From NCBI RefSeq assembly GCF_003464085.1, contig NZ_QSDR01000009.1, positions 73,974-137,973 of the forward strand: a DNA stretch of 64,000 nucleotides, written 5' to 3'. Below the pieces are notes generated by a model. That model searched no databases. It was not told the DNA's origin and was given only the letters and a program-made list of their open reading frames with translations. The DNA is from Clostridium sp. AM58-1XD (GTDB lineage Bacteria > Bacillota > Clostridia > Lachnospirales > Lachnospiraceae). Made by a program: the position numbers and the translations under genes. Positions 1 to 64,000 of this stretch are shown one piece after another (position 1 is the first letter of the stretch; the number at the start of each line of letters is the position of its first letter).

Positions 1-708
1 CACACAGGAAATTCCATGCCTGAATTTCCCCACATATGCCCGGATTACTTCATCTGCCTTCCGGGTAGTAATCTGAAGCGTCACCCTCTCATACCTGTGG
101 TGGAAGGACGATATGATCTTTGTGGACACGAACTGGAACAGGATGGAATAGCCTGCATACTTCCAGCCGAAAATCAGCCCGAAAATCGAGAGAATCAGCA
201 CATTGCCCGCGAATACGTATCCCCAGATCGATTTTCCTGTCTTATTGGAAACGTAAAGTGCAATAAAATCGGTTCCTCCTGTAGAGGCGTTGCCGCGAAG
301 GGCGATCACGATGGAAAATCCCATCAGCACGCCTCCGAACAGTACATTCAGGATCTGATCCTGAAACATCACCTGAAAATCGCATATTTTTAAGAGCGCA
401 CTCGTCAGCAATACCTGAACAAGGGAAAACACCGTAAATTTCATATTAATACTTCGGCTGCAGAGAATTGCTACAGGAAGGTTCAGGAGCACCATGCCCA
501 GCGATGTGGAAAAGTGGAATCCAAGAAGCTCTGCAACACGGTCCAGCAGTATGGCAATCCCAGTAAATCCGCCGGACAGCAGTCCCGCAGGATTAATAAA
601 TGCCTGAATCACATACGTCTGCAGAACTGCGGAAATAATCACTGCAAATAAAGTAATCGTATATCGAACACGGATATCTTTTTTAATGTTCTTCCATCTC
701 TCCAGCAT
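1..708 (-). CDS. YitT family membrane protein, C-terminus cut by window start
   Basis: An open frame of 236 codons runs off the window edge without a stop. The translation starts MLERWKNIKKDIRVRY and has several hydrophobic segments, including a glycine-rich stretch ALRGNASTGGTDFIALY typical of the YitT/DUF161 family. It ends in a soluble DUF2179-like part (ITTRKADEVIRAYVG) at the window edge. The ATG at 708 is chosen because AGGCAGGA lies about 7 nt upstream; an in-frame ATG at 726 has a weaker site. YitT proteins are polytopic membrane proteins of poorly known, probably transport, function. Family assignment is firm; function is not. Confidence 0.85.
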   Translation of the reverse strand, partial: MLERWKNIKKDIRVRYTITLFAVIISAVLQTYVIQAFINPAGLLSGGFTGIAILLDRVAELLGFHFSTSLGMVLLNLPVAILCSRSINMKFTVFSLVQVLLTSALLKICDFQVMFQDQILNVLFGGVLMGFSIVIALRGNASTGGTDFIALYVSNKTGKSIWGYVFAGNVLILSIFGLIFGWKYAGYSILFQFVSTKIISSFHHRYERVTLQITTRKADEVIRAYVGKFRHGISCV

Positions 709-1106
709 AAAATGTTCCTGCCTCATTATACATATTTATTTCTCCGTAAAGGATTTCTCTTCTCACATTCTACCCTTTTTTCGCATTAATAACAACATAT
801 AATTTATATAAGATATAATTAAAAAAGGAAGCGCTTTTCCCCCAAAAAGCACTCCCTTAGTCACGAACAACCCAACAACACTATATTTGTTACCCCGAAT
901 TTGTGAAACACAATTTTCAGCATTGTGTTTCCTGTGTAATAATATAGCTCTTTTACCTGCTTTTGTCAACCGTTTCATTGTGATTTTTGCACAAATATTG
1001 GTATTCAGAATATACTTTTTTGTTTTTTATTTATAAATTCATTTTTCATAATTTCTCCAAAACTGCACATACTTCTTCTATGCCAAGTTTATAAAAGGAG
1101 TTTATT
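709..1106. other. AT-rich intergenic region with an inverted repeat
   Basis: This 398-bp divergent gap between the yitT-like and spoVAF-like genes holds the minus-strand promoter noted separately. It also has a perfect 9-bp inverted repeat AAACACAAT (906-914) / ATTGTGTTT (922-930) with a 7-nt loop. The repeat could be an operator or a weak hairpin. A 71-codon minus-strand frame here lacks a ribosome-binding site and is not called. Confidence 0.4.
767..795 (-). promoter_or_regulatory. Predicted sigma-A promoter for the yitT-like gene
   Basis: Read on the minus strand: TTGTTA, a 17-bp spacer, then TAGAAT, about 60 bp upstream of the start codon. Hexamers match the consensus at 4/6 and 5/6 with ideal spacing. 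Predicted from sequence only. Confidence 0.5.
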
Positions 1107-2525
1107 ATGCAGTTTTCGAAGAACTTATCTGAAAATATGAAACAATTACAGAAAACCCTGCAGGTGGATACCAACTTCGACGTCGTCTATCGTACCATTC
1201 AGATCGGCGGCCGGGAAGCATGTCTGTATTTTGTAGACGGCTTTACAAAGGATGAGGTCCTGCTCCGCCTGATTCAGGGCTTTACCAGCCTGAAACCAGA
1301 TGATATGCCGGAAGATGCCCACGGATTTTCCAAAAAATATCTTCCCTATGGTGAAGTGGGACTGATTAAAGATGAAAATACCATGGTTACCCAGCTGCTT
1401 ATGGGCATCACCTGCCTTTTCATTGACGGATATGATTCCTGCCTGACGATTGACTGCCGAACATATCCTGCCCGCAGTGTGGGCGAACCAGAAAAAGACA
1501 AGGTCCTGCGGGGTTCCAGAGACGGCTTTGTGGAAACTCTGATTTTTAATACGGCGCTGATCCGGCGGCGTATCCGTGATCCAAAACTGACGATGGAAAT
1601 TATGACAGCCGGAGAGAGCTCCCATACGGATATCGCCATATGTTATATGAAAAACAGGGTCGACGAAAACCTGCTCTACATGATTAAGACCAGGATCGAA
1701 AACCTTCATGTGGACGCCCTGACAATGAACCAGGAAAGCCTTGCCGAGTGCATCTATCCGCACAAATGGTACAATCCGTTCCCCAAATTCAAATTTTCCG
1801 AACGGCCCGATACGGCAGCTGCCTCCATTCTGGAAGGCAATATCATCATACTGGTGGACAATTCTCCTGCCGCCATGATCCTGCCTTCCTCTGTATTCGA
1901 TATTATCGAGGAAGCAGACGATTACTATTTTCCTCCTGTGACAGGTACTTATCTGCGCCTTTCCAGGATGACAATATCCCTGCTTTCCCTGCTGCTGACC
2001 CCGATCTGGCTGCTTTTAATCCAGAATCCCGACTATATTCCATCCTGGCTGGAATTCATACAGCTGGCCGACGAAACGCACGTGCCGATCATATGGCAGC
2101 TTCTGATCCTGGAATTTGCCATCGACGGCCTTCGGCTGGCGGCCGTCAACACTCCCAGCATGCTGACTACGCCTCTGAGTGTTATCGCCGGTATCGTTCT
2201 GGGTGAATACTCGGTGAAATCCGGCTGGTTCAACAGCGAAACCATGCTCTATATGGCCTTCGTGACCATTGCCAACTATTCCCAGTCCAGCTTTGAACTG
2301 GGCTATGCGCTGAAATTCATGCGCGTAATCATCCTGATCCTCACAGCTGTTTTCAACGTATGGGGATTTGCGGCCGGAGTAATTTTATCCGTATGTGCCG
2401 TCGTCTTTAACAAAACCATAGCAGGAAAAAGCTATATATATCCGATTATGCCATTCAGCTGGAATGAAATACGCAAGCGTTTTCTGCGCGGGCGTCTGCC
2501 TCATACCGACAAGGCCTCTCATTAA
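1107..2525 (+). CDS. spoVAF: GerA-family spore germination protein, SpoVAF-like
   Basis: The 472-residue product matches the GerA/SpoVAF family: a soluble N-terminal half of about 270 residues, the family signature SERPDTAAASILEGNI near 225-240, then 4-5 hydrophobic segments from about 285 to 450 and a short basic tail. SpoVAF proteins sit in the inner spore membrane and help germination signalling. The gene stands alone, without gerB/gerC partners or spoVA genes nearby, so the SpoVAF label rests on the lack of a long hydrophilic N-terminal extension as well as context. The start has a strong AAAAGGAG site about 6 nt upstream. It could instead be an orphan GerA subunit. Confidence 0.8.
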   Translation: MQFSKNLSENMKQLQKTLQVDTNFDVVYRTIQIGGREACLYFVDGFTKDEVLLRLIQGFTSLKPDDMPEDAHGFSKKYLPYGEVGLIKDENTMVTQLLMGITCLFIDGYDSCLTIDCRTYPARSVGEPEKDKVLRGSRDGFVETLIFNTALIRRRIRDPKLTMEIMTAGESSHTDIAICYMKNRVDENLLYMIKTRIENLHVDALTMNQESLAECIYPHKWYNPFPKFKFSERPDTAAASILEGNIIILVDNSPAAMILPSSVFDIIEEADDYYFPPVTGTYLRLSRMTISLLSLLLTPIWLLLIQNPDYIPSWLEFIQLADETHVPIIWQLLILEFAIDGLRLAAVNTPSMLTTPLSVIAGIVLGEYSVKSGWFNSETMLYMAFVTIANYSQSSFELGYALKFMRVIILILTAVFNVWGFAAGVILSVCAVVFNKTIAGKSYIYPIMPFSWNEIRKRFLRGRLPHTDKASH

Positions 2526-2600
2526 TTAAAAGCCCTGGATATTCCTGCTGCGCCTTAAAGCTTCAGCGGACAGGCGCTCAAATCAGCTGTGGAAATCGAT

Positions 2601-2629
2601 TTGACGTACTTTTACAGATACAGTATACT
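2601..2629 (+). promoter_or_regulatory. Predicted sigma-A promoter for the DNA glycosylase gene
   Basis: TTGACG, a 17-bp spacer and TATACT (each 5/6 to consensus) lie 55 bp upstream of the 2684 start codon. This separates the gene from the upstream germination gene as its own transcription unit. Confidence 0.65.
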
Positions 2630-2683
2630 ACGTAAAAAGAGAAACCGATTATACACATTCTGATAAGAAAGACAGGTCTGAAT

Positions 2684-3538
2684 ATGATTAAAATAACAAC
2701 CGATTATTTCCAGATTGACCAGATTGCCGATTCCGGCCAGTGCTTCCGCATGAATCCCCTCCCGGAAGGCGGCTATTCGGTAATCAGCTGCGGCCGTTTC
2801 CTGAAAATTTCACAGGAAGGAACTTCCATTACCTTCGACTGCCCGGAAGAAGACGTCCCTTTCTGGCATGAATATTTCGATTTAAACGGTGATTACCGCC
2901 GGATGGCCGCTTCTGTCCTGCCTCATGACCATTACCTGAAACAGGCTGCTGAATTTGGAAAGGGCATACGCATTCTGAAGCAGGATCCTTGGGAAATGAT
3001 CATCACGTTTATTATTTCCCAGCAAAAGACCATTCCGAAAATCAAGGAAGCAGTGGAGCAGCTGAGCATGCATTACGGAAAGAAAAAGAAGGTGCAGGAT
3101 TGCACCTTCTATTCCTTCCCCACTCCTGAGGAACTGTCACTTGCTTCTGTCCAGGATCTGATGGACCTGAAACTGGGTTACCGGGCAAAATACATATACA
3201 GGACGTGCCGCGATACAAAAGACGGCGTTCTCGACATCGCCTCTCTTTCCACCATGGATTATGACAGCGCTATGGACTATCTTTCCCGCTTTTACGGAAT
3301 CGGCCGGAAGGTCGCCAACTGCATCTGCCTTTTCGGCCTTCATCATATCGACGCTTTTCCTGTAGATACATGGATACAGAAGATCCTTCAGCGGGAATAC
3401 TATTTAAAAAAATATGACAAGCTTCCAAAATGCAAAGTATATGATACGATCATTCAGGAGCATTTCGGACGCTACCGCGGCTATGCCGGCGTCATGCAGC
3501 AATACATATTCTATTACGAGAGAAACCGGCAGGATTAA
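2684..3538 (+). CDS. ogg: 8-oxoguanine DNA glycosylase/AP lyase, OGG1 type
   Basis: A 284-residue protein with the two-part OGG1 layout: an N-terminal TBP-like beta domain (about 1-110, with the DSGQCFRM segment) and an HhH-GPD domain. The hairpin and catalytic segment FYGIGRKVANCICLFG carries the nucleophilic lysine (K209), and PVDTW carries the conserved aspartate (D228). The enzyme removes oxidised guanine and nicks the abasic site in base-excision repair. Its stop codon overlaps the stop of the convergent MATE gene. The ribosome-binding site is weak, but a good promoter lies just upstream. Family assignment is firm. Confidence 0.9.
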   Translation: MIKITTDYFQIDQIADSGQCFRMNPLPEGGYSVISCGRFLKISQEGTSITFDCPEEDVPFWHEYFDLNGDYRRMAASVLPHDHYLKQAAEFGKGIRILKQDPWEMIITFIISQQKTIPKIKEAVEQLSMHYGKKKKVQDCTFYSFPTPEELSLASVQDLMDLKLGYRAKYIYRTCRDTKDGVLDIASLSTMDYDSAMDYLSRFYGIGRKVANCICLFGLHHIDAFPVDTWIQKILQREYYLKKYDKLPKCKVYDTIIQEHFGRYRGYAGVMQQYIFYYERNRQD

Positions 3539-4923
3539 TTTGATTCCGGAATTTTCTCTTCCAACGTATTCACCTGGCGCTTCACTACTCTCCTTAAAAA
3601 CAGCACGCTCAAGCCGAAGGAAAACAGTTCTGCGATAGGGAAAGACCACCAGATCGCAGAGAGCCCTCCAATTTTAGCCAGGATATACGCTGACGGAAGC
3701 AGTACGAGAAGCTGACGCACGATCGAAACGATCAGGCTTAAAAAGCCATGTGACATAGCTTGAAAAACGGATGAACAGATAATACAGAAACCGGCCAGCA
3801 GAAAGCTGATGCTGATGATTCTGAGTGCCGGAACTCCAATTTCCATCATGTTGTCGGAGGCATTGAAAATGGCCAGCAGACCGCCTGTATACAATTGGAA
3901 AACAGAAAATCCCGCAACCATGATCACCATTGCACAGACAATACCGGAAAAAATCGCCTGCTTGATCCTCTTTCCCTTTCTCGCTCCATAATTATATGCA
4001 ATAATCGGAACGAGGCCATTGTTCATTCCGAATACAGGCATAAATATAAAGCTCTGTATTTTGAAATAAACGCCGAACACTGCCGCTGCCGTAGATGTAA
4101 ATGCGATCAGAATTTTGTTCATTCCAAATGTCATGACAGAGCCGATGGACATCATTATGATGGATGGTATCCCCACGCTGTAAATTCCCCGCACCGTGTG
4201 GCCGGACCATGAAAATCCCTTCAGAGAAACATGGATTTCCCTGTTTTTCTCCCTGTTGAACCAGTATGCCATCACAGCCGCTACCATCTGTCCCGTTACA
4301 GTTGCTGCAGCAGCGCCTGAGACGCCCATCTTCGGGAAGCCAAACAGTCCGAAAATCATAATCGGGTCCAGGATAATATTGATAATCGCTCCCGTTCCCT
4401 GCGTTACCATCGTATAGATTGTTTTTCCTGTTGACTGAAGAAGGCGTTCAAACGTCATCTGAAATGCCATTCCAAACGAGAAAACGCAGCAGATCAGCAG
4501 ATAATCACGGCCGTATTCGATGATCTGTGTATCTGCTGTCTGGATCGTGTAAAAGGAATTTGCAAACAGCAGCCCGAATGCCAGAAACGCGATATAGCTG
4601 ATTCCTGCAAGAATAACTCCGTGGTCTGCCACGCTGTTCGCTTTTTCCGTATTCTTTTCTCCTAGGCTTCGGGAAAGCAGTGCATTGATACCTACTCCTG
4701 TTCCTGAAAACACGGAAATCATAAGGTTCTGTACGGGAAATGCCAGTGAAACCGCGGTCAGTGCATTCTCATTCAGCCTTGCGACGAACATGCTGTCCAC
4801 GATATTGTACAGGGCCTGTACCAGCATGGAAATCATCATCGGCAGGGACATGCTGATCAAAAGTTTCGGCACCGGCATGGTACCCATTTTATTTTCCGTC
4901 TTTGGTATTTCTTTTCTGTCCAT
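3535..4923 (-). CDS. MATE family multidrug/Na+ or H+ antiporter
   Basis: The 462-residue membrane protein has about 12 predicted transmembrane helices and the MATE pattern of two homologous halves, seen in PMMISMLVQALYNIVDSMFVA near the N-terminus and in GVSGAAAATVTGQM before the second half. MATE exporters expel cationic drugs or metabolites using Na+ or H+ gradients. The start at 4923 is preferred because GGAG lies 9 nt upstream; an ATG 15 nt earlier (4938) has little upstream signal. The stop shares the palindrome TTAA with the convergent glycosylase gene, leaving no room for an intervening terminator. Substrate unknown. Confidence 0.9.
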   Translation of the reverse strand: MDRKEIPKTENKMGTMPVPKLLISMSLPMMISMLVQALYNIVDSMFVARLNENALTAVSLAFPVQNLMISVFSGTGVGINALLSRSLGEKNTEKANSVADHGVILAGISYIAFLAFGLLFANSFYTIQTADTQIIEYGRDYLLICCVFSFGMAFQMTFERLLQSTGKTIYTMVTQGTGAIINIILDPIMIFGLFGFPKMGVSGAAAATVTGQMVAAVMAYWFNREKNREIHVSLKGFSWSGHTVRGIYSVGIPSIIMMSIGSVMTFGMNKILIAFTSTAAAVFGVYFKIQSFIFMPVFGMNNGLVPIIAYNYGARKGKRIKQAIFSGIVCAMVIMVAGFSVFQLYTGGLLAIFNASDNMMEIGVPALRIISISFLLAGFCIICSSVFQAMSHGFLSLIVSIVRQLLVLLPSAYILAKIGGLSAIWWSFPIAELFSFGLSVLFLRRVVKRQVNTLEEKIPESN

Positions 4924-5006
4924 ATATCCATTCTCCATTCTGAATTCTTTTGTCTAACCAGGCATAACATGTACGCTCCGCTCGCATGTCACCGCCTTCA
5001 ACCAAA

Positions 5007-5049
5007 GAGAAATCCGGATTGCGGCCAAAGCCGTATCTCCGGATTTCTC
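5007..5049 (-). terminator. Hairpin terminator after guaB
   Basis: Perfect 12-bp inverted repeat GAGAAATCCGGA (5007-5018) / TCCGGATTTCTC (5038-5049) with a 19-nt loop, 34 bp downstream of the guaB stop. The U-run on the minus strand is short (TTTGG), so termination may be only partial. Confidence 0.6.
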
Positions 5050-5082
5050 CATTCAGTTATATCTATAATACCATTTTCTCCA

Positions 5083-6561
<1,479 letters not shown>

Positions 6562-6606
6562 TTATTATTAAATATTTTAATAAATACTTTAAGGTTATTA
6601 GTACTT

Positions 6607-6635
6607 AATTTAACAGAATTTCCCTCTCTTGTCAA
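6607..6635 (-). promoter_or_regulatory. Predicted guaB promoter
   Basis: Minus-strand TTGACA, 17-bp spacer, TAAATT, ending 70 bp before the guaB start codon. The -35 is perfect and the -10 matches 4/6. I see no riboswitch-like fold in the short leader. Confidence 0.55.
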
Positions 6636-6678
6636 ACATACAATCATTAATTTTACTTATCCAAACTTATTAAACGCT

Positions 6679-7701
6679 TTAATAGGGCTGAACCACTCCG
6701 TACAGCGCGTCGTCCTCTTCTCCTATGTAGTAAAGAAGCGTGGTATACCCATCGCCTTCTGTCCAGATCCATTCGTCCTCATCTGGTTCTCTGTTTCTGA
6801 TTTCTTCCATATTCAGAGAAATGCCCAGAACAGGGCCTACCGCCTCCCATAAGGATTCTGCCTCTTCTCTCGTTTTCAGAACGCTGCGCAGGGCGTGGAT
6901 CTCTTCTGTCACAGAATCGTAAGCAATCTCTACATAAGAATCAAGCGACTCTGTGTCGGATTGAATAACAAACTGGTCTGTTGAGGCATAATAAGTCGTC
7001 GTATGGCTCTCTGTTCTCATCTCCTGATTTGATACATCCGTCCTCATTTCCGCAATTTCATATCCATGTTCCTTCAGCCAGCTCTCAACGGCCGGGTGCA
7101 CGTCTTCCAGAACTGCCGGAAAATGATTGAATCCATTGCACCGCTCATCTCCGATCACCGGGTCTTCTATCAGTTCTACCTTTTCCGTCGTTTCCTTCAT
7201 TCCCCCGGCGTGCACCATTTCCCCAAAATCCTCCAACAGTCCCCGGATCGAGCCGGACAGCCCCACCACGACGTTAATAATCATAACTGCAGCGATAACG
7301 ATAAAGAGACTCCCGGCTGAACTCTTCTTTTTTCGTTTCCCGTTCTCCGCTGGACGGGTGGGAATACCCGCCATACGGCTCGGGCGGTCTGCGGTCTGGT
7401 TCTGATGGACTGCCGTACGATTCGGACGATCTGCCCCGCGGCCTAAATGGCTCGAATGGCCTTCTGTACGGCCCGGACCGGCGGACAGGCGGGCAGGCTT
7501 CCTTCTATCTTCTTTTTTCTCGTACGCCCCAGCGTTGTGGTATTCACATTTGTCTTCATATTCCGGATGCCTTTCATTCAGGTAATAATCTACATCCATA
7601 TAAAACGGTTTCCTCACCCATCGCCTGCACACCGGGCAGAAATTCCCCGCCGCCAGCTTCGTATCGCATATCGGACATATCTTTCTCTGCATATCAGCCA
7701 T
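6679..7701 (-). CDS. Zinc-ribbon membrane protein of unknown function
   Basis: A 340-residue protein not recognised beyond its architecture. Residues 9-25 hold two CxxC pairs (CPIC and CPVC), a zinc ribbon. About 60-120 is a basic, proline- and arginine-rich low-complexity linker with RPNRTAV/RPSRMAG-like repeats. A single transmembrane helix (SLFIVIAAVMIINVVVGL) follows near 130-150, and the C-terminal 190 residues form an acidic, probably extracellular domain. The likely topology is zinc ribbon inside and sensor-like domain outside. GAGGAGG sits immediately before the ATG. It is flanked by guaB and a two-component system, with no obvious operon partner. Confidence 0.75.
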   Translation of the reverse strand: MADMQRKICPICDTKLAAGNFCPVCRRWVRKPFYMDVDYYLNERHPEYEDKCEYHNAGAYEKKEDRRKPARLSAGPGRTEGHSSHLGRGADRPNRTAVHQNQTADRPSRMAGIPTRPAENGKRKKKSSAGSLFIVIAAVMIINVVVGLSGSIRGLLEDFGEMVHAGGMKETTEKVELIEDPVIGDERCNGFNHFPAVLEDVHPAVESWLKEHGYEIAEMRTDVSNQEMRTESHTTTYYASTDQFVIQSDTESLDSYVEIAYDSVTEEIHALRSVLKTREEAESLWEAVGPVLGISLNMEEIRNREPDEDEWIWTEGDGYTTLLYYIGEEDDALYGVVQPY

Positions 7702-7872
7702 GCCTCCTCTATGTTTATTCCATATCCATGATTGACCTCTCTGCGGTCATTGTACCATGTCCCACATCTTTTTTCCATAGACAGCCGGTTAATTTTCCGG
7801 TACTGAACACAGAAGGCTTATATCCCGTCTTTTGGCGCTTTAATTTAATCTCCTTTAATAGTTGCCGTTCGT

Positions 7873-9309
7873 TTATGAAATAGTCCCGGGAAGTTTAAGA
7901 ATAAATCTGGCTCCCTTCTCCCGGTTTTCCACTTCTATGCTCCCTCCCATATATTCGAGAGAAGATTTCGCAATGGTGAGGCCGATTCCATGATTTCCTG
8001 ATTTTCCCCTGTAAAACCGCTCAAATATACGGTCTCTGTCCTCTGGAGCAATGCCAGGCCCGTCGTCCTCTACGATGACCGTGCCAGGTTCTTTCAGACG
8101 GACCCACACCTCTTTTTCTGCATACCGAACGGCATTGGCCGCCACATTATAAAAAGCCTGAAACAGCAGAGAGCCGTCCGCTTCTATCATGATTTCCTGC
8201 TCTTCCTTATCCAGATGAATTTCCGTCTTTCTTCCCACTGTCAGCCCGTTCAGCTTTTCCAGACTTTCCTCGATGAATTCGCCCAGGCATATCTCTTCCA
8301 TACACAGATTCTGTTCCCTGCTGTCAATTCTGGAGATCATAAGAATTCCGTCCACCAGTTCCTTCATACGCAAGCTTTCCGACATAATGACGGAAGCCGC
8401 TTTTTCCATCTCTTCTCCTTTAAATACGCCGCACTGGATTCCCTGGGCATATCCGCACACAGACATGAGCGGCGTTCTGAGTTCATGAGAGACATTCTGA
8501 AAAAATTCCTTCTGCAGCCGGTCGCTCTGCTCCAGTTCTCCAGCCATTTGCTCCATGGAAAGATGAAGCGCATTGATTTCCCTGACCGGATATACTCCCG
8601 TTTCCCGTTCAAAACAGCCGTTTCCGATCTCCTCCGCCCGTCTGCACAGCCGTTTTACCGGCCTGGAAATGCTGCCCGATACCGTCCAGACTGCTGCTGC
8701 CGCACAGACAGCCAGAAGAGCCGTAATAAAGAAGACCATTCTGCCTGCCATCACTAAAAGCTGTTTTTCATCCAGCACGGCCGCATATGCAGCCAGATAT
8801 TTTGCCCGGACGTTTCCCTCTCCCGTCCCCTCTCTGATTACGACAATGTATTCTTCTCCTCCTGCATTCAGTTTTGCCGGAATGCTTTTCCCGCCCTCCG
8901 GCGGACTGTTTTCGATCAGGTTACGTATTCCGTTTTCCAGCTCCGTCAGCTTATCTTCTTCCTCCTGTTTTGGATACGTCCTCTTGAGCTTCGTGTTGAA
9001 TACCATCATATCCGCCTGATTTGTACTGTCCTTCATATAGCTTTTCAAAGCGCTAAGCAGGCGTTTTGACCTTTCTTTTTCCAATTGCCTCTCATCTGCT
9101 TCTGTTCCGGCCAGCTCCTCCTCCGCCGCCTGTTCCGTATTCTGAATCATCTGGTCCGTATCGATCAGCAGGCTGTCCAGCTCTTTTGCAGCCACGGATA
9201 TGACGTATCTCTCTGATATAGCTCCGAACAGGAGCCAGGTCATCACGGGAAACAGCACCAGCAGAAGGCCGACAGGCAGAAATATGTGAAATCGTATACT
9301 GTTTTTCAT
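7873..9309 (-). CDS. Sensor histidine kinase, HAMP type
   Basis: The 478-residue membrane kinase has TM1 near residues 7-29, an extracellular sensor region of about 170 residues with an acidic helical first half, TM2 near 200-220, and a HAMP linker. The HisKA motif NVSHELRTPL carries the phosphorylated histidine. The HATPase domain shows an N-box (NVAANAVRYAE) and DDGPGI G1 box. ATG 9309 is chosen over an upstream in-frame ATG because GGAGG lies 6 nt before it and it begins one base after the response-regulator stop. It pairs with the upstream response regulator; stimulus unknown, perhaps envelope-related given the divergent secreted protein. Confidence 0.9.
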   Translation of the reverse strand: MKNSIRFHIFLPVGLLLVLFPVMTWLLFGAISERYVISVAAKELDSLLIDTDQMIQNTEQAAEEELAGTEADERQLEKERSKRLLSALKSYMKDSTNQADMMVFNTKLKRTYPKQEEEDKLTELENGIRNLIENSPPEGGKSIPAKLNAGGEEYIVVIREGTGEGNVRAKYLAAYAAVLDEKQLLVMAGRMVFFITALLAVCAAAAVWTVSGSISRPVKRLCRRAEEIGNGCFERETGVYPVREINALHLSMEQMAGELEQSDRLQKEFFQNVSHELRTPLMSVCGYAQGIQCGVFKGEEMEKAASVIMSESLRMKELVDGILMISRIDSREQNLCMEEICLGEFIEESLEKLNGLTVGRKTEIHLDKEEQEIMIEADGSLLFQAFYNVAANAVRYAEKEVWVRLKEPGTVIVEDDGPGIAPEDRDRIFERFYRGKSGNHGIGLTIAKSSLEYMGGSIEVENREKGARFILKLPGTIS

Positions 9310-9310
9310 C

Positions 9311-10014
9311 TCATTCCTCCATAACCGACAGACGGAAACCATATCCCCATACCGTTTCGATCCGAACGAGGCTGCCGTTATCCCTCAGCTTTTTCCGAGG
9401 CGTTTCAGCATATCGTCCACCGCCCTTGTATCCGTCTCATATCCGTCAAATTTCCATATATTTTTCAAAAGCTCCTTCTTTTCCACCGCCCTGTCGCGAT
9501 GCTCCGCCATGTAGACGATAAAGTCAAACTCCGTCGGCGTAAGCGGGAATTCCACGCCCTTTAAAAAGACAAGTCTCGTTTTTAAGTCCAGGCACAAATC
9601 TCCATATTCCAGCCTGATCTCTTCCTCCGTGTTCTGCTGTCTCTTTCCCATATCCATTCTGCGGAACAGGGCCCTGACCCTGGCAACCAGTTCCAGCGGA
9701 AGAAACGGCTTTACCATGTAATCGTCACTGCCCAGTGTTATTCCTGTAACTCTGTCAAGAGGGCTGTCCTTTGCCGAAACAATCAGGATGGGCACCGTGC
9801 TTTTCTGCCTGATTTCCGCACATATCTGAAATCCGTCCACACCTGGCATCATCACATCCAGTATTACCAGGTCTGGCTCCTCTTTTTCGAAAGCTTCCAT
9901 GAGACTGACACCGTCCGGAAAATCGCAAACCTCATATCCTTCATTGACAAGAAAGCTTCGGATCAGCTTTCGGATCGCTTCTTCATCATCTGCAATATAT
10001 ATTTTTCTGTCCAA
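9311..10014 (-). CDS. OmpR/PhoB-type response regulator, frameshifted in this sequence
   Basis: The receiver domain is intact: acidic pocket DDEE near residue 10, phosphoacceptor in VILDVMMPG, and the conserved lysine in VKPF. The winged-helix domain is broken near 9395-9398. As given the frame ends DDMLKRLGKS then stop, but the next frame continues RKKLRDNGSLVRIETVWGYGFRLSVMEE and stops at 9311, the expected winged-helix end. Restoring one base (CTCGG to CTCCGG) gives 234 residues, normal for the family. The kinase start follows after one base, so the genes are translationally coupled. A sequence error is more likely than real loss. Confidence 0.88.
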
Positions 10015-10233
10015 TGATATTCTCCTTTGCTCATTCTTTTCATCATCATACCCGATTCATCAGAACCGAAAACACATCACCAAGTGCTCCCAGTATATCA
10101 TCCCGCAATTTTTTCGTAAACATCTGCCACACATTTGCCACATTCCTTCCGTATTATTTCGCCAGTTCCATATGATACCATATAGGCACAGAAACAAAAT
10201 CGTTTCTGAAAATAAATAGAAAGAGGTGCTTAT

Positions 10234-10716
10234 ATGAAAAAACTGACAACCGCATTATTTACAGCCGCATTCCTCGGATGCATGACTATGACTTCATTCG
10301 CCGCACAGGCTTCACCGGAAGCGAAAGAATACAGAGAGTCCGCTTCTGAGATCAAAGATGAACTGAGCGAACTGAATGCTCAGATCAAAGCCGTTCAGAA
10401 GGAAAACAAATCTTATCAGGCTGAGTTGAAAGAGGCCAGAAAGGCTCGAAAAGAAGGCAGTACCACGGTAGAAAAAGAAGACTTCAAGAAGGCTGCCGAA
10501 CTGAATAAAAAGATTAAAGAACTCCGCGTCTCGCTGAAATCATCGTCTGCTGAACTGAAAAACGAACGGGCTTCTGTAAAGGAGAATAAAAAGCAGAAAA
10601 ATTATGACGAGGCCCTGGAATCCCTGGAAGCTCAGAACGGCATTCAGAAGGAACGGCTGGAAAAACTCAATGAAATTAACGATATCTGGGAAGAAATCCA
10701 TGCTGTTTTAAATTAA
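10234..10716 (+). CDS. Secreted coiled-coil protein
   Basis: 160 residues. A clear Sec signal peptide (MKKLTTALFTAAFLGCMTMTSFA, cleavage near AQA) is followed by a highly charged, Lys/Glu-rich chain with heptad-like spacing across almost the whole mature protein, so an elongated alpha-helical or coiled-coil fold is likely. It is not a recognised enzyme. It resembles small extracytoplasmic helical stress proteins such as the Spy/CpxP type only in general character. AGAGGTG precedes the ATG. It is divergent from the response regulator/kinase pair across 220 bp, which makes it a candidate target of that system. A strong hairpin ends the transcript. Confidence 0.75.
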   Translation: MKKLTTALFTAAFLGCMTMTSFAAQASPEAKEYRESASEIKDELSELNAQIKAVQKENKSYQAELKEARKARKEGSTTVEKEDFKKAAELNKKIKELRVSLKSSSAELKNERASVKENKKQKNYDEALESLEAQNGIQKERLEKLNEINDIWEEIHAVLN

Positions 10717-10770
10717 TCCATGCAAAACGGTAATGCCTTGACCAGGTATTTACAACATCATTTTCTATAA

Positions 10771-10823
10771 AAAGAGAGTGCTGCATAAAAGAAAAATCAT
10801 TACTTTTATGCAGCACTCTCTTT
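10771..10823. terminator. Strong bidirectional terminator
   Basis: Perfect 21-bp inverted repeat (10771-10791 / 10803-10823) with an 11-nt loop and A/T runs on both sides. It lies between the secreted coiled-coil gene and the convergent YczE-like gene and can serve both. Confidence 0.9.
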
Positions 10824-10851
10824 TCTGAGATAGATGGAACCGAAGCCCCTT

Positions 10852-11538
10852 CTAAGCGAACTCCTCGTCCGCATCCACGTTTTCCCCATTCCCTTTCGAA
10901 TAAGAAATTCCGGCCATCTCGTCCATTTGTGACTTACAGCAGCGGTTAAAGACGGATACGACGCGGCCGACACCAATCACGGCCACCACGGTTCCCGCTC
11001 CGATTCCCACAAAGGGATGGCCGCTGAAAAAACCGACGCATGCCGTAATCATAATATTTCCTACATCGAAAACATTTTTTACAAGTCCCATCTCCCTGCC
11101 GGTACAGTCGGATATGGTCTGTACGATCCCGTCACCCGGATTAGGAATCAACCGCATATTCACTGACATCGCCGCTCCAATTCCCGTCAGAACAATCGCC
11201 GCCAGAAGGAGCAGGAACTGCTGCCACAACACCTGAGGCCCATCAGGCAGGACTGCGGCAAACAGGTTGAGAAATCTGGTAAACACGATGCTCAGCGGAA
11301 TCTGAAGAACATCCGCCGGACGCGCACGTCTTCCCCTCATCACGAATTCCGCTATTACGAACAGCGTATACAGCGCGAGTGTCGTATCTCCAAAATTCAG
11401 ATTCCACACATAGGAAATGCTGTATGAAACGGAAATAATCGGCGACACTCCCAGCCCTGTCTTTGTATTGAGTGTAATTCCCAGCGCCAGTATGAGCAAT
11501 CCTGCGGCGTAAATAACAAAACGGTACAGCTTTTTCAT
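10852..11538 (-). CDS. YczE/YyaS-type integral membrane protein
   Basis: A 228-residue membrane protein with about five hydrophobic segments, beginning MKKLYRFVIYAAGLLILALG. It contains the family-like stretch TKTGLGVSPIISVSYSIS and the second motif NPGDGIVQTISD, both typical of the YczE group, distant relatives of YitT. Function is unknown; in Bacillus the family has been linked to production of secondary metabolites, which cannot be inferred here. The start at 11538 is supported by AGAGGG 6-7 nt upstream; a longer in-frame reading to 11619 runs into the groEL terminator hairpin and is rejected. The C-terminal 35 residues are hydrophilic and acidic. Confidence 0.8.
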   Translation of the reverse strand: MKKLYRFVIYAAGLLILALGITLNTKTGLGVSPIISVSYSISYVWNLNFGDTTLALYTLFVIAEFVMRGRRARPADVLQIPLSIVFTRFLNLFAAVLPDGPQVLWQQFLLLLAAIVLTGIGAAMSVNMRLIPNPGDGIVQTISDCTGREMGLVKNVFDVGNIMITACVGFFSGHPFVGIGAGTVVAVIGVGRVVSVFNRCCKSQMDEMAGISYSKGNGENVDADEEFA

Positions 11539-11596
11539 ATGTATCCCTCTCTGTGGTCCAAAACAGTACGGAAGGCTTTCCTGGAAAGTAAAATAC

Positions 11597-11632
11597 AGGC
11601 TCCCGAACCGTTTTGACATGGTTCGGGAGCCT
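11597..11632 (-). terminator. groEL terminator
   Basis: Perfect 13-bp GC-rich inverted repeat AGGCTCCCGAACC (11597-11609) / GGTTCGGGAGCCT (11620-11632), 37 bp after the groEL stop. T-rich sequence follows on both strands, so it may work in both directions. Confidence 0.85.
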
Positions 11633-11668
11633 TTTTAAGCCTTCATGCTGCTGAAGTATTGATCTATA

Positions 11669-13309
<1,641 letters not shown>

Positions 13310-13369
13310 TCAATTATCTTAATTTACTTTTCACTGCCGGTATCCTTCTGTTCAGAACTGTCAATGTTC

Positions 13370-13657
13370 TTACTGCTCGATTACTGCCAGGATGTCACTC
13401 TGCTTTACAATTACAAACTTTTCTTCATCAACTTCTACTTCACTGCCTGCGTATTTGGAATAGATTACCTTGTCGCCAACCTTAACCTGCATGGTGATTT
13501 CCTTGCCGTCTACGACTCCGCCAGGACCAACTGCAACTACCTCTGCCTGCTGTGGCTTTTCCTTTGCCTGACCAGGCAATACGATTCCGGACTTTGTTGT
13601 CTCTTCTGCCACTAACTGTTTTAATACGATCCGGTCAAATAATGGTACTAACTTCAT
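13370..13657 (-). CDS. groES: 10-kDa co-chaperonin GroES
   Basis: The 95-residue co-chaperonin caps GroEL. It starts MKLVPLFDRIVLKQL, has the mobile loop region TTKSGIVLPGQAKEKP, and ends in the usual DILAVIEQ-type strand. An AGGAGG site precedes the ATG. It is the first gene of the groES-groEL operon; hrcA and dnaK are not in the window. Confidence 0.98.
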   Translation of the reverse strand: MKLVPLFDRIVLKQLVAEETTKSGIVLPGQAKEKPQQAEVVAVGPGGVVDGKEITMQVKVGDKVIYSKYAGSEVEVDEEKFVIVKQSDILAVIEQ

Positions 13658-13739
13658 GAGATATTCCTCCTTGTAATCTAATCTTTTTTATCCGGTATGC
13701 TGTTCCTGCCAACCGGCTTTCCTTTTCTTCACAAGTAAT

Positions 13740-13768
13740 GTTATACCACCGTTTGTTAGCACTGTCAA
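13740..13768 (-). promoter_or_regulatory. groESL promoter (sigma-A)
   Basis: Minus strand: TTGACA (13763-13768), 17-bp spacer, TATAAC (13740-13745). The perfect -35 hexamer overlaps the CIRCE operator, so HrcA binding would directly block RNA polymerase. Confidence 0.85.
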
Positions 13769-13782
13769 TAGTCGAGTGCTAA
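13756..13782. promoter_or_regulatory. CIRCE operator (HrcA binding site)
   Basis: TTAGCACTG (13756-13764), nine bases, GAGTGCTAA (13774-13782). This matches the CIRCE consensus TTAGCACTC-N9-GAGTGCTAA with one mismatch in one arm. Confidence 0.95.
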
Positions 13783-13887
13783 TTTTACACATTTTTTACA
13801 AATTTTCCTCTCCACTCCTTAGTTTATAAAAATTTTCTCAACTTATACCTTTCTTTTTTATACGTTTCGTATTAAAATGAAAGAAAG

Positions 13888-13913
13888 TTAATGAATCATT
13901 GAACATTCATTAA
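13888..13913. promoter_or_regulatory. Inverted repeat upstream of the helical-repeat gene
   Basis: Perfect 8-bp inverted repeat TTAATGAA (13888-13895) / TTCATTAA (13906-13913), 28 bp before the start codon. Its position fits a repressor operator; no cognate regulator is identifiable. Confidence 0.4.
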
Positions 13914-13940
13914 GACAGTTTCAGGAAGGGAGCACGAATT

Positions 13941-14654
13941 ATGGGAAAACATGTTGGAAAATGGATTGCTTTGGCAACACTTGCGGGGGCTGCTGCTGCC
14001 GGAATATCATATTTTACAAAATATAAATCATTCCACAAAGAGCTGGAGGAAGATTTTCATGACTTCGAAGATGAGGACGACGACTCTTCTGTAGAAGCTT
14101 CTGAATCCATGGCATCTGAGCGCAAGTACGTATCTCTCAGCTCCGACAAAGATGAATTTGTCGTGGCCGCCAAGGACATGGTGCACGCAGCGAAGGATAT
14201 GGTGAAAGATACCTCTTCCATCGTCAGCGATACCTACCGCGATGTGGCTTCCATAGCCAAGGATTCCGCACTGACAGCCAAGGATAAGGCGGTCGTTGCC
14301 AAGGACAGAATCCACGAGAAGGTTTCAGAAAAGAAAGATGAATTAAAGGAAAAATTCTATACGAAGAAACGCGCTTTTTCGGAAGACATGGACGATGAAT
14401 TCGATGAAGCCGAAGATGAATTCGAAGATACCGTTGATTTCGTAAAAGAGCAGGCGGAAAAGGCGGCGGATCAAGCGGTGGAAGCGACTGTTACGGCCGT
14501 AGACGAAATCTCTGAAGATGCCAGAGATATCGCTGAAGCGGTTGCCGATTCTGCAAGAGTTGCCGCAGACAGTGCGGACGATGTCGTAGAGCGGGTGACG
14601 GAAGCGGCGAAAGAGGCCGAAAAGGTGACGGCTACGATTACGGAAGAATCATAG
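13941..14654 (+). CDS. YtxH-like membrane-anchored amphipathic-helix protein
   Basis: 237 residues. The N-terminal segment KWIALATLAGAAAAGISYF is a signal anchor, followed by an acidic linker. A long alanine-, lysine- and aspartate-rich region has irregular repeats of AKD/AAKDM spaced about 7-11 residues (AAKDMVHAAKDMVKD, AKDSALTAKDKAVVAKDRI), then acidic repeats to the C-terminus. This composition resembles YtxH and LEA-like or apolipoprotein-like helices that lie on membranes or protect proteins under stress. Exact function is unknown. AGGAAGGGAG precedes the ATG. It is divergent from groESL and ends at a bidirectional terminator. Confidence 0.7.
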   Translation: MGKHVGKWIALATLAGAAAAGISYFTKYKSFHKELEEDFHDFEDEDDDSSVEASESMASERKYVSLSSDKDEFVVAAKDMVHAAKDMVKDTSSIVSDTYRDVASIAKDSALTAKDKAVVAKDRIHEKVSEKKDELKEKFYTKKRAFSEDMDDEFDEAEDEFEDTVDFVKEQAEKAADQAVEATVTAVDEISEDARDIAEAVADSARVAADSADDVVERVTEAAKEAEKVTATITEES

Positions 14655-14689
14655 TAAGAAGGGTCATGGTAAGAATATAAAAACAAATA

Positions 14690-14741
14690 CATCCCTGTTA
14701 GAATCGAGGTTTTTACAGCCTTCACTTTTCTAGCAGGGATG
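14690..14741. terminator. Bidirectional terminator between convergent genes
   Basis: 14-bp arms CATCCCTGTTAGAA (14690-14703) / TTCTAGCAGGGATG (14728-14741) with one G-U type mismatch, followed by TTTTCATTTTCT on the plus strand. It serves the helical-repeat gene and probably the end of the catabolic operon. Confidence 0.8.
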
Positions 14742-14781
14742 TTTTCATTTTCTATTGCATTCTTTTTTACTCCGCGTCACT

Positions 14782-16293
14782 TCATTTAAACGTCGGATTC
14801 AGCGCTTTTGTTATTTCAACATACTTCTTATAAACCTTATCATATATTTCCGCATTCTCCGGATTGGGATAATAGGTCTCCTTTATGGTTACAAACTTTT
14901 CCGAAGCAGCCTCGATAGACGGCCATATTCCGTTTGCCACACCTGCCAGAATCGCGCATCCCATGCACGGGGTGCTTTCACTGTTATGAATCACTTTAAC
15001 AGGAATCCCCAGGATATCCGCCTTGATCTGGCACCACGCTTTCGACTGAGACCCGCCGCCCAGCGAGCGGATCTCAGTCGCCGACGCGCCCAACTTTGCT
15101 TCGCATTCCAGCATCCGTCTGAGGGCGATGGCCAGTCCCTCCATAATGGCTCTGATGAAATGTCCCCTGGTATGCCCTGCATGGATTCCATAATAGACTC
15201 CATTTGCATTCTCATTCAGTTCCGGTATTCCGGAACCTTGAAAATAGGGGAGCATAATCAGCCCGTCCGCGCCGGGAGGCGTCGCTGTTACAAGTTCATC
15301 CATCTGCGTGTAGGCATTCAGTCCCGTCTTCTCCTCGATCTCCTTTTCCATCTCGCAGAATGTATCTCTGAACCATTTTACAATGATAGAGCCTGTGCAA
15401 TATGGCTGATACAGATATTTTCCCGGAATACCGCTGCAGAGCGCCGGAACCGAACCGTCCGAATCCTCATTCAGCCTGTCGATGGTTGCGACGGTCACAA
15501 GAGCGGATCCCGTACTCTCCGACGCCACTCCCGCCTTCACGTTGCCCGCCCCAATGGCGCCGCAGCCCTGGTCAAATGCCCCTACGTTGATCTTTGTCTT
15601 TGGATCAAGGCCGAATTCTTTTGCCGCCTCTGGGGTAATGACGCCCAGTTCCGTACCTGGGGCGGCAAGCTCCGGAAGATACTCCTTCCTGATTCCCACA
15701 AAATCAAGCATCTCCTGCCAGTAACATCGATTCGTGATGTCAAAATACCCGTGGTCGCTGGCAGTGGAATGATCGGTCACATACTTTCCCGTCAGCCGGT
15801 AGATAAAGTAATCCTTGATCTGAGCAAACATTCTGGTCTGTTCAAACACCTCCGGCATCTGATTCTTGACAGCCAGAATCTTGCTCACCGGATGAATCGC
15901 ATAAATTCCGTCGAAACCGATTTTACGGATGACCTCCTCTTTGCTGAATTTTGACGACAAGTATTCGGCTTCTTTTGTCGCTCTGGTATCCATCCATGCG
16001 ATTACCTTGCAGAGCGGCCGCTGATCCTGATCGAGAAATACACATGTCTCCGCCGTCGATGAAAAACCGGCACATGTTACATCCTTTACATCCACCCCGG
16101 CGTCCAGAATCGCTCCTCTGACCGAATTTGTAAAAGCGTCAATATATAGCTGAAGATCGGCCTCCACTTCTCCTGTAGGAAGCGTTGTGAGCGGATATTC
16201 ACTGGTTTTGCTGCCGTATATGTTCCCATCCTCTCCGATAACCGCGCCTTTTATCGCGGTGGTTCCTATATCTATTCCCAGAATATATTTCAT
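14782..16293 (-). CDS. FGGY-family carbohydrate kinase (xylulokinase-like)
   Basis: A 503-residue kinase with two FGGY domains. The N-terminal phosphate-binding motif is GIDIGTTAIKGAVI, the substrate region is IAWMDTRAT, and the catalytic base is expected in GAFDQGCGAIGAG near residue 235. The C-terminal FGGY signature is around EIRSLGGGSQSKAWCQIKADILG. FGGY enzymes phosphorylate sugars, sugar alcohols or related polyols; sequence alone does not give the substrate. It is the last gene of the catabolic operon, so a sugar-like product of the oxidative steps is plausible. Ribosome-binding site GAAGGAG is well placed. Confidence 0.88.
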   Translation of the reverse strand: MKYILGIDIGTTAIKGAVIGEDGNIYGSKTSEYPLTTLPTGEVEADLQLYIDAFTNSVRGAILDAGVDVKDVTCAGFSSTAETCVFLDQDQRPLCKVIAWMDTRATKEAEYLSSKFSKEEVIRKIGFDGIYAIHPVSKILAVKNQMPEVFEQTRMFAQIKDYFIYRLTGKYVTDHSTASDHGYFDITNRCYWQEMLDFVGIRKEYLPELAAPGTELGVITPEAAKEFGLDPKTKINVGAFDQGCGAIGAGNVKAGVASESTGSALVTVATIDRLNEDSDGSVPALCSGIPGKYLYQPYCTGSIIVKWFRDTFCEMEKEIEEKTGLNAYTQMDELVTATPPGADGLIMLPYFQGSGIPELNENANGVYYGIHAGHTRGHFIRAIMEGLAIALRRMLECEAKLGASATEIRSLGGGSQSKAWCQIKADILGIPVKVIHNSESTPCMGCAILAGVANGIWPSIEAASEKFVTIKETYYPNPENAEIYDKVYKKYVEITKALNPTFK

Positions 16294-16391
16294 CTCTTCT
16301 CCTTCTTACATCTCCTCTCCCTGTTTCGTCTCTTCTCTTTGATTGCCGGCACGGCTGCCGCATCAATCCCCGGTTCCGTGTCTTGTCCGCT

Positions 16392-17921
16392 TCAGCCTTG
16401 TCCGCTTTTGCCTTCGCCTGACTCTGCCTGAGACGAGATCACATCCGCATTAATTTCCATCCAGATGTCCGCGTTTTTTATCCCCAGTTTTTCAGGATTA
16501 AATACCGGCTCCACTCCGGAACGCCTCTGTTCTTTATAGTCTCTGTAGACCTTGACGATCGTGGGTGACATCAGTAAAAGAATGATCACATTGAACCATA
16601 CCATCAGTCCTACTCCCAGTTCTCCCGACGCAAAACTGGTGGATGATTTCTGAACCGCAAAATAGAAAAATACCAGAGGCATCGCTATTCTAAGCACCCA
16701 TATCATCCGCTTTCTGATATTCTGCGTTTTATTATAAAGAAGATAAGCGATTGCCGTCTCTCCCTGATAATAATAATTCAGCAGAGTGGTAAATGCAAAG
16801 AAGAACAAAAAGAATGCAAGGACTGTCGCGCCGATTCCCCCTGGGAAGATCGTATTAAGCGCCTCCTGCGCCCAGATGATTCCGGCCGAATCTTCTGCGG
16901 CCTGCTGAGCCATAATCGCAGACCCCTGCCCCAGGTGGAGTATGGTCCCATCCACCCCTTTTACATTGAAACAGTCTGTCAGAATGATGATCAGTCCTGT
17001 ACAGATGCACACGAACACGTCAATATATACGCTGAAAGAATTTACCAGGCCCTGTACTCCGGGATGCCTGCACTCGGTTGCGGAAGCTGCGGGAACTGCT
17101 TCTCCCATACCGGCTCCCGATGAATTTACGCTTCGTTTTACGCCCCAGAGAACCGCCGTTCCAAGCATGCCTCCGAACACAGCATCCACGCCGAACGCGC
17201 TGGTCACGATCGTGGAAAGCGCTGCGGGAAGTTCTTTGGCATCGATAATCAAAACAATAATTGTAAGAATGACAAATCCTATCGTCATAAAGGGAACTAC
17301 CATCTCCGCCGTCTTGGCGATTCTGCGGATCCCGCCTGAGATAACGATAAAAAGCAGGACCGCCGCAATCGCACCGGTGATGTATTGGGAGATACCCAGG
17401 CTGTTCTTAAATCCGCTGGTGATGGAAAACGCGTGCGGTGCAACGGTGAGAATCGGCACGCAGATTAATGTCATGGCAGCATAGATCAGAGCCAGCGGTT
17501 TAAATCCCAGCCCCCTCTGAATATAATAGTAAGCTCCGCCTCTGTATTCTCCATCCTGTTTAATCTTATAAACCTGTCCGAGAGCGCATTCTGCGTAGGA
17601 AATCGCCGTATCCAGAATCGATGTGATCAGCATCCAGAAAATAGCTCCCGGACCGCCGCTCCATACAGCCACCGCCACGCCGGCTACATTCGCCGTCCCG
17701 ACACGGTATCCGATTACCGTACAGAACGTGGCAAAAGGTGAAATCCCTGTATCCGAACCTCCGGAACTGAACAGAAGATGAATCTGATGCCCGATATTTC
17801 TTACCTGTACCCCTTCCAGCCGGATCGTAAAATAGATCGCCGACCCCAGAATCAGAAATATAATCGGGTTCGACCATACCAGATTATTTAATGTTACAAA
17901 TAGATTACTTAACCCCTCCAT
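16392..17921 (-). CDS. Sodium:amino-acid symporter, AGCS (alanine/glycine) family
   Basis: A 509-residue carrier with about 10-11 hydrophobic helices. Characteristic AGCS segments are visible: GNVAGVAVA-type loop (here GTANVAGVAVAVWSGGPGA), the segment GEYRGGAYYYIQRGLG, and VNSSGAGMGEAVPAASA. Typical members import alanine or glycine with Na+. Its place between the dehydrogenase subunits and the FGGY kinase suggests it imports the substrate of this pathway, perhaps an alanine/glycine-containing compound. AAAGGAG lies 7 nt before the ATG. Confidence 0.92.
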   Translation of the reverse strand: MEGLSNLFVTLNNLVWSNPIIFLILGSAIYFTIRLEGVQVRNIGHQIHLLFSSGGSDTGISPFATFCTVIGYRVGTANVAGVAVAVWSGGPGAIFWMLITSILDTAISYAECALGQVYKIKQDGEYRGGAYYYIQRGLGFKPLALIYAAMTLICVPILTVAPHAFSITSGFKNSLGISQYITGAIAAVLLFIVISGGIRRIAKTAEMVVPFMTIGFVILTIIVLIIDAKELPAALSTIVTSAFGVDAVFGGMLGTAVLWGVKRSVNSSGAGMGEAVPAASATECRHPGVQGLVNSFSVYIDVFVCICTGLIIILTDCFNVKGVDGTILHLGQGSAIMAQQAAEDSAGIIWAQEALNTIFPGGIGATVLAFFLFFFAFTTLLNYYYQGETAIAYLLYNKTQNIRKRMIWVLRIAMPLVFFYFAVQKSSTSFASGELGVGLMVWFNVIILLLMSPTIVKVYRDYKEQRRSGVEPVFNPEKLGIKNADIWMEINADVISSQAESGEGKSGQG

Positions 17922-17973
17922 GTTGTCTCTCCTTTCAGCGGCAGGAAGTACCGCTTACGTAACGATTACCATA

Positions 17974-18825
17974 TCACCAATCATGCTCAAAGAACTCTTC
18001 GTCGGCCTCGATCTCCAGAGAAGTATACCCCGTCAGTTTGATCGGACGCACCGGTCCCCTCTTGGTGGCCTGGGGAATCTGCGCCGGAGCTGTCTTTAAT
18101 TCCTGTGCAATAATCCGCTCGATCGTCTTTGCACAATTTCGCCCCTGGCAGAGTCCCATTCCCGCTCTCAACAGACGTTTCACCTCATTGACGCTGGTGG
18201 CCCCATTTCTGACCGCTTCGATTACTTCCTCTTTTGTGATCTCCTCACAGCGGCATACATACATCGTATCATCTTTTACGTCGTCTGTCGTAACCGGACT
18301 GGAAATTATTTCCTGATTTTCTTCCGCCATTCGTTTCTTATCTACAGAAAAGTTGCGGACCTTCATTCCGTACCCCTTCGGAATCTTCACTTCTACCACC
18401 GCTGTACGGTCATTTGCTCTGGTCATCACAATCCGCTGTACGGTCCCCATCACAAGAAACTCTCCCGCTCTGCTTAAACAGTATACCTCCTGCCCTTTTT
18501 CCGGGAGCGGATAGTATTCATAAGGCAGGGTGACCGTGTCAAAGTGCTCCCCGCTCTGATCCACCAGAAAGATTGCCTGCCCCGGACACAGCGCCACGCA
18601 TAAGCCGCAGCCAATGCATTTTTCCGTATCGATTACAGGAAGATTGGTAATCGGTTCCCCCACCGTGATCGCATGATGCGGACAAGCCGCTTCGCACGGA
18701 TTACAGGGAATATTCTGCCGACACTCGATCACGACGCATTTCTTACGGGCCAGGGTATCGTTTCCGGGAAAACCCGGAATATCCATAACCTCCTCCATCT
18801 CTAAATAACCGGTTTTAGCAAGCAT
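17974..18825 (-). CDS. Iron-sulfur subunit (4Fe-4S ferredoxin plus BFD-like 2Fe-2S) of amino-acid dehydrogenase complex
   Basis: 283 residues. The N-terminal part has two 4Fe-4S motifs: an unusual first cluster (CRQNIPCNPCEAACPH) and a standard one (CIGCGLCVALCPG). The C-terminal part, about 190-250, is BFD-like: CRCEE, then GMGLCQGRNCAKTI, the four-cysteine 2Fe-2S fold. Such subunits take electrons from FAD-dependent proline, hydroxyproline, opine or related amine dehydrogenases. It directly follows the alpha flavoprotein (59-bp gap) in the operon. AAGGTGAG precedes ATG 18825. Role as electron-transfer subunit is strongly supported; the electron acceptor is unknown. Confidence 0.85.
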   Translation of the reverse strand: MLAKTGYLEMEEVMDIPGFPGNDTLARKKCVVIECRQNIPCNPCEAACPHHAITVGEPITNLPVIDTEKCIGCGLCVALCPGQAIFLVDQSGEHFDTVTLPYEYYPLPEKGQEVYCLSRAGEFLVMGTVQRIVMTRANDRTAVVEVKIPKGYGMKVRNFSVDKKRMAEENQEIISSPVTTDDVKDDTMYVCRCEEITKEEVIEAVRNGATSVNEVKRLLRAGMGLCQGRNCAKTIERIIAQELKTAPAQIPQATKRGPVRPIKLTGYTSLEIEADEEFFEHDW

Positions 18826-18884
18826 TTTTTCTCACCTTCCATTCTTCCATCTGTCTGATAATCTCCTCCTTGGCCTCCGCGCGG

Positions 18885-19943
18885 CTAAACGAACGGGCCG
18901 GTTCTCAGTTGATTCAGAGAGTTCCAGACGTTTTGCTTTGCCTCTTTTGCCTCGTTTTCGTCCATCAGGCCGAGAGCCTCTGCAGCCGCGATACCTGCAA
19001 GTTTGCCCTCTTCAATCGCGGACGACGCTTCCTCCACTCCTGAAGAATCTCCTGCCACATAGATGCCGTCTTTCGTCGTCATCATATCGCGGTCATGCAT
19101 CGGAACCTGGGAGCCCAGTCTTCCTCCATTTACAAACACTACATCCGCCATAGACGGAAGGCCGATATCCGGCGTAAGACCCACTGCTATACCGATCGTG
19201 TCACATTCTATGAACTGTTCCGTACCTTTTACCGGCTGAAATCTGTCATCCACCTTGGCAATCACAGCTCCCTTTATTCCGCTCAAATCCTCATTCGGAA
19301 CCGCTTCCAAAATGGTATGCCCTGTATACATGGGAACTCCCGCTCTTCTCACCTTTGCAGAATGTACCCCATACCCGCCTACGGTCGGCGCCGCTTCGAC
19401 AACCCCCGCCACATCCGCTCCTGACTGAAGAAGCTGATAGGTCACGATCAGGCCCACATTGCCGGAGCCGATCATCAGCACTTTTTTTCCCACCGGCACC
19501 CGGTGCACGTTAATCATCGTCTGGATCGCCCCCGCTCCTACCACACCCGGCAGGGTCCATCCTGGAAATGCCAGCGGGTTCTCTGAAGCCCCTGTCGCCA
19601 TAATTACTTTCTTTGGATGTACGATTACACCTGTTTCCCCATGTACCGCAAGCGCCACGCCCTCATCATTGGGATAGATCCCGTAGGCTACCGTGTCGAG
19701 CATAACCTCAACACCGAGTTTCTGTACTTCCTCCAAAAGTTCCGTCCCTATATCCACGCCTCTGACTCCCGCTTTATGTCTTCTGGAGCCGAAGAACTTG
19801 TGGATTTGCTTAAAAAGCTGTCCGCCTGGTTTGCTGTTCTCATCCACCACCAGCACTTGTGCGCCGCATTTTGCCGCCTCAATGGCTGCGGAAAGTCCTG
19901 CCGGTCCTGCGCCGATGATCAGAATATCTATTACGTCCTTCAT
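18885..19943 (-). CDS. FAD/NAD(P)-binding alpha subunit of amino-acid dehydrogenase complex (HcnB/OoxA/LhpE-like)
   Basis: The 352-residue flavoprotein has an N-terminal FAD Rossmann motif (ILIIGAGPAGLSAAIEAA), a CxxC-free core, an NAD(P)-type dinucleotide fold (VLMIGSGNVGLIVTYQLLQSG), and the C-terminal GIYVAGDSSGVEEASSAIEEG FAD loop. This is the pattern of the alpha subunits of HcnABC, opine oxidases and D-hydroxyproline or proline dehydrogenases. ATG 19943 is chosen because GGGAGGGG precedes it; the stop of the small 2Fe-2S gene overlaps it as ATGA. A longer in-frame reading would overlap that gene extensively. Substrate not determinable. Confidence 0.88.
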   Translation of the reverse strand: MKDVIDILIIGAGPAGLSAAIEAAKCGAQVLVVDENSKPGGQLFKQIHKFFGSRRHKAGVRGVDIGTELLEEVQKLGVEVMLDTVAYGIYPNDEGVALAVHGETGVIVHPKKVIMATGASENPLAFPGWTLPGVVGAGAIQTMINVHRVPVGKKVLMIGSGNVGLIVTYQLLQSGADVAGVVEAAPTVGGYGVHSAKVRRAGVPMYTGHTILEAVPNEDLSGIKGAVIAKVDDRFQPVKGTEQFIECDTIGIAVGLTPDIGLPSMADVVFVNGGRLGSQVPMHDRDMMTTKDGIYVAGDSSGVEEASSAIEEGKLAGIAAAEALGLMDENEAKEAKQNVWNSLNQLRTGPFV

Positions 19944-20260
19944 TTCGACCCCTCCCATTTTCCAAGACCATCCTGTGTCTCTATCCTCATTCCGTCTTCC
20001 ACAGGAGTGATACATGTGCGGACGTTCGGGTCTCCGTTCACCGTCATGACACAGTTGGTGCACCGCCCGATTCCGCAGAAATATCCCCGCGGCTCATGTT
20101 TTTTTGCACTGATGTTCTGAACCTTGATCCCGGCCGCCAGAAGCGCAGCCAGAATTGGTTCTCCTTCCCTTGCGGATATTTCCTTTCCGTCTACCGTGAT
20201 CCGGACCTCTCTTGCCTCTTCCAGATCGCCTAATATAATATGATTTTCTATTCTGGACAT
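19940..20260 (-). CDS. Small 2Fe-2S ferredoxin-like gamma subunit
   Basis: A 106-residue Fer2_4-type protein. The cysteine pattern is CGIGRCTNC (C-x4-C-x2-C) with the fourth cysteine in NVRTCITPV, as in plant-type 2Fe-2S domains of sarcosine oxidase alpha N-termini and HcnA/LhpF-like subunits. It would carry electrons within the dehydrogenase complex. Its stop overlaps the alpha-subunit start as ATGA, indicating translational coupling. A hairpin in the 123-bp gap upstream may adjust its expression relative to the beta subunit. Confidence 0.88.
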   Translation of the reverse strand: MSRIENHIILGDLEEAREVRITVDGKEISAREGEPILAALLAAGIKVQNISAKKHEPRGYFCGIGRCTNCVMTVNGDPNVRTCITPVEDGMRIETQDGLGKWEGSK

Positions 20261-20309
20261 CTCATTTCCTCCAAATTTCCCGTATCAATATCCCTATCCG
20301 TGAACTTTT

Positions 20310-20349
20310 AAAAATAGTAAGGCTCGAAAGGGCCTTGCCAACTATTTTT
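20310..20349 (-). terminator. Intra-operon hairpin with U-run (attenuator or processing site)
   Basis: AAAAATAGTAAGGC (20310-20323) pairs with GCCTT plus ACTATTTTT (20332-20336 and 20341-20349), leaving a 4-nt bulge. Read on the minus strand the hairpin is followed by TTTTTAAAAG. It lies between the beta-subunit gene and the downstream electron-transfer genes, so it could terminate a fraction of transcripts or define an mRNA end. Confidence 0.5.
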
Positions 20350-20383
20350 CATGTATCGTACGTAAGCGCCCAGAGGACAGGCA

Positions 20384-21465
20384 TTACGTGCTCGCAACAT
20401 TAAAGTATTCCTCTCCTTTGATACATTTGATTAAATGCGCAGCTGCCGCAGGTCCGATGGCATATCCGCAGAAGCCGGTAACTGCATAGTAAATTCCCGG
20501 ATGGTTTTCAACCTCCCCGATGTACGGAAGTCTCTCCGGAGTAAATCCTTCAAAACCGGACCAGCTTCTCAATATATTGAGTTTGCTGATGGATGGAATG
20601 ATGTCCTGCGCTTCTCTCACGTTGAAGCAAAGTCCGTTGATGGAAACATCCTTTCTGTCGCTGGTCTCCAGGTCGCCGTATCCTTCTCTTCCTCCGCCGA
20701 TCAGGAGGAGCCTTCGGCCGTCTGCTTCATCGTCAGTGTCGGAGTCGTAATGGTATAGTCGATGAAATGGGGCGCTTTCTCAGTAACCGTGATCATGTTG
20801 TGTTTTTCTTCCAGTTCGATATGTACGCCCAGCGGATCTAATAATTTAGGAGAACGGATGCCGCAGGTAATAAGCACCTTGTCGGCCCGGAACGCTTCAT
20901 TGTCGGAATATGCCAAATACCCCTTTCCGTCCTCTGCCGGTTCGATCTTTGTAATGACCTGGTGATCCATAAATTCTGCGCCCAGCTTCTTTGCCGCCAT
21001 CAGGATATTGACTCCCGCTTTCAGCGGATTCGAGTATCCTGACATGGGACTGAAGTTTGCCGCGATGACATTTTCACATATGTAAGGGACTTTTTCGTGC
21101 ACCTGTTCTTTAGTCAGGCGTTCTACCGGAAGCCCGTTTAACGCAAATCGTTCCTCCTGCTCGTCCAGAAGATGGAGATCTTCCTCACGCAAAATGCAGA
21201 ATAACCCGCCGGTGCGGTGGTACCCCACATCAATTCCCTCTTTATTCTGAAACTGATCCCACAATTCTGCAGACAGTTTATGCAGGGGAAGGGAGCGGGG
21301 CGGCTGCTGGAGAAGCTCCAGCCCGCCTGCATTTACACCCGACGCCTCGTTACACGGATACGTCCTGTCTACAATCATTACCTTCTTATTATCTTTTGCG
21401 AGAAAATACGCTGCGCTGCAGCCCACGATTCCCGCGCCGATAATCAAATATTCTGCTTGCTTCAC
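20384..21465 (-). CDS. DadA/SoxB-like FAD amino-acid oxidoreductase (beta subunit), frameshifted in this sequence
   Basis: The catalytic D-amino-acid-oxidase-like flavoprotein starts with FAD motif LIIGAGIVGCSAAYFLA and has the conserved ASGVNAGGLE segment. The C-terminal end (RSWSGFEGFTPERLPYIGEV, then GFCGYAIGPAAAAHLI) lies in another frame. The break is near 20712-20718; changing GAAGGCTCC to GAAGGGCTCC restores one 360-residue frame reading ...LLLIGGGREGYGDLE. GTG at 21465 is taken as the start because AGGAGGAG lies 6 nt upstream. With the gamma, alpha and ferredoxin genes it forms a proline/hydroxyproline/opine-dehydrogenase-like complex oxidising an amine. Confidence 0.85.
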
Positions 21466-21481
21466 GAGAAACTCCTCCTTT

Positions 21482-22397
21482 TTACTCCTTTGACAGCGCA
21501 GCAATGTTGCTCCACTTGAGCACAAGTTTCTTTTCTTCCTCCGTCAGTCCGCGGCGGGGACGGCGGCATATGCCCTCCTCAAATCCATAAACCTCCTGAA
21601 GGATATATTTCACGGCCTGAGTCGGTTTCGGGAAACGTTCCGTCATGTTGACTACGGGATATAACTTCTTATACAGTTCAAGTCCCTTCTGATAGTCCTT
21701 TTCAACAATCATCGCGTTATGGAACATAGCTGATAATTTCGGCAGAATGTTTGCCGTCATGCTGATCCATCCGATTGCGCCTGTCGCATACGCCTGATAC
21801 AGGAGATAATCACAGCCGCAGAGCACGCCCACATCCTCCGTCTGATCAGCCTCGAAGATAAAGTCAGTCATGATATCGATCTCCATGGAGGCGTCTTTTA
21901 CGATCCGCACATGCTCCAGTTTATATAATTCCCGCATCGTTTCCGTGGTAATCCCCGATGTGACGTCGGATTATTGTAGACCATGATGTCCAGCCCGGAG
22001 TGGTCGTTGATATAGGTGTAGTGGTCGATGATCTCACTCTGAGACTGTCCGTAGTAGAAGGACGGAAGGACCATAGCCGCGTCCGCTCCCGCTTCCCGGG
22101 CATTTTCCATCAGCTCTACCACATCCTCCACGCGTTCTCTGGAGCGCCGATGATTACGGAGGCGCCCTTTGCCTTTATGTACGGCACCATCTCATTCACA
22201 TACGCCTTATGCTCTTCTAAGGACATGCTCTGATACTCTCCGGCTGCCATCAGGACGCCGATCCCGCCGATTCCGTTCTCGATCATCCAGTCCGCGTGCT
22301 TCTTTGCCGCTTCGTAGTTAAAACTTCCGTCTTCGTACATCGGTGTGACCATTGCCGGAAATACATGGGTAAATTTGCTCATATCTTCTCTTTTCAT
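21482..22397 (-). CDS. DHDPS/N-acetylneuraminate lyase family protein, two frameshifts in this sequence
   Basis: Three overlapping pieces together give a 305-residue class I aldolase of the DapA/NanA family. N-terminal part: VFPAMVTPMYEDGSFNYE and MAAGEYQSMSLEE, equivalent to the GTTGE substrate loop. Middle: MVYNNPT with the catalytic tyrosine. C-terminal part: VRIVKDAS with the Schiff-base lysine. Breaks are near 22134-22137 and 21964-21968; one base at each restores the frame. Members cleave or form 2-keto acids, or deaminate pyrroline-4-hydroxy-2-carboxylate. Here it probably acts on the product of the neighbouring dehydrogenase. Start ATG 22397 has AAAGGA upstream. Confidence 0.85.
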
Positions 22398-22446
22398 CGT
22401 TTTATTTTCCTTTCTTATTCCTGTGATTTTGATGTGATTTCAATGT

Positions 22447-22518
22447 TGGTTTCCTCTTGTATTGGAGTGGAGTTGACCTTATCTGGTTTCCTCTTATTTG
22501 GTTTTGACCTTATTCTGG
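22447..22518. repeat. Imperfect tandem duplication in operon spacer
   Basis: Two copies of a unit containing TGGTTTCCTCTT, then TTGACCTTAT and TGG, at about 22447-22485 and 22484-22518; the second is about 4 nt shorter. They fill most of the 134-bp gap between the TIM-barrel and aldolase genes. Confidence 0.55.
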
Positions 22519-22531
22519 GATTGATATCGTG

Positions 22532-23206
22532 TCAGTGATTGATATAGTTCAGAACAAATTCCAGATTTTCACGGAAGGTACCGCCCTTTACGAAGTTTCC
22601 GTTAAACAGTGCGCTGCCCATGGTATATTCGGCCACTCCGATCTCTTTCATAAGATCCATCCGTTCCTCACTGCCGATACTTCCGGCGATGCAGACTTTA
22701 TCCGCCCCGACAGCCTGTACCAGCGCTTTGGTCAGTTCAATGGGATCTCCGTCCGTATAACGGTATGCCGTAAGATCTACGCCGTCCGCTCCGCTTGCAA
22801 CCGCTTTTTTTGCCGACTCGATTACGGAATCGATCGTGCCCGTAAGCGCTACCGGACTGCCTCCTACGTTTCCGACAAAAGGATAGTATTTTAAATCGTG
22901 TGCTTTCGCAAATTCAAATACGGAGTCAAATGGCAACGTTCCCGTCAGATAATCAAATCCGCATTCATCAGCGAGCTTCGCTCCCTCCAGGCATCCTTCT
23001 TCGGTGTAGGTGACAACTTCGAGATATGTCTCTTTTCCCGCGCCTTTCATCTTTTCGGCAAGAGCTTTCATCTTCTCTTTTTCAAGGCCGACGTCCTTAA
23101 ACCCCCACTTCTTAACCGGAAGGTCCTTGCAGGAGTCAAAAACCGCTTCCGCATCGGAGACTGTGATATCGTTGTTTGTCAGCATGATAATGATCTCTGG
23201 ATTCAT
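22532..23206 (-). CDS. TIM-barrel protein of unknown function (first gene of catabolic operon)
   Basis: A 224-residue beta/alpha-barrel protein. Repeating strand-helix units are visible (VKKWGFKDVGL, ETYLEVVTY, FDYLTGTLPF, KYYPFVGNVGG, GADGVDLTAYRY, KVCIAGSIGSEER), and the last resembles the phosphate-binding turn of HisA/HisF- or DeoC-like barrels. I cannot assign a reaction. Its position as the first gene, ahead of an aldolase, a flavin dehydrogenase complex and a sugar kinase, suggests an epimerase, isomerase or aldolase acting on a phosphorylated intermediate. GAGGAGAAC lies upstream of the ATG. Confidence 0.75.
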   Translation of the reverse strand: MNPEIIIMLTNNDITVSDAEAVFDSCKDLPVKKWGFKDVGLEKEKMKALAEKMKGAGKETYLEVVTYTEEGCLEGAKLADECGFDYLTGTLPFDSVFEFAKAHDLKYYPFVGNVGGSPVALTGTIDSVIESAKKAVASGADGVDLTAYRYTDGDPIELTKALVQAVGADKVCIAGSIGSEERMDLMKEIGVAEYTMGSALFNGNFVKGGTFRENLEFVLNYINH

Positions 23207-23243
23207 CTCTCTTGTTCTCCTCTCTGTAATTCCTGATAATCCG

Positions 23244-23272
23244 ATTATAAGCGTTTTAATTATTTTTTACAA
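23244..23272 (-). promoter_or_regulatory. Predicted promoter of the catabolic operon
   Basis: Minus strand: TTGTAA, 17-bp spacer, perfect TATAAT, ending 38 bp before the TIM-barrel start codon. One copy of the direct repeat described next overlaps its spacer. Confidence 0.65.
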
Positions 23273-23298
23273 TCGTTTTTGATCGTTTTAATTATTTT
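23252..23298. promoter_or_regulatory. Direct repeats, candidate DeoR operator
   Basis: CGTTTTAATTATTTT occurs twice (23252-23266 and 23284-23298), exactly 32 bp apart, about three helical turns. Shorter ATCGTTTT copies occur nearby (from 23272 and 23407). One repeat covers the spacer of the catabolic promoter. The layout fits cooperative binding by the divergent DeoR-family regulator. Confidence 0.55.
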
Positions 23299-23425
23299 CA
23301 GTTATTATCGACAACTTATAATCCATTTTTTTGTGTAAAATCACTTTGTTTTTCCTTTTTTCAATCATTATTTGTGATTTATCGCCAATCATTCATCGTT
23401 TATAATCGTTTTTCTGCTTTTTCAC

Positions 23426-23454
23426 TTGTTTTATTCCTCCGTATCGTCTATAAT
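23426..23454 (+). promoter_or_regulatory. Predicted deoR promoter
   Basis: TTGTTT, 17-bp spacer, TATAAT on the plus strand. Transcription would begin near 23461 and give a leader of about 170 nt that contains the duplicated hairpins at 23474-23570. Confidence 0.5.
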
Positions 23455-23473
23455 GATACTCGTAGGGCAGTCT

Positions 23474-23570
23474 GTATTTCAGGCCCTTCGGGCCGGCGCG
23501 CTTCGCGCGATAAGGTTTACCCGAGGGTACCCCCGTATTTCAGGCCCTTCGGGCCGGCGCGCTTCGCGCG
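23474..23570 (+). repeat. Duplicated 36-bp double-hairpin unit in deoR leader
   Basis: A 36-bp unit is present twice without change (23474-23509 and 23535-23570), 61 bp apart. Each unit encodes two adjacent GC hairpins with TTC loops: GGCCC-TTC-GGGCC and CGCGC-TTC-GCGCG. The 25-bp spacer contains the palindrome GGGTACCC. GC content is far above that of the surrounding AT-rich spacer. The units lie in the predicted 5' leader of deoR and could act as pause, stability or attenuation elements. Confidence 0.8.
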
Positions 23571-23630
23571 GTAAAGTTTAATTAAAACAGTGGTTTGTGC
23601 AGGCAGACAATAGAGAAAGGGAGTTGGCAA

Positions 23631-24443
23631 ATGTCAAAAACAGCAATTACACAGTTTCCGGAAGAGCGGGAACAGATTGTCATGGATTTCTTACAAAAGC
23701 AGGGGAAGATTCGCGTATCGGAAGTGATCGATTTGTTAGGGATCTCGCCGTCCACCGCGCGTCTGCTGCTTCAGAAGATGGATGACAGGGGGCTGCTCCA
23801 GAGAACGCACGGAGGCGCAGTCATGGTAAATCAGGCCGCCCCTCCGAAGCATCAGAGGGATTATGAACATATTGAGAATAGAGAAAAGAAAATGCAGATT
23901 GCAGCCGCAGCCGCCAAGACGGTTAAAGATGGTGACTTTATTGCGCTGGGCAGCGGAACGACCACATTTTTAATGTCCACGCTGCTTCACGATAAGCAGG
24001 AACTTACGATTGTCACGGATTCCATTCCGATCGCCTATGAACTCAGAGGTATCGAACAGATCACTTTGTATGTATGCGGCGGATGGATTATGCACCGTAA
24101 CAGCGCCTGCCGCGGAATTAATGCCGAAAATTTCTTTAAGGGCCTGAGTGCCGTCGACAAATCCTACTGCGGCACGGATTCCCTCCACCCGGAGTTCGGA
24201 ATGACCTCCGTAGATTTCGATCCCAGAACTGAGGCCGCCGTATGCCGGATTGGCAAAGAACGTTATATATTGGCCGATTCTACCAAGTTCCATATCCGGC
24301 CGTATATTAACAAGGTGACGGAACTGAACGAGATACAGCATGTGGTCTCGGATGCCGCGCTGGAGAAAGAGTATATTACCGCCCTGGAAAAAGCCGGCGT
24401 CCATGTGATAATAGCAGACACGGAATATACTCCTGGATATTAA
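23631..24443 (+). CDS. DeoR/GlpR-family transcriptional regulator
   Basis: 270 residues. The N-terminal helix-turn-helix reads REQIVMDFLQKQGKIRVSEV...LGISPSTARLLLQKMDDRGL, and the family RTHGGAV segment follows it. The C-terminal DeoRC effector domain has the sugar-phosphate-binding GSGTTTFLMSTLL loop. Such repressors usually sense phosphorylated sugars. It is divergent from the catabolic operon and the obvious candidate regulator. ATG 23631 is chosen over an upstream in-frame ATG because GAAAGGGAG lies 8-9 nt before it. The predicted link to an FGGY kinase product fits the sugar-phosphate effector of this family. Confidence 0.92.
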   Translation: MSKTAITQFPEEREQIVMDFLQKQGKIRVSEVIDLLGISPSTARLLLQKMDDRGLLQRTHGGAVMVNQAAPPKHQRDYEHIENREKKMQIAAAAAKTVKDGDFIALGSGTTTFLMSTLLHDKQELTIVTDSIPIAYELRGIEQITLYVCGGWIMHRNSACRGINAENFFKGLSAVDKSYCGTDSLHPEFGMTSVDFDPRTEAAVCRIGKERYILADSTKFHIRPYINKVTELNEIQHVVSDAALEKEYITALEKAGVHVIIADTEYTPGY

Positions 24444-24537
24444 GCAGGTTTCCATCGTTGACGTGCGCGGACTGATAGGCTGGGGCTGAATCATAAAACC
24501 ACTGCTTATCTTCATACTCTTTATACAGTCTCTTCTC

Positions 24538-24663
24538 CTAAAGCTCCGTCTGTGCACTGTCTTTTCCTTCCATAACCTGCCGAAAGAACGGTGCGTTCTC
24601 ACATGCTCTTCTCGTTTTGCGCTGTTTATCTGTCACATTTACCGGGGCAGAGGCGTAATACAT
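24538..24663 (-). other. Possible 41-codon remnant ORF
   Basis: A minus-strand frame starts MYYASAPVNVTDKQRK and ends at TAG (24538). The same frame stays open past that stop and reads protein-like sequence (EKRLYKEYEDKQWFYDSAP). There is no ribosome-binding site. It may be a decayed gene fragment or chance. Confidence 0.25.
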
Positions 24664-24685
24664 AAAAAGATGAAGGTACTAAAAC

Positions 24686-24753
24686 TATGCCCCTGATATC
24701 AGATCCCGTTCCAAGGCGTTAGCCAGGTCACATCATCTGATATCAGGGGCATA
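24686..24753. terminator. Long bidirectional hairpin, GATATCAGAT family copy 1
   Basis: Perfect 19-bp inverted repeat (24686-24704 / 24735-24753) with a 30-nt loop between two convergent genes. The arm core CCCCTGATATCAGAT closely resembles the hairpin at 42635-42703. Confidence 0.8.
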
Positions 24754-24805
24754 GCTGATTATACTTTGGCAACACCTCGTTATCCTTTATGACCGGTCTG
24801 ACAGA

Positions 24806-26242
24806 CTATGAAGCCTGATACGACCATGCTTTTTTCAATAGACCTACTCCTCTTTCGATCTCTTTCTCCGTCAGATTGGCATATCCAAGTGCCACCGTTC
24901 CCTGCCACTCCTTTGGCACCTCTCCATCACCGATCAGCCAGGAGGACAGGCCGTATACCCGGGCCCCCGCCTTCAGAGCCGCCTCAGTCAGATCCTGTTC
25001 CAGATTTCCTATATCGCCATCCGGCTTGTTTCTGGCAGTCAGAAGGATATGAAGCCCGGCAAATTCACCTCTGACTTCAAATGTTCCCTCCAGCTGTCTC
25101 AGCTCCGCCAGAAGACGGTCGTGCTTAGACTTGTAAATCGCCCGCATCCTGTTTAAATGACGCTCATAATGACCGTCCACCAGAAAGCGGTACAGGATGT
25201 TCTGGTCGATTCTGGATACCGTAGAAGCGTAAAATCCGGCTTTTTCCCTGTATTTCTTTAATAGAGGCACAGGAAGCACCATATAGCTGATTCGAATGGC
25301 CGGAGCAATGGATTTGGAAAAGGTTCCGAGATAGATGACCCTTTCCCCCGTATCCATGCCCTGAAGGGCCGGTACAGGCTTTCCTCTGTAGCGGAATTCG
25401 CTGTCATAGTCGTCCTCAATCAGGTATCTCCCTTCTTCCCTATAGGCCCAGGACAGAAGCTCCTGTCTGCGTTTGACCGGCATGACAATTCCCGTGGGAT
25501 ATTGGTGGGACGGCATGATATAGGCCACCTGGGCCTGTGTCCCTTCCAACTTCTCCGGATTCATTCCCTGGGAATCCATAGCTACCGGAACCACATTCCG
25601 GCCGATGCTTTCCAGGACCCTGTATGCCTGCTTGTATGTGGGATTTTCCATGGCTATAATTTTTCTGTCATCCAGCACCTGCCCCAGCAGCATGAGAAGG
25701 TATTCGCTTCCAGCTCCAACAACAATCTGCTCCGCACTGCAGTTTACGCCGCGGGCTGAATGAAGATAATCACGGATGGCCTCTCTCAGCGGCCCTTCTC
25801 CCTGTCTGTCTCCGGCTGCGAACATCTCCCTGTTGTCGTCAATCAGCGTATTTTTTGATATTTTTCTCCATGTCTGAAAGGGGAAGCTGTTCAGGTCGAT
25901 TCCTCTTGGAGAAAAATCGATCTCACATCCATCCTTTTCTTCCACTGGCGGAATCAGTATTTCCGGCATGTGTTCGTGTCTCATGATCAGCAGATCGTCA
26001 ATCTGCGATACAAAATATCCCCTGCACGGCACGGATTCCACATATCCCTCCGAGCAGAGCTGGTCATACGCCAGCTGCGTCGTGCTGCGGCTCACCTTCA
26101 GATGCTCTGCCAGCGTCCTCGTAGACGGAAGCCGCATTCCGGATTTCAGGCTTCCGCTTTTTATTTCTGATTTTATGTATTCGTAGATCTGTTCATAGAG
26201 CGGCTGAGGCGCTCTGACGTTCAGCGGTATCATCAGTTCCAT
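24806..26242 (-). CDS. MocR/PdxR-type regulator (GntR DNA-binding plus aminotransferase domain)
   Basis: 478 residues. The GntR winged helix at the N-terminus (PLYEQIYEYIKSEIKSGSL, LPSTRTLAEHLKVSRST) is fused to a class I aminotransferase-like domain with PLP-binding lysine in GTFSKSIAPAIR. MocR/PdxR proteins use PLP or PLP-amino-acid adducts as effectors to control vitamin B6 or amino-acid genes. No pdxS/pdxT genes lie next to it, so its target is unknown. The start at 26242 is supported by GGAGG 8 nt upstream; an in-frame reading to 26338 has no such site. Confidence 0.9.
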   Translation of the reverse strand: MELMIPLNVRAPQPLYEQIYEYIKSEIKSGSLKSGMRLPSTRTLAEHLKVSRSTTQLAYDQLCSEGYVESVPCRGYFVSQIDDLLIMRHEHMPEILIPPVEEKDGCEIDFSPRGIDLNSFPFQTWRKISKNTLIDDNREMFAAGDRQGEGPLREAIRDYLHSARGVNCSAEQIVVGAGSEYLLMLLGQVLDDRKIIAMENPTYKQAYRVLESIGRNVVPVAMDSQGMNPEKLEGTQAQVAYIMPSHQYPTGIVMPVKRRQELLSWAYREEGRYLIEDDYDSEFRYRGKPVPALQGMDTGERVIYLGTFSKSIAPAIRISYMVLPVPLLKKYREKAGFYASTVSRIDQNILYRFLVDGHYERHLNRMRAIYKSKHDRLLAELRQLEGTFEVRGEFAGLHILLTARNKPDGDIGNLEQDLTEAALKAGARVYGLSSWLIGDGEVPKEWQGTVALGYANLTEKEIERGVGLLKKAWSYQAS

Positions 26243-26392
26243 GCGCTGTTCCTCCATTCTGTATTTGTCTCTGCAATTATACAGCAAAAGCCGCAAAACG
26301 TCATCGTCCTGCGGCTTTCCGGCAGATTGTTTCTGCACTCTTTATCCATATGCTGCTTATTGATTGCTGCTTAATTATTTGCTATTCATTAA

Positions 26393-28087
26393 TTATTTAT
26401 TGATCTTAAAGGAGCTCTTCAAAGACACGATCCTGTTAAACACCATATGCTCCGGAGAACTGTCCTTACAGTCTACGCAGAAATATCCGTTTCTTACGAA
26501 CTGGAAGCTGTCGTATGCCTTCGCGTTTGCAAGCGCCGGTTCCACATAGCATTCTTTTAAAACAACGAGTGAGTTCGGATTCAAATTCAGGCTTCCGTCT
26601 TCGTTCAGCTTGCCCTTTTCCTCATCTATGATGTTCTCATACAGGCGGCATTCTGCCTGAACGGCCGTCTCTGCGGCTACCCAGTGAATCGTACCCTTAA
26701 CTTTCCTGCCCGTGAAGCCGGAACCGCTCTTCGTCTCCGGATCATAGGTACAGTGTACGACCGTCACATTGCCGTTCTCATCCTTCTCGCAGCCGGTACA
26801 TGTTACGAAATAAGCTCCCATCAGTCGGACTTCGTTGCCTGGGAACAGGCGGAAATACTTCTTAGGCGGCTCTTCCATGAAATCTTCTCTCTCAATGTAG
26901 AGTTCCCTGCCGAACGGAACCTTTCTGTCGCCGGATTCCGGATTCTCCAGGTTGTTCGGCACATCCAGCTCTTCTATCTGACCTTCCGGATAATTGTCGA
27001 TCACCAGCTTGACCGGGTCCAGAACAGCCATCATCCTGGAACGTTTCAGCTTCAGATCTTCCCTGATGCAGTATTCCAGCATCGCATAATCTACGGAGCT
27101 GTTGGCCTTGGAAACGCCGACCATATCCACAAACATGCGGATCGATTCCGGCGTATATCCTCTTCTCCTCAGAGCGGCTATGGACACAAGGCGGGGATCA
27201 TCCCATCCGTCCACGATTCCGTCTTCTACCAGTTTCTTGATATATCGTTTTCCTGTAATGACATTTGTGAGATAGAGCTTTGCAAATTCAATCTGGCGGG
27301 GAGGATTCGGGAATTCGCACTCTTTTACCACCCAGTCATAGAGCGGCCTGTGGTCCTCAAATTCCAGCGTACAGATAGAATGGGTGATGTGTTCTACTGC
27401 ATCCTCAATCGGATGGGCAAAATCGTACATCGGATATATGCACCATTTGTCGCCTGTATTGTGGTGAGTCATGTGAGCCACACGGTAAATGACAGGATCG
27501 CGCATGTTAATGTTCGGAGAGGCCATATCGATTTTCGCCCGAAGAACCTTTTCCCCGTCCTGATACGTTCCTTCCTTCATCTCTTCAAAGAGCTTTAAGT
27601 TCTCTTCCACAGTTCTGTTCCTGTAAGGGCTTTCCTTTCCAGGGGTCTTGAAGTCTCCTCTGTATTCCCTGATCTCTTCCGCCGTCAGGTCACAGACGAA
27701 CGCCTTCCCTTTCTTAATCAAGAGCACTGCGCATTCATACATCGTCTCAAAATAATCGGAAGCGAAGAACAGGCGGTCCTCATAATCAGCCCCCAGCCAC
27801 TCCACATCCGCTTTTATGGATTCTACGAATTCCACCTTTTCCTTCGTAGGATTCGTATCGTCAAATCTCATATTAAATTTCCCGCCGTACTCTTTGGCTA
27901 ATCCGTAGTTCAGCAGAATTGACTTGGCATGTCCAATATGGAGATAGCCATTCGGTTCCGGAGGGAATCTCGTCTGTACGTGGTCATAGACTCCTTCTGC
28001 CAAATCTTTTTCTATTTCCTGTTCGATAAAATTTTTAGATACTACTTCTTTCTCTCCGGCCTCAGCTGCGGGCTTTTTCTCTTCCAT
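26393..28087 (-). CDS. glnS: Glutaminyl-tRNA synthetase
   Basis: A 564-residue class I synthetase. The Rossmann-fold HIGH motif is in [21 protein letters not shown] and the KMSKS-equivalent region VMAVLDP-type loop ([12 protein letters not shown]) follows near residue 270. The C-terminal anticodon-binding beta-barrels are present, so it is not a GltX. It charges tRNA-Gln directly. ATG 28087 has GGAGG 7 nt upstream. There is no T-box leader in the short upstream gap. Confidence 0.96.
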
Positions 28088-28159
28088 ATCCGTTCCTCCA
28101 TCCAAGATATCCTGTAATTATCCTTTTCAGGATATACGTTGGATTATTATAGCAAAAAT

Positions 28160-29449
28160 TTAACTGTTCGGCAAGGTCTTCTTTCCGTAAAATACGTCCT
28201 TATCGCAGGAATTGTCCTGACATGCCACGATTGTCGTGCAGACGGCGTCGCCTGTGATGTTGACAGCCGTACGGGTCATATCGAGAATACGGTCGATTCC
28301 CATGATAATGCCGATCCCCTCGATCGGCAGGCCGACGGAATTGAGCACCATAGTCAGGGTGACGAGGCCTACGCTCGGAACACCTGCCGTACCGATGGAC
28401 GCCAGGGTAGCCGTGGCGATTACAGTGATATAGGCGGCAGGCGACAAGGTGATGCCGTAAACCTGGGCAATGAAAACGACGGCTACTCCCTGCATGATCG
28501 CCGTACCATCCATATTGATCGTAGCGCCAAGGGGAATGGTAAAGGAAGAAATTCTTCTGGCCACACCCATTTTCTTGGCCAGCGTATCAATGGAAAGAGG
28601 AATGGTCGCATTTGACGTGGCCGTCGAAAACGCAAATCCCATAACAGGGATAAATTTTTTAATAAATATAATGGGATTTAATCCTGTAAACAGTTTCAGC
28701 ATGCCCAAATATACGACGAAGCACTGAATTCCCAGCGCCAGGAAAACAGAGGCCATATAGAGAAGCATCGGCTTAAATCCGTCAAAGCCGATCTGCGTAA
28801 ATGTCTTCGCAATCAGACAGAATACGCCGAAAGGAGCCAGCCGCATAACCATCATCGTCATTTCCATCATAATATCGTTGCCCTGCTGCAGAAAGTTCAG
28901 CACCGTCTCCGTCTTCTCAGACAGCTTTGCCAGTATAATTCCCACGATCAGAGCAAACACGATTATCTGGAGCATTTCTCCGTTTGCCAGGGCGCCGATG
29001 GGATTTTTCGGAATTACATTCAGAAGCGTATCGGCCAGCGAGGTCTTAGCCATGGCCTCGCCTACATCCTGGGTAATGACGTGCGTCATGTCCAGTCCTC
29101 TTCCAGGATTGATTACTCTCGCCGTTCCAAGGGCAACGCTGATCGCCATGGCTGTCGTAACCATGTAGAAAGCCAACGTCTTAACCCCCACTTTTCCCAG
29201 TGTTTTCGTATCCCCGATCGCTGCAGAACCGCAGACGATAGAACAGAACACGAGGGGCACCACAAGCATCTGCATAAGCCGTAAGAATCCCTGCCCTATG
29301 ACGTAAAATACTCCGTTCATCAGGATATCATCTCTCAGATGGCCGGCCGGCATGCCATAATGAAGTCCCAACCCGGTAACCGCTCCTAAAAGAAGAGCAA
29401 AGAAAATCCATGTAGTAAGACCAATTTTTTTCTTTTTGTTTTTTTCCAT
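28160..29449 (-). CDS. Dicarboxylate/amino acid:cation symporter (DAACS, GltP/GltT-like)
   Basis: 429 residues with the glutamate-transporter homologue fold: about eight helices and two re-entrant loops. The motif SSATTLP-like region is FAFSTATSNATIPLS, and the second signature is NMDGTAIMQGVAVVFIAQ, which carries the cation/substrate site. It imports a dicarboxylate or acidic/neutral amino acid with Na+ or H+. It follows the SDR-like gene by only 3 nt, so the two are co-transcribed. Confidence 0.93.
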   Translation of the reverse strand: MEKNKKKKIGLTTWIFFALLLGAVTGLGLHYGMPAGHLRDDILMNGVFYVIGQGFLRLMQMLVVPLVFCSIVCGSAAIGDTKTLGKVGVKTLAFYMVTTAMAISVALGTARVINPGRGLDMTHVITQDVGEAMAKTSLADTLLNVIPKNPIGALANGEMLQIIVFALIVGIILAKLSEKTETVLNFLQQGNDIMMEMTMMVMRLAPFGVFCLIAKTFTQIGFDGFKPMLLYMASVFLALGIQCFVVYLGMLKLFTGLNPIIFIKKFIPVMGFAFSTATSNATIPLSIDTLAKKMGVARRISSFTIPLGATINMDGTAIMQGVAVVFIAQVYGITLSPAAYITVIATATLASIGTAGVPSVGLVTLTMVLNSVGLPIEGIGIIMGIDRILDMTRTAVNITGDAVCTTIVACQDNSCDKDVFYGKKTLPNS

Positions 29450-29452
29450 CGA

Positions 29453-30289
29453 TTACCGGTTCTCCTTTTCTTTCATGAATTCTTCCAGCGCCTTCTTCCA
29501 TTCCGGCATGGTATAGATACCGGTCAGCCGCATCATCAGGTTATCCAGCATCGTATACGAAGAACGTTTGCCTACGACAGGCTCCACCTTTACGGAAAGT
29601 CCGGCCAGACGTGCGATCTCGCATGCAAATTCATACCTGGTACAGATTCCTTCACAGGACGCATGATAGATTCCATATTCGAAACTGTCTGCCAGGCGGA
29701 CGATGAAGCGGGCCAGCTCCCTTGCACTCGTCGGAGAGCTGATTTCATTGTTAGGCACCTGAACTGCGCCGCTTTCTTTTGCCTGCTGAATAAAACGCCG
29801 CAGGAAATTGTTCGGAGAGTTTCCATAAATCCATGCAGAACGCACAATCAGGTGCTTGGGACAGAGTTCCCGCACAAACTGTTCTCCGGCATACTTGCTC
29901 TTTCCATAGACCGTTTCCGGCTGTACCATATCAAACTCCGTCAGCGGTTTCTCCCCTCCGCCTCCAAATACGTCATCTGTTGAAAGATAGATCAGCTTTG
30001 CATTGACTCTTCTGGCCGCGGTCGCGATATTACGGGCCCCGAGAGCATTGACTCTATACGCAGTTTCCACATTCTCCTCACAAAGCCCTTCGTCGGAATA
30101 CGCGGCGCAGTGGATAATAATATCAGGATGGCTGATGTCCGCATAGCGCATTACTCCCTCCAGATCGGTGACGTCAATATCCTGATCCGAAGTCAGCACT
30201 TCATTTTCCACACAGTCCAGTTCCTGAATAATGGCCTGTCCCACCTGGCCGCCTGCGCCTGTAATCCAGATACAATTACTGCTTTTCAT
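29453..30289 (-). CDS. RfbD-like NAD(P)-dependent reductase (extended SDR)
   Basis: A 278-residue protein similar to dTDP-4-dehydrorhamnose reductase. It has the TGAGGQVGQAI nucleotide-binding motif, the STDDVFGGGG segment, and the catalytic YGKSKYAGE (YxxxK). The family usually makes dTDP-L-rhamnose, but no rfbA, rfbB or rfbC lie near, so it may act on another substrate. AAAGGAGA precedes the ATG. It is the first gene of a pair with the symporter. Confidence 0.85.
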   Translation of the reverse strand: MKSSNCIWITGAGGQVGQAIIQELDCVENEVLTSDQDIDVTDLEGVMRYADISHPDIIIHCAAYSDEGLCEENVETAYRVNALGARNIATAARRVNAKLIYLSTDDVFGGGGEKPLTEFDMVQPETVYGKSKYAGEQFVRELCPKHLIVRSAWIYGNSPNNFLRRFIQQAKESGAVQVPNNEISSPTSARELARFIVRLADSFEYGIYHASCEGICTRYEFACEIARLAGLSVKVEPVVGKRSSYTMLDNLMMRLTGIYTMPEWKKALEEFMKEKENR

Positions 30290-30341
30290 GATAAATCTCC
30301 TTTTTCTTGTATTTCATTCCCTCTTATTCACATGTGATCTG

Positions 30342-31982
30342 TCATGCTGTTATTTCTGCCGCTCTTGCCAGGGCCTCGTCGATACACGAACAGAAATTCT
30401 CTTCTCCCGCCTCATGGCAGAATCCCGCCTTTTTCATGACGGACATCGGCTGTGCATTGACATGCGAAAAGATCAGTACGACATTTTCCTTCATACACTC
30501 ATTTCTCAGTTTTTTCAGGCTGTTAAGCGCTGTGATATCCATAGCCGGCACACTTCTCATCCTGAGAATCATCGCCCGCTTTCCGCTGTCGAATTTCAGC
30601 TTTCCAATCTTGTCCGCAATACCGAAAAACATGGGGCCTGTTATCTCAAATACCATGACGTGATCCGGCACATGTTTTAAGTCCCTGTTATCTTTTCCTT
30701 CTTCATAATCGTCCAGATACTCCCATTCCCGTACATCGGACACATCTGACATCCGCTTCATAAACAGCAGCGACGCCAGAATCAGTCCTACGCCGATCGC
30801 CACTACAAGATCGAAAACAACGGTGAGAACAAATGTCAGAAGGAGGACAAATGTATCGCTCTTCGGAGAGGTCCTAATGATTCCCAGAAAAGTGGACAGA
30901 CCGCTCATATTGTAAGCCACCATAAACAGGATAGCCGCAATGGCCGGCATGGGGATCAGCGCGGCATACGGCATTAACAGCACGAGAATCATTGTCAGAA
31001 CAACGGCGTGCACTATACCGGCCACAGGCGTTCTGCCTCCGTTTCTTACATTAGCTGCCGTCCTGGCAATCGCTCCTGTTGCCGGTATTCCTCCAAACAG
31101 CGCGGAACACGTATTGCCCACTCCTTGCGCTACGAGTTCCATGTTGGAATTGTGTTCTGCACCGATCATGCCATCTGCCACAACGCAGGAAAGCAGGGAC
31201 TCAATCGCTGCCAGGATTGCGATGGTAAATGCGTCCGGCAGTACGTTTTTGACCACATCATAGGAAATCTCCGGCAGGGCGAAGGAGGGCAGCGACGATG
31301 TTATCGTATATAAATCCCCGATTGTATTGACTTTCATACCTGCGCCTTTTACAAGAGCCGCGGCTGCGATGACCGCGATCAGGGACGGCGGTATCTTCTT
31401 AAAAAACTTCGGCCAGACGATCAGGATCGCCAGGGAAAGGATTCCCACCAGAAATGCCTGTACATTCCATGTGGCGATACAGCTGATGACTTCTTTCAGC
31501 TTTTCCATCGTTTCCACTGGAGAGCCGGAAAATGTAAGTCCTAAAAAATCCTTAATTTGTCCAATAGCAATTGTTACGGCAATTCCGGCCGTAAATCCGG
31601 CTGTAATCGTGTATGGAATAAATTTAATCATACTTCCCATTCTAAGAATGCCCATCAGAACGAGAATGATTCCTGCCAGGACAGTGGCTACAGCCAGGCC
31701 GTCCATTCCGTTTTTTGCTACAATTCCTGCTACAATCGATGCGAATGCGGCCGTCGGCCCTGCAATCTGTACTTTACTTCCCCCCAGGAATGAAATCACA
31801 AATCCTGCTACGATCGCCGTATAAAGCCCCTGCTCCGGCGTCACTCCCGATGCCAGCGCAAGAGCTATGGAAAGCGGCAGTGCAATAATCGCCACAATAA
31901 TACCAGAAACAAGATCCTTTGCAAACTGTTCCCCTGAATATCCTTTCATTGACAGAAACAGCTGCGGTGTTAATCCTTTCAT
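30342..31982 (-). CDS. SulP-family anion permease with STAS domain
   Basis: 546 residues. The N-terminal part has the SulP signature region (GIIVAIIALPLSIALALASGVTPEQGLYTAI) and about 10-12 membrane helices. The C-terminal STAS domain (about 440-546) includes MILRMRSVPAMDITALNSLKK. Members transport sulfate, bicarbonate or other anions; substrate unclear. GGGAGG lies upstream of the ATG. It stands alone between the RfbD-like gene and the ispH-rpsA terminator. Confidence 0.93.
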   Translation of the reverse strand: MKGLTPQLFLSMKGYSGEQFAKDLVSGIIVAIIALPLSIALALASGVTPEQGLYTAIVAGFVISFLGGSKVQIAGPTAAFASIVAGIVAKNGMDGLAVATVLAGIILVLMGILRMGSMIKFIPYTITAGFTAGIAVTIAIGQIKDFLGLTFSGSPVETMEKLKEVISCIATWNVQAFLVGILSLAILIVWPKFFKKIPPSLIAVIAAAALVKGAGMKVNTIGDLYTITSSLPSFALPEISYDVVKNVLPDAFTIAILAAIESLLSCVVADGMIGAEHNSNMELVAQGVGNTCSALFGGIPATGAIARTAANVRNGGRTPVAGIVHAVVLTMILVLLMPYAALIPMPAIAAILFMVAYNMSGLSTFLGIIRTSPKSDTFVLLLTFVLTVVFDLVVAIGVGLILASLLFMKRMSDVSDVREWEYLDDYEEGKDNRDLKHVPDHVMVFEITGPMFFGIADKIGKLKFDSGKRAMILRMRSVPAMDITALNSLKKLRNECMKENVVLIFSHVNAQPMSVMKKAGFCHEAGEENFCSCIDEALARAAEITA

Positions 31983-32026
31983 TACTCATATCCTCCCATT
32001 ATCTATCATTTCGTTCAGTAACACGC

Positions 32027-32058
32027 AAAAGGCTGCCAGAGCCTTCTGGCAGCCTTTT
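32027..32058. terminator. Terminator of the cmk-ispH/rpsA unit
   Basis: Perfect 14-bp inverted repeat AAAAGGCTGCCAGA / TCTGGCAGCCTTTT with a 4-nt loop, including A/T runs at both ends. It lies between the end of ispH-rpsA and the start of the sulP gene. Confidence 0.9.
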
Positions 32059-32074
32059 CCATCATAAAATATGA

Positions 32075-34066
32075 TTAGAAAGCATACAAGTATTTTTTTG
32101 CGTACGTATCAATTGCTTTTAAAAAAATACAATTAGTTCTCTTCTGTGTATCTCCGTCGTCATCTCTCTGCGGAGCTTCCAGTGCCTTCATGCTCAGACT
32201 GATCTTTCTGTCAGCTTCGTTGAAGTCAACAACCTGTGCTTCGATCTCCTGTCCGATTGAAAGAACATCGGATGGTTTATCTACGTGATTTCTGGAAATC
32301 TGGGATACGTGAAGCAGGGCATCCACTCCTGGCTCCAGCTCAACGAATGCGCCGAAATCAGTCATACGTGCAACTCTGCCGTAAACGATATTGCCTGCTG
32401 CATACTTCTCAGCTGCATTTACCCATGGATTTGTTTCCGGGAATTTAAGGCTCAGAGCGATCTTGTCTCCGTTGATATCCTTGATCAGAGTCTTAACCTT
32501 ATCTCCGCTCTTGAATACCTTCTTAGGACTCTCCACTCTTCCCCAGCTCATCTCAGAGATATGAAGCAGTCCGTCTGCGCCGCCGAGATCGATGAATGCA
32601 CCGAAATCTGTTACGTTCTTAACTGTACCTTCTACCGTATCTCCAACCTGGATCTTCTCAAATAATTCCTTCTGAAGTTCCGCCTTCTTAGCTACGAGAA
32701 GCTGTCTGCGGTCGCCGATAATTCTTCTTCTCTTAGGATTGAACTCTGTGATAACGAATTCGATCTCCTGATCTTTGTACTTGGATAAATCTCTCTCGTA
32801 AGAGTCGGATACAAGGCTTGCCGGGATAAAGATTCTGGTCTCTTCCACGATTACGCTTAAACCGCCGTCCAGAACCTGAGCCACCTTAGCCGTAAGAACT
32901 TCCTGGTTATTGAAAGCTTCTTCCAGTCTCTTGTTGCCCTTCTCTGCTGCAAGTCTTCTGTAAGACAGAGCAACCTGGCCTTCTCCGTCATTTACCTTTA
33001 CAACTTTTGCGTCCATCTCGTCGCCTACGGAAACGAGCTTGGTCAAGTCTGCGTTCGAATCTGTCGTATATTCGCTGCGTGTAATGATACCGTCCGATTT
33101 ATATCCAATATTCAAAACGATTTCATCTTCTTTAACATCGATAACTTTACCAGTTACGACCTCTCCTGAACGTATAGTCTTTAATGATTCCTCTAACATT
33201 TGTTCAAAACTCAATTCTGACATAACAGTATGAACCTCCTCGATAATATAATTTGGGGTAGACGCCCCCGCTGTTATACCTACGTTGCGCACAGAACTTA
33301 AACATTCAGGATTGAAATCGCCTAGTGTCTGAATAAAGTACGTATTGTTACATTCCTTCCGGCAAATATCATAAAGCTTCTGGGTGTTGGAACTGTTCTT
33401 TCCACCGATGACTATCATGGCATCTACTTTCGAAGCAATTTCTTTTGCCTCCACCTGTCTCTCCTGTGTTGCATTGCAAATCGTATTTAAAACACATATA
33501 TCATAACGCTTTTTCAAAAATATTTCAACTAAATCTTGAAATTTATTGTAATTAAATGTCGTCTGTGAAACGATGCACAGCTTTTCTCCGTCGGGAAAAC
33601 TTAATTTGTCCGCCGCTTCCGGAGAATCTACTACGAATGTCCGTCTGTCGCCCCATCCCTTAATTCCTTCCACTTCCGGATGGTTCTCATTGCCGATGAT
33701 AATTACGCGCCTTCCGGCGGCATTCTGCTCTTCTACGATCCTGTGGATCTTTTTTACAAAGGGACACGTGGCATCCACCACTTCGATTCCGTCCCTGTCC
33801 AGCAGTTCATAGATGCGCCTGCTCACGCCGTGAGAACGGATAATCACCGTCCCTTCTGAAAGGCTGCTCAGCTCCTCTTCCGTATCGATCACCGTGACTC
33901 CCTTGTCTTCCAGGTCGCGCACGACTTCTTCGTTGTGAATAATCGGGCCGAATGTGTATATCTTCTTTCCGTCTGCTTTTCCCGCCTCGATCTGCTCGTA
34001 CACCCTGTCAACCGCCCTTTTTACTCCGAAGCAGAATCCGGCGGTTTTCGCTACCGTAACACTCAT
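32075..34066 (-). CDS. ispH: IspH-ribosomal protein S1 fusion (HMB-PP reductase / S1 repeats)
   Basis: One open frame joins IspH (about 1-285) to four S1 RNA-binding repeats (about 300-640). IspH cysteines are in GFCFGVKRAV, DATCPFVKK and NTICNATQERQ, which hold the 4Fe-4S cluster for the last step of isoprenoid precursor synthesis. The S1 part includes VTDFGAFIDLGGADGLLHIS and MTDFGAFVELEPGVDALLHVS. The fusion is known in Clostridia. As given the chain ends oddly (...QKRTNCIFLKAIDTYAKKYLYAF); restoring one base near 32149-32152 gives ...DDDGDYTEEN and a stop at 32133. It overlaps cmk by 4 nt. Confidence 0.94.
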   Translation of the reverse strand: MSVTVAKTAGFCFGVKRAVDRVYEQIEAGKADGKKIYTFGPIIHNEEVVRDLEDKGVTVIDTEEELSSLSEGTVIIRSHGVSRRIYELLDRDGIEVVDATCPFVKKIHRIVEEQNAAGRRVIIIGNENHPEVEGIKGWGDRRTFVVDSPEAADKLSFPDGEKLCIVSQTTFNYNKFQDLVEIFLKKRYDICVLNTICNATQERQVEAKEIASKVDAMIVIGGKNSSNTQKLYDICRKECNNTYFIQTLGDFNPECLSSVRNVGITAGASTPNYIIEEVHTVMSELSFEQMLEESLKTIRSGEVVTGKVIDVKEDEIVLNIGYKSDGIITRSEYTTDSNADLTKLVSVGDEMDAKVVKVNDGEGQVALSYRRLAAEKGNKRLEEAFNNQEVLTAKVAQVLDGGLSVIVEETRIFIPASLVSDSYERDLSKYKDQEIEFVITEFNPKRRRIIGDRRQLLVAKKAELQKELFEKIQVGDTVEGTVKNVTDFGAFIDLGGADGLLHISEMSWGRVESPKKVFKSGDKVKTLIKDINGDKIALSLKFPETNPWVNAAEKYAAGNIVYGRVARMTDFGAFVELEPGVDALLHVSQISRNHVDKPSDVLSIGQEIEAQVVDFNEADRKISLSMKALEAPQRDDDGDTQKRTNCIFLKAIDTYAKKYLYAF

Positions 34067-34758
34067 ACGCCCAATTCCCCGAGACCGTGTTCTTTTGCTA
34101 TTTCCACAATCCTCGCCGCAACCTCTTCAATCGTCATCTCGGAGGCGTCTACCAGGACTGCATCCTCTGCCTGTTTGAGAGGAGCGATCTCCCTGCTCAT
34201 GTCACGGCGGTCCCTTTCTATTATATCTTGCTCAATTTCTTCAAGATTACACCTGATTCCTTTTTCAATCAGTTCTTTATGGCGCCTTTCGGCCCGTACC
34301 CTGCTGCTGGCTGTCAGATAGATCTTCGTATCCGCATGAGGCAATACGCAGGTTCCGATATCCCTTCCATCCATAATGACGTTCTCTCTGGCCGCCATAT
34401 CCTGCTGAAGCTCCAGAAGCTTTTCCCTGACCGGACGGTACGCGGATACGGCCGAAGCCATATTCCCCACCTCTTCCGTGCGGATCAGCCCGGATACATT
34501 TTCCCCGTTTAAATACACCTGCTGCACGCCGTCCTCATAGCTGATCGTGATCGCGATCTCTGCACATGCCGCGGCTACGGAAACCTCGTCGTCCGCAGAA
34601 ATGTTCTTTCTCAGAAAATACAGAGCCATGGAACGGTACATCGCCCCCGTATCCACGTAGATAAAATTCAGTTCTTTTGCCACCTTTTTTGCAATCGTAC
34701 TCTTTCCGGCACCTGCCGGACCATCGACTGCAATATTATATGTTTTGCCCATGACCAT
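34063..34758 (-). CDS. cmk: Cytidylate kinase
   Basis: The 231-residue kinase phosphorylates CMP/dCMP. It has the P-loop DGPAGAGKSTIAKKVA, the YVDTGAMYR segment, and the lid region DRRDMSREIAPL. The start at 34758 has AGGAG 5 nt upstream; an ATG two codons later is less well placed. Its stop overlaps the ispH start by 4 nt (ATGA-type), and it follows the BaiN-like gene closely. This cmk-ispH-rpsA order is conserved among clostridia. Confidence 0.95.
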   Translation of the reverse strand: MVMGKTYNIAVDGPAGAGKSTIAKKVAKELNFIYVDTGAMYRSMALYFLRKNISADDEVSVAAACAEIAITISYEDGVQQVYLNGENVSGLIRTEEVGNMASAVSAYRPVREKLLELQQDMAARENVIMDGRDIGTCVLPHADTKIYLTASSRVRAERRHKELIEKGIRCNLEEIEQDIIERDRRDMSREIAPLKQAEDAVLVDASEMTIEEVAARIVEIAKEHGLGELGV

Positions 34759-34801
34759 TTATTCTCCTGACTCTTCTGTTTTATACATTTTATATGTTTT
34801 T

Positions 34802-36039
34802 TTACTTGTTTCCTGCCGCCAGACCAGCCGCCCATCCCGTAGACCATGCAAACTGCAGGTTAAACCCGCCCGTTACTCCATCCACGTCCAGAACCTCTCC
34901 CGCAAAATAAAGGCCGGGGACTTTCTTCGCTTCCATAGTAGACGGATTGATCTCCTTAACCGATACGCCGCCCTGTGTGACGATCGCTTCATTATATCCC
35001 CGCAGACCGGTGACGGTCAGCCGGAAATCCTTCGTCGCCTCAATCAGCCTCTGGCGTTCTTCCCTCGTAATTTCATTGACCTTCTTTTCCGGTGCAATTC
35101 CCGACCGTTCCACCATAACAGGGATCATCTTGGACGGATACAGACCTCCCAGTGAGTTTTTAAACTGCTTGTTGAGCAGCGGCTCGAATTCCCGCAGAAG
35201 TCTGGCATCCAGCTGTTCTTTCGTCAAAGCCGGTTTTAAATCGATAGAGAGAACCAGGTTCTCCTTTTTCAACGCTTTGGCCGCATAGCTGCTGGCGCTA
35301 AGGAGCACAGGACCGCTGACCCCGAAATGAGTAAAAAGCATTTCCCCGAATTCCCGGTACAGCACCTTTTTCCCCCTGTACAGTTTGATTTCTATATTTT
35401 TTAACGAAAGTCCCTGAAGTTCCTTCACCACGCTTTCCGCCGTTTCAAAAGGCACGAGAGCGGGAGACAGCTCTGTTACGGCGAGTCCGGCCGCTTTTGC
35501 AAAACGGTAGCCGTCTCCCGTAGATCCGGTGGTCGGATAAGAAAGTCCGCCGGTCGCAACGATCACCGCGTCCCCGTATACTTTCTTGTGATTTCCGGAA
35601 AGCACGATTCCCCTGCATTCTCCGTCTTCCAGGATCAGCCCTTCCACTTCTTCGTGATAATGGATTTCTACGGAAAGTTCCCGGAGTTTCCCGGAAAATG
35701 CGCGGATCACGTCTGAAGATTTATCCGACACGGGAAATACCCTGTTACCCCGCTCCGTCTTGAGCGGGCAGCCTGCCGCTTCCACAAAGTCCATAACATC
35801 TTTGTTTGTAAAGGTGTAAATGCTGCTGTAAAGAAATTTCCCATTCGTCACCATGTTGGAAAACAGGTCCTCTGTTTCACAGCTGTTGGTCACATTGCAA
35901 CGGCCCTTGCCGGTAATATAGATCTTTTTTCCAAGCTTCTCATTTTTTTCATATATATGAACCTCATGGCCGCATCCGGCGGCGGCTGCTGCAGCCGCCA
36001 TTCCGGCGGCGCCGCTCCTATAATTACGATTCTGCCCAT
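34802..36039 (-). CDS. BaiN/HI0933-family flavoprotein, frameshifted near the start in this sequence
   Basis: A NAD(P)/FAD-dependent protein of the HI0933/YhiN family. The body is one long frame with the family segment YITGKGRCNVTNS, ATGGLSYPTTGSTGDGY, and the C-terminal GLYFAGEVLDVDGVTGGFNLQ signature. The true N-terminus, MGRIVIIGA, lies in another frame; its FAD motif is cut at 36009-36015. Inserting one G (GCGGCGCC to GCGGGCGCC) gives IIGAGAAGMAAAAAAAG and a 412-residue protein. AAGGAAA precedes ATG 36039. Related proteins reduce bile-acid intermediates in some gut bacteria, but the in vivo role of most members is unknown. Confidence 0.85.
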
Positions 36040-36113
36040 TTTTCGTTTCCTTTTCCTGGTTTGTTTTTTTTGTAATATTTCTTTTATATGTTTGACCCGG
36101 CGGAATGAAGAAA

Positions 36114-36230
36114 GAGGCTGTTGCAAAAAGAAAAGAGCAGCGCCCTCGATACCAGCTGCAGTGACTTGGCCACTGCCTTGGAACGGAATCCGGTATCGGG
36201 GCATGTCTTACTTTACTTTACAACACCCTC
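36114..36230. repeat. Nested inverted-repeat element, MITE-like or structured RNA
   Basis: Outer imperfect arms GAGGCTGTTGCAAA (36114-36127) and the complement ending at 36230 enclose a second stem (CGATACC 36147-36153 / GGTATCG 36192-36198 extended by C/G pairs). An inner stem GCAGTG (36158-36163) / CACTGC (36171-36176) lies inside. GC-rich, 117 bp, downstream of lysC. It could be a small non-autonomous mobile repeat or a complex terminator. Confidence 0.45.
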
Positions 36231-36305
36231 TTCTGAATTAAGCTTTCCGATCAAACCTCTGCGTTATAGTATAAACGGATGCCTCTTAAAAGTCCAGTAT
36301 GTTTC

Positions 36306-37624
36306 CTACAGTTCTGTCGTGATGAAAATGTCATAGATCGCCTGGATCGCATTTTCAAAATCAGAGTTTTTAACGCCTACAATAATATTGGTCTCGCTGG
36401 AGCCCTGGTCAATCATCTTTACGTTGACCCTGGCATGTGCCAGCGCCGAAAAAATTCTTCCGGCTGTACCTCTGTTGCCCCTCATCCCGCGGCCAACGAC
36501 GGCGATCAGGGCCAGGTCGGATTCCAGATCGATGAAGTCCGGCTGTACCGCTCTGTGGATACCGGAAATTACGGACTGTTCATGTTCTACAAATTCCGTC
36601 TGGTGTACGAAAACGGTCATCGTATCGATGCCGGACGGCATATGCTCAAAGGATATGCCTGATGCTCAAACACTTCCAGAACCTTGCGACAGAAGCCTAC
36701 TTCCGCATTCATCATGGCTTTTTCGATGTATACGGAGCAGAATCCCTTCTTTCCGGCAATGCCTGTAATGGTATATTTCGGCCTTCTGCAGGTGTTCTCT
36801 ACAATCAGAGTCCCCTTGTCCTCCGGCTTATTCGTATTGCGGATGTGAATTGGAATTCCTTCCTTTCTCACCGGGAAAATGGCGTCTTCATGGAGTACAC
36901 TGGCTCCCATATAGGAAAGCTCTCTCAGCTCCTTATACGTAATCGTCTCAATTACCTGGGGATCCTTAATCACCCTTGGATCACCTACCAGGAATCCCGA
37001 TACGTCGGTCCAGTTCTCGTACAAATCAGCATGAATTGCACGTGCGACGATGGAGCCTGTTATATCGGAACCGCCTCTGGAAAATGTGCGGATGCTTCCG
37101 TCAGGAGCCGAACCGTAAAAGCCGGGAATGACTGCCCTGTCCGTATTCTCCAGCCGTTCCGACAGTTCTCTGTCCGTCTCTTCTGCCAGGAAATTGCCGT
37201 TTTCATCGAAGAAAATGACGTCTGCCGCGTCTACAAATTCGTAGCCCAGATAGCTGGCCATCACGATGCCGTTGAGATATTCGCCGCGGGAAGCCGCGTA
37301 ATCTCTTCCCTTTCTGCCTGTAAAGTTCTCTTCGATCGTCTGGAATTCGTGGTCCAGATTCAGGTTCAGATTCAGCCCGTCGATGATTTCCTGATAACGG
37401 CCGGCTATCTTATCCAGAATCTTCTTATAGCTTTTTCCTTCGCTTGCAGCATCATAGCACTGGTAAAGCAGATCCGTAACCTTCTCGTCTTTGTCATTCC
37501 GCTTTCCAGGAGCAGAAGGAATTACATATCTTCTGCTCTTGTCCGAACGGATAATATCGCCTACTTTTTTAAACTGTCTCGCACTGGCAAGGGAACTGCC
37601 GCCAAATTTCACAACCGTCTTCAT
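36306..37624 (-). CDS. lysC: Aspartate kinase, frameshifted in this sequence
   Basis: A 439-residue monofunctional aspartokinase after repair of one break. N-terminal kinase motif VVKFGGSSLASARQF, catalytic-domain segments FSRGGSDITGSIVARA and SYMGASVLHEDAIFPV, then two ACT domains (CSVYIEKAMMN..., ALIAVVGRGMRGNRG). The frame breaks near 36657-36662 in FEHQ; CAGGCA to CAGGGCA restores QGISFEHMPSGIDTMT. The enzyme makes aspartyl phosphate for lysine, threonine, methionine and diaminopimelate; feedback control acts via the ACT domains. No lysine riboswitch is visible in the 162 bp upstream. Confidence 0.9.
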
Positions 37625-37786
37625 ACTATTCTCTCCTCAGATCCATAACTTTTGCCCATATTGCCAAAATCTGCCTGAAAATAAGGTTTTTACACAAGTC
37701 AGGACAATTTACGGGAAATCATATCGTATTTTGTTCCGGCTGTCAAGAGTTTTTCCATCACAAAGCGACACTTGTCCGCACAGCAG

Positions 37787-38374
37787 CTACACCCGTTCCA
37801 TTTCTTCTTCAATCTGTTTCTCACAGGAACGCATAGCCAGAATCGTTTTCTCCATCAGCTCTTCCAGCGTCCATCCAAGACGGTCTGCCCCTGTCTTTAT
37901 GATGTCACGGGAACATCCTGCTGCGAATCTCTTGTCCTTGAACTTCTTTTTCAGGCTGGATACCTCCAAGTCGGCCGCGCTTTTCGAAGGCCGCATTCTT
38001 ACTGCGGCACCGATCAGTCCTGTAAGCTCGTCCGCTGCGAACATCACCTTCTCCATCTCATGTTCCGGCTCCACATCGGAACATATTCCATATCCATGGC
38101 TGCAGACTGCGTGGACAAGGTCTTCTTCCGCATTGATTTCCGCCAGAAGTTCAGGTGCCTTTTTACAATGCTCTTCCGGATATTTTTCGAAATCCACATC
38201 GTGCAAAAGGCCTGCCAGCCCCCAGAACTCCTCTTCCTCGCCATATCCCATCTCTCCGGCGTACCATCTCATAACCGCCTCTACCGTCAGAGCATGAAGA
38301 ATATGGAACGGCTCCTGATTATATTTTTTTACCAGCGCCATCGCTGCTTCTCTTGTAACTGCTGTTTTTTTCAT
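37787..38374 (-). CDS. HD-domain (HDIG) phosphohydrolase family protein
   Basis: 195 residues with a metal-binding HD pattern: H24 in PFHILHALTVE, LLHDVDFEKYPEEH, and later HAVCSHGYG. This matches HDIG-type hydrolases used on nucleotides or phosphorylated signals. Substrate unknown. AAAGGA lies 8 nt before the ATG. It sits between the DUF523 gene and lysC on the same strand; only 16 bp separate it from the DUF523 gene. Confidence 0.88.
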   Translation of the reverse strand: MKKTAVTREAAMALVKKYNQEPFHILHALTVEAVMRWYAGEMGYGEEEEFWGLAGLLHDVDFEKYPEEHCKKAPELLAEINAEEDLVHAVCSHGYGICSDVEPEHEMEKVMFAADELTGLIGAAVRMRPSKSAADLEVSSLKKKFKDKRFAAGCSRDIIKTGADRLGWTLEELMEKTILAMRSCEKQIEEEMERV

Positions 38375-38390
38375 TGGTTTTAATCCTTTC

Positions 38391-38845
38391 TTACTTTCTT
38401 AATTTCTCTTTCAGGAGGGAGATGCTGCTTTCTCCCACCACTTCGATTCCCTTCTTGAGGAACCGTTCTGCCGTAATTCCGTTTCCTGGCACCAGCCGTC
38501 CTCCGAAGGTGCCGTCATGGATCTGTCCGCAGCCGCAGGACGGACTGCGCTCTTTCAGCAGAGCGTACCTGCATCCAAAGAATTCAGCTGCCTTCAAAGC
38601 CTCCTCTGCGCCCTTCCTGTAGCTCTCCGTGACATCGCAGCCGCTGCACGTGATCACTCTGCCGTCGCGAATCTCAGCCGGATCCCTGGGCGTTCTAAGG
38701 CTCCCAGCTGCTCCGGACAGACCGGAACAAGGTGGCACAGTTTTCCGATCTCTTCAATACCATCATATTTTTTCGCTTTTCCGTCATACCGGCAGCGCAG
38801 TCCCAGAAGGCACGCGCTCACCAGCACAGTTTCTGTCTTATCCAT
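38391..38845 (-). CDS. DUF523 family protein, frameshifted in this sequence
   Basis: Two overlapping pieces reconstruct a 151-residue DUF523 protein. N-terminal VSACLLGLRCRYDGKAK and VCPEQLG continue, after a break near 38703-38708, into LRTPRDPAEIRDGRV, then the cysteine motif LKERSPSCGCGQIHDGTF. Inserting one G (GGAGCC to GGAGGCC) restores LGGLRTPRDPAE. The conserved cysteines suggest metal binding or catalysis, but the function of the family is unknown. AGGGGGTG lies upstream of the ATG. Confidence 0.85.
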
Positions 38846-38987
38846 TCAGCACCCCCTTTTTCTTTCCGGTTATTATATCGCGTTTTTCCGACGTTATCAA
38901 TAGCAGGTATTTTTTGCGATTTTACATCCCCAATTTTCGTTCTGAACATATATATAAAATATATCCTATTCTAAAGGAGCAATCATC

Positions 38988-40397
38988 ATGCTGGAAACTG
39001 CCATTACGCTGACTCCGCTTCATTATTTGTATATAATTGGCGTTATTGTCATCCTTACGGTCATGATTCTCAAAAAGGACACGCCGGCCGTCTGCATCGG
39101 TTTTTTGTTTCTCATCGGTGCAGTCGGACTTGGAAGCATTATCGGCGGCGTTCAGGTTGTATTCAACTCCATCCTCTACGCCGCGATTCAGTTCATGGAA
39201 ATCATTGCCACAATCGCCCTCGTCACAGCTCTTTCAAAATGCCTTATGGATCTTGGAAGCGACTATCTGCTCATGACCCCCATGTCCAAGGTAATGAAAA
39301 CTCCGCAGGTCACATGGTGGATCCTTGGGTTGACCATGCTCATCTTCTCCCTGTTCTTATGGCCTTCCCCGTCTGTCGCCCTCGTCGGAGCCATTATGCT
39401 CCCATTTGCCGTGAGGGCCGGCCTGAAGCCGCTGGCTGCTGCCATGGCCATGAATCTCTTCGGCCACGGAATTGCGCTGAGCTATGATTTCGTCATTCAG
39501 GGAGCTCCCGCTATATCTGCCGGCGCTGCAGGGATTGACGCTTCGCAGATTCTCAGTGAAGGAAAATACATTTTCTGGGCCATGGGCGCCGTAACCGTCA
39601 TTTCAGCCTTTCTTCTCAACAGAAAATCCATGGCTTTCTCAGAAGAAAATCCGGCTCTTCACGCTCTGACAGCCGATGAAGAGGAGGAAATTCCGGATAT
39701 TCCGGAAGACTCCGGAAGGCTGAAAAAAGCTGCTGTCATTCTGGCCATTCTCACTCCTGCCGCTTTCCTGTGCGACATCATCTTCATGGTTGTCTTCCAC
39801 TTAAACGGCGGTGATGCTACGAGTATCGTATCAGGAACTGCCGTACTGCTCATGTGCGCAGGCGCAGTTCTCGGGTTCCAGAAAAGAGCTCTGGAAAAGG
39901 TAACGGATTATTTGACCGACGGTTTTCTGTTCGCTATCAAAATCTTTGCTCCCGTTATCGTTATCGGAGCATTTTTCTTTTTAGGCGGCGAAGGCATCGG
40001 CCAGATCATGGGCGATTCATTTGCCGGAAATGGAATCATGAATGACTGGGCCGTATGGCTGGCTCACAACGCGCCTATGAACAAATATATGGCTGCCCTG
40101 ATCGAACTGATCGTAGGCGGCCTCACCGGCCTGGACGGCTCCGGCTTCTCAGGGCTGCCGCTTACCGGTTCTCTCGCAAACACCTTCGGTTCCGCCGTTG
40201 GGGCTTCCGTACCGGTGCTCGCTTCTCTCGGCCAGATTGCCGCCATCTTCGTAGGAGGAGGCACGATTGTTCCCTGGGGCATTATCCCTGTAGCAGCCAT
40301 TTGCAATGTCAGCCCGCTGGAACTGGCTAGGAAGAATCTGGTTCCTGTATTTATCGGATTCACAGCCGCTTTCATCGTCGCCTGCTTCCTTCTCTAG
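38988..40397 (+). CDS. Multipass membrane transporter, substrate unknown
   Basis: A 469-residue protein with about 11-12 hydrophobic segments. It resembles ion-transporter-superfamily permeases in overall layout: two halves, each with a glycine-rich re-entrant loop (AMNLFGHGIALSYDFVIQG and GGLTGLDGSGFSGLPLTGS). An acidic loop (TADEEEEIPDIPEDS) sits between the halves near 225-245. I do not recognise the exact family. AAAGGAG lies 8 nt upstream of the ATG. The asparagine synthetase gene follows 125 bp downstream on the same strand, possibly as a partner. Confidence 0.75.
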   Translation: MLETAITLTPLHYLYIIGVIVILTVMILKKDTPAVCIGFLFLIGAVGLGSIIGGVQVVFNSILYAAIQFMEIIATIALVTALSKCLMDLGSDYLLMTPMSKVMKTPQVTWWILGLTMLIFSLFLWPSPSVALVGAIMLPFAVRAGLKPLAAAMAMNLFGHGIALSYDFVIQGAPAISAGAAGIDASQILSEGKYIFWAMGAVTVISAFLLNRKSMAFSEENPALHALTADEEEEIPDIPEDSGRLKKAAVILAILTPAAFLCDIIFMVVFHLNGGDATSIVSGTAVLLMCAGAVLGFQKRALEKVTDYLTDGFLFAIKIFAPVIVIGAFFFLGGEGIGQIMGDSFAGNGIMNDWAVWLAHNAPMNKYMAALIELIVGGLTGLDGSGFSGLPLTGSLANTFGSAVGASVPVLASLGQIAAIFVGGGTIVPWGIIPVAAICNVSPLELARKNLVPVFIGFTAAFIVACFLL

Positions 40398-40522
40398 GAC
40401 ATTTGGAACAAAGAGTTCCCCTGCGGAACTCCCGCTTCGGAGCGCGGCCGGTTCTACGGCCATACTCCCTCTGCGGGAAACGCTTTTTTCAGAAATAAAC
40501 AAACATATAAGGAGATGTATTT

Positions 40523-42391
40523 ATGTCAGGTATTGCAGGATTTTATCATCCTTCCAAAGATTATATGGATCGGGAAGAATACTATCAGAATCAGCTGGAT
40601 CATTTTAACAGAGTGCTGAAACGGCGCGGTCCCGATGACTCCGGCACCTTTCTCTCTTCTCACTGCGGCCTTTCCAGAACATGGCTGGCTGTCAACGATA
40701 CAAAAACAGGCCATCAGCCGGTTCAGATGAAAAAGGGGGACCGTACCCTGACGCTCGTATGCGACGGCGAATTATATAATAAAAAAGAGCTGGTTCAGGA
40801 TCTGGTTTCCAAAGGGTTTACTGAACTTGCGTCCGGTTCTTTCCCGCCCAGCGACGGCGAAGTTCTGCTGGCCGGTTTTTTTGAATACGGCCCCGACTTC
40901 ATCGAACAGGTAAACGGGCCCTTTGCCATAGCCCTGTATGACAGCACCGCTTCGTCGGTACGCCTGTTCCGGGACCGTTCCGGCATCAAGCCGCTTTTTT
41001 ATTCCTATCAGGACGGCGAACTGGTCTTTGCCTCTGAAATCAAAGGACTGTTTTCCTTTCCGAACATCCGTCCGCAGCTGGACAAAACAGGCCTGAATGA
41101 AGTATTCAGCCTTGGACCGGCCAGAACATACGGCAGCGGAATCTTCTGCGGGATACGCGAAGTTCTGCCCGCCCATTTTCTCTCCTGTTCTTCAGACGGA
41201 CTTAATGAAACCTGTTACTGGACCCTCTCAAGCCACCCCCACGAGGACGATTATGAGACCACCGTCGCAAAAACATCTCAGTTGGTCCAGGATGCCATCC
41301 TCCGTCAGATGGAATCCGATGTGCCTATTTGTACCTTTCTCTCCGGAGGTGTAGATTCCAGCCTTGTTTCCGCCGTCTGTGCCAGAGAACTGAAAAAACA
41401 TAACCGGCGCCTTACCACCTATTCCTTTGATTTCGCAGACAGCGAAAAATATTTTCACGCCACAGCTTTTCAGCCTTCCCTCGATAAACCATTCGTAGAA
41501 AAAATGGTTTCCTTCCTGGACAGCGACCATCATTATCTGGAATGTACCACACGCAACCAGGCGGATGCCCTTTACGATTCGATCAAAGCACATGACCTCC
41601 CGAATATGGCGGATGTGGATTCCTCCATGCTGTACTTCTGTTCTCTTGTAGGGCATGACAGTCACGTCGTCCTGACGGGAGAATGCGCCGACGAGATCTT
41701 CGGCGGCTATCCCTGGTTCCACAAAGAAGAGTGCCTTTCAGCAGACACCTTCCCATGGACTATGGATCTGGATGCCAGAAAGGTGCTTCTGAAAGACGAG
41801 TTTACCGACTATCTGGGCATGGAAGATTATGTAGCAGAAGCATACCACAAATCAGTTGCGGAGACTCCGGCCTGGGAAGGAGACTCCCCGGAAGAAAAGA
41901 AGCGCAGGAAAATTGCATATCTGAATCTGAAATGGTTTATGCAGACGCTTTTAAACCGTATGGACAGAGACGGCTCTTATTCCGCCCTTGCAGCCCGGGT
42001 GCCTTTTGCCGATTACCGCATCATTGAATATCTTTGGAATGTGCCGTGGGATATGAAAGCCAGCGGCGGTGTCGTCAAAGGCCTTCTGCGCGAAGCCGGA
42101 AGCGGTCTTCTGCCGGAAGAAATCCTTTGGCGGCGAAAATCGCCTTATCCGAAGACGTATGATACGGGATATGAATCCCTCATCGCCTCCAGAGTCCGTG
42201 AAATGATGGCGGATTCTGCTTCCCCAGTCCTCCCCTTCCTGGATAAAAAGAAGGTCGAAAAATTCCTTGAAAGCCCGTCTGATTATGGAAAGCCGTGGTA
42301 CGGACAGCTGATGGCTGCGCCTCAGATGATGGCCTATATTCTTCAGATCAATTACTGGCTCAAGGAATACGGCATCCGCCTCATACTCTGA
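40523..42391 (+). CDS. asnB: Asparagine synthetase B-like, glutaminase nucleophile Cys2 replaced by Ser
   Basis: A 622-residue two-domain enzyme. The N-terminal class II glutaminase domain (about 1-200) starts MSGIAGFYH where active members have Cys at position 2; RRGPDDSG and FNGPFAI-like segments (VNGPFAIALYD) are otherwise present. The C-terminal synthetase domain has the PP-loop SGGVDSS near 274-280 and TGECADEIFGGYPWF. Loss of Cys2 should abolish glutamine hydrolysis, leaving ammonia-dependent synthesis, unless Ser acts as a weak nucleophile. TCA to a Cys codon needs two changes, so a single-base error is unlikely. Ribosome-binding site AAGGAG is good. Confidence 0.92.
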   Translation: MSGIAGFYHPSKDYMDREEYYQNQLDHFNRVLKRRGPDDSGTFLSSHCGLSRTWLAVNDTKTGHQPVQMKKGDRTLTLVCDGELYNKKELVQDLVSKGFTELASGSFPPSDGEVLLAGFFEYGPDFIEQVNGPFAIALYDSTASSVRLFRDRSGIKPLFYSYQDGELVFASEIKGLFSFPNIRPQLDKTGLNEVFSLGPARTYGSGIFCGIREVLPAHFLSCSSDGLNETCYWTLSSHPHEDDYETTVAKTSQLVQDAILRQMESDVPICTFLSGGVDSSLVSAVCARELKKHNRRLTTYSFDFADSEKYFHATAFQPSLDKPFVEKMVSFLDSDHHYLECTTRNQADALYDSIKAHDLPNMADVDSSMLYFCSLVGHDSHVVLTGECADEIFGGYPWFHKEECLSADTFPWTMDLDARKVLLKDEFTDYLGMEDYVAEAYHKSVAETPAWEGDSPEEKKRRKIAYLNLKWFMQTLLNRMDRDGSYSALAARVPFADYRIIEYLWNVPWDMKASGGVVKGLLREAGSGLLPEEILWRRKSPYPKTYDTGYESLIASRVREMMADSASPVLPFLDKKKVEKFLESPSDYGKPWYGQLMAAPQMMAYILQINYWLKEYGIRLIL

Positions 42392-42707
42392 TCCCCAAGG
42401 ACGAACACCCGTATTTTCCCTTCGAAGACCGGCGGATTCACCACGGCGAACCGCCGCGCCAGCGCGGTTCCCGGTAAAGCGGGGCATGATACCGCCTCAG
42501 CGGCATAAATCCTTTCCCGCGAGTGCGCCTACCCGATCATGCGGGTACGCTGTCCATAGAGGATCGCTTTTTCCTATCCAGGAATCAAGCACTTTAACAC
42601 TTTGCAAGAATAAGGTTTTCCACGAAAAGTAAAAAAACGCCCCCCGATATCAGATTTTGTTCTAGAACGGCAGCAATTGCCGGATCTGATATCGTGGGCG
42701 TTTCTGG
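42392..42707. other. Hairpin-rich intergenic region
   Basis: 316 bp between convergent asnB and a diguanylate cyclase gene, with no gene. From about 42425 to 42560 it is GC-rich with several short hairpins: CGGCG-aac-CGCCG, ACCGC-CTCA-GCGGC and TACCCG-atcatg-CGGGTA. The long bidirectional hairpin at 42635-42703 follows. Confidence 0.5.
42635..42703. terminator. Long bidirectional hairpin, GATATCAGAT family copy 2
   Basis: 21-nt and 20-nt arms (42635-42655 / 42684-42703), identical except for one extra or changed C, with a 28-nt loop. Seven A's precede it, giving a T-run on the minus strand. It shares the GATATCAGAT arm core with the hairpin at 24686-24753. Confidence 0.8.
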
Positions 42708-44600
42708 TTAATGGCGAACGGTAAATCCGTTCTTTCCTCTCTGTTTTGTCTGATAGAGAGCCCCATCTGCATTCTGATACAAAGTGTCGAAATCGGTTCC
42801 GTCTTCCGGGCTTATGGCGACTCCAATGCTGGCCGACATCTCCCATCTGGCTTCCCCGCTGATGCAGACGGTGTTCAGGGCCGCCGATAATTCCTCTGCT
42901 TTTTTATTCACCCAGCTTTCGTCCGGAACCTGAATAAACGCCGCGAACTCATCCCCTCCAATTCGTCCAAGGATATCATTCTTCCTGAAATGGTCCCGTA
43001 TGATTTCTGTAAACCTGCGTATGCACAAATCGCCGAATACATGGCCGAAGCAGTCGTTCGCCTGTTTGAAGTTATCGATATCAAAAATGAAAAATGCATA
43101 TCGCTCACCAGGGTTCTCAGAAAGGCTGCTGCTGATAAAGCGCTCCGCTGATGTTCTTGTCAGAAATCCCGTCATTCCGTCTGTAAGGGCCTGAATCTCC
43201 CGTTTTCTCTCCTCATCAATATTTTTCCGGTAGGTAAACATATGAAGGGAGTCGTCTTCTGCGGAATAGAACACGTATGCGTCAATCCGCATCCAATAAT
43301 AATCCCTCCCGTCCTGCGTAATCATAAAATCATATCTGAGATGATTATTTCCCTGATCGTATTCCCGCATTACATTCTGCGGGCTGAACGTCTTTACATA
43401 TCCTTCCCTGTACTCCTCTTTGATCTGCTTTTCAGCAATTACTCTCAGCCCCTCATCATATGGAAATCCCTTCGCCCCCAGGCTTTCGAAATACTCTTCT
43501 GTCCGTTTCCCTACATAACAGTTTCTCGTTATGTTAAATTCATAAATGTTATCATAAAGTTCTTCCGTGGCTCTTTTAAATACTGCCTGCCTTTCCTCCA
43601 TCAGTTCCGTAATCTGTCTGTTGAAGTTTTTAATTACGGTCGTTATTACTATGAGGACAATCAGAATAACCGCTGCAAGGATGAAACCTGTCAGGCAGAC
43701 CTGGCGGTGAATTTCTCTTGCCAGCCTCCCCGTATTCTGCTCAATAATAAGGCTCCACGAAAGCTCCGGTATATACCTGGTTACGATATAGCTTCTTTCA
43801 ATACTGGACAAATCAGAGGAAGACCACAGTTCCAGGTTCGACCGGTCTTTTTTCCAGCCTAAAATCTGTTCTCTTATATTTTCCTGTCCATACACCTCAA
43901 ACCAGTCTTTATGTTCATATCCCGTATACGTAGTGGATATCTGGATATAGCCGTCAGAACTGACGAGGCTCGCTTCAATTCCATATTTATTTTCATATCC
44001 CGCCAGCAGCTCCTTTAAGTAGTCGATTCGGATGCCGACGCCGACTACTCCGAGAACCGTACCGTCCGTGTCCTGTACCTTGCAGTTTACAAAGACCGTA
44101 ATATCATTATCCGCGCCTTTGACCTCATCGTTGTCAATATTTATCGTATATTCCGAATCATCGTCCAGAAGCCGATAATACCATTCGTTTTCGGGATCTT
44201 CTCTCGTCAGCACCCGGTCCAGTCCGTCAAAGTTATAATAATTTCCTGTAGCGGTTGAGACCAGAAATACAGAGTCAAATCCATACTTTTTCCTGTACGT
44301 TTCCAGATAAGTTCTGGTCGTATCGATATAACCGGCAGGATCAGGATTATCCCCCTCCTTTTGAAGGTGTTCGGCAAGGAGGCTGTCATGAGCCATTGTC
44401 AGTGAAATATTGACCGGCTTTGCGAACATTGTTGTAAGACGATAATAAATGCCCTCGGACGTCAAGGATGAAACCTGCTCAATCCTGTCCAGAGAAGCCT
44501 GATAATTGGCTCTGTAGCTGAAAACTGCAGTCAGGACGAAGCCGATTATTAAAACAATACTGATTACCAAATTCGTTTTAAACAGCTTATGATTTTTCAA
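42708..44600 (-). CDS. Membrane diguanylate cyclase with Cache-type sensor (GGDEF)
   Basis: 630 residues. TM1 near 8-28, a large extracellular double-Cache-like sensor (about 35-300), TM2 near 300-325, a PAS-like region (about 335-450), and a C-terminal GGDEF domain. The active-site motif is intact (RIGGDEFAAF), so it should make cyclic-di-GMP. The start is TTG at 44600, with AAGGTG 8 nt upstream; no ATG is closer. It follows the GGDEF/EAL gene by 48 bp, likely in the same operon, and ends at the long hairpin. Confidence 0.9.
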   Translation of the reverse strand: MKNHKLFKTNLVISIVLIIGFVLTAVFSYRANYQASLDRIEQVSSLTSEGIYYRLTTMFAKPVNISLTMAHDSLLAEHLQKEGDNPDPAGYIDTTRTYLETYRKKYGFDSVFLVSTATGNYYNFDGLDRVLTREDPENEWYYRLLDDDSEYTINIDNDEVKGADNDITVFVNCKVQDTDGTVLGVVGVGIRIDYLKELLAGYENKYGIEASLVSSDGYIQISTTYTGYEHKDWFEVYGQENIREQILGWKKDRSNLELWSSSDLSSIERSYIVTRYIPELSWSLIIEQNTGRLAREIHRQVCLTGFILAAVILIVLIVITTVIKNFNRQITELMEERQAVFKRATEELYDNIYEFNITRNCYVGKRTEEYFESLGAKGFPYDEGLRVIAEKQIKEEYREGYVKTFSPQNVMREYDQGNNHLRYDFMITQDGRDYYWMRIDAYVFYSAEDDSLHMFTYRKNIDEERKREIQALTDGMTGFLTRTSAERFISSSLSENPGERYAFFIFDIDNFKQANDCFGHVFGDLCIRRFTEIIRDHFRKNDILGRIGGDEFAAFIQVPDESWVNKKAEELSAALNTVCISGEARWEMSASIGVAISPEDGTDFDTLYQNADGALYQTKQRGKNGFTVRH

Positions 44601-44648
44601 TATACAGCACCTTTGTCCCTTCCGCCTGCTTTTGCAAAACCTTCACGA

Positions 44649-47600
44649 TCATTCCTTTTTTAAACGCGCCCCATGTCTGTACGGGCTTTTGTCCGCTCTG
44701 CTTTTGTCCGCCTGCATCTCTTTCATAAGAACCTTCATCCTGTTCCTCAGTTTCACCGTTTCAGTCACGTCCATAATCACTCCTTGCAGAAATGTTCTTC
44801 CTCCGTATTCCATATACTGACTCTGGTCGACCACCCAGATATAGCCCTTTTTGCTCATCATCCGATATTCGATGCTGTAGCCGCTGCCGTTTTCCTTCAG
44901 GTATTCTACCCCCATGTCAACCTTCTTCCTGTCGTCGGGATGAACCATATTCATAAATTTATCGCCAAAGATTTCCGTAATCTCCTTCCTTGTATATCCG
45001 AATATCTCCAGAAAACGGCTGCTGATATAAGTAAAATCATAATCCGGCGTCCGTGCACAGCGGTGATATCCTCCAGGCATATCATTGTTCAGAAAATAGA
45101 GTTCCTGATTTTTTTCCGTCAAAAGGGCATTTCGTTCTGCCAGCTGCTGCCGTGCCATCATCGGTTCTGATATGTCCGTACAGGCGCTTACGATCGCAAG
45201 CCTGCCGTCCTCTGCCTGGACGATCTTCCCTTTGTCCAGGGACCAGAACCACGTTCCGTCCTTTTTCGGCATACGGTACGTGGTGGTGTATTCCAGACCG
45301 GGATAGTATTCCGGGCCGATATCACGGGCCACCTGCTCTCTGTCATCTGGATGAATCGTATTGATTACTTTTCCGTCTATGGCCTGCTCTAGTTCCTCAT
45401 AAGAATCATATCCCAGGAGCTTTACCATTTCATAGTTGGCAAAATAGAGGGGGAAACCGTCTTCACAGTAGCCGCCGATCATTCCGCCCGGACTCATCTG
45501 TGCAAAAATTGCGGCTGCAGCCCTTCTGTTTTCTTCTGTCAGCCTCATAAATGCCCGGTCCTTATTCGATACGTTTACAACAGCTGCCAGCGCCCTCTGG
45601 GAAGCCTCCAGCCTCTTCTCCTTCTGCTTCTGCTCAGAGACATCGCTGATTGAGCCGTAATACAGCTTTCTTCCGTCCTGCTCCCTCAGGAAAAAGGCCC
45701 GGAAATGAATCCATACAACGCTTCCATCTCCTTTATACCGGCGTACGTCACCCTCGGCTCCTTTTAGCTGGTTCCTGTACGCTTCACTGAAAATATGTAA
45801 AATTGTGCCGTAATCTTCCTGGTAGACGGCTTCCAGAATATTTTTCTTTCCCTCTTCCAGATCAACGGGATTCATTCCCGTAACCTTGTAATACTGTTCA
45901 TTGACCCTCAACAGCTTTATTTCCCTGCCGCATGCTTCATACAGGCCGATTCCCCCGAGAATATTGTTCATCATCGTCTCGCTGAAAATGTCGTCATTCA
46001 GAAGTTCTTTAATTCTCAGCCGATCGATGATCTTTCCTCTTATACCTCTGAAATCTATATTCGATTCGTCTTCCAGAATAGCTTCGCACATGTCAATCGG
46101 CATGGGACGGTGTAAGTAATATCCCTGTCCGTAAAGGCAGCCCATATTTACGAGAAAGTCCATCTGTTCTTTCGTCTCCACGCCTTCTGCGATCAGTTTC
46201 AACCCCATGAACCGCGCCATGCTTGTAATGGTTTCCAGAATTCCGACTCCCTTTCCTGCACTCTGTTCCGTCATGTTGAGAAATTTCATGTCGATCTTCA
46301 ACACATCTACGTTGACATCCTTGAGCATATTAAGGGAAGAATAGCCGCTTCCAAAGTCGTCCATCAGCACCAGAAATCCGGCTTTTCTCAGATTTTCGAT
46401 TACTCCGGAAATGATCTGATATTCCTCTGAATAAGCGCTTTCCGTAATTTCTACTTCAATCAGCCTCGGCTCCAGGTCATACTTCTTTACAAGTCCCCGC
46501 AGGCATTCCACAATATCCAGCGTATAGATATCCACCCGGGAAACATTGATGGAGACTGGAATCGGCCGCCTTCCCCTGTCAATCCACCTTCTTACGTGGC
46601 TGCAAACCGTATCCCAAACATAGATATCCAGATTGGTGATAAACCCGTTTTTTTCCAGTATCGGTATGAAATCTCCCGGAGGAATCATTCCGCGTTTTGG
46701 ATGGTTCCAGCGCACAAGCGATTCCATTCCCACAATCTTTCCATTCGTCATGTCGCACTGAGGCTGCAGGTAAAATGTGAATTCTCTGTTTTCTAACGCC
46801 CTCTGCACCTCTGACAGAAGGAGGTGATTTTCTTCCATCTTCTTCATCATGCGCGAGTCGTAAACGCACACTCTCTGCGCATAGTTTCCCTTGACAGATT
46901 CCAGGGCGATGGCGGCCCTGTCATACATGGTGCTGACGGAAATAGTTTCTTCCTCTATTACGTATATGCCGAACGCAGGGAAAAATCCGGCGTTATCTCC
47001 GTACTGCCTGACAAGCCCAATGATCCTTTCCTGAAGCTCATTGAGCAGCTTTTTGTCATCGGGCAGGATAATGACAAAATCATCTCCTCCCATGTAGCCG
47101 GCAATTCCCCTGTTTTCATCCTGAAGCTTCCCCAGCTGTCTTCCTATGCCGACTAAAAACTGGTCCCCCTCTTCCTGTCCGTACCACTCGTTAAACAGTT
47201 TGAAATGTTCGATATCAATTGCCATCAGGCAGTATTTTACGCCTCTGTGCTGTTTCAAAAACTGCTCTGCCTCGTTGAAAAATATATTTCTCCGGTAAAG
47301 TCCGGTCAGTCTGTCTTTCCCAGTCTCCAGAAGGCTGTTCTGTTCTGCCGTTTTCCGTTCTTTGATCTTCTGATCGTTGATGTCCTGTATAAAGCACATC
47401 ACTATGTGATCGCTCTGTCTCTCGTTAAACAGAGGCACGACGATCTGGCTTACCCAGCAGTATTCCCCTGTCTGCATCCTTTTTCGAAACTGCCCTCTCA
47501 GCACCTGATTTTCCTTTCCCATGGAAGCGCGGTCAAAGATGCTGTTTAAATTCCAAAAGGCCAGAAAGCCTTCTCTGTCATCTGGATGAATCATATAATC

Positions 47601-48068
47601 GGATACATCTCTCATCATCTGATCCAGAGCACCTTCTACCTCCGGAATCACATATTTTCCGTTGATATGATAGAGAATCCTGTATGTATTTTTCGTCAGA
47701 TTGAGTTCGAACAGTTCGTCATAAACGGAGATATTCGTCAGATTATAGAACAGATTTTTATTGCCTTCTCTGATCTCTTTAACCATAATAACCGTGCAGC
47801 TGCCTGATCCCGGCCACTCAATATTCCCGCTGTCCACTTCCAGCCACTTCTGCATAATCTTATTATAGAACATGACGGATTCCGTTTCCCGCCGCTCGAG
47901 CGGGCAGCCCCTGCAAGGTTCCTCTTCATCGCAAAATACCCGATAACAGACATCCCCCTTTTTCAGGCGCGCAAAAATCGCCTGTACTTTTTTATTAAAA
48001 GATACGACATGGTATTGATCGTCGATTACGTAAATCCCTGCTTCTTCATTATCAGCACATCTGCCCAT
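44649..48068 (-). CDS. PAS-GGDEF(degenerate)-EAL-PAS protein, cyclic-di-GMP phosphodiesterase candidate
   Basis: 1139 residues. An N-terminal PAS region has a cysteine-rich loop (CYRVFCDEEEPCRGCPLE). A second PAS-like region spans about 110-240, GGDEF about 255-415, EAL about 420-670, and two or three further PAS domains run to the C-terminus. The GGDEF motif reads GGDDF, so cyclase activity is doubtful. The EAL domain has ESL in place of EAL but keeps the catalytic residues: EITESAYSEE, DDFGSGYSSLNML, KIDMKFL and AEGVET. It probably degrades c-di-GMP. No transmembrane segment is visible. The cyclase gene downstream may be its counterpart. Confidence 0.88.
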   Translation of the reverse strand: MGRCADNEEAGIYVIDDQYHVVSFNKKVQAIFARLKKGDVCYRVFCDEEEPCRGCPLERRETESVMFYNKIMQKWLEVDSGNIEWPGSGSCTVIMVKEIREGNKNLFYNLTNISVYDELFELNLTKNTYRILYHINGKYVIPEVEGALDQMMRDVSDYMIHPDDREGFLAFWNLNSIFDRASMGKENQVLRGQFRKRMQTGEYCWVSQIVVPLFNERQSDHIVMCFIQDINDQKIKERKTAEQNSLLETGKDRLTGLYRRNIFFNEAEQFLKQHRGVKYCLMAIDIEHFKLFNEWYGQEEGDQFLVGIGRQLGKLQDENRGIAGYMGGDDFVIILPDDKKLLNELQERIIGLVRQYGDNAGFFPAFGIYVIEEETISVSTMYDRAAIALESVKGNYAQRVCVYDSRMMKKMEENHLLLSEVQRALENREFTFYLQPQCDMTNGKIVGMESLVRWNHPKRGMIPPGDFIPILEKNGFITNLDIYVWDTVCSHVRRWIDRGRRPIPVSINVSRVDIYTLDIVECLRGLVKKYDLEPRLIEVEITESAYSEEYQIISGVIENLRKAGFLVLMDDFGSGYSSLNMLKDVNVDVLKIDMKFLNMTEQSAGKGVGILETITSMARFMGLKLIAEGVETKEQMDFLVNMGCLYGQGYYLHRPMPIDMCEAILEDESNIDFRGIRGKIIDRLRIKELLNDDIFSETMMNNILGGIGLYEACGREIKLLRVNEQYYKVTGMNPVDLEEGKKNILEAVYQEDYGTILHIFSEAYRNQLKGAEGDVRRYKGDGSVVWIHFRAFFLREQDGRKLYYGSISDVSEQKQKEKRLEASQRALAAVVNVSNKDRAFMRLTEENRRAAAAIFAQMSPGGMIGGYCEDGFPLYFANYEMVKLLGYDSYEELEQAIDGKVINTIHPDDREQVARDIGPEYYPGLEYTTTYRMPKKDGTWFWSLDKGKIVQAEDGRLAIVSACTDISEPMMARQQLAERNALLTEKNQELYFLNNDMPGGYHRCARTPDYDFTYISSRFLEIFGYTRKEITEIFGDKFMNMVHPDDRKKVDMGVEYLKENGSGYSIEYRMMSKKGYIWVVDQSQYMEYGGRTFLQGVIMDVTETVKLRNRMKVLMKEMQADKSRADKSPYRHGARLKKE

Positions 48069-48176
48069 ACATTTACCATCCTATGCCAGTTTATGGTCAA
48101 TATCTCACATTATCTTTCACAATTATATCTCTTTTTTGTATATGGCCGTCAATCTTTATGTCGATTCGTGTACATC

Positions 48177-48467
48177 AAAAATCCCCGCGCTTTTCGGGCG
48201 CGGGAAGGGAATCGGCTTGACCTGGCAGTCAATCCGCAGCAAAAATCCCCGCGCTTTTCAGGCGCGGGGAGGGAATCGGCTTGGCCTGGCGGTCAATCCG
48301 CAGCAAAAATCCCCGCGCTTTTCGGGCGCGGGAAGGGAATCGGCTTGACCTGGCGGTCAATCCGCAGCAAAAATCCCCGCGCTTTTTTGGCGCGGGAAGG
48401 GAATCGGCTTGACCTGGCGGTCAATCCGCAGCAAAAATCCCCGCGCTTTTCGGGCGCGGGGATTTTT
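48177..48467 (-). repeat. 64-bp tandem repeat array of terminator hairpins after ftsZ
   Basis: Four full 64-bp units plus a partial fifth start at 48177, 48241, 48305, 48369 and 48433. Each unit has a hairpin CCCCGCGC-loop-GCGCGGG. On the minus strand it ends GCGCGGGGATTTTT, an intrinsic terminator. A second small hairpin TTGACC-tggc-GGTCAA lies in each unit. Loops vary between copies (TTTTCGG, TTTTCAG, TTTTTTG). ftsZ is upstream on this strand and the GGDEF/EAL gene downstream, so five terminators in series separate them. Confidence 0.9.
48433..48467 (-). terminator. ftsZ-proximal terminator (fifth array copy)
   Basis: AAAAATCCCCGCGC pairs with GCGCGGGGATTTTTTT. This is the only copy with A/T runs on both sides. 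It begins one base after the ftsZ stop codon. Confidence 0.9.
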
Positions 48468-49743
48468 TTAGTTCTTTTTATTTCGATCCTGGAGGAAGGA
48501 TGGGATTACGATTCCTTCACGGTTAATCTGTCTGTTATATCCGCCGGACGGGTTTGTCTTCTGGCCGGAGGCCGCAGGCGCCTGTCCGCCTCCCTGGCGC
48601 GGCTGAGCCTGTGTATTAAAGGACTGTTTTCCATACCCCTGCTGAGAAGGCGCTGCTGCCGGCTGCTGATAGGAATGATTTGCCGTTGCTGCTGCCTCTG
48701 CTGAAGAAGACGGCATCTTTGGAGCCAGCTTCTTATATGGATTCGGGTTGCTGAAATCTTTCATTACTTTAGATACAGGCGTGCTGATCAAAGTCTTGTC
48801 CGTAAGACCTGTTGCGATAACGGTAATTGTAGCCTCATCCTGTGCATTTTCATCGTACATAGCACCGAAGATGATATTTGCCTCGTCGCCTGCCAGCTCC
48901 TGAACGTAGCTTGCAGCTTCATTGGCTTCAATCAGGCTGATATCTCCGGAAATATTAATGATGACATGGCTTGCGCCTCAATCGTGGTCTCAAGAAGCGG
49001 GCTGGATACTGCCTGCTCTACTGCTTCCTTGGCCTTTTCGTCGCCTTTGCATGGCCAATGCCGATGTGAGCGATGCCCTTGTCCGTCATAACGGTCTGAA
49101 CGTCAGCAAAATCTAAGTTAATCAGCCCCGGAACATTGATCAGATCTGTTATCCCCTGAACGGCCTGCTGAAGAACCTCATCTGCTTTCTTAAGAGCTTC
49201 AGGCATGGTTGTCCTTCTGTCTACGATTTCAAGAAGTTTATCATTCGGAATTACAATCAGGGTATCCACACTCTCTTTCAAGTTCTCAATTCCCTGAAGT
49301 GCATTGGACATACGTGTTTTCGCTTCAAAGCGGAACGGTTTTGTAACCACTCCTACTGTGAGAATCCCCATATCTTTTGCAATTTTGGCTACAACAGGAG
49401 CAGCGCCGGTACCTGTACCGCCGCCCATACCGCAGGTCACGAACACCATATCCGCACCTTTCATGGCCTGTGCCAGTTCTTCAGAACTCTCTTCCGCAGC
49501 TTTCTCGCCGATCTCAGGCTTTGCTCCTGCTCCGAGTCCCTTTGTAAGCTTCTCGCCGATCTGCATCGCCGTAGGAGCCTTGCAGAACTGCAATGCCTGC
49601 TTGTCCGTGTTAATACCAATGAATTCCACACCGGCGATATTCTCATCAATCATTCTGTTAACGGCATTATTTCCTGCACCGCCTACACCAATTACAATAA
49701 TCCTCGCAGCATTTTCAGCCTCATTTATTTTAATCTCTAACAA
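48468..49743 (-). CDS. ftsZ: Cell division protein FtsZ, two frameshifts in this sequence
   Basis: The reconstructed 425-residue tubulin homologue has [14 protein letters not shown], the GTP-binding tubulin signature [10 protein letters not shown], the T7-loop segment [11 protein letters not shown], and a C-terminal peptide [16 protein letters not shown] after a Q/A/P-rich linker. Two breaks interrupt it: near 49044-49049 (AAGGCGAC, repaired AAGGGCGAC) and near 48975-48980 (GAGGCGCA, repaired GAGGGCGCA). As FtsZ is essential and the protein is otherwise complete, these must be sequence errors. The start is TTG 49743 with AAAGGAGG 9 nt upstream. It has its own promoter and ends at the terminator array. 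Confidence 0.93.
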
Positions 49744-49819
49744 GAATATATCCTCCTTTAACTTCTCACTATCTATCTTCGCTATAACGCTATGAATGTA
49801 CTTTTTGACCTTATCTTAT

Positions 49820-49848
49820 ACTATATTTGATTTTCAAAAAAATATCAA
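49820..49848 (-). promoter_or_regulatory. Predicted ftsZ promoter
   Basis: Minus strand: TTGATA, 17-bp spacer, TATAGT, about 77 bp before the start codon. It would allow ftsZ to be expressed apart from the upstream dcw genes. Confidence 0.6.
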
Positions 49849-49887
49849 CCACTAATTCCGTAATTTTTCAACAAATTATGAAAATTT

Positions 49888-50610
49888 TCACTTTTTCTTA
49901 AAAGTATACATCATGCTGGTATTCGTTTCGTCAAAAGTGTCCAGATAAAGTACTCCTGCCATTCCCTGAAGGGCCGGCAGCATGTCGTTAAGGGCTGATA
50001 TTTTGCCGTTGATATCGGAATCATCTCCTAAAACCACCTCGATATCCCCCATGATCAGATTCGCATTCCGTTTACCGTCATACTGGATCTTGTCCACCTT
50101 TATTTCATAGCCGGAGAGCGCCTGTGTAAGGTTTAAAATATCGTCAAAAATTTCTTCATTTTCCACAGGCAGAGGCTGATACAGTACAATGTGTCCAAAC
50201 TTGAGCCCTGTCACAAGCGGTATGCCGTCCAGCTTTTTATTCGTGCTTTCCACGATGATTCCATCCTTATCAAAATACATATTACTGCTCATATAAGTCA
50301 GATAGCCGACGATCTTTTTCTCATAGACAATCACTTCGATCTTATGGAATCCCTGGAATACAATCTTATAATCTTCTATAAACGGAATCTTTTCGTGATC
50401 TCCAAACCGGTATTTCAGGTAACTGTATGCCATATTCCGGTCCTTTTTCTCCGGAAACAGCCTTTGAACAAGCTCTTCATTCGTATATTTGGTATTTCCT
50501 GTAATCGTGATCTCTCTGATATTCATGGACAGCACTGCGATGACGAGCAGGAGCAGAACAGCAAAGGCTGCTCCTGCCACGACTCTGCCTTTTTTCTTCT
50601 GGGGATTCAT
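49888..50610 (-). CDS. ftsQ: Cell division protein FtsQ/DivIB
   Basis: A 240-residue bitopic protein: short basic cytoplasmic tail, one membrane helix (VVAGAAFAVLLLLVIAVLSM, about 10-30), a POTRA domain directly after it (IREITITGNTKYTNEELVQ), and the beta domain. It belongs to the FtsL/DivIC/DivIB divisome subcomplex. ATG 50610 is chosen because AAAGGAGGAAC precedes it. It lies 11 bp after the murA stop and ahead of ftsZ. Confidence 0.9.
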   Translation of the reverse strand: MNPQKKKGRVVAGAAFAVLLLLVIAVLSMNIREITITGNTKYTNEELVQRLFPEKKDRNMAYSYLKYRFGDHEKIPFIEDYKIVFQGFHKIEVIVYEKKIVGYLTYMSSNMYFDKDGIIVESTNKKLDGIPLVTGLKFGHIVLYQPLPVENEEIFDDILNLTQALSGYEIKVDKIQYDGKRNANLIMGDIEVVLGDDSDINGKISALNDMLPALQGMAGVLYLDTFDETNTSMMYTFKKK

Positions 50611-50621
50611 GGGTTCCTCCT

Positions 50622-51875
50622 TTAGTCCTCTATCCATCGGATATCCGCTCCGACCGCTTTCAAATCACGGCAGATATCTTCATAACCTCTTTCTATATGA
50701 TAGCATTTTTTTATTCTTGTCACTCCGTCGGCAGCCAGAGCTGCCGCCACGAGAGCCGCGCCTCCCCGCAGGTCGGTCGCTTCTACTTCTGCGCCGTGAA
50801 GACGTCTGCCTCCGTTAACAATGGCCGCATTCCCTTCCACAAAAATATCGGCCCCCATTTTTCTCAGTTCCCGCACAGCCTCATACCGGCCGTCGAAAAT
50901 ATTTTCTTCAATTCTGCTCACCCCGTCTGCCCCTGCCATCAGCGCTAAAAACGGAGACTGCAGATCCGTGGGAAATTCCGGATATGGCCCGGTAGCGACA
51001 GATACCGGCTTCACCCTGCCGTTCATTTTCACCGATACGTAATCCGATCCGGCAGTTACATCTCCTCCCGCCTGTTTTAGCACCGCTTCTACCCTGGCAA
51101 GTTCTTCCGGGAAGATTCCCTTTGCCTTTACTTCCCCTCCGGCCGCCATGGCCGCCATCAGGTAAGTGCCTGCTACAATTCTGTCCCCGGGAGCATGAAA
51201 GCGGCTGTCGTGAAAACCGTTTACTCCCAGAACGATCAGTTCATCCGTTCCCACCCCTGATATGCACGCTCCCATCCCGCTTAAAAAACGGCAGAATGAT
51301 ATGATCTCCGGTTCCATGGCCGCTCCATGGATCACCGTCCTTCCCTCGGCTCTGACTGCGCCGAGAAGCGCATTTTCCGTGGCTCCCACGCTGGGGAACG
51401 GAAAGAAAATATCGGCTCCGACGAGTTTGTCTGCCGCAGCCAAAATCCTGCATCCGTCTTCCCTGATTACAGCTCCCAGCCTTTCGAGCGCCTTCAAATG
51501 CAGGTCGACAGGACGCTTTCCTATGGAACATCCTCCCGGATAACATGTAAATGCTCTCCTGTTCCTGCCCAAAAGGGCTCCCAGAAGGATAATGGATGAG
51601 CGCATCATTTTGACATAGTCCTCCGGGACCTCGCTCTTCAAATCCCCATCTGCATCGATGGCAAGAACATTCCCTTCCATGCTGCATCTGCATCCTATAT
51701 ATTCTAATATCCCCATCATGCAGGAGACGTCCTGTATTCTGGGGACATTTTCAATAATCGTAATTCCTTTGTGAAGTACGGAAGCTGCCATCATCGGCAG
51801 TACTGCATTTTTTGAACCCTGTATCTCTATTTCGCCGCGAAGGGACGTTCTCCCACAGATTTGTATGTTTGACAA
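50622..51875 (-). CDS. murA: UDP-N-acetylglucosamine 1-carboxyvinyltransferase
   Basis: A 417-residue EPSP-like enzyme that transfers enolpyruvate to UDP-GlcNAc, the first committed step of peptidoglycan synthesis. It has the substrate lysine in GSKNAVLPMMAA and the active-site cysteine in PGGCSIGKRPVDLHL, the fosfomycin target. Two internally similar lobes are visible. The start is taken as TTG 51875, because AGGAGG lies 8 nt upstream; an upstream in-frame TTG would place that site inside the gene. Within the dcw cluster it lies between ftsW and ftsQ. Confidence 0.93.
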   Translation of the reverse strand: MSNIQICGRTSLRGEIEIQGSKNAVLPMMAASVLHKGITIIENVPRIQDVSCMMGILEYIGCRCSMEGNVLAIDADGDLKSEVPEDYVKMMRSSIILLGALLGRNRRAFTCYPGGCSIGKRPVDLHLKALERLGAVIREDGCRILAAADKLVGADIFFPFPSVGATENALLGAVRAEGRTVIHGAAMEPEIISFCRFLSGMGACISGVGTDELIVLGVNGFHDSRFHAPGDRIVAGTYLMAAMAAGGEVKAKGIFPEELARVEAVLKQAGGDVTAGSDYVSVKMNGRVKPVSVATGPYPEFPTDLQSPFLALMAGADGVSRIEENIFDGRYEAVRELRKMGADIFVEGNAAIVNGGRRLHGAEVEATDLRGGAALVAAALAADGVTRIKKCYHIERGYEDICRDLKAVGADIRWIED

Positions 51876-51964
51876 TTCCACTGCCTCCTGCAACTTCTAT
51901 ATCCTATCTTATGCAGGAATGCACGTCTCTGTACATAAATTATGGAAGGCTTCCTTAACCGGCC

Positions 51965-53125
51965 TTATTTTTCCAGCTTAATCTGGTTGGATACGCTGAG
52001 CACCAGCCCCATCTCCATCATCAGAAACAGAACCGACGTACCTCCATAGCTGATAAACGGCAGGGTGATACCCGTATTGGGGATCGTATTCGTAACAACG
52101 GCGATATTCAGGATGACCTGAATCGCAATATGTCCCATGACTCCCACTACCATGAGCGCGCCGAACAGATCAGGCGCATTATTGGCAATCAGCATAAATC
52201 TGTATATCATAAAAACGAAGATCAGGATGACCGATACGGCACCGAACAGGCCCAGCTCTTCACAGATAATGGAAAAGATCATATCGTTCTGCGCCTCCGG
52301 CACGAATCCCATTTTCTGGATACTCTCTCCCAGCCCTTTTCCCATCAGACCTCCGGAGCCGATGGCATACAGTCCCTGAAGCACCTGGAATCCGCCTTCC
52401 TGAGAAAACTGTTCCGGATTCAGCCATACGTTGATTCGGTTCAGCTGGTAGTCATGAAGAAGCCCGACAGCCGTGAGGCCTGCGCCGATCTGGCCCGCAA
52501 AGGTCAGGGTGAATACGGCAGCTCCTCCGCAAGCGGCAAATACCAGTTTCTTCTTCGTCGCCACAAAAAGCATAACAAATACGATTCCGCAGATAATAAT
52601 ACCGGAACTCAGGTTGTTCAGCGTGACGAGCAGTGCAAGAGGAAGGGCAAGCCCCGCCACAAAACACATGGAACGCCAGTTGTTGATCTTCTTGCCCATC
52701 TGGGTAATCACCACCGCCAGGGATACGATCAGCGCGATCTTAACAAACTCCGTCGGCTGAAAGCTTAATGTTCCCACGCCCAGCCATCTTCTCTTTCCGT
52801 TTACCTTGCGTCCCACAAGGCTTACCGCTATCATCAGTACATAAGAAAGTCCATAGGCGAGAAATGCAAATCTGGCGAACACATGATAATCGATTTTGGA
52901 AATCACCAGCATGATAAAAAAACCTGCCAGCGCGATCATGGCCTGCCTCTTCATGAAATATGCCGCATCACCGTCATGAAGAATCTGCGCCTTATAGGAA
53001 CTGGCGCTGTAAATCATAATCAGTCCGAATACTGTCAGAAATATAATCGTGAACAGCAGACTGTAATCGTAAAACCTGCGGACTCTTTTCTTTTTTTTAC
53101 GCCTAACCTCTTCTTCATAAGCCAT
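51965..53125 (-). CDS. ftsW: FtsW/SpoVE-type SEDS peptidoglycan glycosyltransferase
   Basis: 386 residues with about ten membrane helices. SEDS marks include SYKAQILHDGDAAYFMKRQ, WLGVGTLSFQPTEFVKIAL, the large extracellular loop with RINVWLNPEQFSQEGGFQ, and the C-terminal NTGITLPFISYGGTSVL. Such proteins polymerise lipid II with a class B PBP at the septum or forespore. ATG 53125 is chosen because AGAAGG lies 6 nt upstream; a GTG seven codons earlier has no site. Context in the dcw cluster supports FtsW; a sporulation SpoVE role cannot be excluded. Confidence 0.92.
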   Translation of the reverse strand: MAYEEEVRRKKKKRVRRFYDYSLLFTIIFLTVFGLIMIYSASSYKAQILHDGDAAYFMKRQAMIALAGFFIMLVISKIDYHVFARFAFLAYGLSYVLMIAVSLVGRKVNGKRRWLGVGTLSFQPTEFVKIALIVSLAVVITQMGKKINNWRSMCFVAGLALPLALLVTLNNLSSGIIICGIVFVMLFVATKKKLVFAACGGAAVFTLTFAGQIGAGLTAVGLLHDYQLNRINVWLNPEQFSQEGGFQVLQGLYAIGSGGLMGKGLGESIQKMGFVPEAQNDMIFSIICEELGLFGAVSVILIFVFMIYRFMLIANNAPDLFGALMVVGVMGHIAIQVILNIAVVTNTIPNTGITLPFISYGGTSVLFLMMEMGLVLSVSNQIKLEK

Positions 53126-53187
53126 TTCAGGCCTTCTACCTGCCACTTACCGCATCAATCCCTTCTATGGATATTGAAAAGGCGGAA

Positions 53188-54543
53188 TTACAAGCTTTTT
53201 ACGCATTCCTTAAAAATGCGCCCGCGCTCTTCATAGTTCTTAAACATGCCCCAGCTGGCACATGCAGGAGAAAGCAGGACGTTGTCGCCCATATCCGCGT
53301 AAGAGGCACATACGTGAACCGCCTCTTCCAGATCTTCTGCGTACATGATTTCCGTAAAGCCGTGAGCTTTTGCGCAATCCGCGATTTTATCTCTTGTCTG
53401 TCCGATGAGAACCAGGTATTTCACCTTACCTTCAAAGCTCTCAATCCATTCGTCATACTGGGCGTTCTTATCGTAACCGCCCGCGATCAACAGGGTCGGT
53501 CCCGGCATGGCCTTGATCGCCTGAATTGCCGCATCCGGATTCGTTCCCTTGGAGTCATTGTAATACTTCACGCCTGCCCGTTCCAGAACAAATTCGATTC
53601 TGTGCTCCACGGCTGTGAAGTCTTTTACCACCTGCTGTATGTTCTTCATCGGCACTCCCATAGCCAGGGATACGCCGACGGCAGCCATCACGTTTTCATG
53701 GTTGTGACGACCCAACAGCTTTAAGTCATGAACGTTTACCACTTCTGTTTCCTTGCCGCCTCTGCGGTACATAATCGTGTCTCCGTCCAGATAAATGCCC
53801 TCCGCCAGCCTTTCGTGGCTGCTGAAGAATACGACCTTCGGTTTCAGTTCTTTTCTCTGCCCGAATTCTCTCAGGATTTCATCATCGTAATTCAATACAC
53901 ATGTATCTTCTTCCGTCTGGTTTATGGTGATGCTCTCTTTTACCGCCACATAGCACTCCATCGTCTTGTGACGGTCCAGATGATCCGGCGTAATATTGAG
54001 AATGGCGCTTACGTTCGGCCTGAAATCCATAATCGTCTCCAGCTGGAAGCTGCTCACTTCCGCTACCGTTACGGAATCGTCTTCTGTCAGAAGCGCTTCC
54101 TGCGTATACGGCGTGCCGATATTGCCCACCACATGAACATCGCTGTAAAACGACTTCATTATTTCGCCTACTAGAGCTGTCGTCGTAGTCTTGCCGTTCG
54201 TCCCCGTTATCGCAGCAAGTTTCCCTCTGGCACACTGGTAAGCCAGCTGAATTTCACTCCAAATCGGAATCTTCACCTCGTCCAGCACGGCCACAAACGG
54301 CGCTTCCAGCGGTATACCCGGGCTGATAATACACAGTTCCACTCCCAACAGGTCGCTGCGCTTCAAATCTCCCAAAACCACGTCGACTTTCGCCGTTTTA
54401 TCAAAATTGTCTCTTATTTTTACTTCATCCAAATCTGCGTTGCTGTCATAGAGGACAACTTCGCCTCCCATCTCCAGAAGCAGTTTTGCTGCGGCGATTC
54501 CGCTTTTGCCTGTTCCTGCAACAATCACTTTCTGACTACTCAT
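53188..54543 (-). CDS. murD: UDP-N-acetylmuramoyl-L-alanine:D-glutamate ligase
   Basis: A 451-residue Mur ligase adding D-Glu. It has an N-terminal UDP-binding Rossmann segment (VIVAGTGKSGIAAAKLLLEMG), the ATP P-loop ITGTNGKTTTTALVGE, the central metal-binding segment LNITPDHLDRH and the C-terminal YNDSKGTNPDAAIQAIKA. Length is typical. AGGAGGG lies upstream of the ATG. It follows mraY by 14 bp. Confidence 0.95.
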   Translation of the reverse strand: MSSQKVIVAGTGKSGIAAAKLLLEMGGEVVLYDSNADLDEVKIRDNFDKTAKVDVVLGDLKRSDLLGVELCIISPGIPLEAPFVAVLDEVKIPIWSEIQLAYQCARGKLAAITGTNGKTTTTALVGEIMKSFYSDVHVVGNIGTPYTQEALLTEDDSVTVAEVSSFQLETIMDFRPNVSAILNITPDHLDRHKTMECYVAVKESITINQTEEDTCVLNYDDEILREFGQRKELKPKVVFFSSHERLAEGIYLDGDTIMYRRGGKETEVVNVHDLKLLGRHNHENVMAAVGVSLAMGVPMKNIQQVVKDFTAVEHRIEFVLERAGVKYYNDSKGTNPDAAIQAIKAMPGPTLLIAGGYDKNAQYDEWIESFEGKVKYLVLIGQTRDKIADCAKAHGFTEIMYAEDLEEAVHVCASYADMGDNVLLSPACASWGMFKNYEERGRIFKECVKSL

Positions 54544-54557
54544 GTCCTTTTTCCCTC

Positions 54558-55525
54558 CTATAATCCTAAATAAGCTACCAGGCAGAGAATCGCTGTCGTA
54601 ATGGAAAATACAGCCACCACTCTCGTCTCAGACCATCCGCAAAGCTCGAAGTGGTGATGGATTGGGGCCATTTTAAAAATACGCTTTCCACCGGTGCGTT
54701 TAAAATAGGTCACCTGTATGATTACAGATAACACTTCTACCATGTAAATAAATCCGATAATCGGTATGAATATCGGCATCTGCATCATAAATGCGCTGGA
54801 CGCCACAAAACCGCCGAGGGCCAGAGAACCGGTATCTCCCATGAATACCCTTGCAGGATATACGTTGAACAGAAGAAATCCGAGAAGACTTCCTGTTACC
54901 GCTCCCGTAATCGGCTGATTCCCGTATTTTCACCGATTGCTACGATCGTCATAAAAGTTGCGACAAGAATAGTAACGCTGGTACAAAGCCCATCCAGTCC
55001 GTCGGTAAAGTTCACTCCATTGTCCGTTCCGAGAACGACGCAGAATACAAAAGGCACAAACAGCCATCCTAATGAAAGCATGAGTCCCCGGTCAAATCCT
55101 CCGGTAAACGGAATCAGCATGGACGTGCCGACTTCGCCTGAGCTTACTAGATAATAGGCGAAAATCCCGGTTATGACGAACTGCCCCACCAGCTTCTGAA
55201 GGGGATTCAGGCCTTCTGAACGTTTCATGACGATTTTAATATAATCGTCGAGAAAACCGATAATCCCAAAACCGGCTGTGACGAACAGCACCGGTATGAT
55301 CTTCGGATAGTCTTTAATGTAGAGCACGGACGTGATGATGATACTGGCCAGAATCACCAGTCCTCCCATCGTAGGCGTACCCTGTTTTTTCAGATGTGCC
55401 TGAGGCCCGTCGTCGCGGACCTGCTGGCCGAATTTCAGTTTGTGTAGAAACGGAATCACTATCGGGCAAAGCAAAGCGCTGATAGCAAATGAAATTATAA
55501 TTGCCAATATGGTTTCATTAATCAT
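54558..55525 (-). CDS. mraY: Phospho-MurNAc-pentapeptide transferase MraY, frameshifted in this sequence
   Basis: The reconstructed 322-residue integral membrane enzyme makes lipid I. It has [20 protein letters not shown], the aspartates of FLDDYIKI and NFTDGLDGL, and, after the break, [13 protein letters not shown] and the histidine motif [10 protein letters not shown]. The break is at about 54912-54915: AGCCGATT, repaired AGCCCGATT, restores [15 protein letters not shown]. MraY is essential, so this is a sequence error rather than loss. AGAGGTG precedes the ATG. It lies between the PBP and murD genes. Confidence 0.93.
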
Positions 55526-55662
55526 GTCGCACCTCTATCGTATATGTATTATAACTGTTCCGTACGGCATTGCCGTTATGAACAGCTACTATGTATTTAT
55601 GGCGTGGATCAGTGCTGAAAAAAGCCACACAGTCAATAGTATACGTCTTTTTTCCGGAATAA

Positions 55663-57423
55663 TCAACTATAGATTCGAAAGGCAGCGGCAGTTTCTTCCT
55701 CTGTTGCCTCTATTCCCATATACGGAAGGATATTCCTGTATATGTCTGCAATTACGGGTGCAGCAATCGTTCCTCCATAATAAATTCCCTGAGGTTCGTC
55801 GATCGTAATCAGGGCGATTACCTGCGGATTATCCGCCGGTGCAAAACCAATAAATGAAGAAATATATTTTTTTAAACTTCTCGGCAGCTTTTCGGAAGTG
55901 GCCGTTTTCCCTCCGATTCTGTAACCGGGAATCTTCGCATTCTTACCGCTTCCTTCCGCCACTACCTGTTCCAGAATATACCTCATGGTGGCGCTGGTCT
56001 CTTCCGACAAAATCCGCCTTCCTTCCGGATATTCAAACCTGCGGATGTCCTTGCCGTCTGAGCTCACCGTTTCCACTCCAAAATGAGGCGTCACCCTGTG
56101 TCCGCCGTTAATGATCGACGAAGCTGTTGTAATCAGCTGTATGGGCGTGATCTGGAACGACTGGCCGAAGGACACCGTAGCCAGTTCCACCGGTCCCATA
56201 TTCTCCTTTTTATGCATAATCGTCCCTGCCTCCCCCGGCAGATCGATTCCCGTCTTTTCCTTCAGACCGAACTGGGTAAAATACTGATAGTAGGAATCCA
56301 CGCCGAGGCGCTGGCCGACATCGATCAGGACCGGATTACAGGAATTCATCATCCCGTGTAAAAAGTCCTCTGCTCCGTGGCCGCCTACCTTATGGCATCT
56401 GATTTTCCGGTCTTCCACCACGCGGAAACCGGGGCAGGAAAAGCGGTCGTCCAGATGGACCACGCCTGCTTCCAGACCTGCCGCAGCCGTCACAATTTTA
56501 AAGGTGGAGCCTGGTTCATACGTATCGTTGATGCAGTAATTTCTCCACATCTGGTTCAGCAGCTCCTGCTTCTTCTGCGCATCCAGGCCGTCCCCCTGCC
56601 CCTCCGGGAGGTTGAACGGATCATTCAGATTGAATTCCGGCACATTTACCATCGCCATGATTTCGCCGTTCTGCGGATTCATCACGATGACCGATACCCT
56701 TTTTGCCCCCTTCTTTTCCATGACCTGGTAAGCCGCCTGCTCTGCGTATTTCTGGATATTCACATCCAGACTGATCCTCAGATCCCGGCCGGCAATCGGC
56801 TCTACCCTGTCTTCCGCTGCATTTTCGATCTCTACGCCGGCGGCATCGGCCAGCGTCAGTATTTTTCCATTCTGTCCCTTTAAATATTTTTCGTATTTTA
56901 CTTCCAGGCCGATGATCCCCTGATTGTCTCCTCCTGTAAATCCCAGAACGCGGGAAGCAAGGGAGTCATATGGATAATATCTCTTATAATCCTCGTCCAC
57001 CTTCACTCCTGCCAGACCCATGTCCCTGATTTCATCCCCCAGGGCTTTGTCCACATTCGTTTGAATAATCTCCCTGGAACTGTATTTTTTGACCTTTTTC
57101 TCCACTTCTTCGCTGGCAATCCCCAGTTTCTCCGACAGTGCCTCCACGACCCGTTCCGGGTCTTCAATCTGGTTGTGGATGACGGAAATCGTACATACCG
57201 TCCGATTGGTCGCTATGACAATCCCGTTTGCGTCGATAATTTTTCCTCTCGCCGCTTTGATCGTTCTCTCCCTTTCATGGAGATCATCCGCTTTTTCGCT
57301 GTAATATTCAGACCTGAATATCATAAGAAAGAACAGTCTTCCCATCAACACTGCCATAACGAGGCACAGCATCATACACAGGAATACTGTTCTTGCTCTG
57401 TGATGGGTCCGGTTTTCATTCAT
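55663..57423 (-). CDS. Class B penicillin-binding protein (FtsI/SpoVD-like)
   Basis: 586 residues: an N-terminal anchor helix (about 10-33), PBP dimerisation region, and transpeptidase domain. Active-site motifs are SxxK in EPGSTFKIVT, SCN in GMMNSCNPVL, and KTA in IGGKTATSEK (a variant of KTG). It cross-links septal or sporulation peptidoglycan. No PASTA repeats are visible, unlike SpoVD of Bacillus. It is the second transpeptidase gene in the cluster; the next one encodes a similar protein, so one may serve division and the other sporulation. Confidence 0.9.
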   Translation of the reverse strand: MNENRTHHRARTVFLCMMLCLVMAVLMGRLFFLMIFRSEYYSEKADDLHERERTIKAARGKIIDANGIVIATNRTVCTISVIHNQIEDPERVVEALSEKLGIASEEVEKKVKKYSSREIIQTNVDKALGDEIRDMGLAGVKVDEDYKRYYPYDSLASRVLGFTGGDNQGIIGLEVKYEKYLKGQNGKILTLADAAGVEIENAAEDRVEPIAGRDLRISLDVNIQKYAEQAAYQVMEKKGAKRVSVIVMNPQNGEIMAMVNVPEFNLNDPFNLPEGQGDGLDAQKKQELLNQMWRNYCINDTYEPGSTFKIVTAAAGLEAGVVHLDDRFSCPGFRVVEDRKIRCHKVGGHGAEDFLHGMMNSCNPVLIDVGQRLGVDSYYQYFTQFGLKEKTGIDLPGEAGTIMHKKENMGPVELATVSFGQSFQITPIQLITTASSIINGGHRVTPHFGVETVSSDGKDIRRFEYPEGRRILSEETSATMRYILEQVVAEGSGKNAKIPGYRIGGKTATSEKLPRSLKKYISSFIGFAPADNPQVIALITIDEPQGIYYGGTIAAPVIADIYRNILPYMGIEATEEETAAAFRIYS

Positions 57424-57482
57424 ACATGTCTCCGCCGCACAGTGTTGTTATAATATATGTGACCTGGCCGACAATATGATGG

Positions 57483-59672
57483 TTATCTTTGTCCTTCCCC
57501 TTCTGTTGTTTCTTCCGCGGCTTCCGATGTCTGGGGTGGCGCCCCCTGAGTCTGGTTTTCCGTTCCAGGCACACCTGCAGGAATTCCGCTTCCTCCTTCA
57601 TCCTGAGGTACGAATTCCTCATCAGGATACGTCTGTGGAACTGTAGGTTCCGTTGGTTCTGTTGGTTCTCCCGTCTCTCCCTCGGTTCCCGTTCCTGCTT
57701 CCTGGCTCTCTCCCTCATTGCTGATGATTCCTTCTTCAGAAGGAAGCTGGTTCTTGATCTCTTCCGGGACATCCTCCGTATCCGTAACCGGGAATACGTT
57801 CAGGTAAGGCAGGATATCTTTCATAATTTTTGCAAATACCGCGCTGGCGTAGGAGCTGTGAGGCTGGTCCTCCACGTGAGGCTGGTCGATCGCAACGTAA
57901 ACGAGCACTTCCGGTTTTTCAAGAGGCGCAAATCCGATAAAGGATACGACGTAATTGCGGTTGCCTCGCGGCAGCTTCTCTGCAGTTCCGGTTTTTCCGC
58001 CGATTTCATAGCCCTCTACCTTGGCGAGCTTTCCCGTACCCTTTTCTGCGTTGACCGTATCATACAGGGCTTTCTTTATAAAATCACTGGTCGGCTGGGA
58101 AACGGTTTCCCGAACCAGAACAGGATCGATCTTCTTCACTACGGAACCATTTTCATTTAAAATCTGTTTTACCACATGCGGCTCATAATAGGAACCTCCG
58201 TTCAGAACGGAACAGTACGCCGCCGCCATCTGGATCATCGTACAGTTGTAGTTCTGGCCGAATGCGTTCGTTGCCAGAGACGCGGAATCCGCCGTTGCCG
58301 CGGTATATCCCAACGTTTTGGCATCTGCTTCGCCTGGAAGGTCGATTCCCGTCTTCTGCCCGAAGCCGAACATATCGTAATATTTGTAGAAACGGTCTTT
58401 TCCCTCCTGGGCTGCGATCTGCATCATGACGTCGTTGCAGGATACCATCAGGCCTTCCTCCACCGTCAGCGGGCCGTGGCCGTACCGGTTTACGCAGTGA
58501 ATATCATGGCCTCCCACGCTCTGAACGCCGTCGCACAGATAGGACTCGTTTCCTGATATCACTCCCTCTTCCATAGCGGAAGCGATTGTAAAAATCTTTG
58601 ACGGGGAACCTGGTTCGAAGGTATCGCTGACGCAGAAATTCCTCCATATATTAAACCATGCTTCCGACTTCGCCTTTTCATCCATGGCGTCGATTTCTTC
58701 CTGTGTATAACGGACCGTCAAATCTCTGGGATCGTTCAGATTAAACTTTCTGTCTGAAGCCATAGCCAGGACCTCGCCGTTATTAGGATTCATTACAATT
58801 ACGCCAATATTATCGCTCCCCGTCTCATTCATCCAGTCGCTGATATGCTTCTCCACAATTCTCTGGACGTTCACATCGATTGTAGATACGATGGTATTGC
58901 CGTTTACTGCCGGTTTAATCACGCATTCCAGGTTGGACTCGTCATTCAGGTAACCATATTCTCTTCCATTCGTTCCCATCAGCGTGCTGTTATAAGACTG
59001 CTCGATGCCTCCTGTGCCCACCGTTCCGTCGGCAGAAGAGAAACCAACAATACTGCTGGCTAAGTCTTCGCATGGATAGAAACGCTTGTACTCGTCTTCA
59101 AACCAGACGCCCTTTATCCTGGCATCGCTCTTGGCTTCCTTATTCGTTTTATTCGTATCTTCGACGAGCTTTTCAAAAGCCTCTTTCTGCTCGTTCGTGA
59201 TCTCTTTGGCATAGCGGATATATGGATTGTCTTTATTATTCTGAATCAGCTCTACCAGCTCCATCCGGTCGTAGCCGAAGGCCGTGGAAAGCGCCGTCGT
59301 CGTCGCGTCCAGATACTTATTCGTATTTTTCTCTTCATCATGCCCGGAGGAAATCATTCTGGCATCTATGATCAGATTGTAAACCTTTTTGCTTGTGGCC
59401 AGATACGTTCCGTTTCGGTCCACAATATCGCCTCTTCTATAGGGCAGCGTACGGCTGTCGTAGGCAGAATGCTGGTTTAATACAATCTGGTTATATTCTT
59501 CTTTATTATTTTTAACTATGTTGTAAAGCACCATTACCAAAGCAAACAAAGCCAGCGTAATTACCAGAACGGTAATCGCCAGCTTTTCCTGCATGTATTG
59601 TGCAAACAGTCTTTTCGACCCCCTGTTGCCTCTTTGTCTGCCACGGGGATTAGTGTTTCGGGATGTCTTCAT
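57483..59672 (-). CDS. ftsI: Class B penicillin-binding protein with acidic C-terminal tail (FtsI/PBP2B-like)
   Basis: 729 residues: a basic cytoplasmic tail, anchor helix (about 32-52), dimerisation region, and transpeptidase domain with SxxK in EPGSPSKIFT, SCN in LMVSCNDVMM, and KTG in IGGKTGTAEKLP. The last about 90 residues are an unusual Glu/Pro/Thr/Gly-rich low-complexity extension. Its start lies inside the end of ftsL, so translation is coupled. It is the first PBP after ftsL, the usual position of ftsI/pbpB. Confidence 0.9.
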   Translation of the reverse strand: MKTSRNTNPRGRQRGNRGSKRLFAQYMQEKLAITVLVITLALFALVMVLYNIVKNNKEEYNQIVLNQHSAYDSRTLPYRRGDIVDRNGTYLATSKKVYNLIIDARMISSGHDEEKNTNKYLDATTTALSTAFGYDRMELVELIQNNKDNPYIRYAKEITNEQKEAFEKLVEDTNKTNKEAKSDARIKGVWFEDEYKRFYPCEDLASSIVGFSSADGTVGTGGIEQSYNSTLMGTNGREYGYLNDESNLECVIKPAVNGNTIVSTIDVNVQRIVEKHISDWMNETGSDNIGVIVMNPNNGEVLAMASDRKFNLNDPRDLTVRYTQEEIDAMDEKAKSEAWFNIWRNFCVSDTFEPGSPSKIFTIASAMEEGVISGNESYLCDGVQSVGGHDIHCVNRYGHGPLTVEEGLMVSCNDVMMQIAAQEGKDRFYKYYDMFGFGQKTGIDLPGEADAKTLGYTAATADSASLATNAFGQNYNCTMIQMAAAYCSVLNGGSYYEPHVVKQILNENGSVVKKIDPVLVRETVSQPTSDFIKKALYDTVNAEKGTGKLAKVEGYEIGGKTGTAEKLPRGNRNYVVSFIGFAPLEKPEVLVYVAIDQPHVEDQPHSSYASAVFAKIMKDILPYLNVFPVTDTEDVPEEIKNQLPSEEGIISNEGESQEAGTGTEGETGEPTEPTEPTVPQTYPDEEFVPQDEGGSGIPAGVPGTENQTQGAPPQTSEAAEETTEGEGQR

Positions 59673-60129
59673 ACTGTCTTATATACTCGCTTTCTGTTTT
59701 ATCGTATAAAAGCACCTGATCCTTATTGGCATATACCATTCCTAATTCTTCTGTTGCAACCTTGTAAATGTGATCCAGATCCACAGAAGTATTAATACTG
59801 GTCTCCAGGGCATCATTTTCTGCACGGAGCGCTTCCACCTTCTGCTCCATCTCTTCGATATCGTCCATCTGCTTCGTCATGGAAGACTGCATATGGAGAT
59901 AATTCACGCAAAGTGCAAGAGCACAGATTGCTGCGATTGTCAGCATCACTACATATGGCAAGTCCATATAGAGCGCACGTTCCTGACGGCGTCTGAGCTG
60001 CCTGCGCCGTTTCGCATCCGGCCGGTTATCCGGTCTGTTGTCCGGCCTTCTTGCCGGAGCTGCCTTGCGTACTGTATTTCCATCTACTACATACCGTTCT
60101 CTGCTGTTTACAGTTCTACCTGCAGCCAT
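59650..60129 (-). CDS. ftsL: FtsL-like divisome protein
   Basis: A 159-residue small bitopic protein: basic, Arg- and Asp-rich N-terminal region with the repeat RRPDNRPDNRPD, a single membrane helix (LPYVVMLTIAAICALALCV) near 57-76, and a leucine-zipper-like coiled coil after it (MDDIEEMEQKVEALRAENDAL). Sequence conservation in this family is low; position between rsmH and the ftsI-like gene makes the call. The end overlaps the PBP start. Confidence 0.82.
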   Translation of the reverse strand: MAAGRTVNSRERYVVDGNTVRKAAPARRPDNRPDNRPDAKRRRQLRRRQERALYMDLPYVVMLTIAAICALALCVNYLHMQSSMTKQMDDIEEMEQKVEALRAENDALETSINTSVDLDHIYKVATEELGMVYANKDQVLLYDKTESEYIRQYEDIPKH

Positions 60130-60177
60130 GCCCTTACCTCCCTTAAATATTCAGGGTTTAAGTCCGTTCAAACACTC

Positions 60178-61089
60178 TCAGTTTTGAACTCTTCGCCCTG
60201 CTGTTCGCCTCGATTTCCTCCGTCGAAGGATAATCGGTTTTCTCGTTATGACCCTTCCTCTGCTCACCTTCCCGCATGCACATACCGGAAAGTCCGGCGG
60301 ACAGATGCACGGATTTTCGTTGTTCTTAAAGCGTGTCTTGACAATCCTGTCTTCCAGGGAATGAAAGGTAATAATTGAAAGCCTTCCTCCTGGTTTCAGC
60401 AGATCGATCATCGTATCGATGGACTCGTTGAGGACCTCCAGCTCCCGGTTCAGTTCAATCCGGATCGCCTGGAACGTCTGCTTCGCCGGATGGCCTCCGG
60501 TAGCCCTTACCTTCATGGGAATCGCAGCCTTAATAATCTCTGTCAACTCTCCCGTAGTTTCGATCGGCTTCTCCGATCTGGCCCTGACAATGTGTTTCGC
60601 AATATTCTTTGCAAACTTGTCCTCACCATAGTCCCTGATCATCCGATACAGATCGAATTCACTGTAATGATTGACGATGTCCGCGGCCGTTTCTTCTTTC
60701 CTCTGATCCATTCTCATATCGAGAGGCACATCTTCCCTGTATGTAAATCCTCTCTCCGCTGTATCCAGCTGATAAGAAGATACTCCCAGATCCAGATAGA
60801 TGCCGTCCACCTTGTCAATTCCCAGCTCTTCCAAAACACTCTTTACGTTCTCGTAGTTGTTTCTTACAATCGTTACTTTATCTTTGTAGTCAGCCAGCCG
60901 TTCAGAAGCTGCAGCAATTGCCGCTTCGTCCTGATCAATGCCGATTAATCTTCCGTATTTTCCCAATCGCTCGCAGACATGATATGCATGGCCGCCTCCG
61001 CCCAGGGTACCGTCCACATAAATCCCGTCAGGCCTGATGTTCAGGCTTTCGATGGTTTCCTCCAACAGTACTGATTTGTGCTCAAACAT
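60178..61089 (-). CDS. rsmH: 16S rRNA (cytosine1402-N4)-methyltransferase
   Basis: 303 residues. The SAM-binding motif is [15 protein letters not shown] near 24-38, and conserved segments [15 protein letters not shown] and [25 protein letters not shown] sequence ([14 protein letters not shown]) follow. It methylates C1402 of 16S rRNA. It starts one base before the end of mraZ, the standard second gene of dcw clusters. Confidence 0.96.
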
Positions 61090-61515
61090 TTATATTCCCA
61101 GACCTTCCATATTTTCTGCGATCTCTTCCATATCATCATAAGTATTCATCGTATTCCAAGAATCACGGCTCCAGATTTCAATCCGGCTTCCCACGCCTAC
61201 GAGGACAGCCTCTTTCTCAATTCCTGCGAAATCCCGGAGTACGGCAGGAAGCAGAATACGTCCCTGCTTGTCCACTTCGCATGAAGTGGCTCCTGCAAGA
61301 AAGAACCTGGCGAACTTTCTCGCGTTTGCATTTGTAAGGGGCAGCGCATGGAGCTTTTCTTCAAGGGCTTTCCACTCAGAATTATCATACACAAATAAAC
61401 AGCCATCCAATCCCTTCGTCACAACGAATTCTTCTCCCAGCTGTTCTCTGAATTTTGAAGGAACAATCAATCGTCCCTTTGCGTCTACCGTATGATTGTA
61501 CTCACCCATGAACAT
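61090..61515 (-). CDS. mraZ: Transcriptional regulator MraZ
   Basis: The 141-residue AbrB-like protein has two MraZ/SpoVT folds with the conserved [20 protein letters not shown] and [20 protein letters not shown] segments. MraZ binds repeats in its own promoter and controls the dcw operon. Such repeats are present upstream at 61563-61589. First gene of the cluster. Confidence 0.95.
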
Positions 61516-61562
61516 GATTTATCACCTACTGTACAAGCGTTCCACATGGTAACCATTTTGTA

Positions 61563-61589
61563 CCACTTTGCTCCACTTTCCACCACTTG
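61563..61589 (-). promoter_or_regulatory. MraZ boxes
   Basis: On the minus strand, three CAAGTGG/AAAGTGG copies occur at an exact 10-bp period (plus-strand CCACTTT at 61563 and 61573, CCACTTG at 61583). This matches the AAAGTG-N4 triplet bound by MraZ in other Firmicutes and Mollicutes. They lie just downstream of the -10 of the mraZ promoter. Confidence 0.85.
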
Positions 61590-61596
61590 TACATTT

Positions 61597-61625
61597 ATAG
61601 TATTACATTTACAGGGAAATGGCAA
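61597..61625 (-). promoter_or_regulatory. Predicted mraZ/dcw promoter
   Basis: Minus strand: TTGCCA, 17-bp spacer, TACTAT. The MraZ boxes begin about 7 bp after the -10 hexamer, so bound MraZ would cover the start site. Confidence 0.7.
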
Positions 61626-61854
61626 GTTTTTTTTAAGAAAAAAGTAAAGAAGAAATACGGGATTTTGCTTTAAAATATCAGCAAAATATGAAATCCCATA
61701 TTTCTCCTTTTTTCGAGTGGGGCAAAGTGGGGGGATTATTCATAATTCCTCCTATTTTTACCTTCCATATGTGTTTTAACGTCCAAAATTGTCTTATTTT
61801 TATGAGAATCACCCTGTTTCTCCATTTGAGGTGGTAAAATGATTTTTCCATATA

Positions 61855-62204
61855 TTACCACCTCATCATGCGGTCTCTGATCTCCCTTTTCTGTTCCCTC
61901 GTTCCCAGCCTCAGGTAATTCATCAATTCTCTTTTACTCCTCGTGCCGGGAGCTTCCAGGTATTCTCTGAAAATATCCCGGTAAGACTGGTCGTCGATCA
62001 CTTTCCTGCCTCTGGAAAGCAACCTGTGGTAGAGAAAAAAAGCGGAGCGATTCCCCATTGCGCAGATCTTTCCAGGCATACCCTGGCCAGAGCTCTATTT
62101 TTTCTGCAGCCTTTTCCATTCCACAGGGCGAACCCAAGCTTTGCCAGAGCATGCTCGTCCCCTTTCAGCGCCTCAATCCAGAGATTTTTTATCCTTTTCT
62201 TCAT
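61855..62204 (-). CDS. Small Sel1-repeat-like protein, frameshifted in this sequence
   Basis: After repair of one break near 62057-62062 (CAATGGGGAAT to CAATGGGGGAAT) the frame gives 116 residues. It has two Sel1/TPR-like helical pairs: ALAKLGFALWNGKGCRKN then ALARVCLERSAQWGNRSAFF. Sel1-like repeats mediate protein contacts. The start ATG 62204 overlaps the stop of the upstream 125-codon frame (ATGA), with GGAGGAAAC before it. It lies in a row with a dynamin-like GTPase gene. Confidence 0.65.
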
Positions 62205-62578
62205 TCGGCCGTTTCCTCCGTAAACATTCGAAACATCCTGTATTGTTCTTCCATTTTCCTCCGCATGGCTTTTACATGCTCTCTCCACCCTGCATCCGCC
62301 CCTGTCAGTTCCCCTTCTATCTGCTTTCCTGTCATTACAGCCCTGCCGTAATTGTTTAACGTGCTGTGAACGGTCTTCGCCGCGGTTTCCCTCAGGCCTT
62401 TAAGAAACCCTTCTTCAAACGAAGATATATCCTCAGCCCGAAAAACGTCCTCTTTCAACTTCTCCAGAAAACAGCCCTTTTTGATTATAAAAAAGCAGCC
62501 CTCGTTTTGCCTGATCGTCTCGCCGGATACGTTCAGATTCTTTCCCGCCCCATTAAGAGCACAAAAAAAAATAATCAT
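62201..62578 (-). CDS. Small hypothetical protein, possibly the end of the dynamin-like gene
   Basis: A 125-codon frame with charged helical sequence (EEGFLKGLRETAAKTVHSTL, KAMRRKMEEQYRMF). Its stop is coupled to the Sel1-like start. Its ATG at 62578 lies inside the end of the dynamin-like gene and has only a weak site. A run of nine T's (62563-62571, minus strand) sits at the junction; with eight T's the dynamin frame would continue into this one. It may be a separate gene or the true C-terminal part of that protein. Confidence 0.5.
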   Translation of the reverse strand: MIIFFCALNGAGKNLNVSGETIRQNEGCFFIIKKGCFLEKLKEDVFRAEDISSFEEGFLKGLRETAAKTVHSTLNNYGRAVMTGKQIEGELTGADAGWREHVKAMRRKMEEQYRMFRMFTEETAE

Positions 62579-64000
62579 TTGCCCGCTCTTTCAGCCTTTC
62601 CCACAGAAACGGAACCGGTTCCTCTTCTATCTGCTCCCCGCAGAACTCATCTGACGTCAGATATCGCAGTTTTTCCGCCGCCGACCGGCATGCCGCTTCT
62701 CCATAGGTATCAATATATTCGTTATAAAGTCCGGCCGTCTCTTTCATGCCGCTCAAGCGCCGGCTAATGCCTGGTCTGACCATATAATGATAGAGAAGAA
62801 CCATTCTGTTTTTGACGTCGCAGCACAGCTGTTTATACCCGTTGGCCCACCGTTCTCTGTCAGAGGCTATTTTATCATAGATTCCCCGGCGCATGATAAC
62901 TGCCTCCTGAAAGACATAGCTGCTCCCAGTCCCGTCTTCCAATTTTGCCATTTCCCTTAAAATTTCATAATTTCTTCCCAATGCGGCCGGTATCCGGCGT
63001 CCGTAAGACCTGTTCCAAATCAGACAGTTTCCTCCGATTGCAGTCATATTTTCGACCTGGACCGCTCTCTGGTTTGCGCTTTCACTGTTCAGAAGTTTAA
63101 ATGCCTCTGTCAAGTATTTGGAAAGCCGCTCTATGCTTTGTGATAATTCTCTCTCATCCTCACGAATATCAGTTAATATCTTCTCCATTCCCGACGTAAA
63201 ATCGGCGTATATCTTTTCAATCCCCATCTGTATGAGTTCAGACAGGTCGGTGCTGATGGCATCTCTCTTTTCCAACCATATTTGACGGACGCTCACCGCC
63301 TCTTTCAGCCTTTGATACCCTTCCCGTTCCCAATCCGACGCTTTCATAAACAGCTTTGTCCTGTACAGGTCCGCTCTTCCCGCTACGACCCTGTCCAGGA
63401 ATTTAGCGAAGTCATAATGCTCTCTGATTTTTCCACCGCTGATCACAGGATACGGCCTCTCATATCTCTTTTTCATCCAGCGCCGGGCCGACTCTTCTTC
63501 CCGTACGTTTTCTTTTCCATCCGCCTCCCGCAATTCTATGTAATCCTCCCGCCTCTGCTTCCACAGTTTCATTTCCGATGCCGGAATACCGTTTTCAGCA
63601 AAACGGTATTCTCCGGCCAGGGAGGATATAAAATAGAATGCCTCCGGTTCTGCCTTCCGGAATATGTTGTTCAGAGCGATGGCTGTCGCCCCTGGATTCA
63701 TTACCATATCCGCCTTATTGATCACGACGAGTATGTCAGAAATATCCATATTCTGCAGAAATTCCTCGACAAGGGAGCACATGCTTCCGGCCACCGCGTC
63801 CCCTTCGAAAAGACACATCATCGCATCGCATTCTTTTATGCGGCGGACCGTTATCATGTCGTGAGATTCACTGCTGTTTTGCGCTCTGAAACCGGCAAAG
63901 GAATCCAGGCCTGGAATATCCATCAGCCTGATTCCCCTTTTCAGCAGTCCGCTGTTCCACCGGATTCGGATCATCATCCCCTGTTTGTCCGGCAGTCCCA
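62553..64000 (-). CDS. Dynamin-like GTPase, N-terminus beyond window end
   Basis: The open frame runs off the window; about 482 codons are visible. The GTPase core shows G3 in LMDIPGLDSF and G4 in VVINKADMV. P-loop and G2 lie outside. The rest is a long helical region with few hydrophobic stretches, including an acidic coiled-coil-like part (ILTDIREDERELSQSIERL) near the middle. Bacterial dynamins remodel membranes or act in phage defence and stress; this member is not placed in a subgroup. It ends NDYFFLCS, next to the T9 run described for the small frame downstream. Confidence 0.75.
   Translation of the reverse strand, partial: GLPDKQGMMIRIRWNSGLLKRGIRLMDIPGLDSFAGFRAQNSSESHDMITVRRIKECDAMMCLFEGDAVAGSMCSLVEEFLQNMDISDILVVINKADMVMNPGATAIALNNIFRKAEPEAFYFISSLAGEYRFAENGIPASEMKLWKQRREDYIELREADGKENVREEESARRWMKKRYERPYPVISGGKIREHYDFAKFLDRVVAGRADLYRTKLFMKASDWEREGYQRLKEAVSVRQIWLEKRDAISTDLSELIQMGIEKIYADFTSGMEKILTDIREDERELSQSIERLSKYLTEAFKLLNSESANQRAVQVENMTAIGGNCLIWNRSYGRRIPAALGRNYEILREMAKLEDGTGSSYVFQEAVIMRRGIYDKIASDRERWANGYKQLCCDVKNRMVLLYHYMVRPGISRRLSGMKETAGLYNEYIDTYGEAACRSAAEKLRYLTSDEFCGEQIEEEPVPFLWERLKERANDYFFLCS

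What the first reader, a model, noticed from the sequence alone, without database searches (positions are those of the whole stretch)
14782..24443. DeoR-controlled catabolic operon joining an amine dehydrogenase complex to a sugar kinase
Transcription order is TIM-barrel, DapA/NanA-like aldolase, DadA-like FAD subunit, 2Fe-2S subunit, FAD/NAD(P) subunit, 4Fe-4S/BFD subunit, AGCS symporter and FGGY kinase, with a divergent DeoR regulator. The four-part enzyme resembles proline, hydroxyproline and opine dehydrogenases, yet the kinase and sugar-phosphate-type regulator point to a sugar moiety. Hypothesis: uptake of an amino-acid-sugar conjugate (opine or Amadori-type), oxidative C-N cleavage, then phosphorylation and aldol cleavage of the sugar part. 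The TIM-barrel role is unknown. I know of no described pathway with exactly this set.
Basis: partly seen in the sequence, partly recalled or inferred. Interest (0 to 1): 0.75.

Follow-up and report, generated by a model that had tools for sequence, protein, structure and literature searches.

The report
Amine dehydrogenase joined to sugar-kinase module
A gut bacterium carries a set of eight linked genes, also found in several related gut bacteria, that seems to split an amine-linked nutrient and feed its sugar-like part through a kinase and an enzyme family that has no known function yet; the actual nutrient is not known.

Summary
The genes are real and in the order stated. Two (dapA-like, dadA-like) are cut by three frame changes; ftsZ and mraY are cut likewise, so assembly error is likelier than decay. 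The grouping is not chance: all eight genes stay linked, in different orders, in five other genomes of two families. The redox genes carry three of four published motifs of the opine / D-hydroxyproline / L-proline dehydrogenase family, so an N-substituted amino acid is a likely substrate. The DapA-like protein keeps the Schiff-base lysine but not the DHDPS signature. The main new result concerns the TIM barrel: a large family without a Pfam entry, with an FGGY kinase within 8 kb in 52 of 80 fetched loci (about 0.04 expected per locus). Its modelled fold is nearest HPS/OMPDC/KGPDC and KDPG-aldolase barrels. Best reading: dehydrogenase and DapA-type lyase release a polyol or sugar fragment, which kinase and TIM barrel then degrade. 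Against it: kinase and barrel also occur without a dehydrogenase, and Clostridium scindens may have the dehydrogenase without them.

The parts
22532..23206 (-). TIM-barrel protein, 224 aa, no Pfam family; uncharacterised family that often accompanies FGGY kinases; first gene of the operon
   Evidence: (0 Pfam families)
21482..22397 (-). DapA/NanA-superfamily lyase, broken by two frame changes in this assembly (pieces 22116-22397, about 21931-22128, 21482-21937)
   Evidence: full-length relative L002
20384..21465 (-). DadA-like FAD subunit (DAO fold, catalytic beta subunit), broken by one frame change near 20701
   Evidence: full-length relative L002
19940..20260 (-). 2Fe-2S subunit (Fer2_4), gamma subunit of the dehydrogenase
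   Evidence: C-x4-C-x2-C-x12-C
18885..19943 (-). FAD/NAD(P) subunit (Pyr_redox_2, sarcosine-oxidase-alpha-like)
   Evidence: two GxGxxG
17974..18825 (-). 4Fe-4S + BFD-type [2Fe-2S] subunit
16392..17921 (-). AGCS (sodium:alanine/glycine) symporter
   Evidence: TIGR00835 334.5 bits, over its cut-off 272.65
14782..16293 (-). FGGY carbohydrate kinase; best NCBIfam model xylulokinase but below that model's cut-off (331.1 against 380.25 bits)
23595..24443 (+). divergent DeoR-family regulator (a later ATG at 23631 is a likely start)
23234..23431 (-). A+T-rich intergenic stretch with AAAACGAT-type repeats, candidate DeoR operators; AAAACGATTA is shared by 4 of 5 upstream regions compared (a weak signal)

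Best explanation
A DeoR-controlled catabolic unit for a secondary-amine compound (an N-substituted or cyclic alpha-amino acid) that carries a polyhydroxy (sugar or polyol) part. AGCS takes it up with sodium; the four-gene flavin/iron-sulfur dehydrogenase of the opine/D-hydroxyproline/L-proline dehydrogenase type oxidises the C-N bond; the DapA-type lyase (Schiff-base lysine kept) processes the imine or keto-acid product; the FGGY kinase phosphorylates the polyhydroxy fragment; and the TIM-barrel enzyme, probably a new member of the ribulose-phosphate-binding barrels, acts on that phosphate (lyase, decarboxylase or isomerase through an enediolate) to give a central sugar phosphate. Shown by sequence: the parts, their families and motifs, their linkage, and the TIM-kinase association. 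Inferred: the order of steps, the reaction of each enzyme and everything about the substrate.
For: Linkage of all eight genes in five other genomes with different orders: kinase at the operon end (L002, L101, L003), upstream of DeoR (L001), between TIM and AGCS (L005). Among the metagenome protein clusters listed for DadA (85 of 86 rows), TIM (best 120) and kinase (best 120), the same longest contig occurs 13 (DadA-TIM), 8 (DadA-kinase; 3 of the 8 are distant kinases of 44% identity) and 14 (TIM-kinase) times, the window counted once in each, against means of 0.44, 0.34 and 0.52 by shifted lengths. Dehydrogenase motifs: GxGxxG in both flavoproteins, C-x4-C-x2-C-x12-C in the 2Fe-2S subunit, R-x-W in the catalytic subunit (motif list from PMC4575208, passages). 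Best PDB sequence match of the L002 catalytic subunit is 1y56_B, E 5.7e-25, which I recall as the beta subunit of P. horikoshii L-proline dehydrogenase (the PDB copy names it sarcosine oxidase). TIM-kinase association: 52 of 80 TIM loci have a kinase-cluster member within 8 kb, 40 of 80 in one co-directional run, 25 of those 40 adjacent; 117 FGGY_N matches, fragments included, in 46.8 Mb of ten genomes give about 0.04 per 16 kb. The phosphate-binding part of the TIM profile resembles HisA/PriA (E 2.7e-6, profile 155-208). Streptomyces locus L021 has TIM, kinase, an Amino_oxidase-domain flavoprotein, a DapA-family gene and AGCS, with a kinase from the same 9-row clade as ours.
Against: TIM+kinase occur with a permease and no dehydrogenase in the same gene run in L004 (whose kinase scores 922 bits against ours), L016 and L022. 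The C. scindens DadA homologue P0144 (82% to L002, 295 contigs) shares its longest contig with none of the 120 listed TIM or 120 listed kinase rows; in all, 67 of the 85 DadA rows find no partner, though only the longest contig of each cluster is listed. L003 and L005 use a kinase of another FGGY clade (204 and 200 bits) and no DeoR gene was found there. The flavoprotein of L021/L040/L065 is best matched in NCBIfam by non-amine enzymes, tested on L065, so its role as an amine oxidase is doubtful. In 28 of 80 TIM loci no such kinase lies within 8 kb, some of them on short contigs. The BFD cysteine spacing is 32, not the 15-20 of the published family. There is no substrate evidence of any kind.
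Confidence: 0.45

Rival explanations
1. Two separate catabolic jobs share one operon: an N-substituted amino-acid dehydrogenase with AGCS and DapA, and a free polyol or sugar pathway of kinase plus TIM barrel.
For: Kinase+TIM run without a dehydrogenase in L004, L016, L022 and other loci; C. scindens may have the dehydrogenase without them; the kinase clade differs between operons with the same dehydrogenase.
Against: Linkage kept through three different gene orders and in the co-contig test; the five high-identity DadA loci that I could read with flanks (L001, L002, L003, L005, L101) all have TIM and kinase, but four of the five were found through TIM.
Confidence: 0.25
2. The substrate is a hydroxylated cyclic amino acid (hydroxyproline, hydroxypipecolate or an imino-sugar acid). 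The dehydrogenase makes the ring imine and the DapA-family enzyme deaminates it, as in the D-hydroxyproline route, and the kinase acts on the hydroxylated chain.
For: D-hydroxyproline dehydrogenase belongs to the same enzyme family (PMC4575208, passages); a DapA-family enzyme follows it in that route (recalled); catalytic subunit of L002 nearest to 1y56_B.
Against: No racemase/epimerase or aldehyde dehydrogenase gene among the operon genes; the known route needs no kinase (recalled); TIM and kinase occur with many unrelated importers.
Confidence: 0.15
3. The amine is an Amadori or mannityl-opine conjugate, split oxidatively to amino acid and an osone-type sugar, which kinase and TIM barrel degrade.
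For: Opine dehydrogenases belong to this family; oxidative (amadoriase) and kinase-deglycase routes for fructosamines are both described (PMC12632257, passages); the importer is of an amino-acid type.
Against: Nothing specific supports it: no SIS-type deglycase or PfkB-type kinase domain was found in the operon proteins (that frlB and frlD are of these families is recalled).
Confidence: 0.1
4. The operon in this organism is decaying: the three frame changes are real.
For: Frames change twice in the DapA-like and once in the DadA-like gene.
Against: ftsZ and mraY, which should be essential, are broken in the same way in the same window; the other six operon genes are open.
Confidence: 0.05

Closest known systems
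Flavin-containing opine / D-hydroxyproline / L-proline dehydrogenases (OdhABC, D-HypDH, archaeal L-ProDH; PMC4575208, passages read)
   Same: DAO-fold catalytic subunit with GxGxxG and R-x-W, small 2Fe-2S subunit with C-x4-C-x2-C-x12-C, FAD subunit with GxGxxG, BFD-type cysteines
   Different: Four genes, where the proteobacterial enzymes have three (the passages mention a delta subunit for archaeal L-ProDH); BFD cysteines on a separate 4Fe-4S protein with spacing 32 instead of 15-20; joined to DapA, AGCS, kinase and TIM barrel
E. coli yia operon: lyxK (FGGY kinase by family, recalled; annotated L-xylulose kinase) directly followed by sgbH (3-keto-L-gulonate-6-phosphate decarboxylase) (L120)
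   Different: No detectable sequence kinship of the barrels beyond the C-terminal part (hhalign probability 0.65% against the single SgbH sequence); no amine dehydrogenase
Fructosamine (frl) operons: importer, kinase, deglycase (PMC12632257, passages read)
   Same: Logic of importer, kinase and one further enzyme for an amine-linked sugar
   Different: Here an FGGY kinase, a TIM barrel and an oxidative complex
D-hydroxyproline catabolism (dehydrogenase plus DapA-family deaminase; second part recalled)
   Same: Same dehydrogenase family and a DapA-family partner
   Different: Kinase, TIM barrel and DeoR regulator; no epimerase or aldehyde dehydrogenase gene in the operon

Membership tests
Opine/D-hydroxyproline/L-proline dehydrogenase family | ADP-binding GxGxxG at the N-terminus of both flavin subunits | tested here: met
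   GAGIVG and GAGPAG in the window and in L001, L002, L003, L005, L101
Opine/D-hydroxyproline/L-proline dehydrogenase family | [2Fe-2S] motif C-x4-C-x2-C-x11~12-C in the small subunit | tested here: met
   CGIGRCTNCVMTVNGDPNVRTC in the window, L001, L003, L005, L101; the L002 gene, seen, fell out of my gene list and was not tested
Opine/D-hydroxyproline/L-proline dehydrogenase family | R-x-W for FMN in the catalytic subunit | tested here: met
   RSW in the second frame piece of the window (seen; my cut of that piece was out of frame) and in the five open relatives
Opine/D-hydroxyproline/L-proline dehydrogenase family | second [2Fe-2S] motif C-x-C-x15~20-C-x4-C | tested here: not met
   C-x-C-x32-C-x4-C on a separate protein in the window; none of the six has the published spacing; Pfam Fer2_BFD above cut-off
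Opine/D-hydroxyproline/L-proline dehydrogenase family | amine dehydrogenase activity with dye | not testable with these tools
   needs purified protein
Dihydrodipicolinate synthase (DapA proper) | Schiff-base lysine and partner tyrosine (residue roles recalled) | tested here: met
   L002 VKDAS and YNNP align to VKEAS and YNVP of 3flu; VKDA in the window and all five relatives, YNxP in the window and four of five, not in L005
Dihydrodipicolinate synthase (DapA proper) | TTGE motif and the arginine after YNVP (recalled as DHDPS signature) | tested here: not met
   no TTGE-type motif in the window or five relatives; AAGE in window, L001, L002, L005, neither in L003 and L101; valine in place of the arginine in L002; TIGR00674 150.8 bits against cut-off 206.15 for L002
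Xylulokinase (TIGR01312) | curated score cut-off 380.25 bits | tested here: not met
   331.1 bits; none of the 12 NCBIfam models matched reached its cut-off
KGPDC/HPS/OMPDC barrels | fold | tested here: inconclusive
KGPDC/HPS/OMPDC barrels | sequence kinship with a member | tested here: inconclusive
   hhalign with the single E. coli SgbH sequence: probability 0.65%, C-terminal part only; one sequence is a weak template
HisA/PriA | sequence kinship over the whole barrel | tested here: inconclusive
   only the phosphate-binding part matches (profile 155-208; hhalign probability 19.9% over 62 columns with the single E. coli HisA, out of register)

The most novel reading that the evidence does not exclude
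The TIM-barrel protein founds a new enzyme class of the ribulose-phosphate-binding barrels that, with FGGY kinases, forms an undescribed and widespread pathway core for amine-linked polyols or sugars; this operon is the version in which an anaerobic amine dehydrogenase unlocks the substrate.
Probability: 0.35. Interest if true: 0.7.

Novelty: new variant of a known kind. Interest (0 to 1): 0.48.

Why it matters
A conserved but unnamed enzyme family (1623 homologues at E <= 0.001) often sits next to sugar kinases, in six phyla among the loci fetched. Solving its reaction would let many hypothetical genes be named and would define how some gut bacteria use an amine-linked nutrient, possibly a glycation product or a host- or plant-derived conjugate. 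Claveliimonas bilis c-25 (L002) and Agathobaculum massiliense Marseille-P4005 (L005) hold the set, so it can be tested.

Tried and rejected
Standard hydroxyproline route: rejected as such, because the operon has no racemase or aldehyde-dehydrogenase gene and has a kinase. Pseudogene reading: judged unlikely because ftsZ and mraY are broken alike. Whole-genome search of the window's own assembly: none is held. RNA families and tRNAs: none found in the window. TIM barrel as HisA, KGPDC or KDPG aldolase: not supported by sequence, and fold alone does not separate them. Sequence search of the PDB with the single TIM sequence gave nothing significant, best E 0.037.

Check of co-conservation by DadA or DapA rather than TIM: DadA at E <= 1e-40 in 15 of 397 genomes drawn from the family of G001, two of them at high identity (the query genome G001, and G148 at 86%) and 13 with only about 30% relatives; 3 of 391 (the query genome and two about 30%); at E <= 1e-60 2 of 87 (G004 and G002) and 1 of 2 (G148); at E <= 1e-100 2 of 345 and 1 of 344; DapA at E <= 1e-45 in 2 of 398, the query genome and one 32% relative. 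Samples overlap and in many genomes only five first-look candidates were scored. So the operon is rare among species, and G148 is the one case found through DadA alone; the others were found through TIM, which biases the count. Of the 17 matches of about 30% I fetched 13 with flanks: all 13 show the FAD/NAD, ferredoxin and DAO genes, 11 also the 2Fe-2S gene, and none shows this DapA, TIM or kinase over 20 bits.

Operator search: AAAACGATTR occurs twice in the window, both upstream of the TIM gene, but 9 of 100 shuffles hold as many; kept only as a hint. Papers: in the rows listed by nine searches I saw no described pathway with this set; only listings were seen, of an open-licence library.

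Rows dropped: 3 of 55 kinase-cluster members under 440 aa were left out of the tree, and one fused frame (L021) was cut to its last 510 residues. Cluster names rest on one scanned member each. The TIM alignment A2 holds 47 of the 80 loci and 8 database proteins.


Full report
What is there. Nine genes at 14782-24443 match the finding. From the DeoR promoter region the minus strand reads TIM barrel, DapA-like, DadA-like FAD protein, 2Fe-2S protein, FAD/NAD protein, 4Fe-4S+BFD protein, AGCS symporter, FGGY kinase. The DapA-like gene changes frame twice and the DadA-like gene once. In the same window ftsZ changes frame twice and mraY once, so I read these as assembly errors. The window's own genome is not held.

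Is the grouping real. A scan of genome contigs with an alignment of the TIM family gave 97 relatives, of which the best 80 were kept. Four of these 80 loci carry all eight genes: L001 (Lachnospiraceae MAG), L002 (Claveliimonas bilis), L003 (Butyricicoccus MAG) and L005 (Agathobaculum massiliense). A fifth, L101 in G148, came from a search with the DadA protein. Gene order differs: the kinase lies at the 3' end (L002, L003, L101), ahead of the regulator (L001), or between TIM and AGCS with the dehydrogenase genes first (L005). The regulator is seen in L001, L002 and L101 only. As a second test I compared the longest contig of each metagenome protein cluster listed for DadA, TIM and kinase: equal lengths occur 13, 8 and 14 times for the three pairs, the window counting once in each, against means of 0.44, 0.34 and 0.52 when lengths are shifted by up to 25 either way. 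Three of the 8 DadA-kinase coincidences involve distant kinases (44%), a shared contig is not adjacency, and 67 of 85 DadA rows find no partner, the lists being capped at 120 and giving one contig per cluster. The operon is rare among species: high-identity DadA in 2 of 397, 1 of 391, 2 of 87, 1 of 2, 2 of 345 and 1 of 344 genomes in overlapping samples, query genomes included.

The dehydrogenase. The published family of flavin-containing opine, D-hydroxyproline and L-proline dehydrogenases has GxGxxG in two subunits, a [2Fe-2S] motif in a small subunit, a second cysteine motif and an R-x-W in the catalytic subunit (PMC4575208, passages). The window has the first, second and last of these, as do the relatives tested; the second cysteine motif has spacing 32 instead of 15-20 and sits on its own protein. 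The L002 catalytic subunit is nearest in the PDB to 1y56_B and then to glycine oxidases. An alpha-amino-acid type amine is therefore likely; which one is open.

The DapA-like gene. It keeps the Schiff-base lysine, and in the window and four of five relatives the YNxP tyrosine, but lacks the TTGE motif and, in L002, the arginine of true DHDPS, and it scores under the DapA cut-off. It is a DapA-superfamily lyase of unknown reaction. In a sample of 398 genomes of the phylum only the query genome and one 32% relative matched at E <= 1e-45.

The TIM barrel and the kinase. The TIM protein matches no Pfam family and has 1623 homologues at E <= 0.001; the three of the 120 listed that bear a name are called 'hypothetical protein'. 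Within 8 kb of it an FGGY-kinase cluster member lies in 52 of 80 loci; in 40 of 80 both lie in one co-directional run, 25 of the 40 adjacent. The loci are related to one another and so not independent. Ten genomes hold 117 FGGY_N matches, some of them fragments, in 46.8 Mb, so about 0.04 would be expected in 16 kb. The kinases come from Bacillota, Chloroflexota, Actinomycetota, Pseudomonadota, Planctomycetota and Thermodesulfobacteriota. Where no FGGY kinase was found near it, the TIM gene can sit with other phosphorylating systems: a DUF1537-type kinase with PdxA (L041, L042, both short contigs) or a galactitol-type PTS (L060, L063, L073, L075). That fits an enzyme acting on a phosphorylated polyhydroxy compound. 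Importers vary: AGCS, EutH, amino-acid permease, branched-chain-type ABC, sugar-type ABC, TRAP and an NCS1-type permease; several are usual for amino acids or amines. Cluster names rest on one scanned member each.

Closest kinase relatives. In a quick tree the window's kinase groups with L001, L002, L101 and L004 (100% SH-aLRT) and, in a 9-row set (98%) whose inner order is unresolved, with kinases of Streptomyces, Sinomonas, Rhodococcus and Paracoccus loci. The three actinobacterial loci have TIM, kinase and an Amino_oxidase-domain flavoprotein in a row; L021 and L040 have AGCS nearby and L021 a DapA-family gene. This would be a second version of the same parts list built with a different flavoprotein, but NCBIfam does not call that flavoprotein an amine oxidase (tested on L065), so I weigh it lightly. 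L003 and L005 use another kinase clade.

Reading. The best single account is uptake, oxidative C-N cleavage, lyase step, phosphorylation, then TIM-barrel conversion (0.45). The chief rival is two jobs in one operon (0.25): L004, L016 and L022 run TIM+kinase with a permease and no dehydrogenase in the same gene run, and the C. scindens DadA homologue (82%, 295 contigs) has no listed TIM or kinase on its longest contig; its neighbourhood could not be fetched.

Literature. In the rows listed by searches I saw no description of this set. Passages were read of PMC4575208, PMC12632257, PMC3245297 and PMC11968277; all other papers were seen as search listings only.

Noticed in passing
window 23474-23580: A G+C-rich 46-nt element occurs twice (96% alike), each copy holding two short perfect hairpin-like palindromes, in the otherwise A+T-rich gap between the DeoR gene and the operon; its 30-nt core was found nowhere else in the window with up to 3 mismatches.
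   Followed up: partly
window 48500-49760 and 54500-55560: ftsZ changes frame twice and mraY once, pointing to indel errors in this assembly.
   Followed up: yes
window 48009-48704: A short reading frame holds several near-identical copies of one segment, suggesting an intergenic DNA repeat array.
   Followed up: no
L117 166-14617 (G148); compare L030 2426-14433: A second TIM system, 56-94% identical gene by gene to loci L023, L024, L028 or L030: DeoR, HAD phosphatase, FGGY kinase, glycerol-1-phosphate-dehydrogenase-like protein, then a GlpO2/BFD-type dehydrogenase gene group divergent from TIM, EutH, a DUF5050-type protein and a second FGGY kinase.
   Followed up: partly
L006, L008, L009, L010, L011, L012, L013, L037: A family of about 447 aa without Pfam match, distantly like sulfoquinovose isomerase (103.7 bits, tested on L012, far below that model's cut-off), neighbours the TIM gene in 8 of 80 loci.
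   Followed up: partly
L060, L063, L073, L075: The TIM gene directly follows galactitol-type PTS genes, with no FGGY kinase found in these loci.
   Followed up: partly
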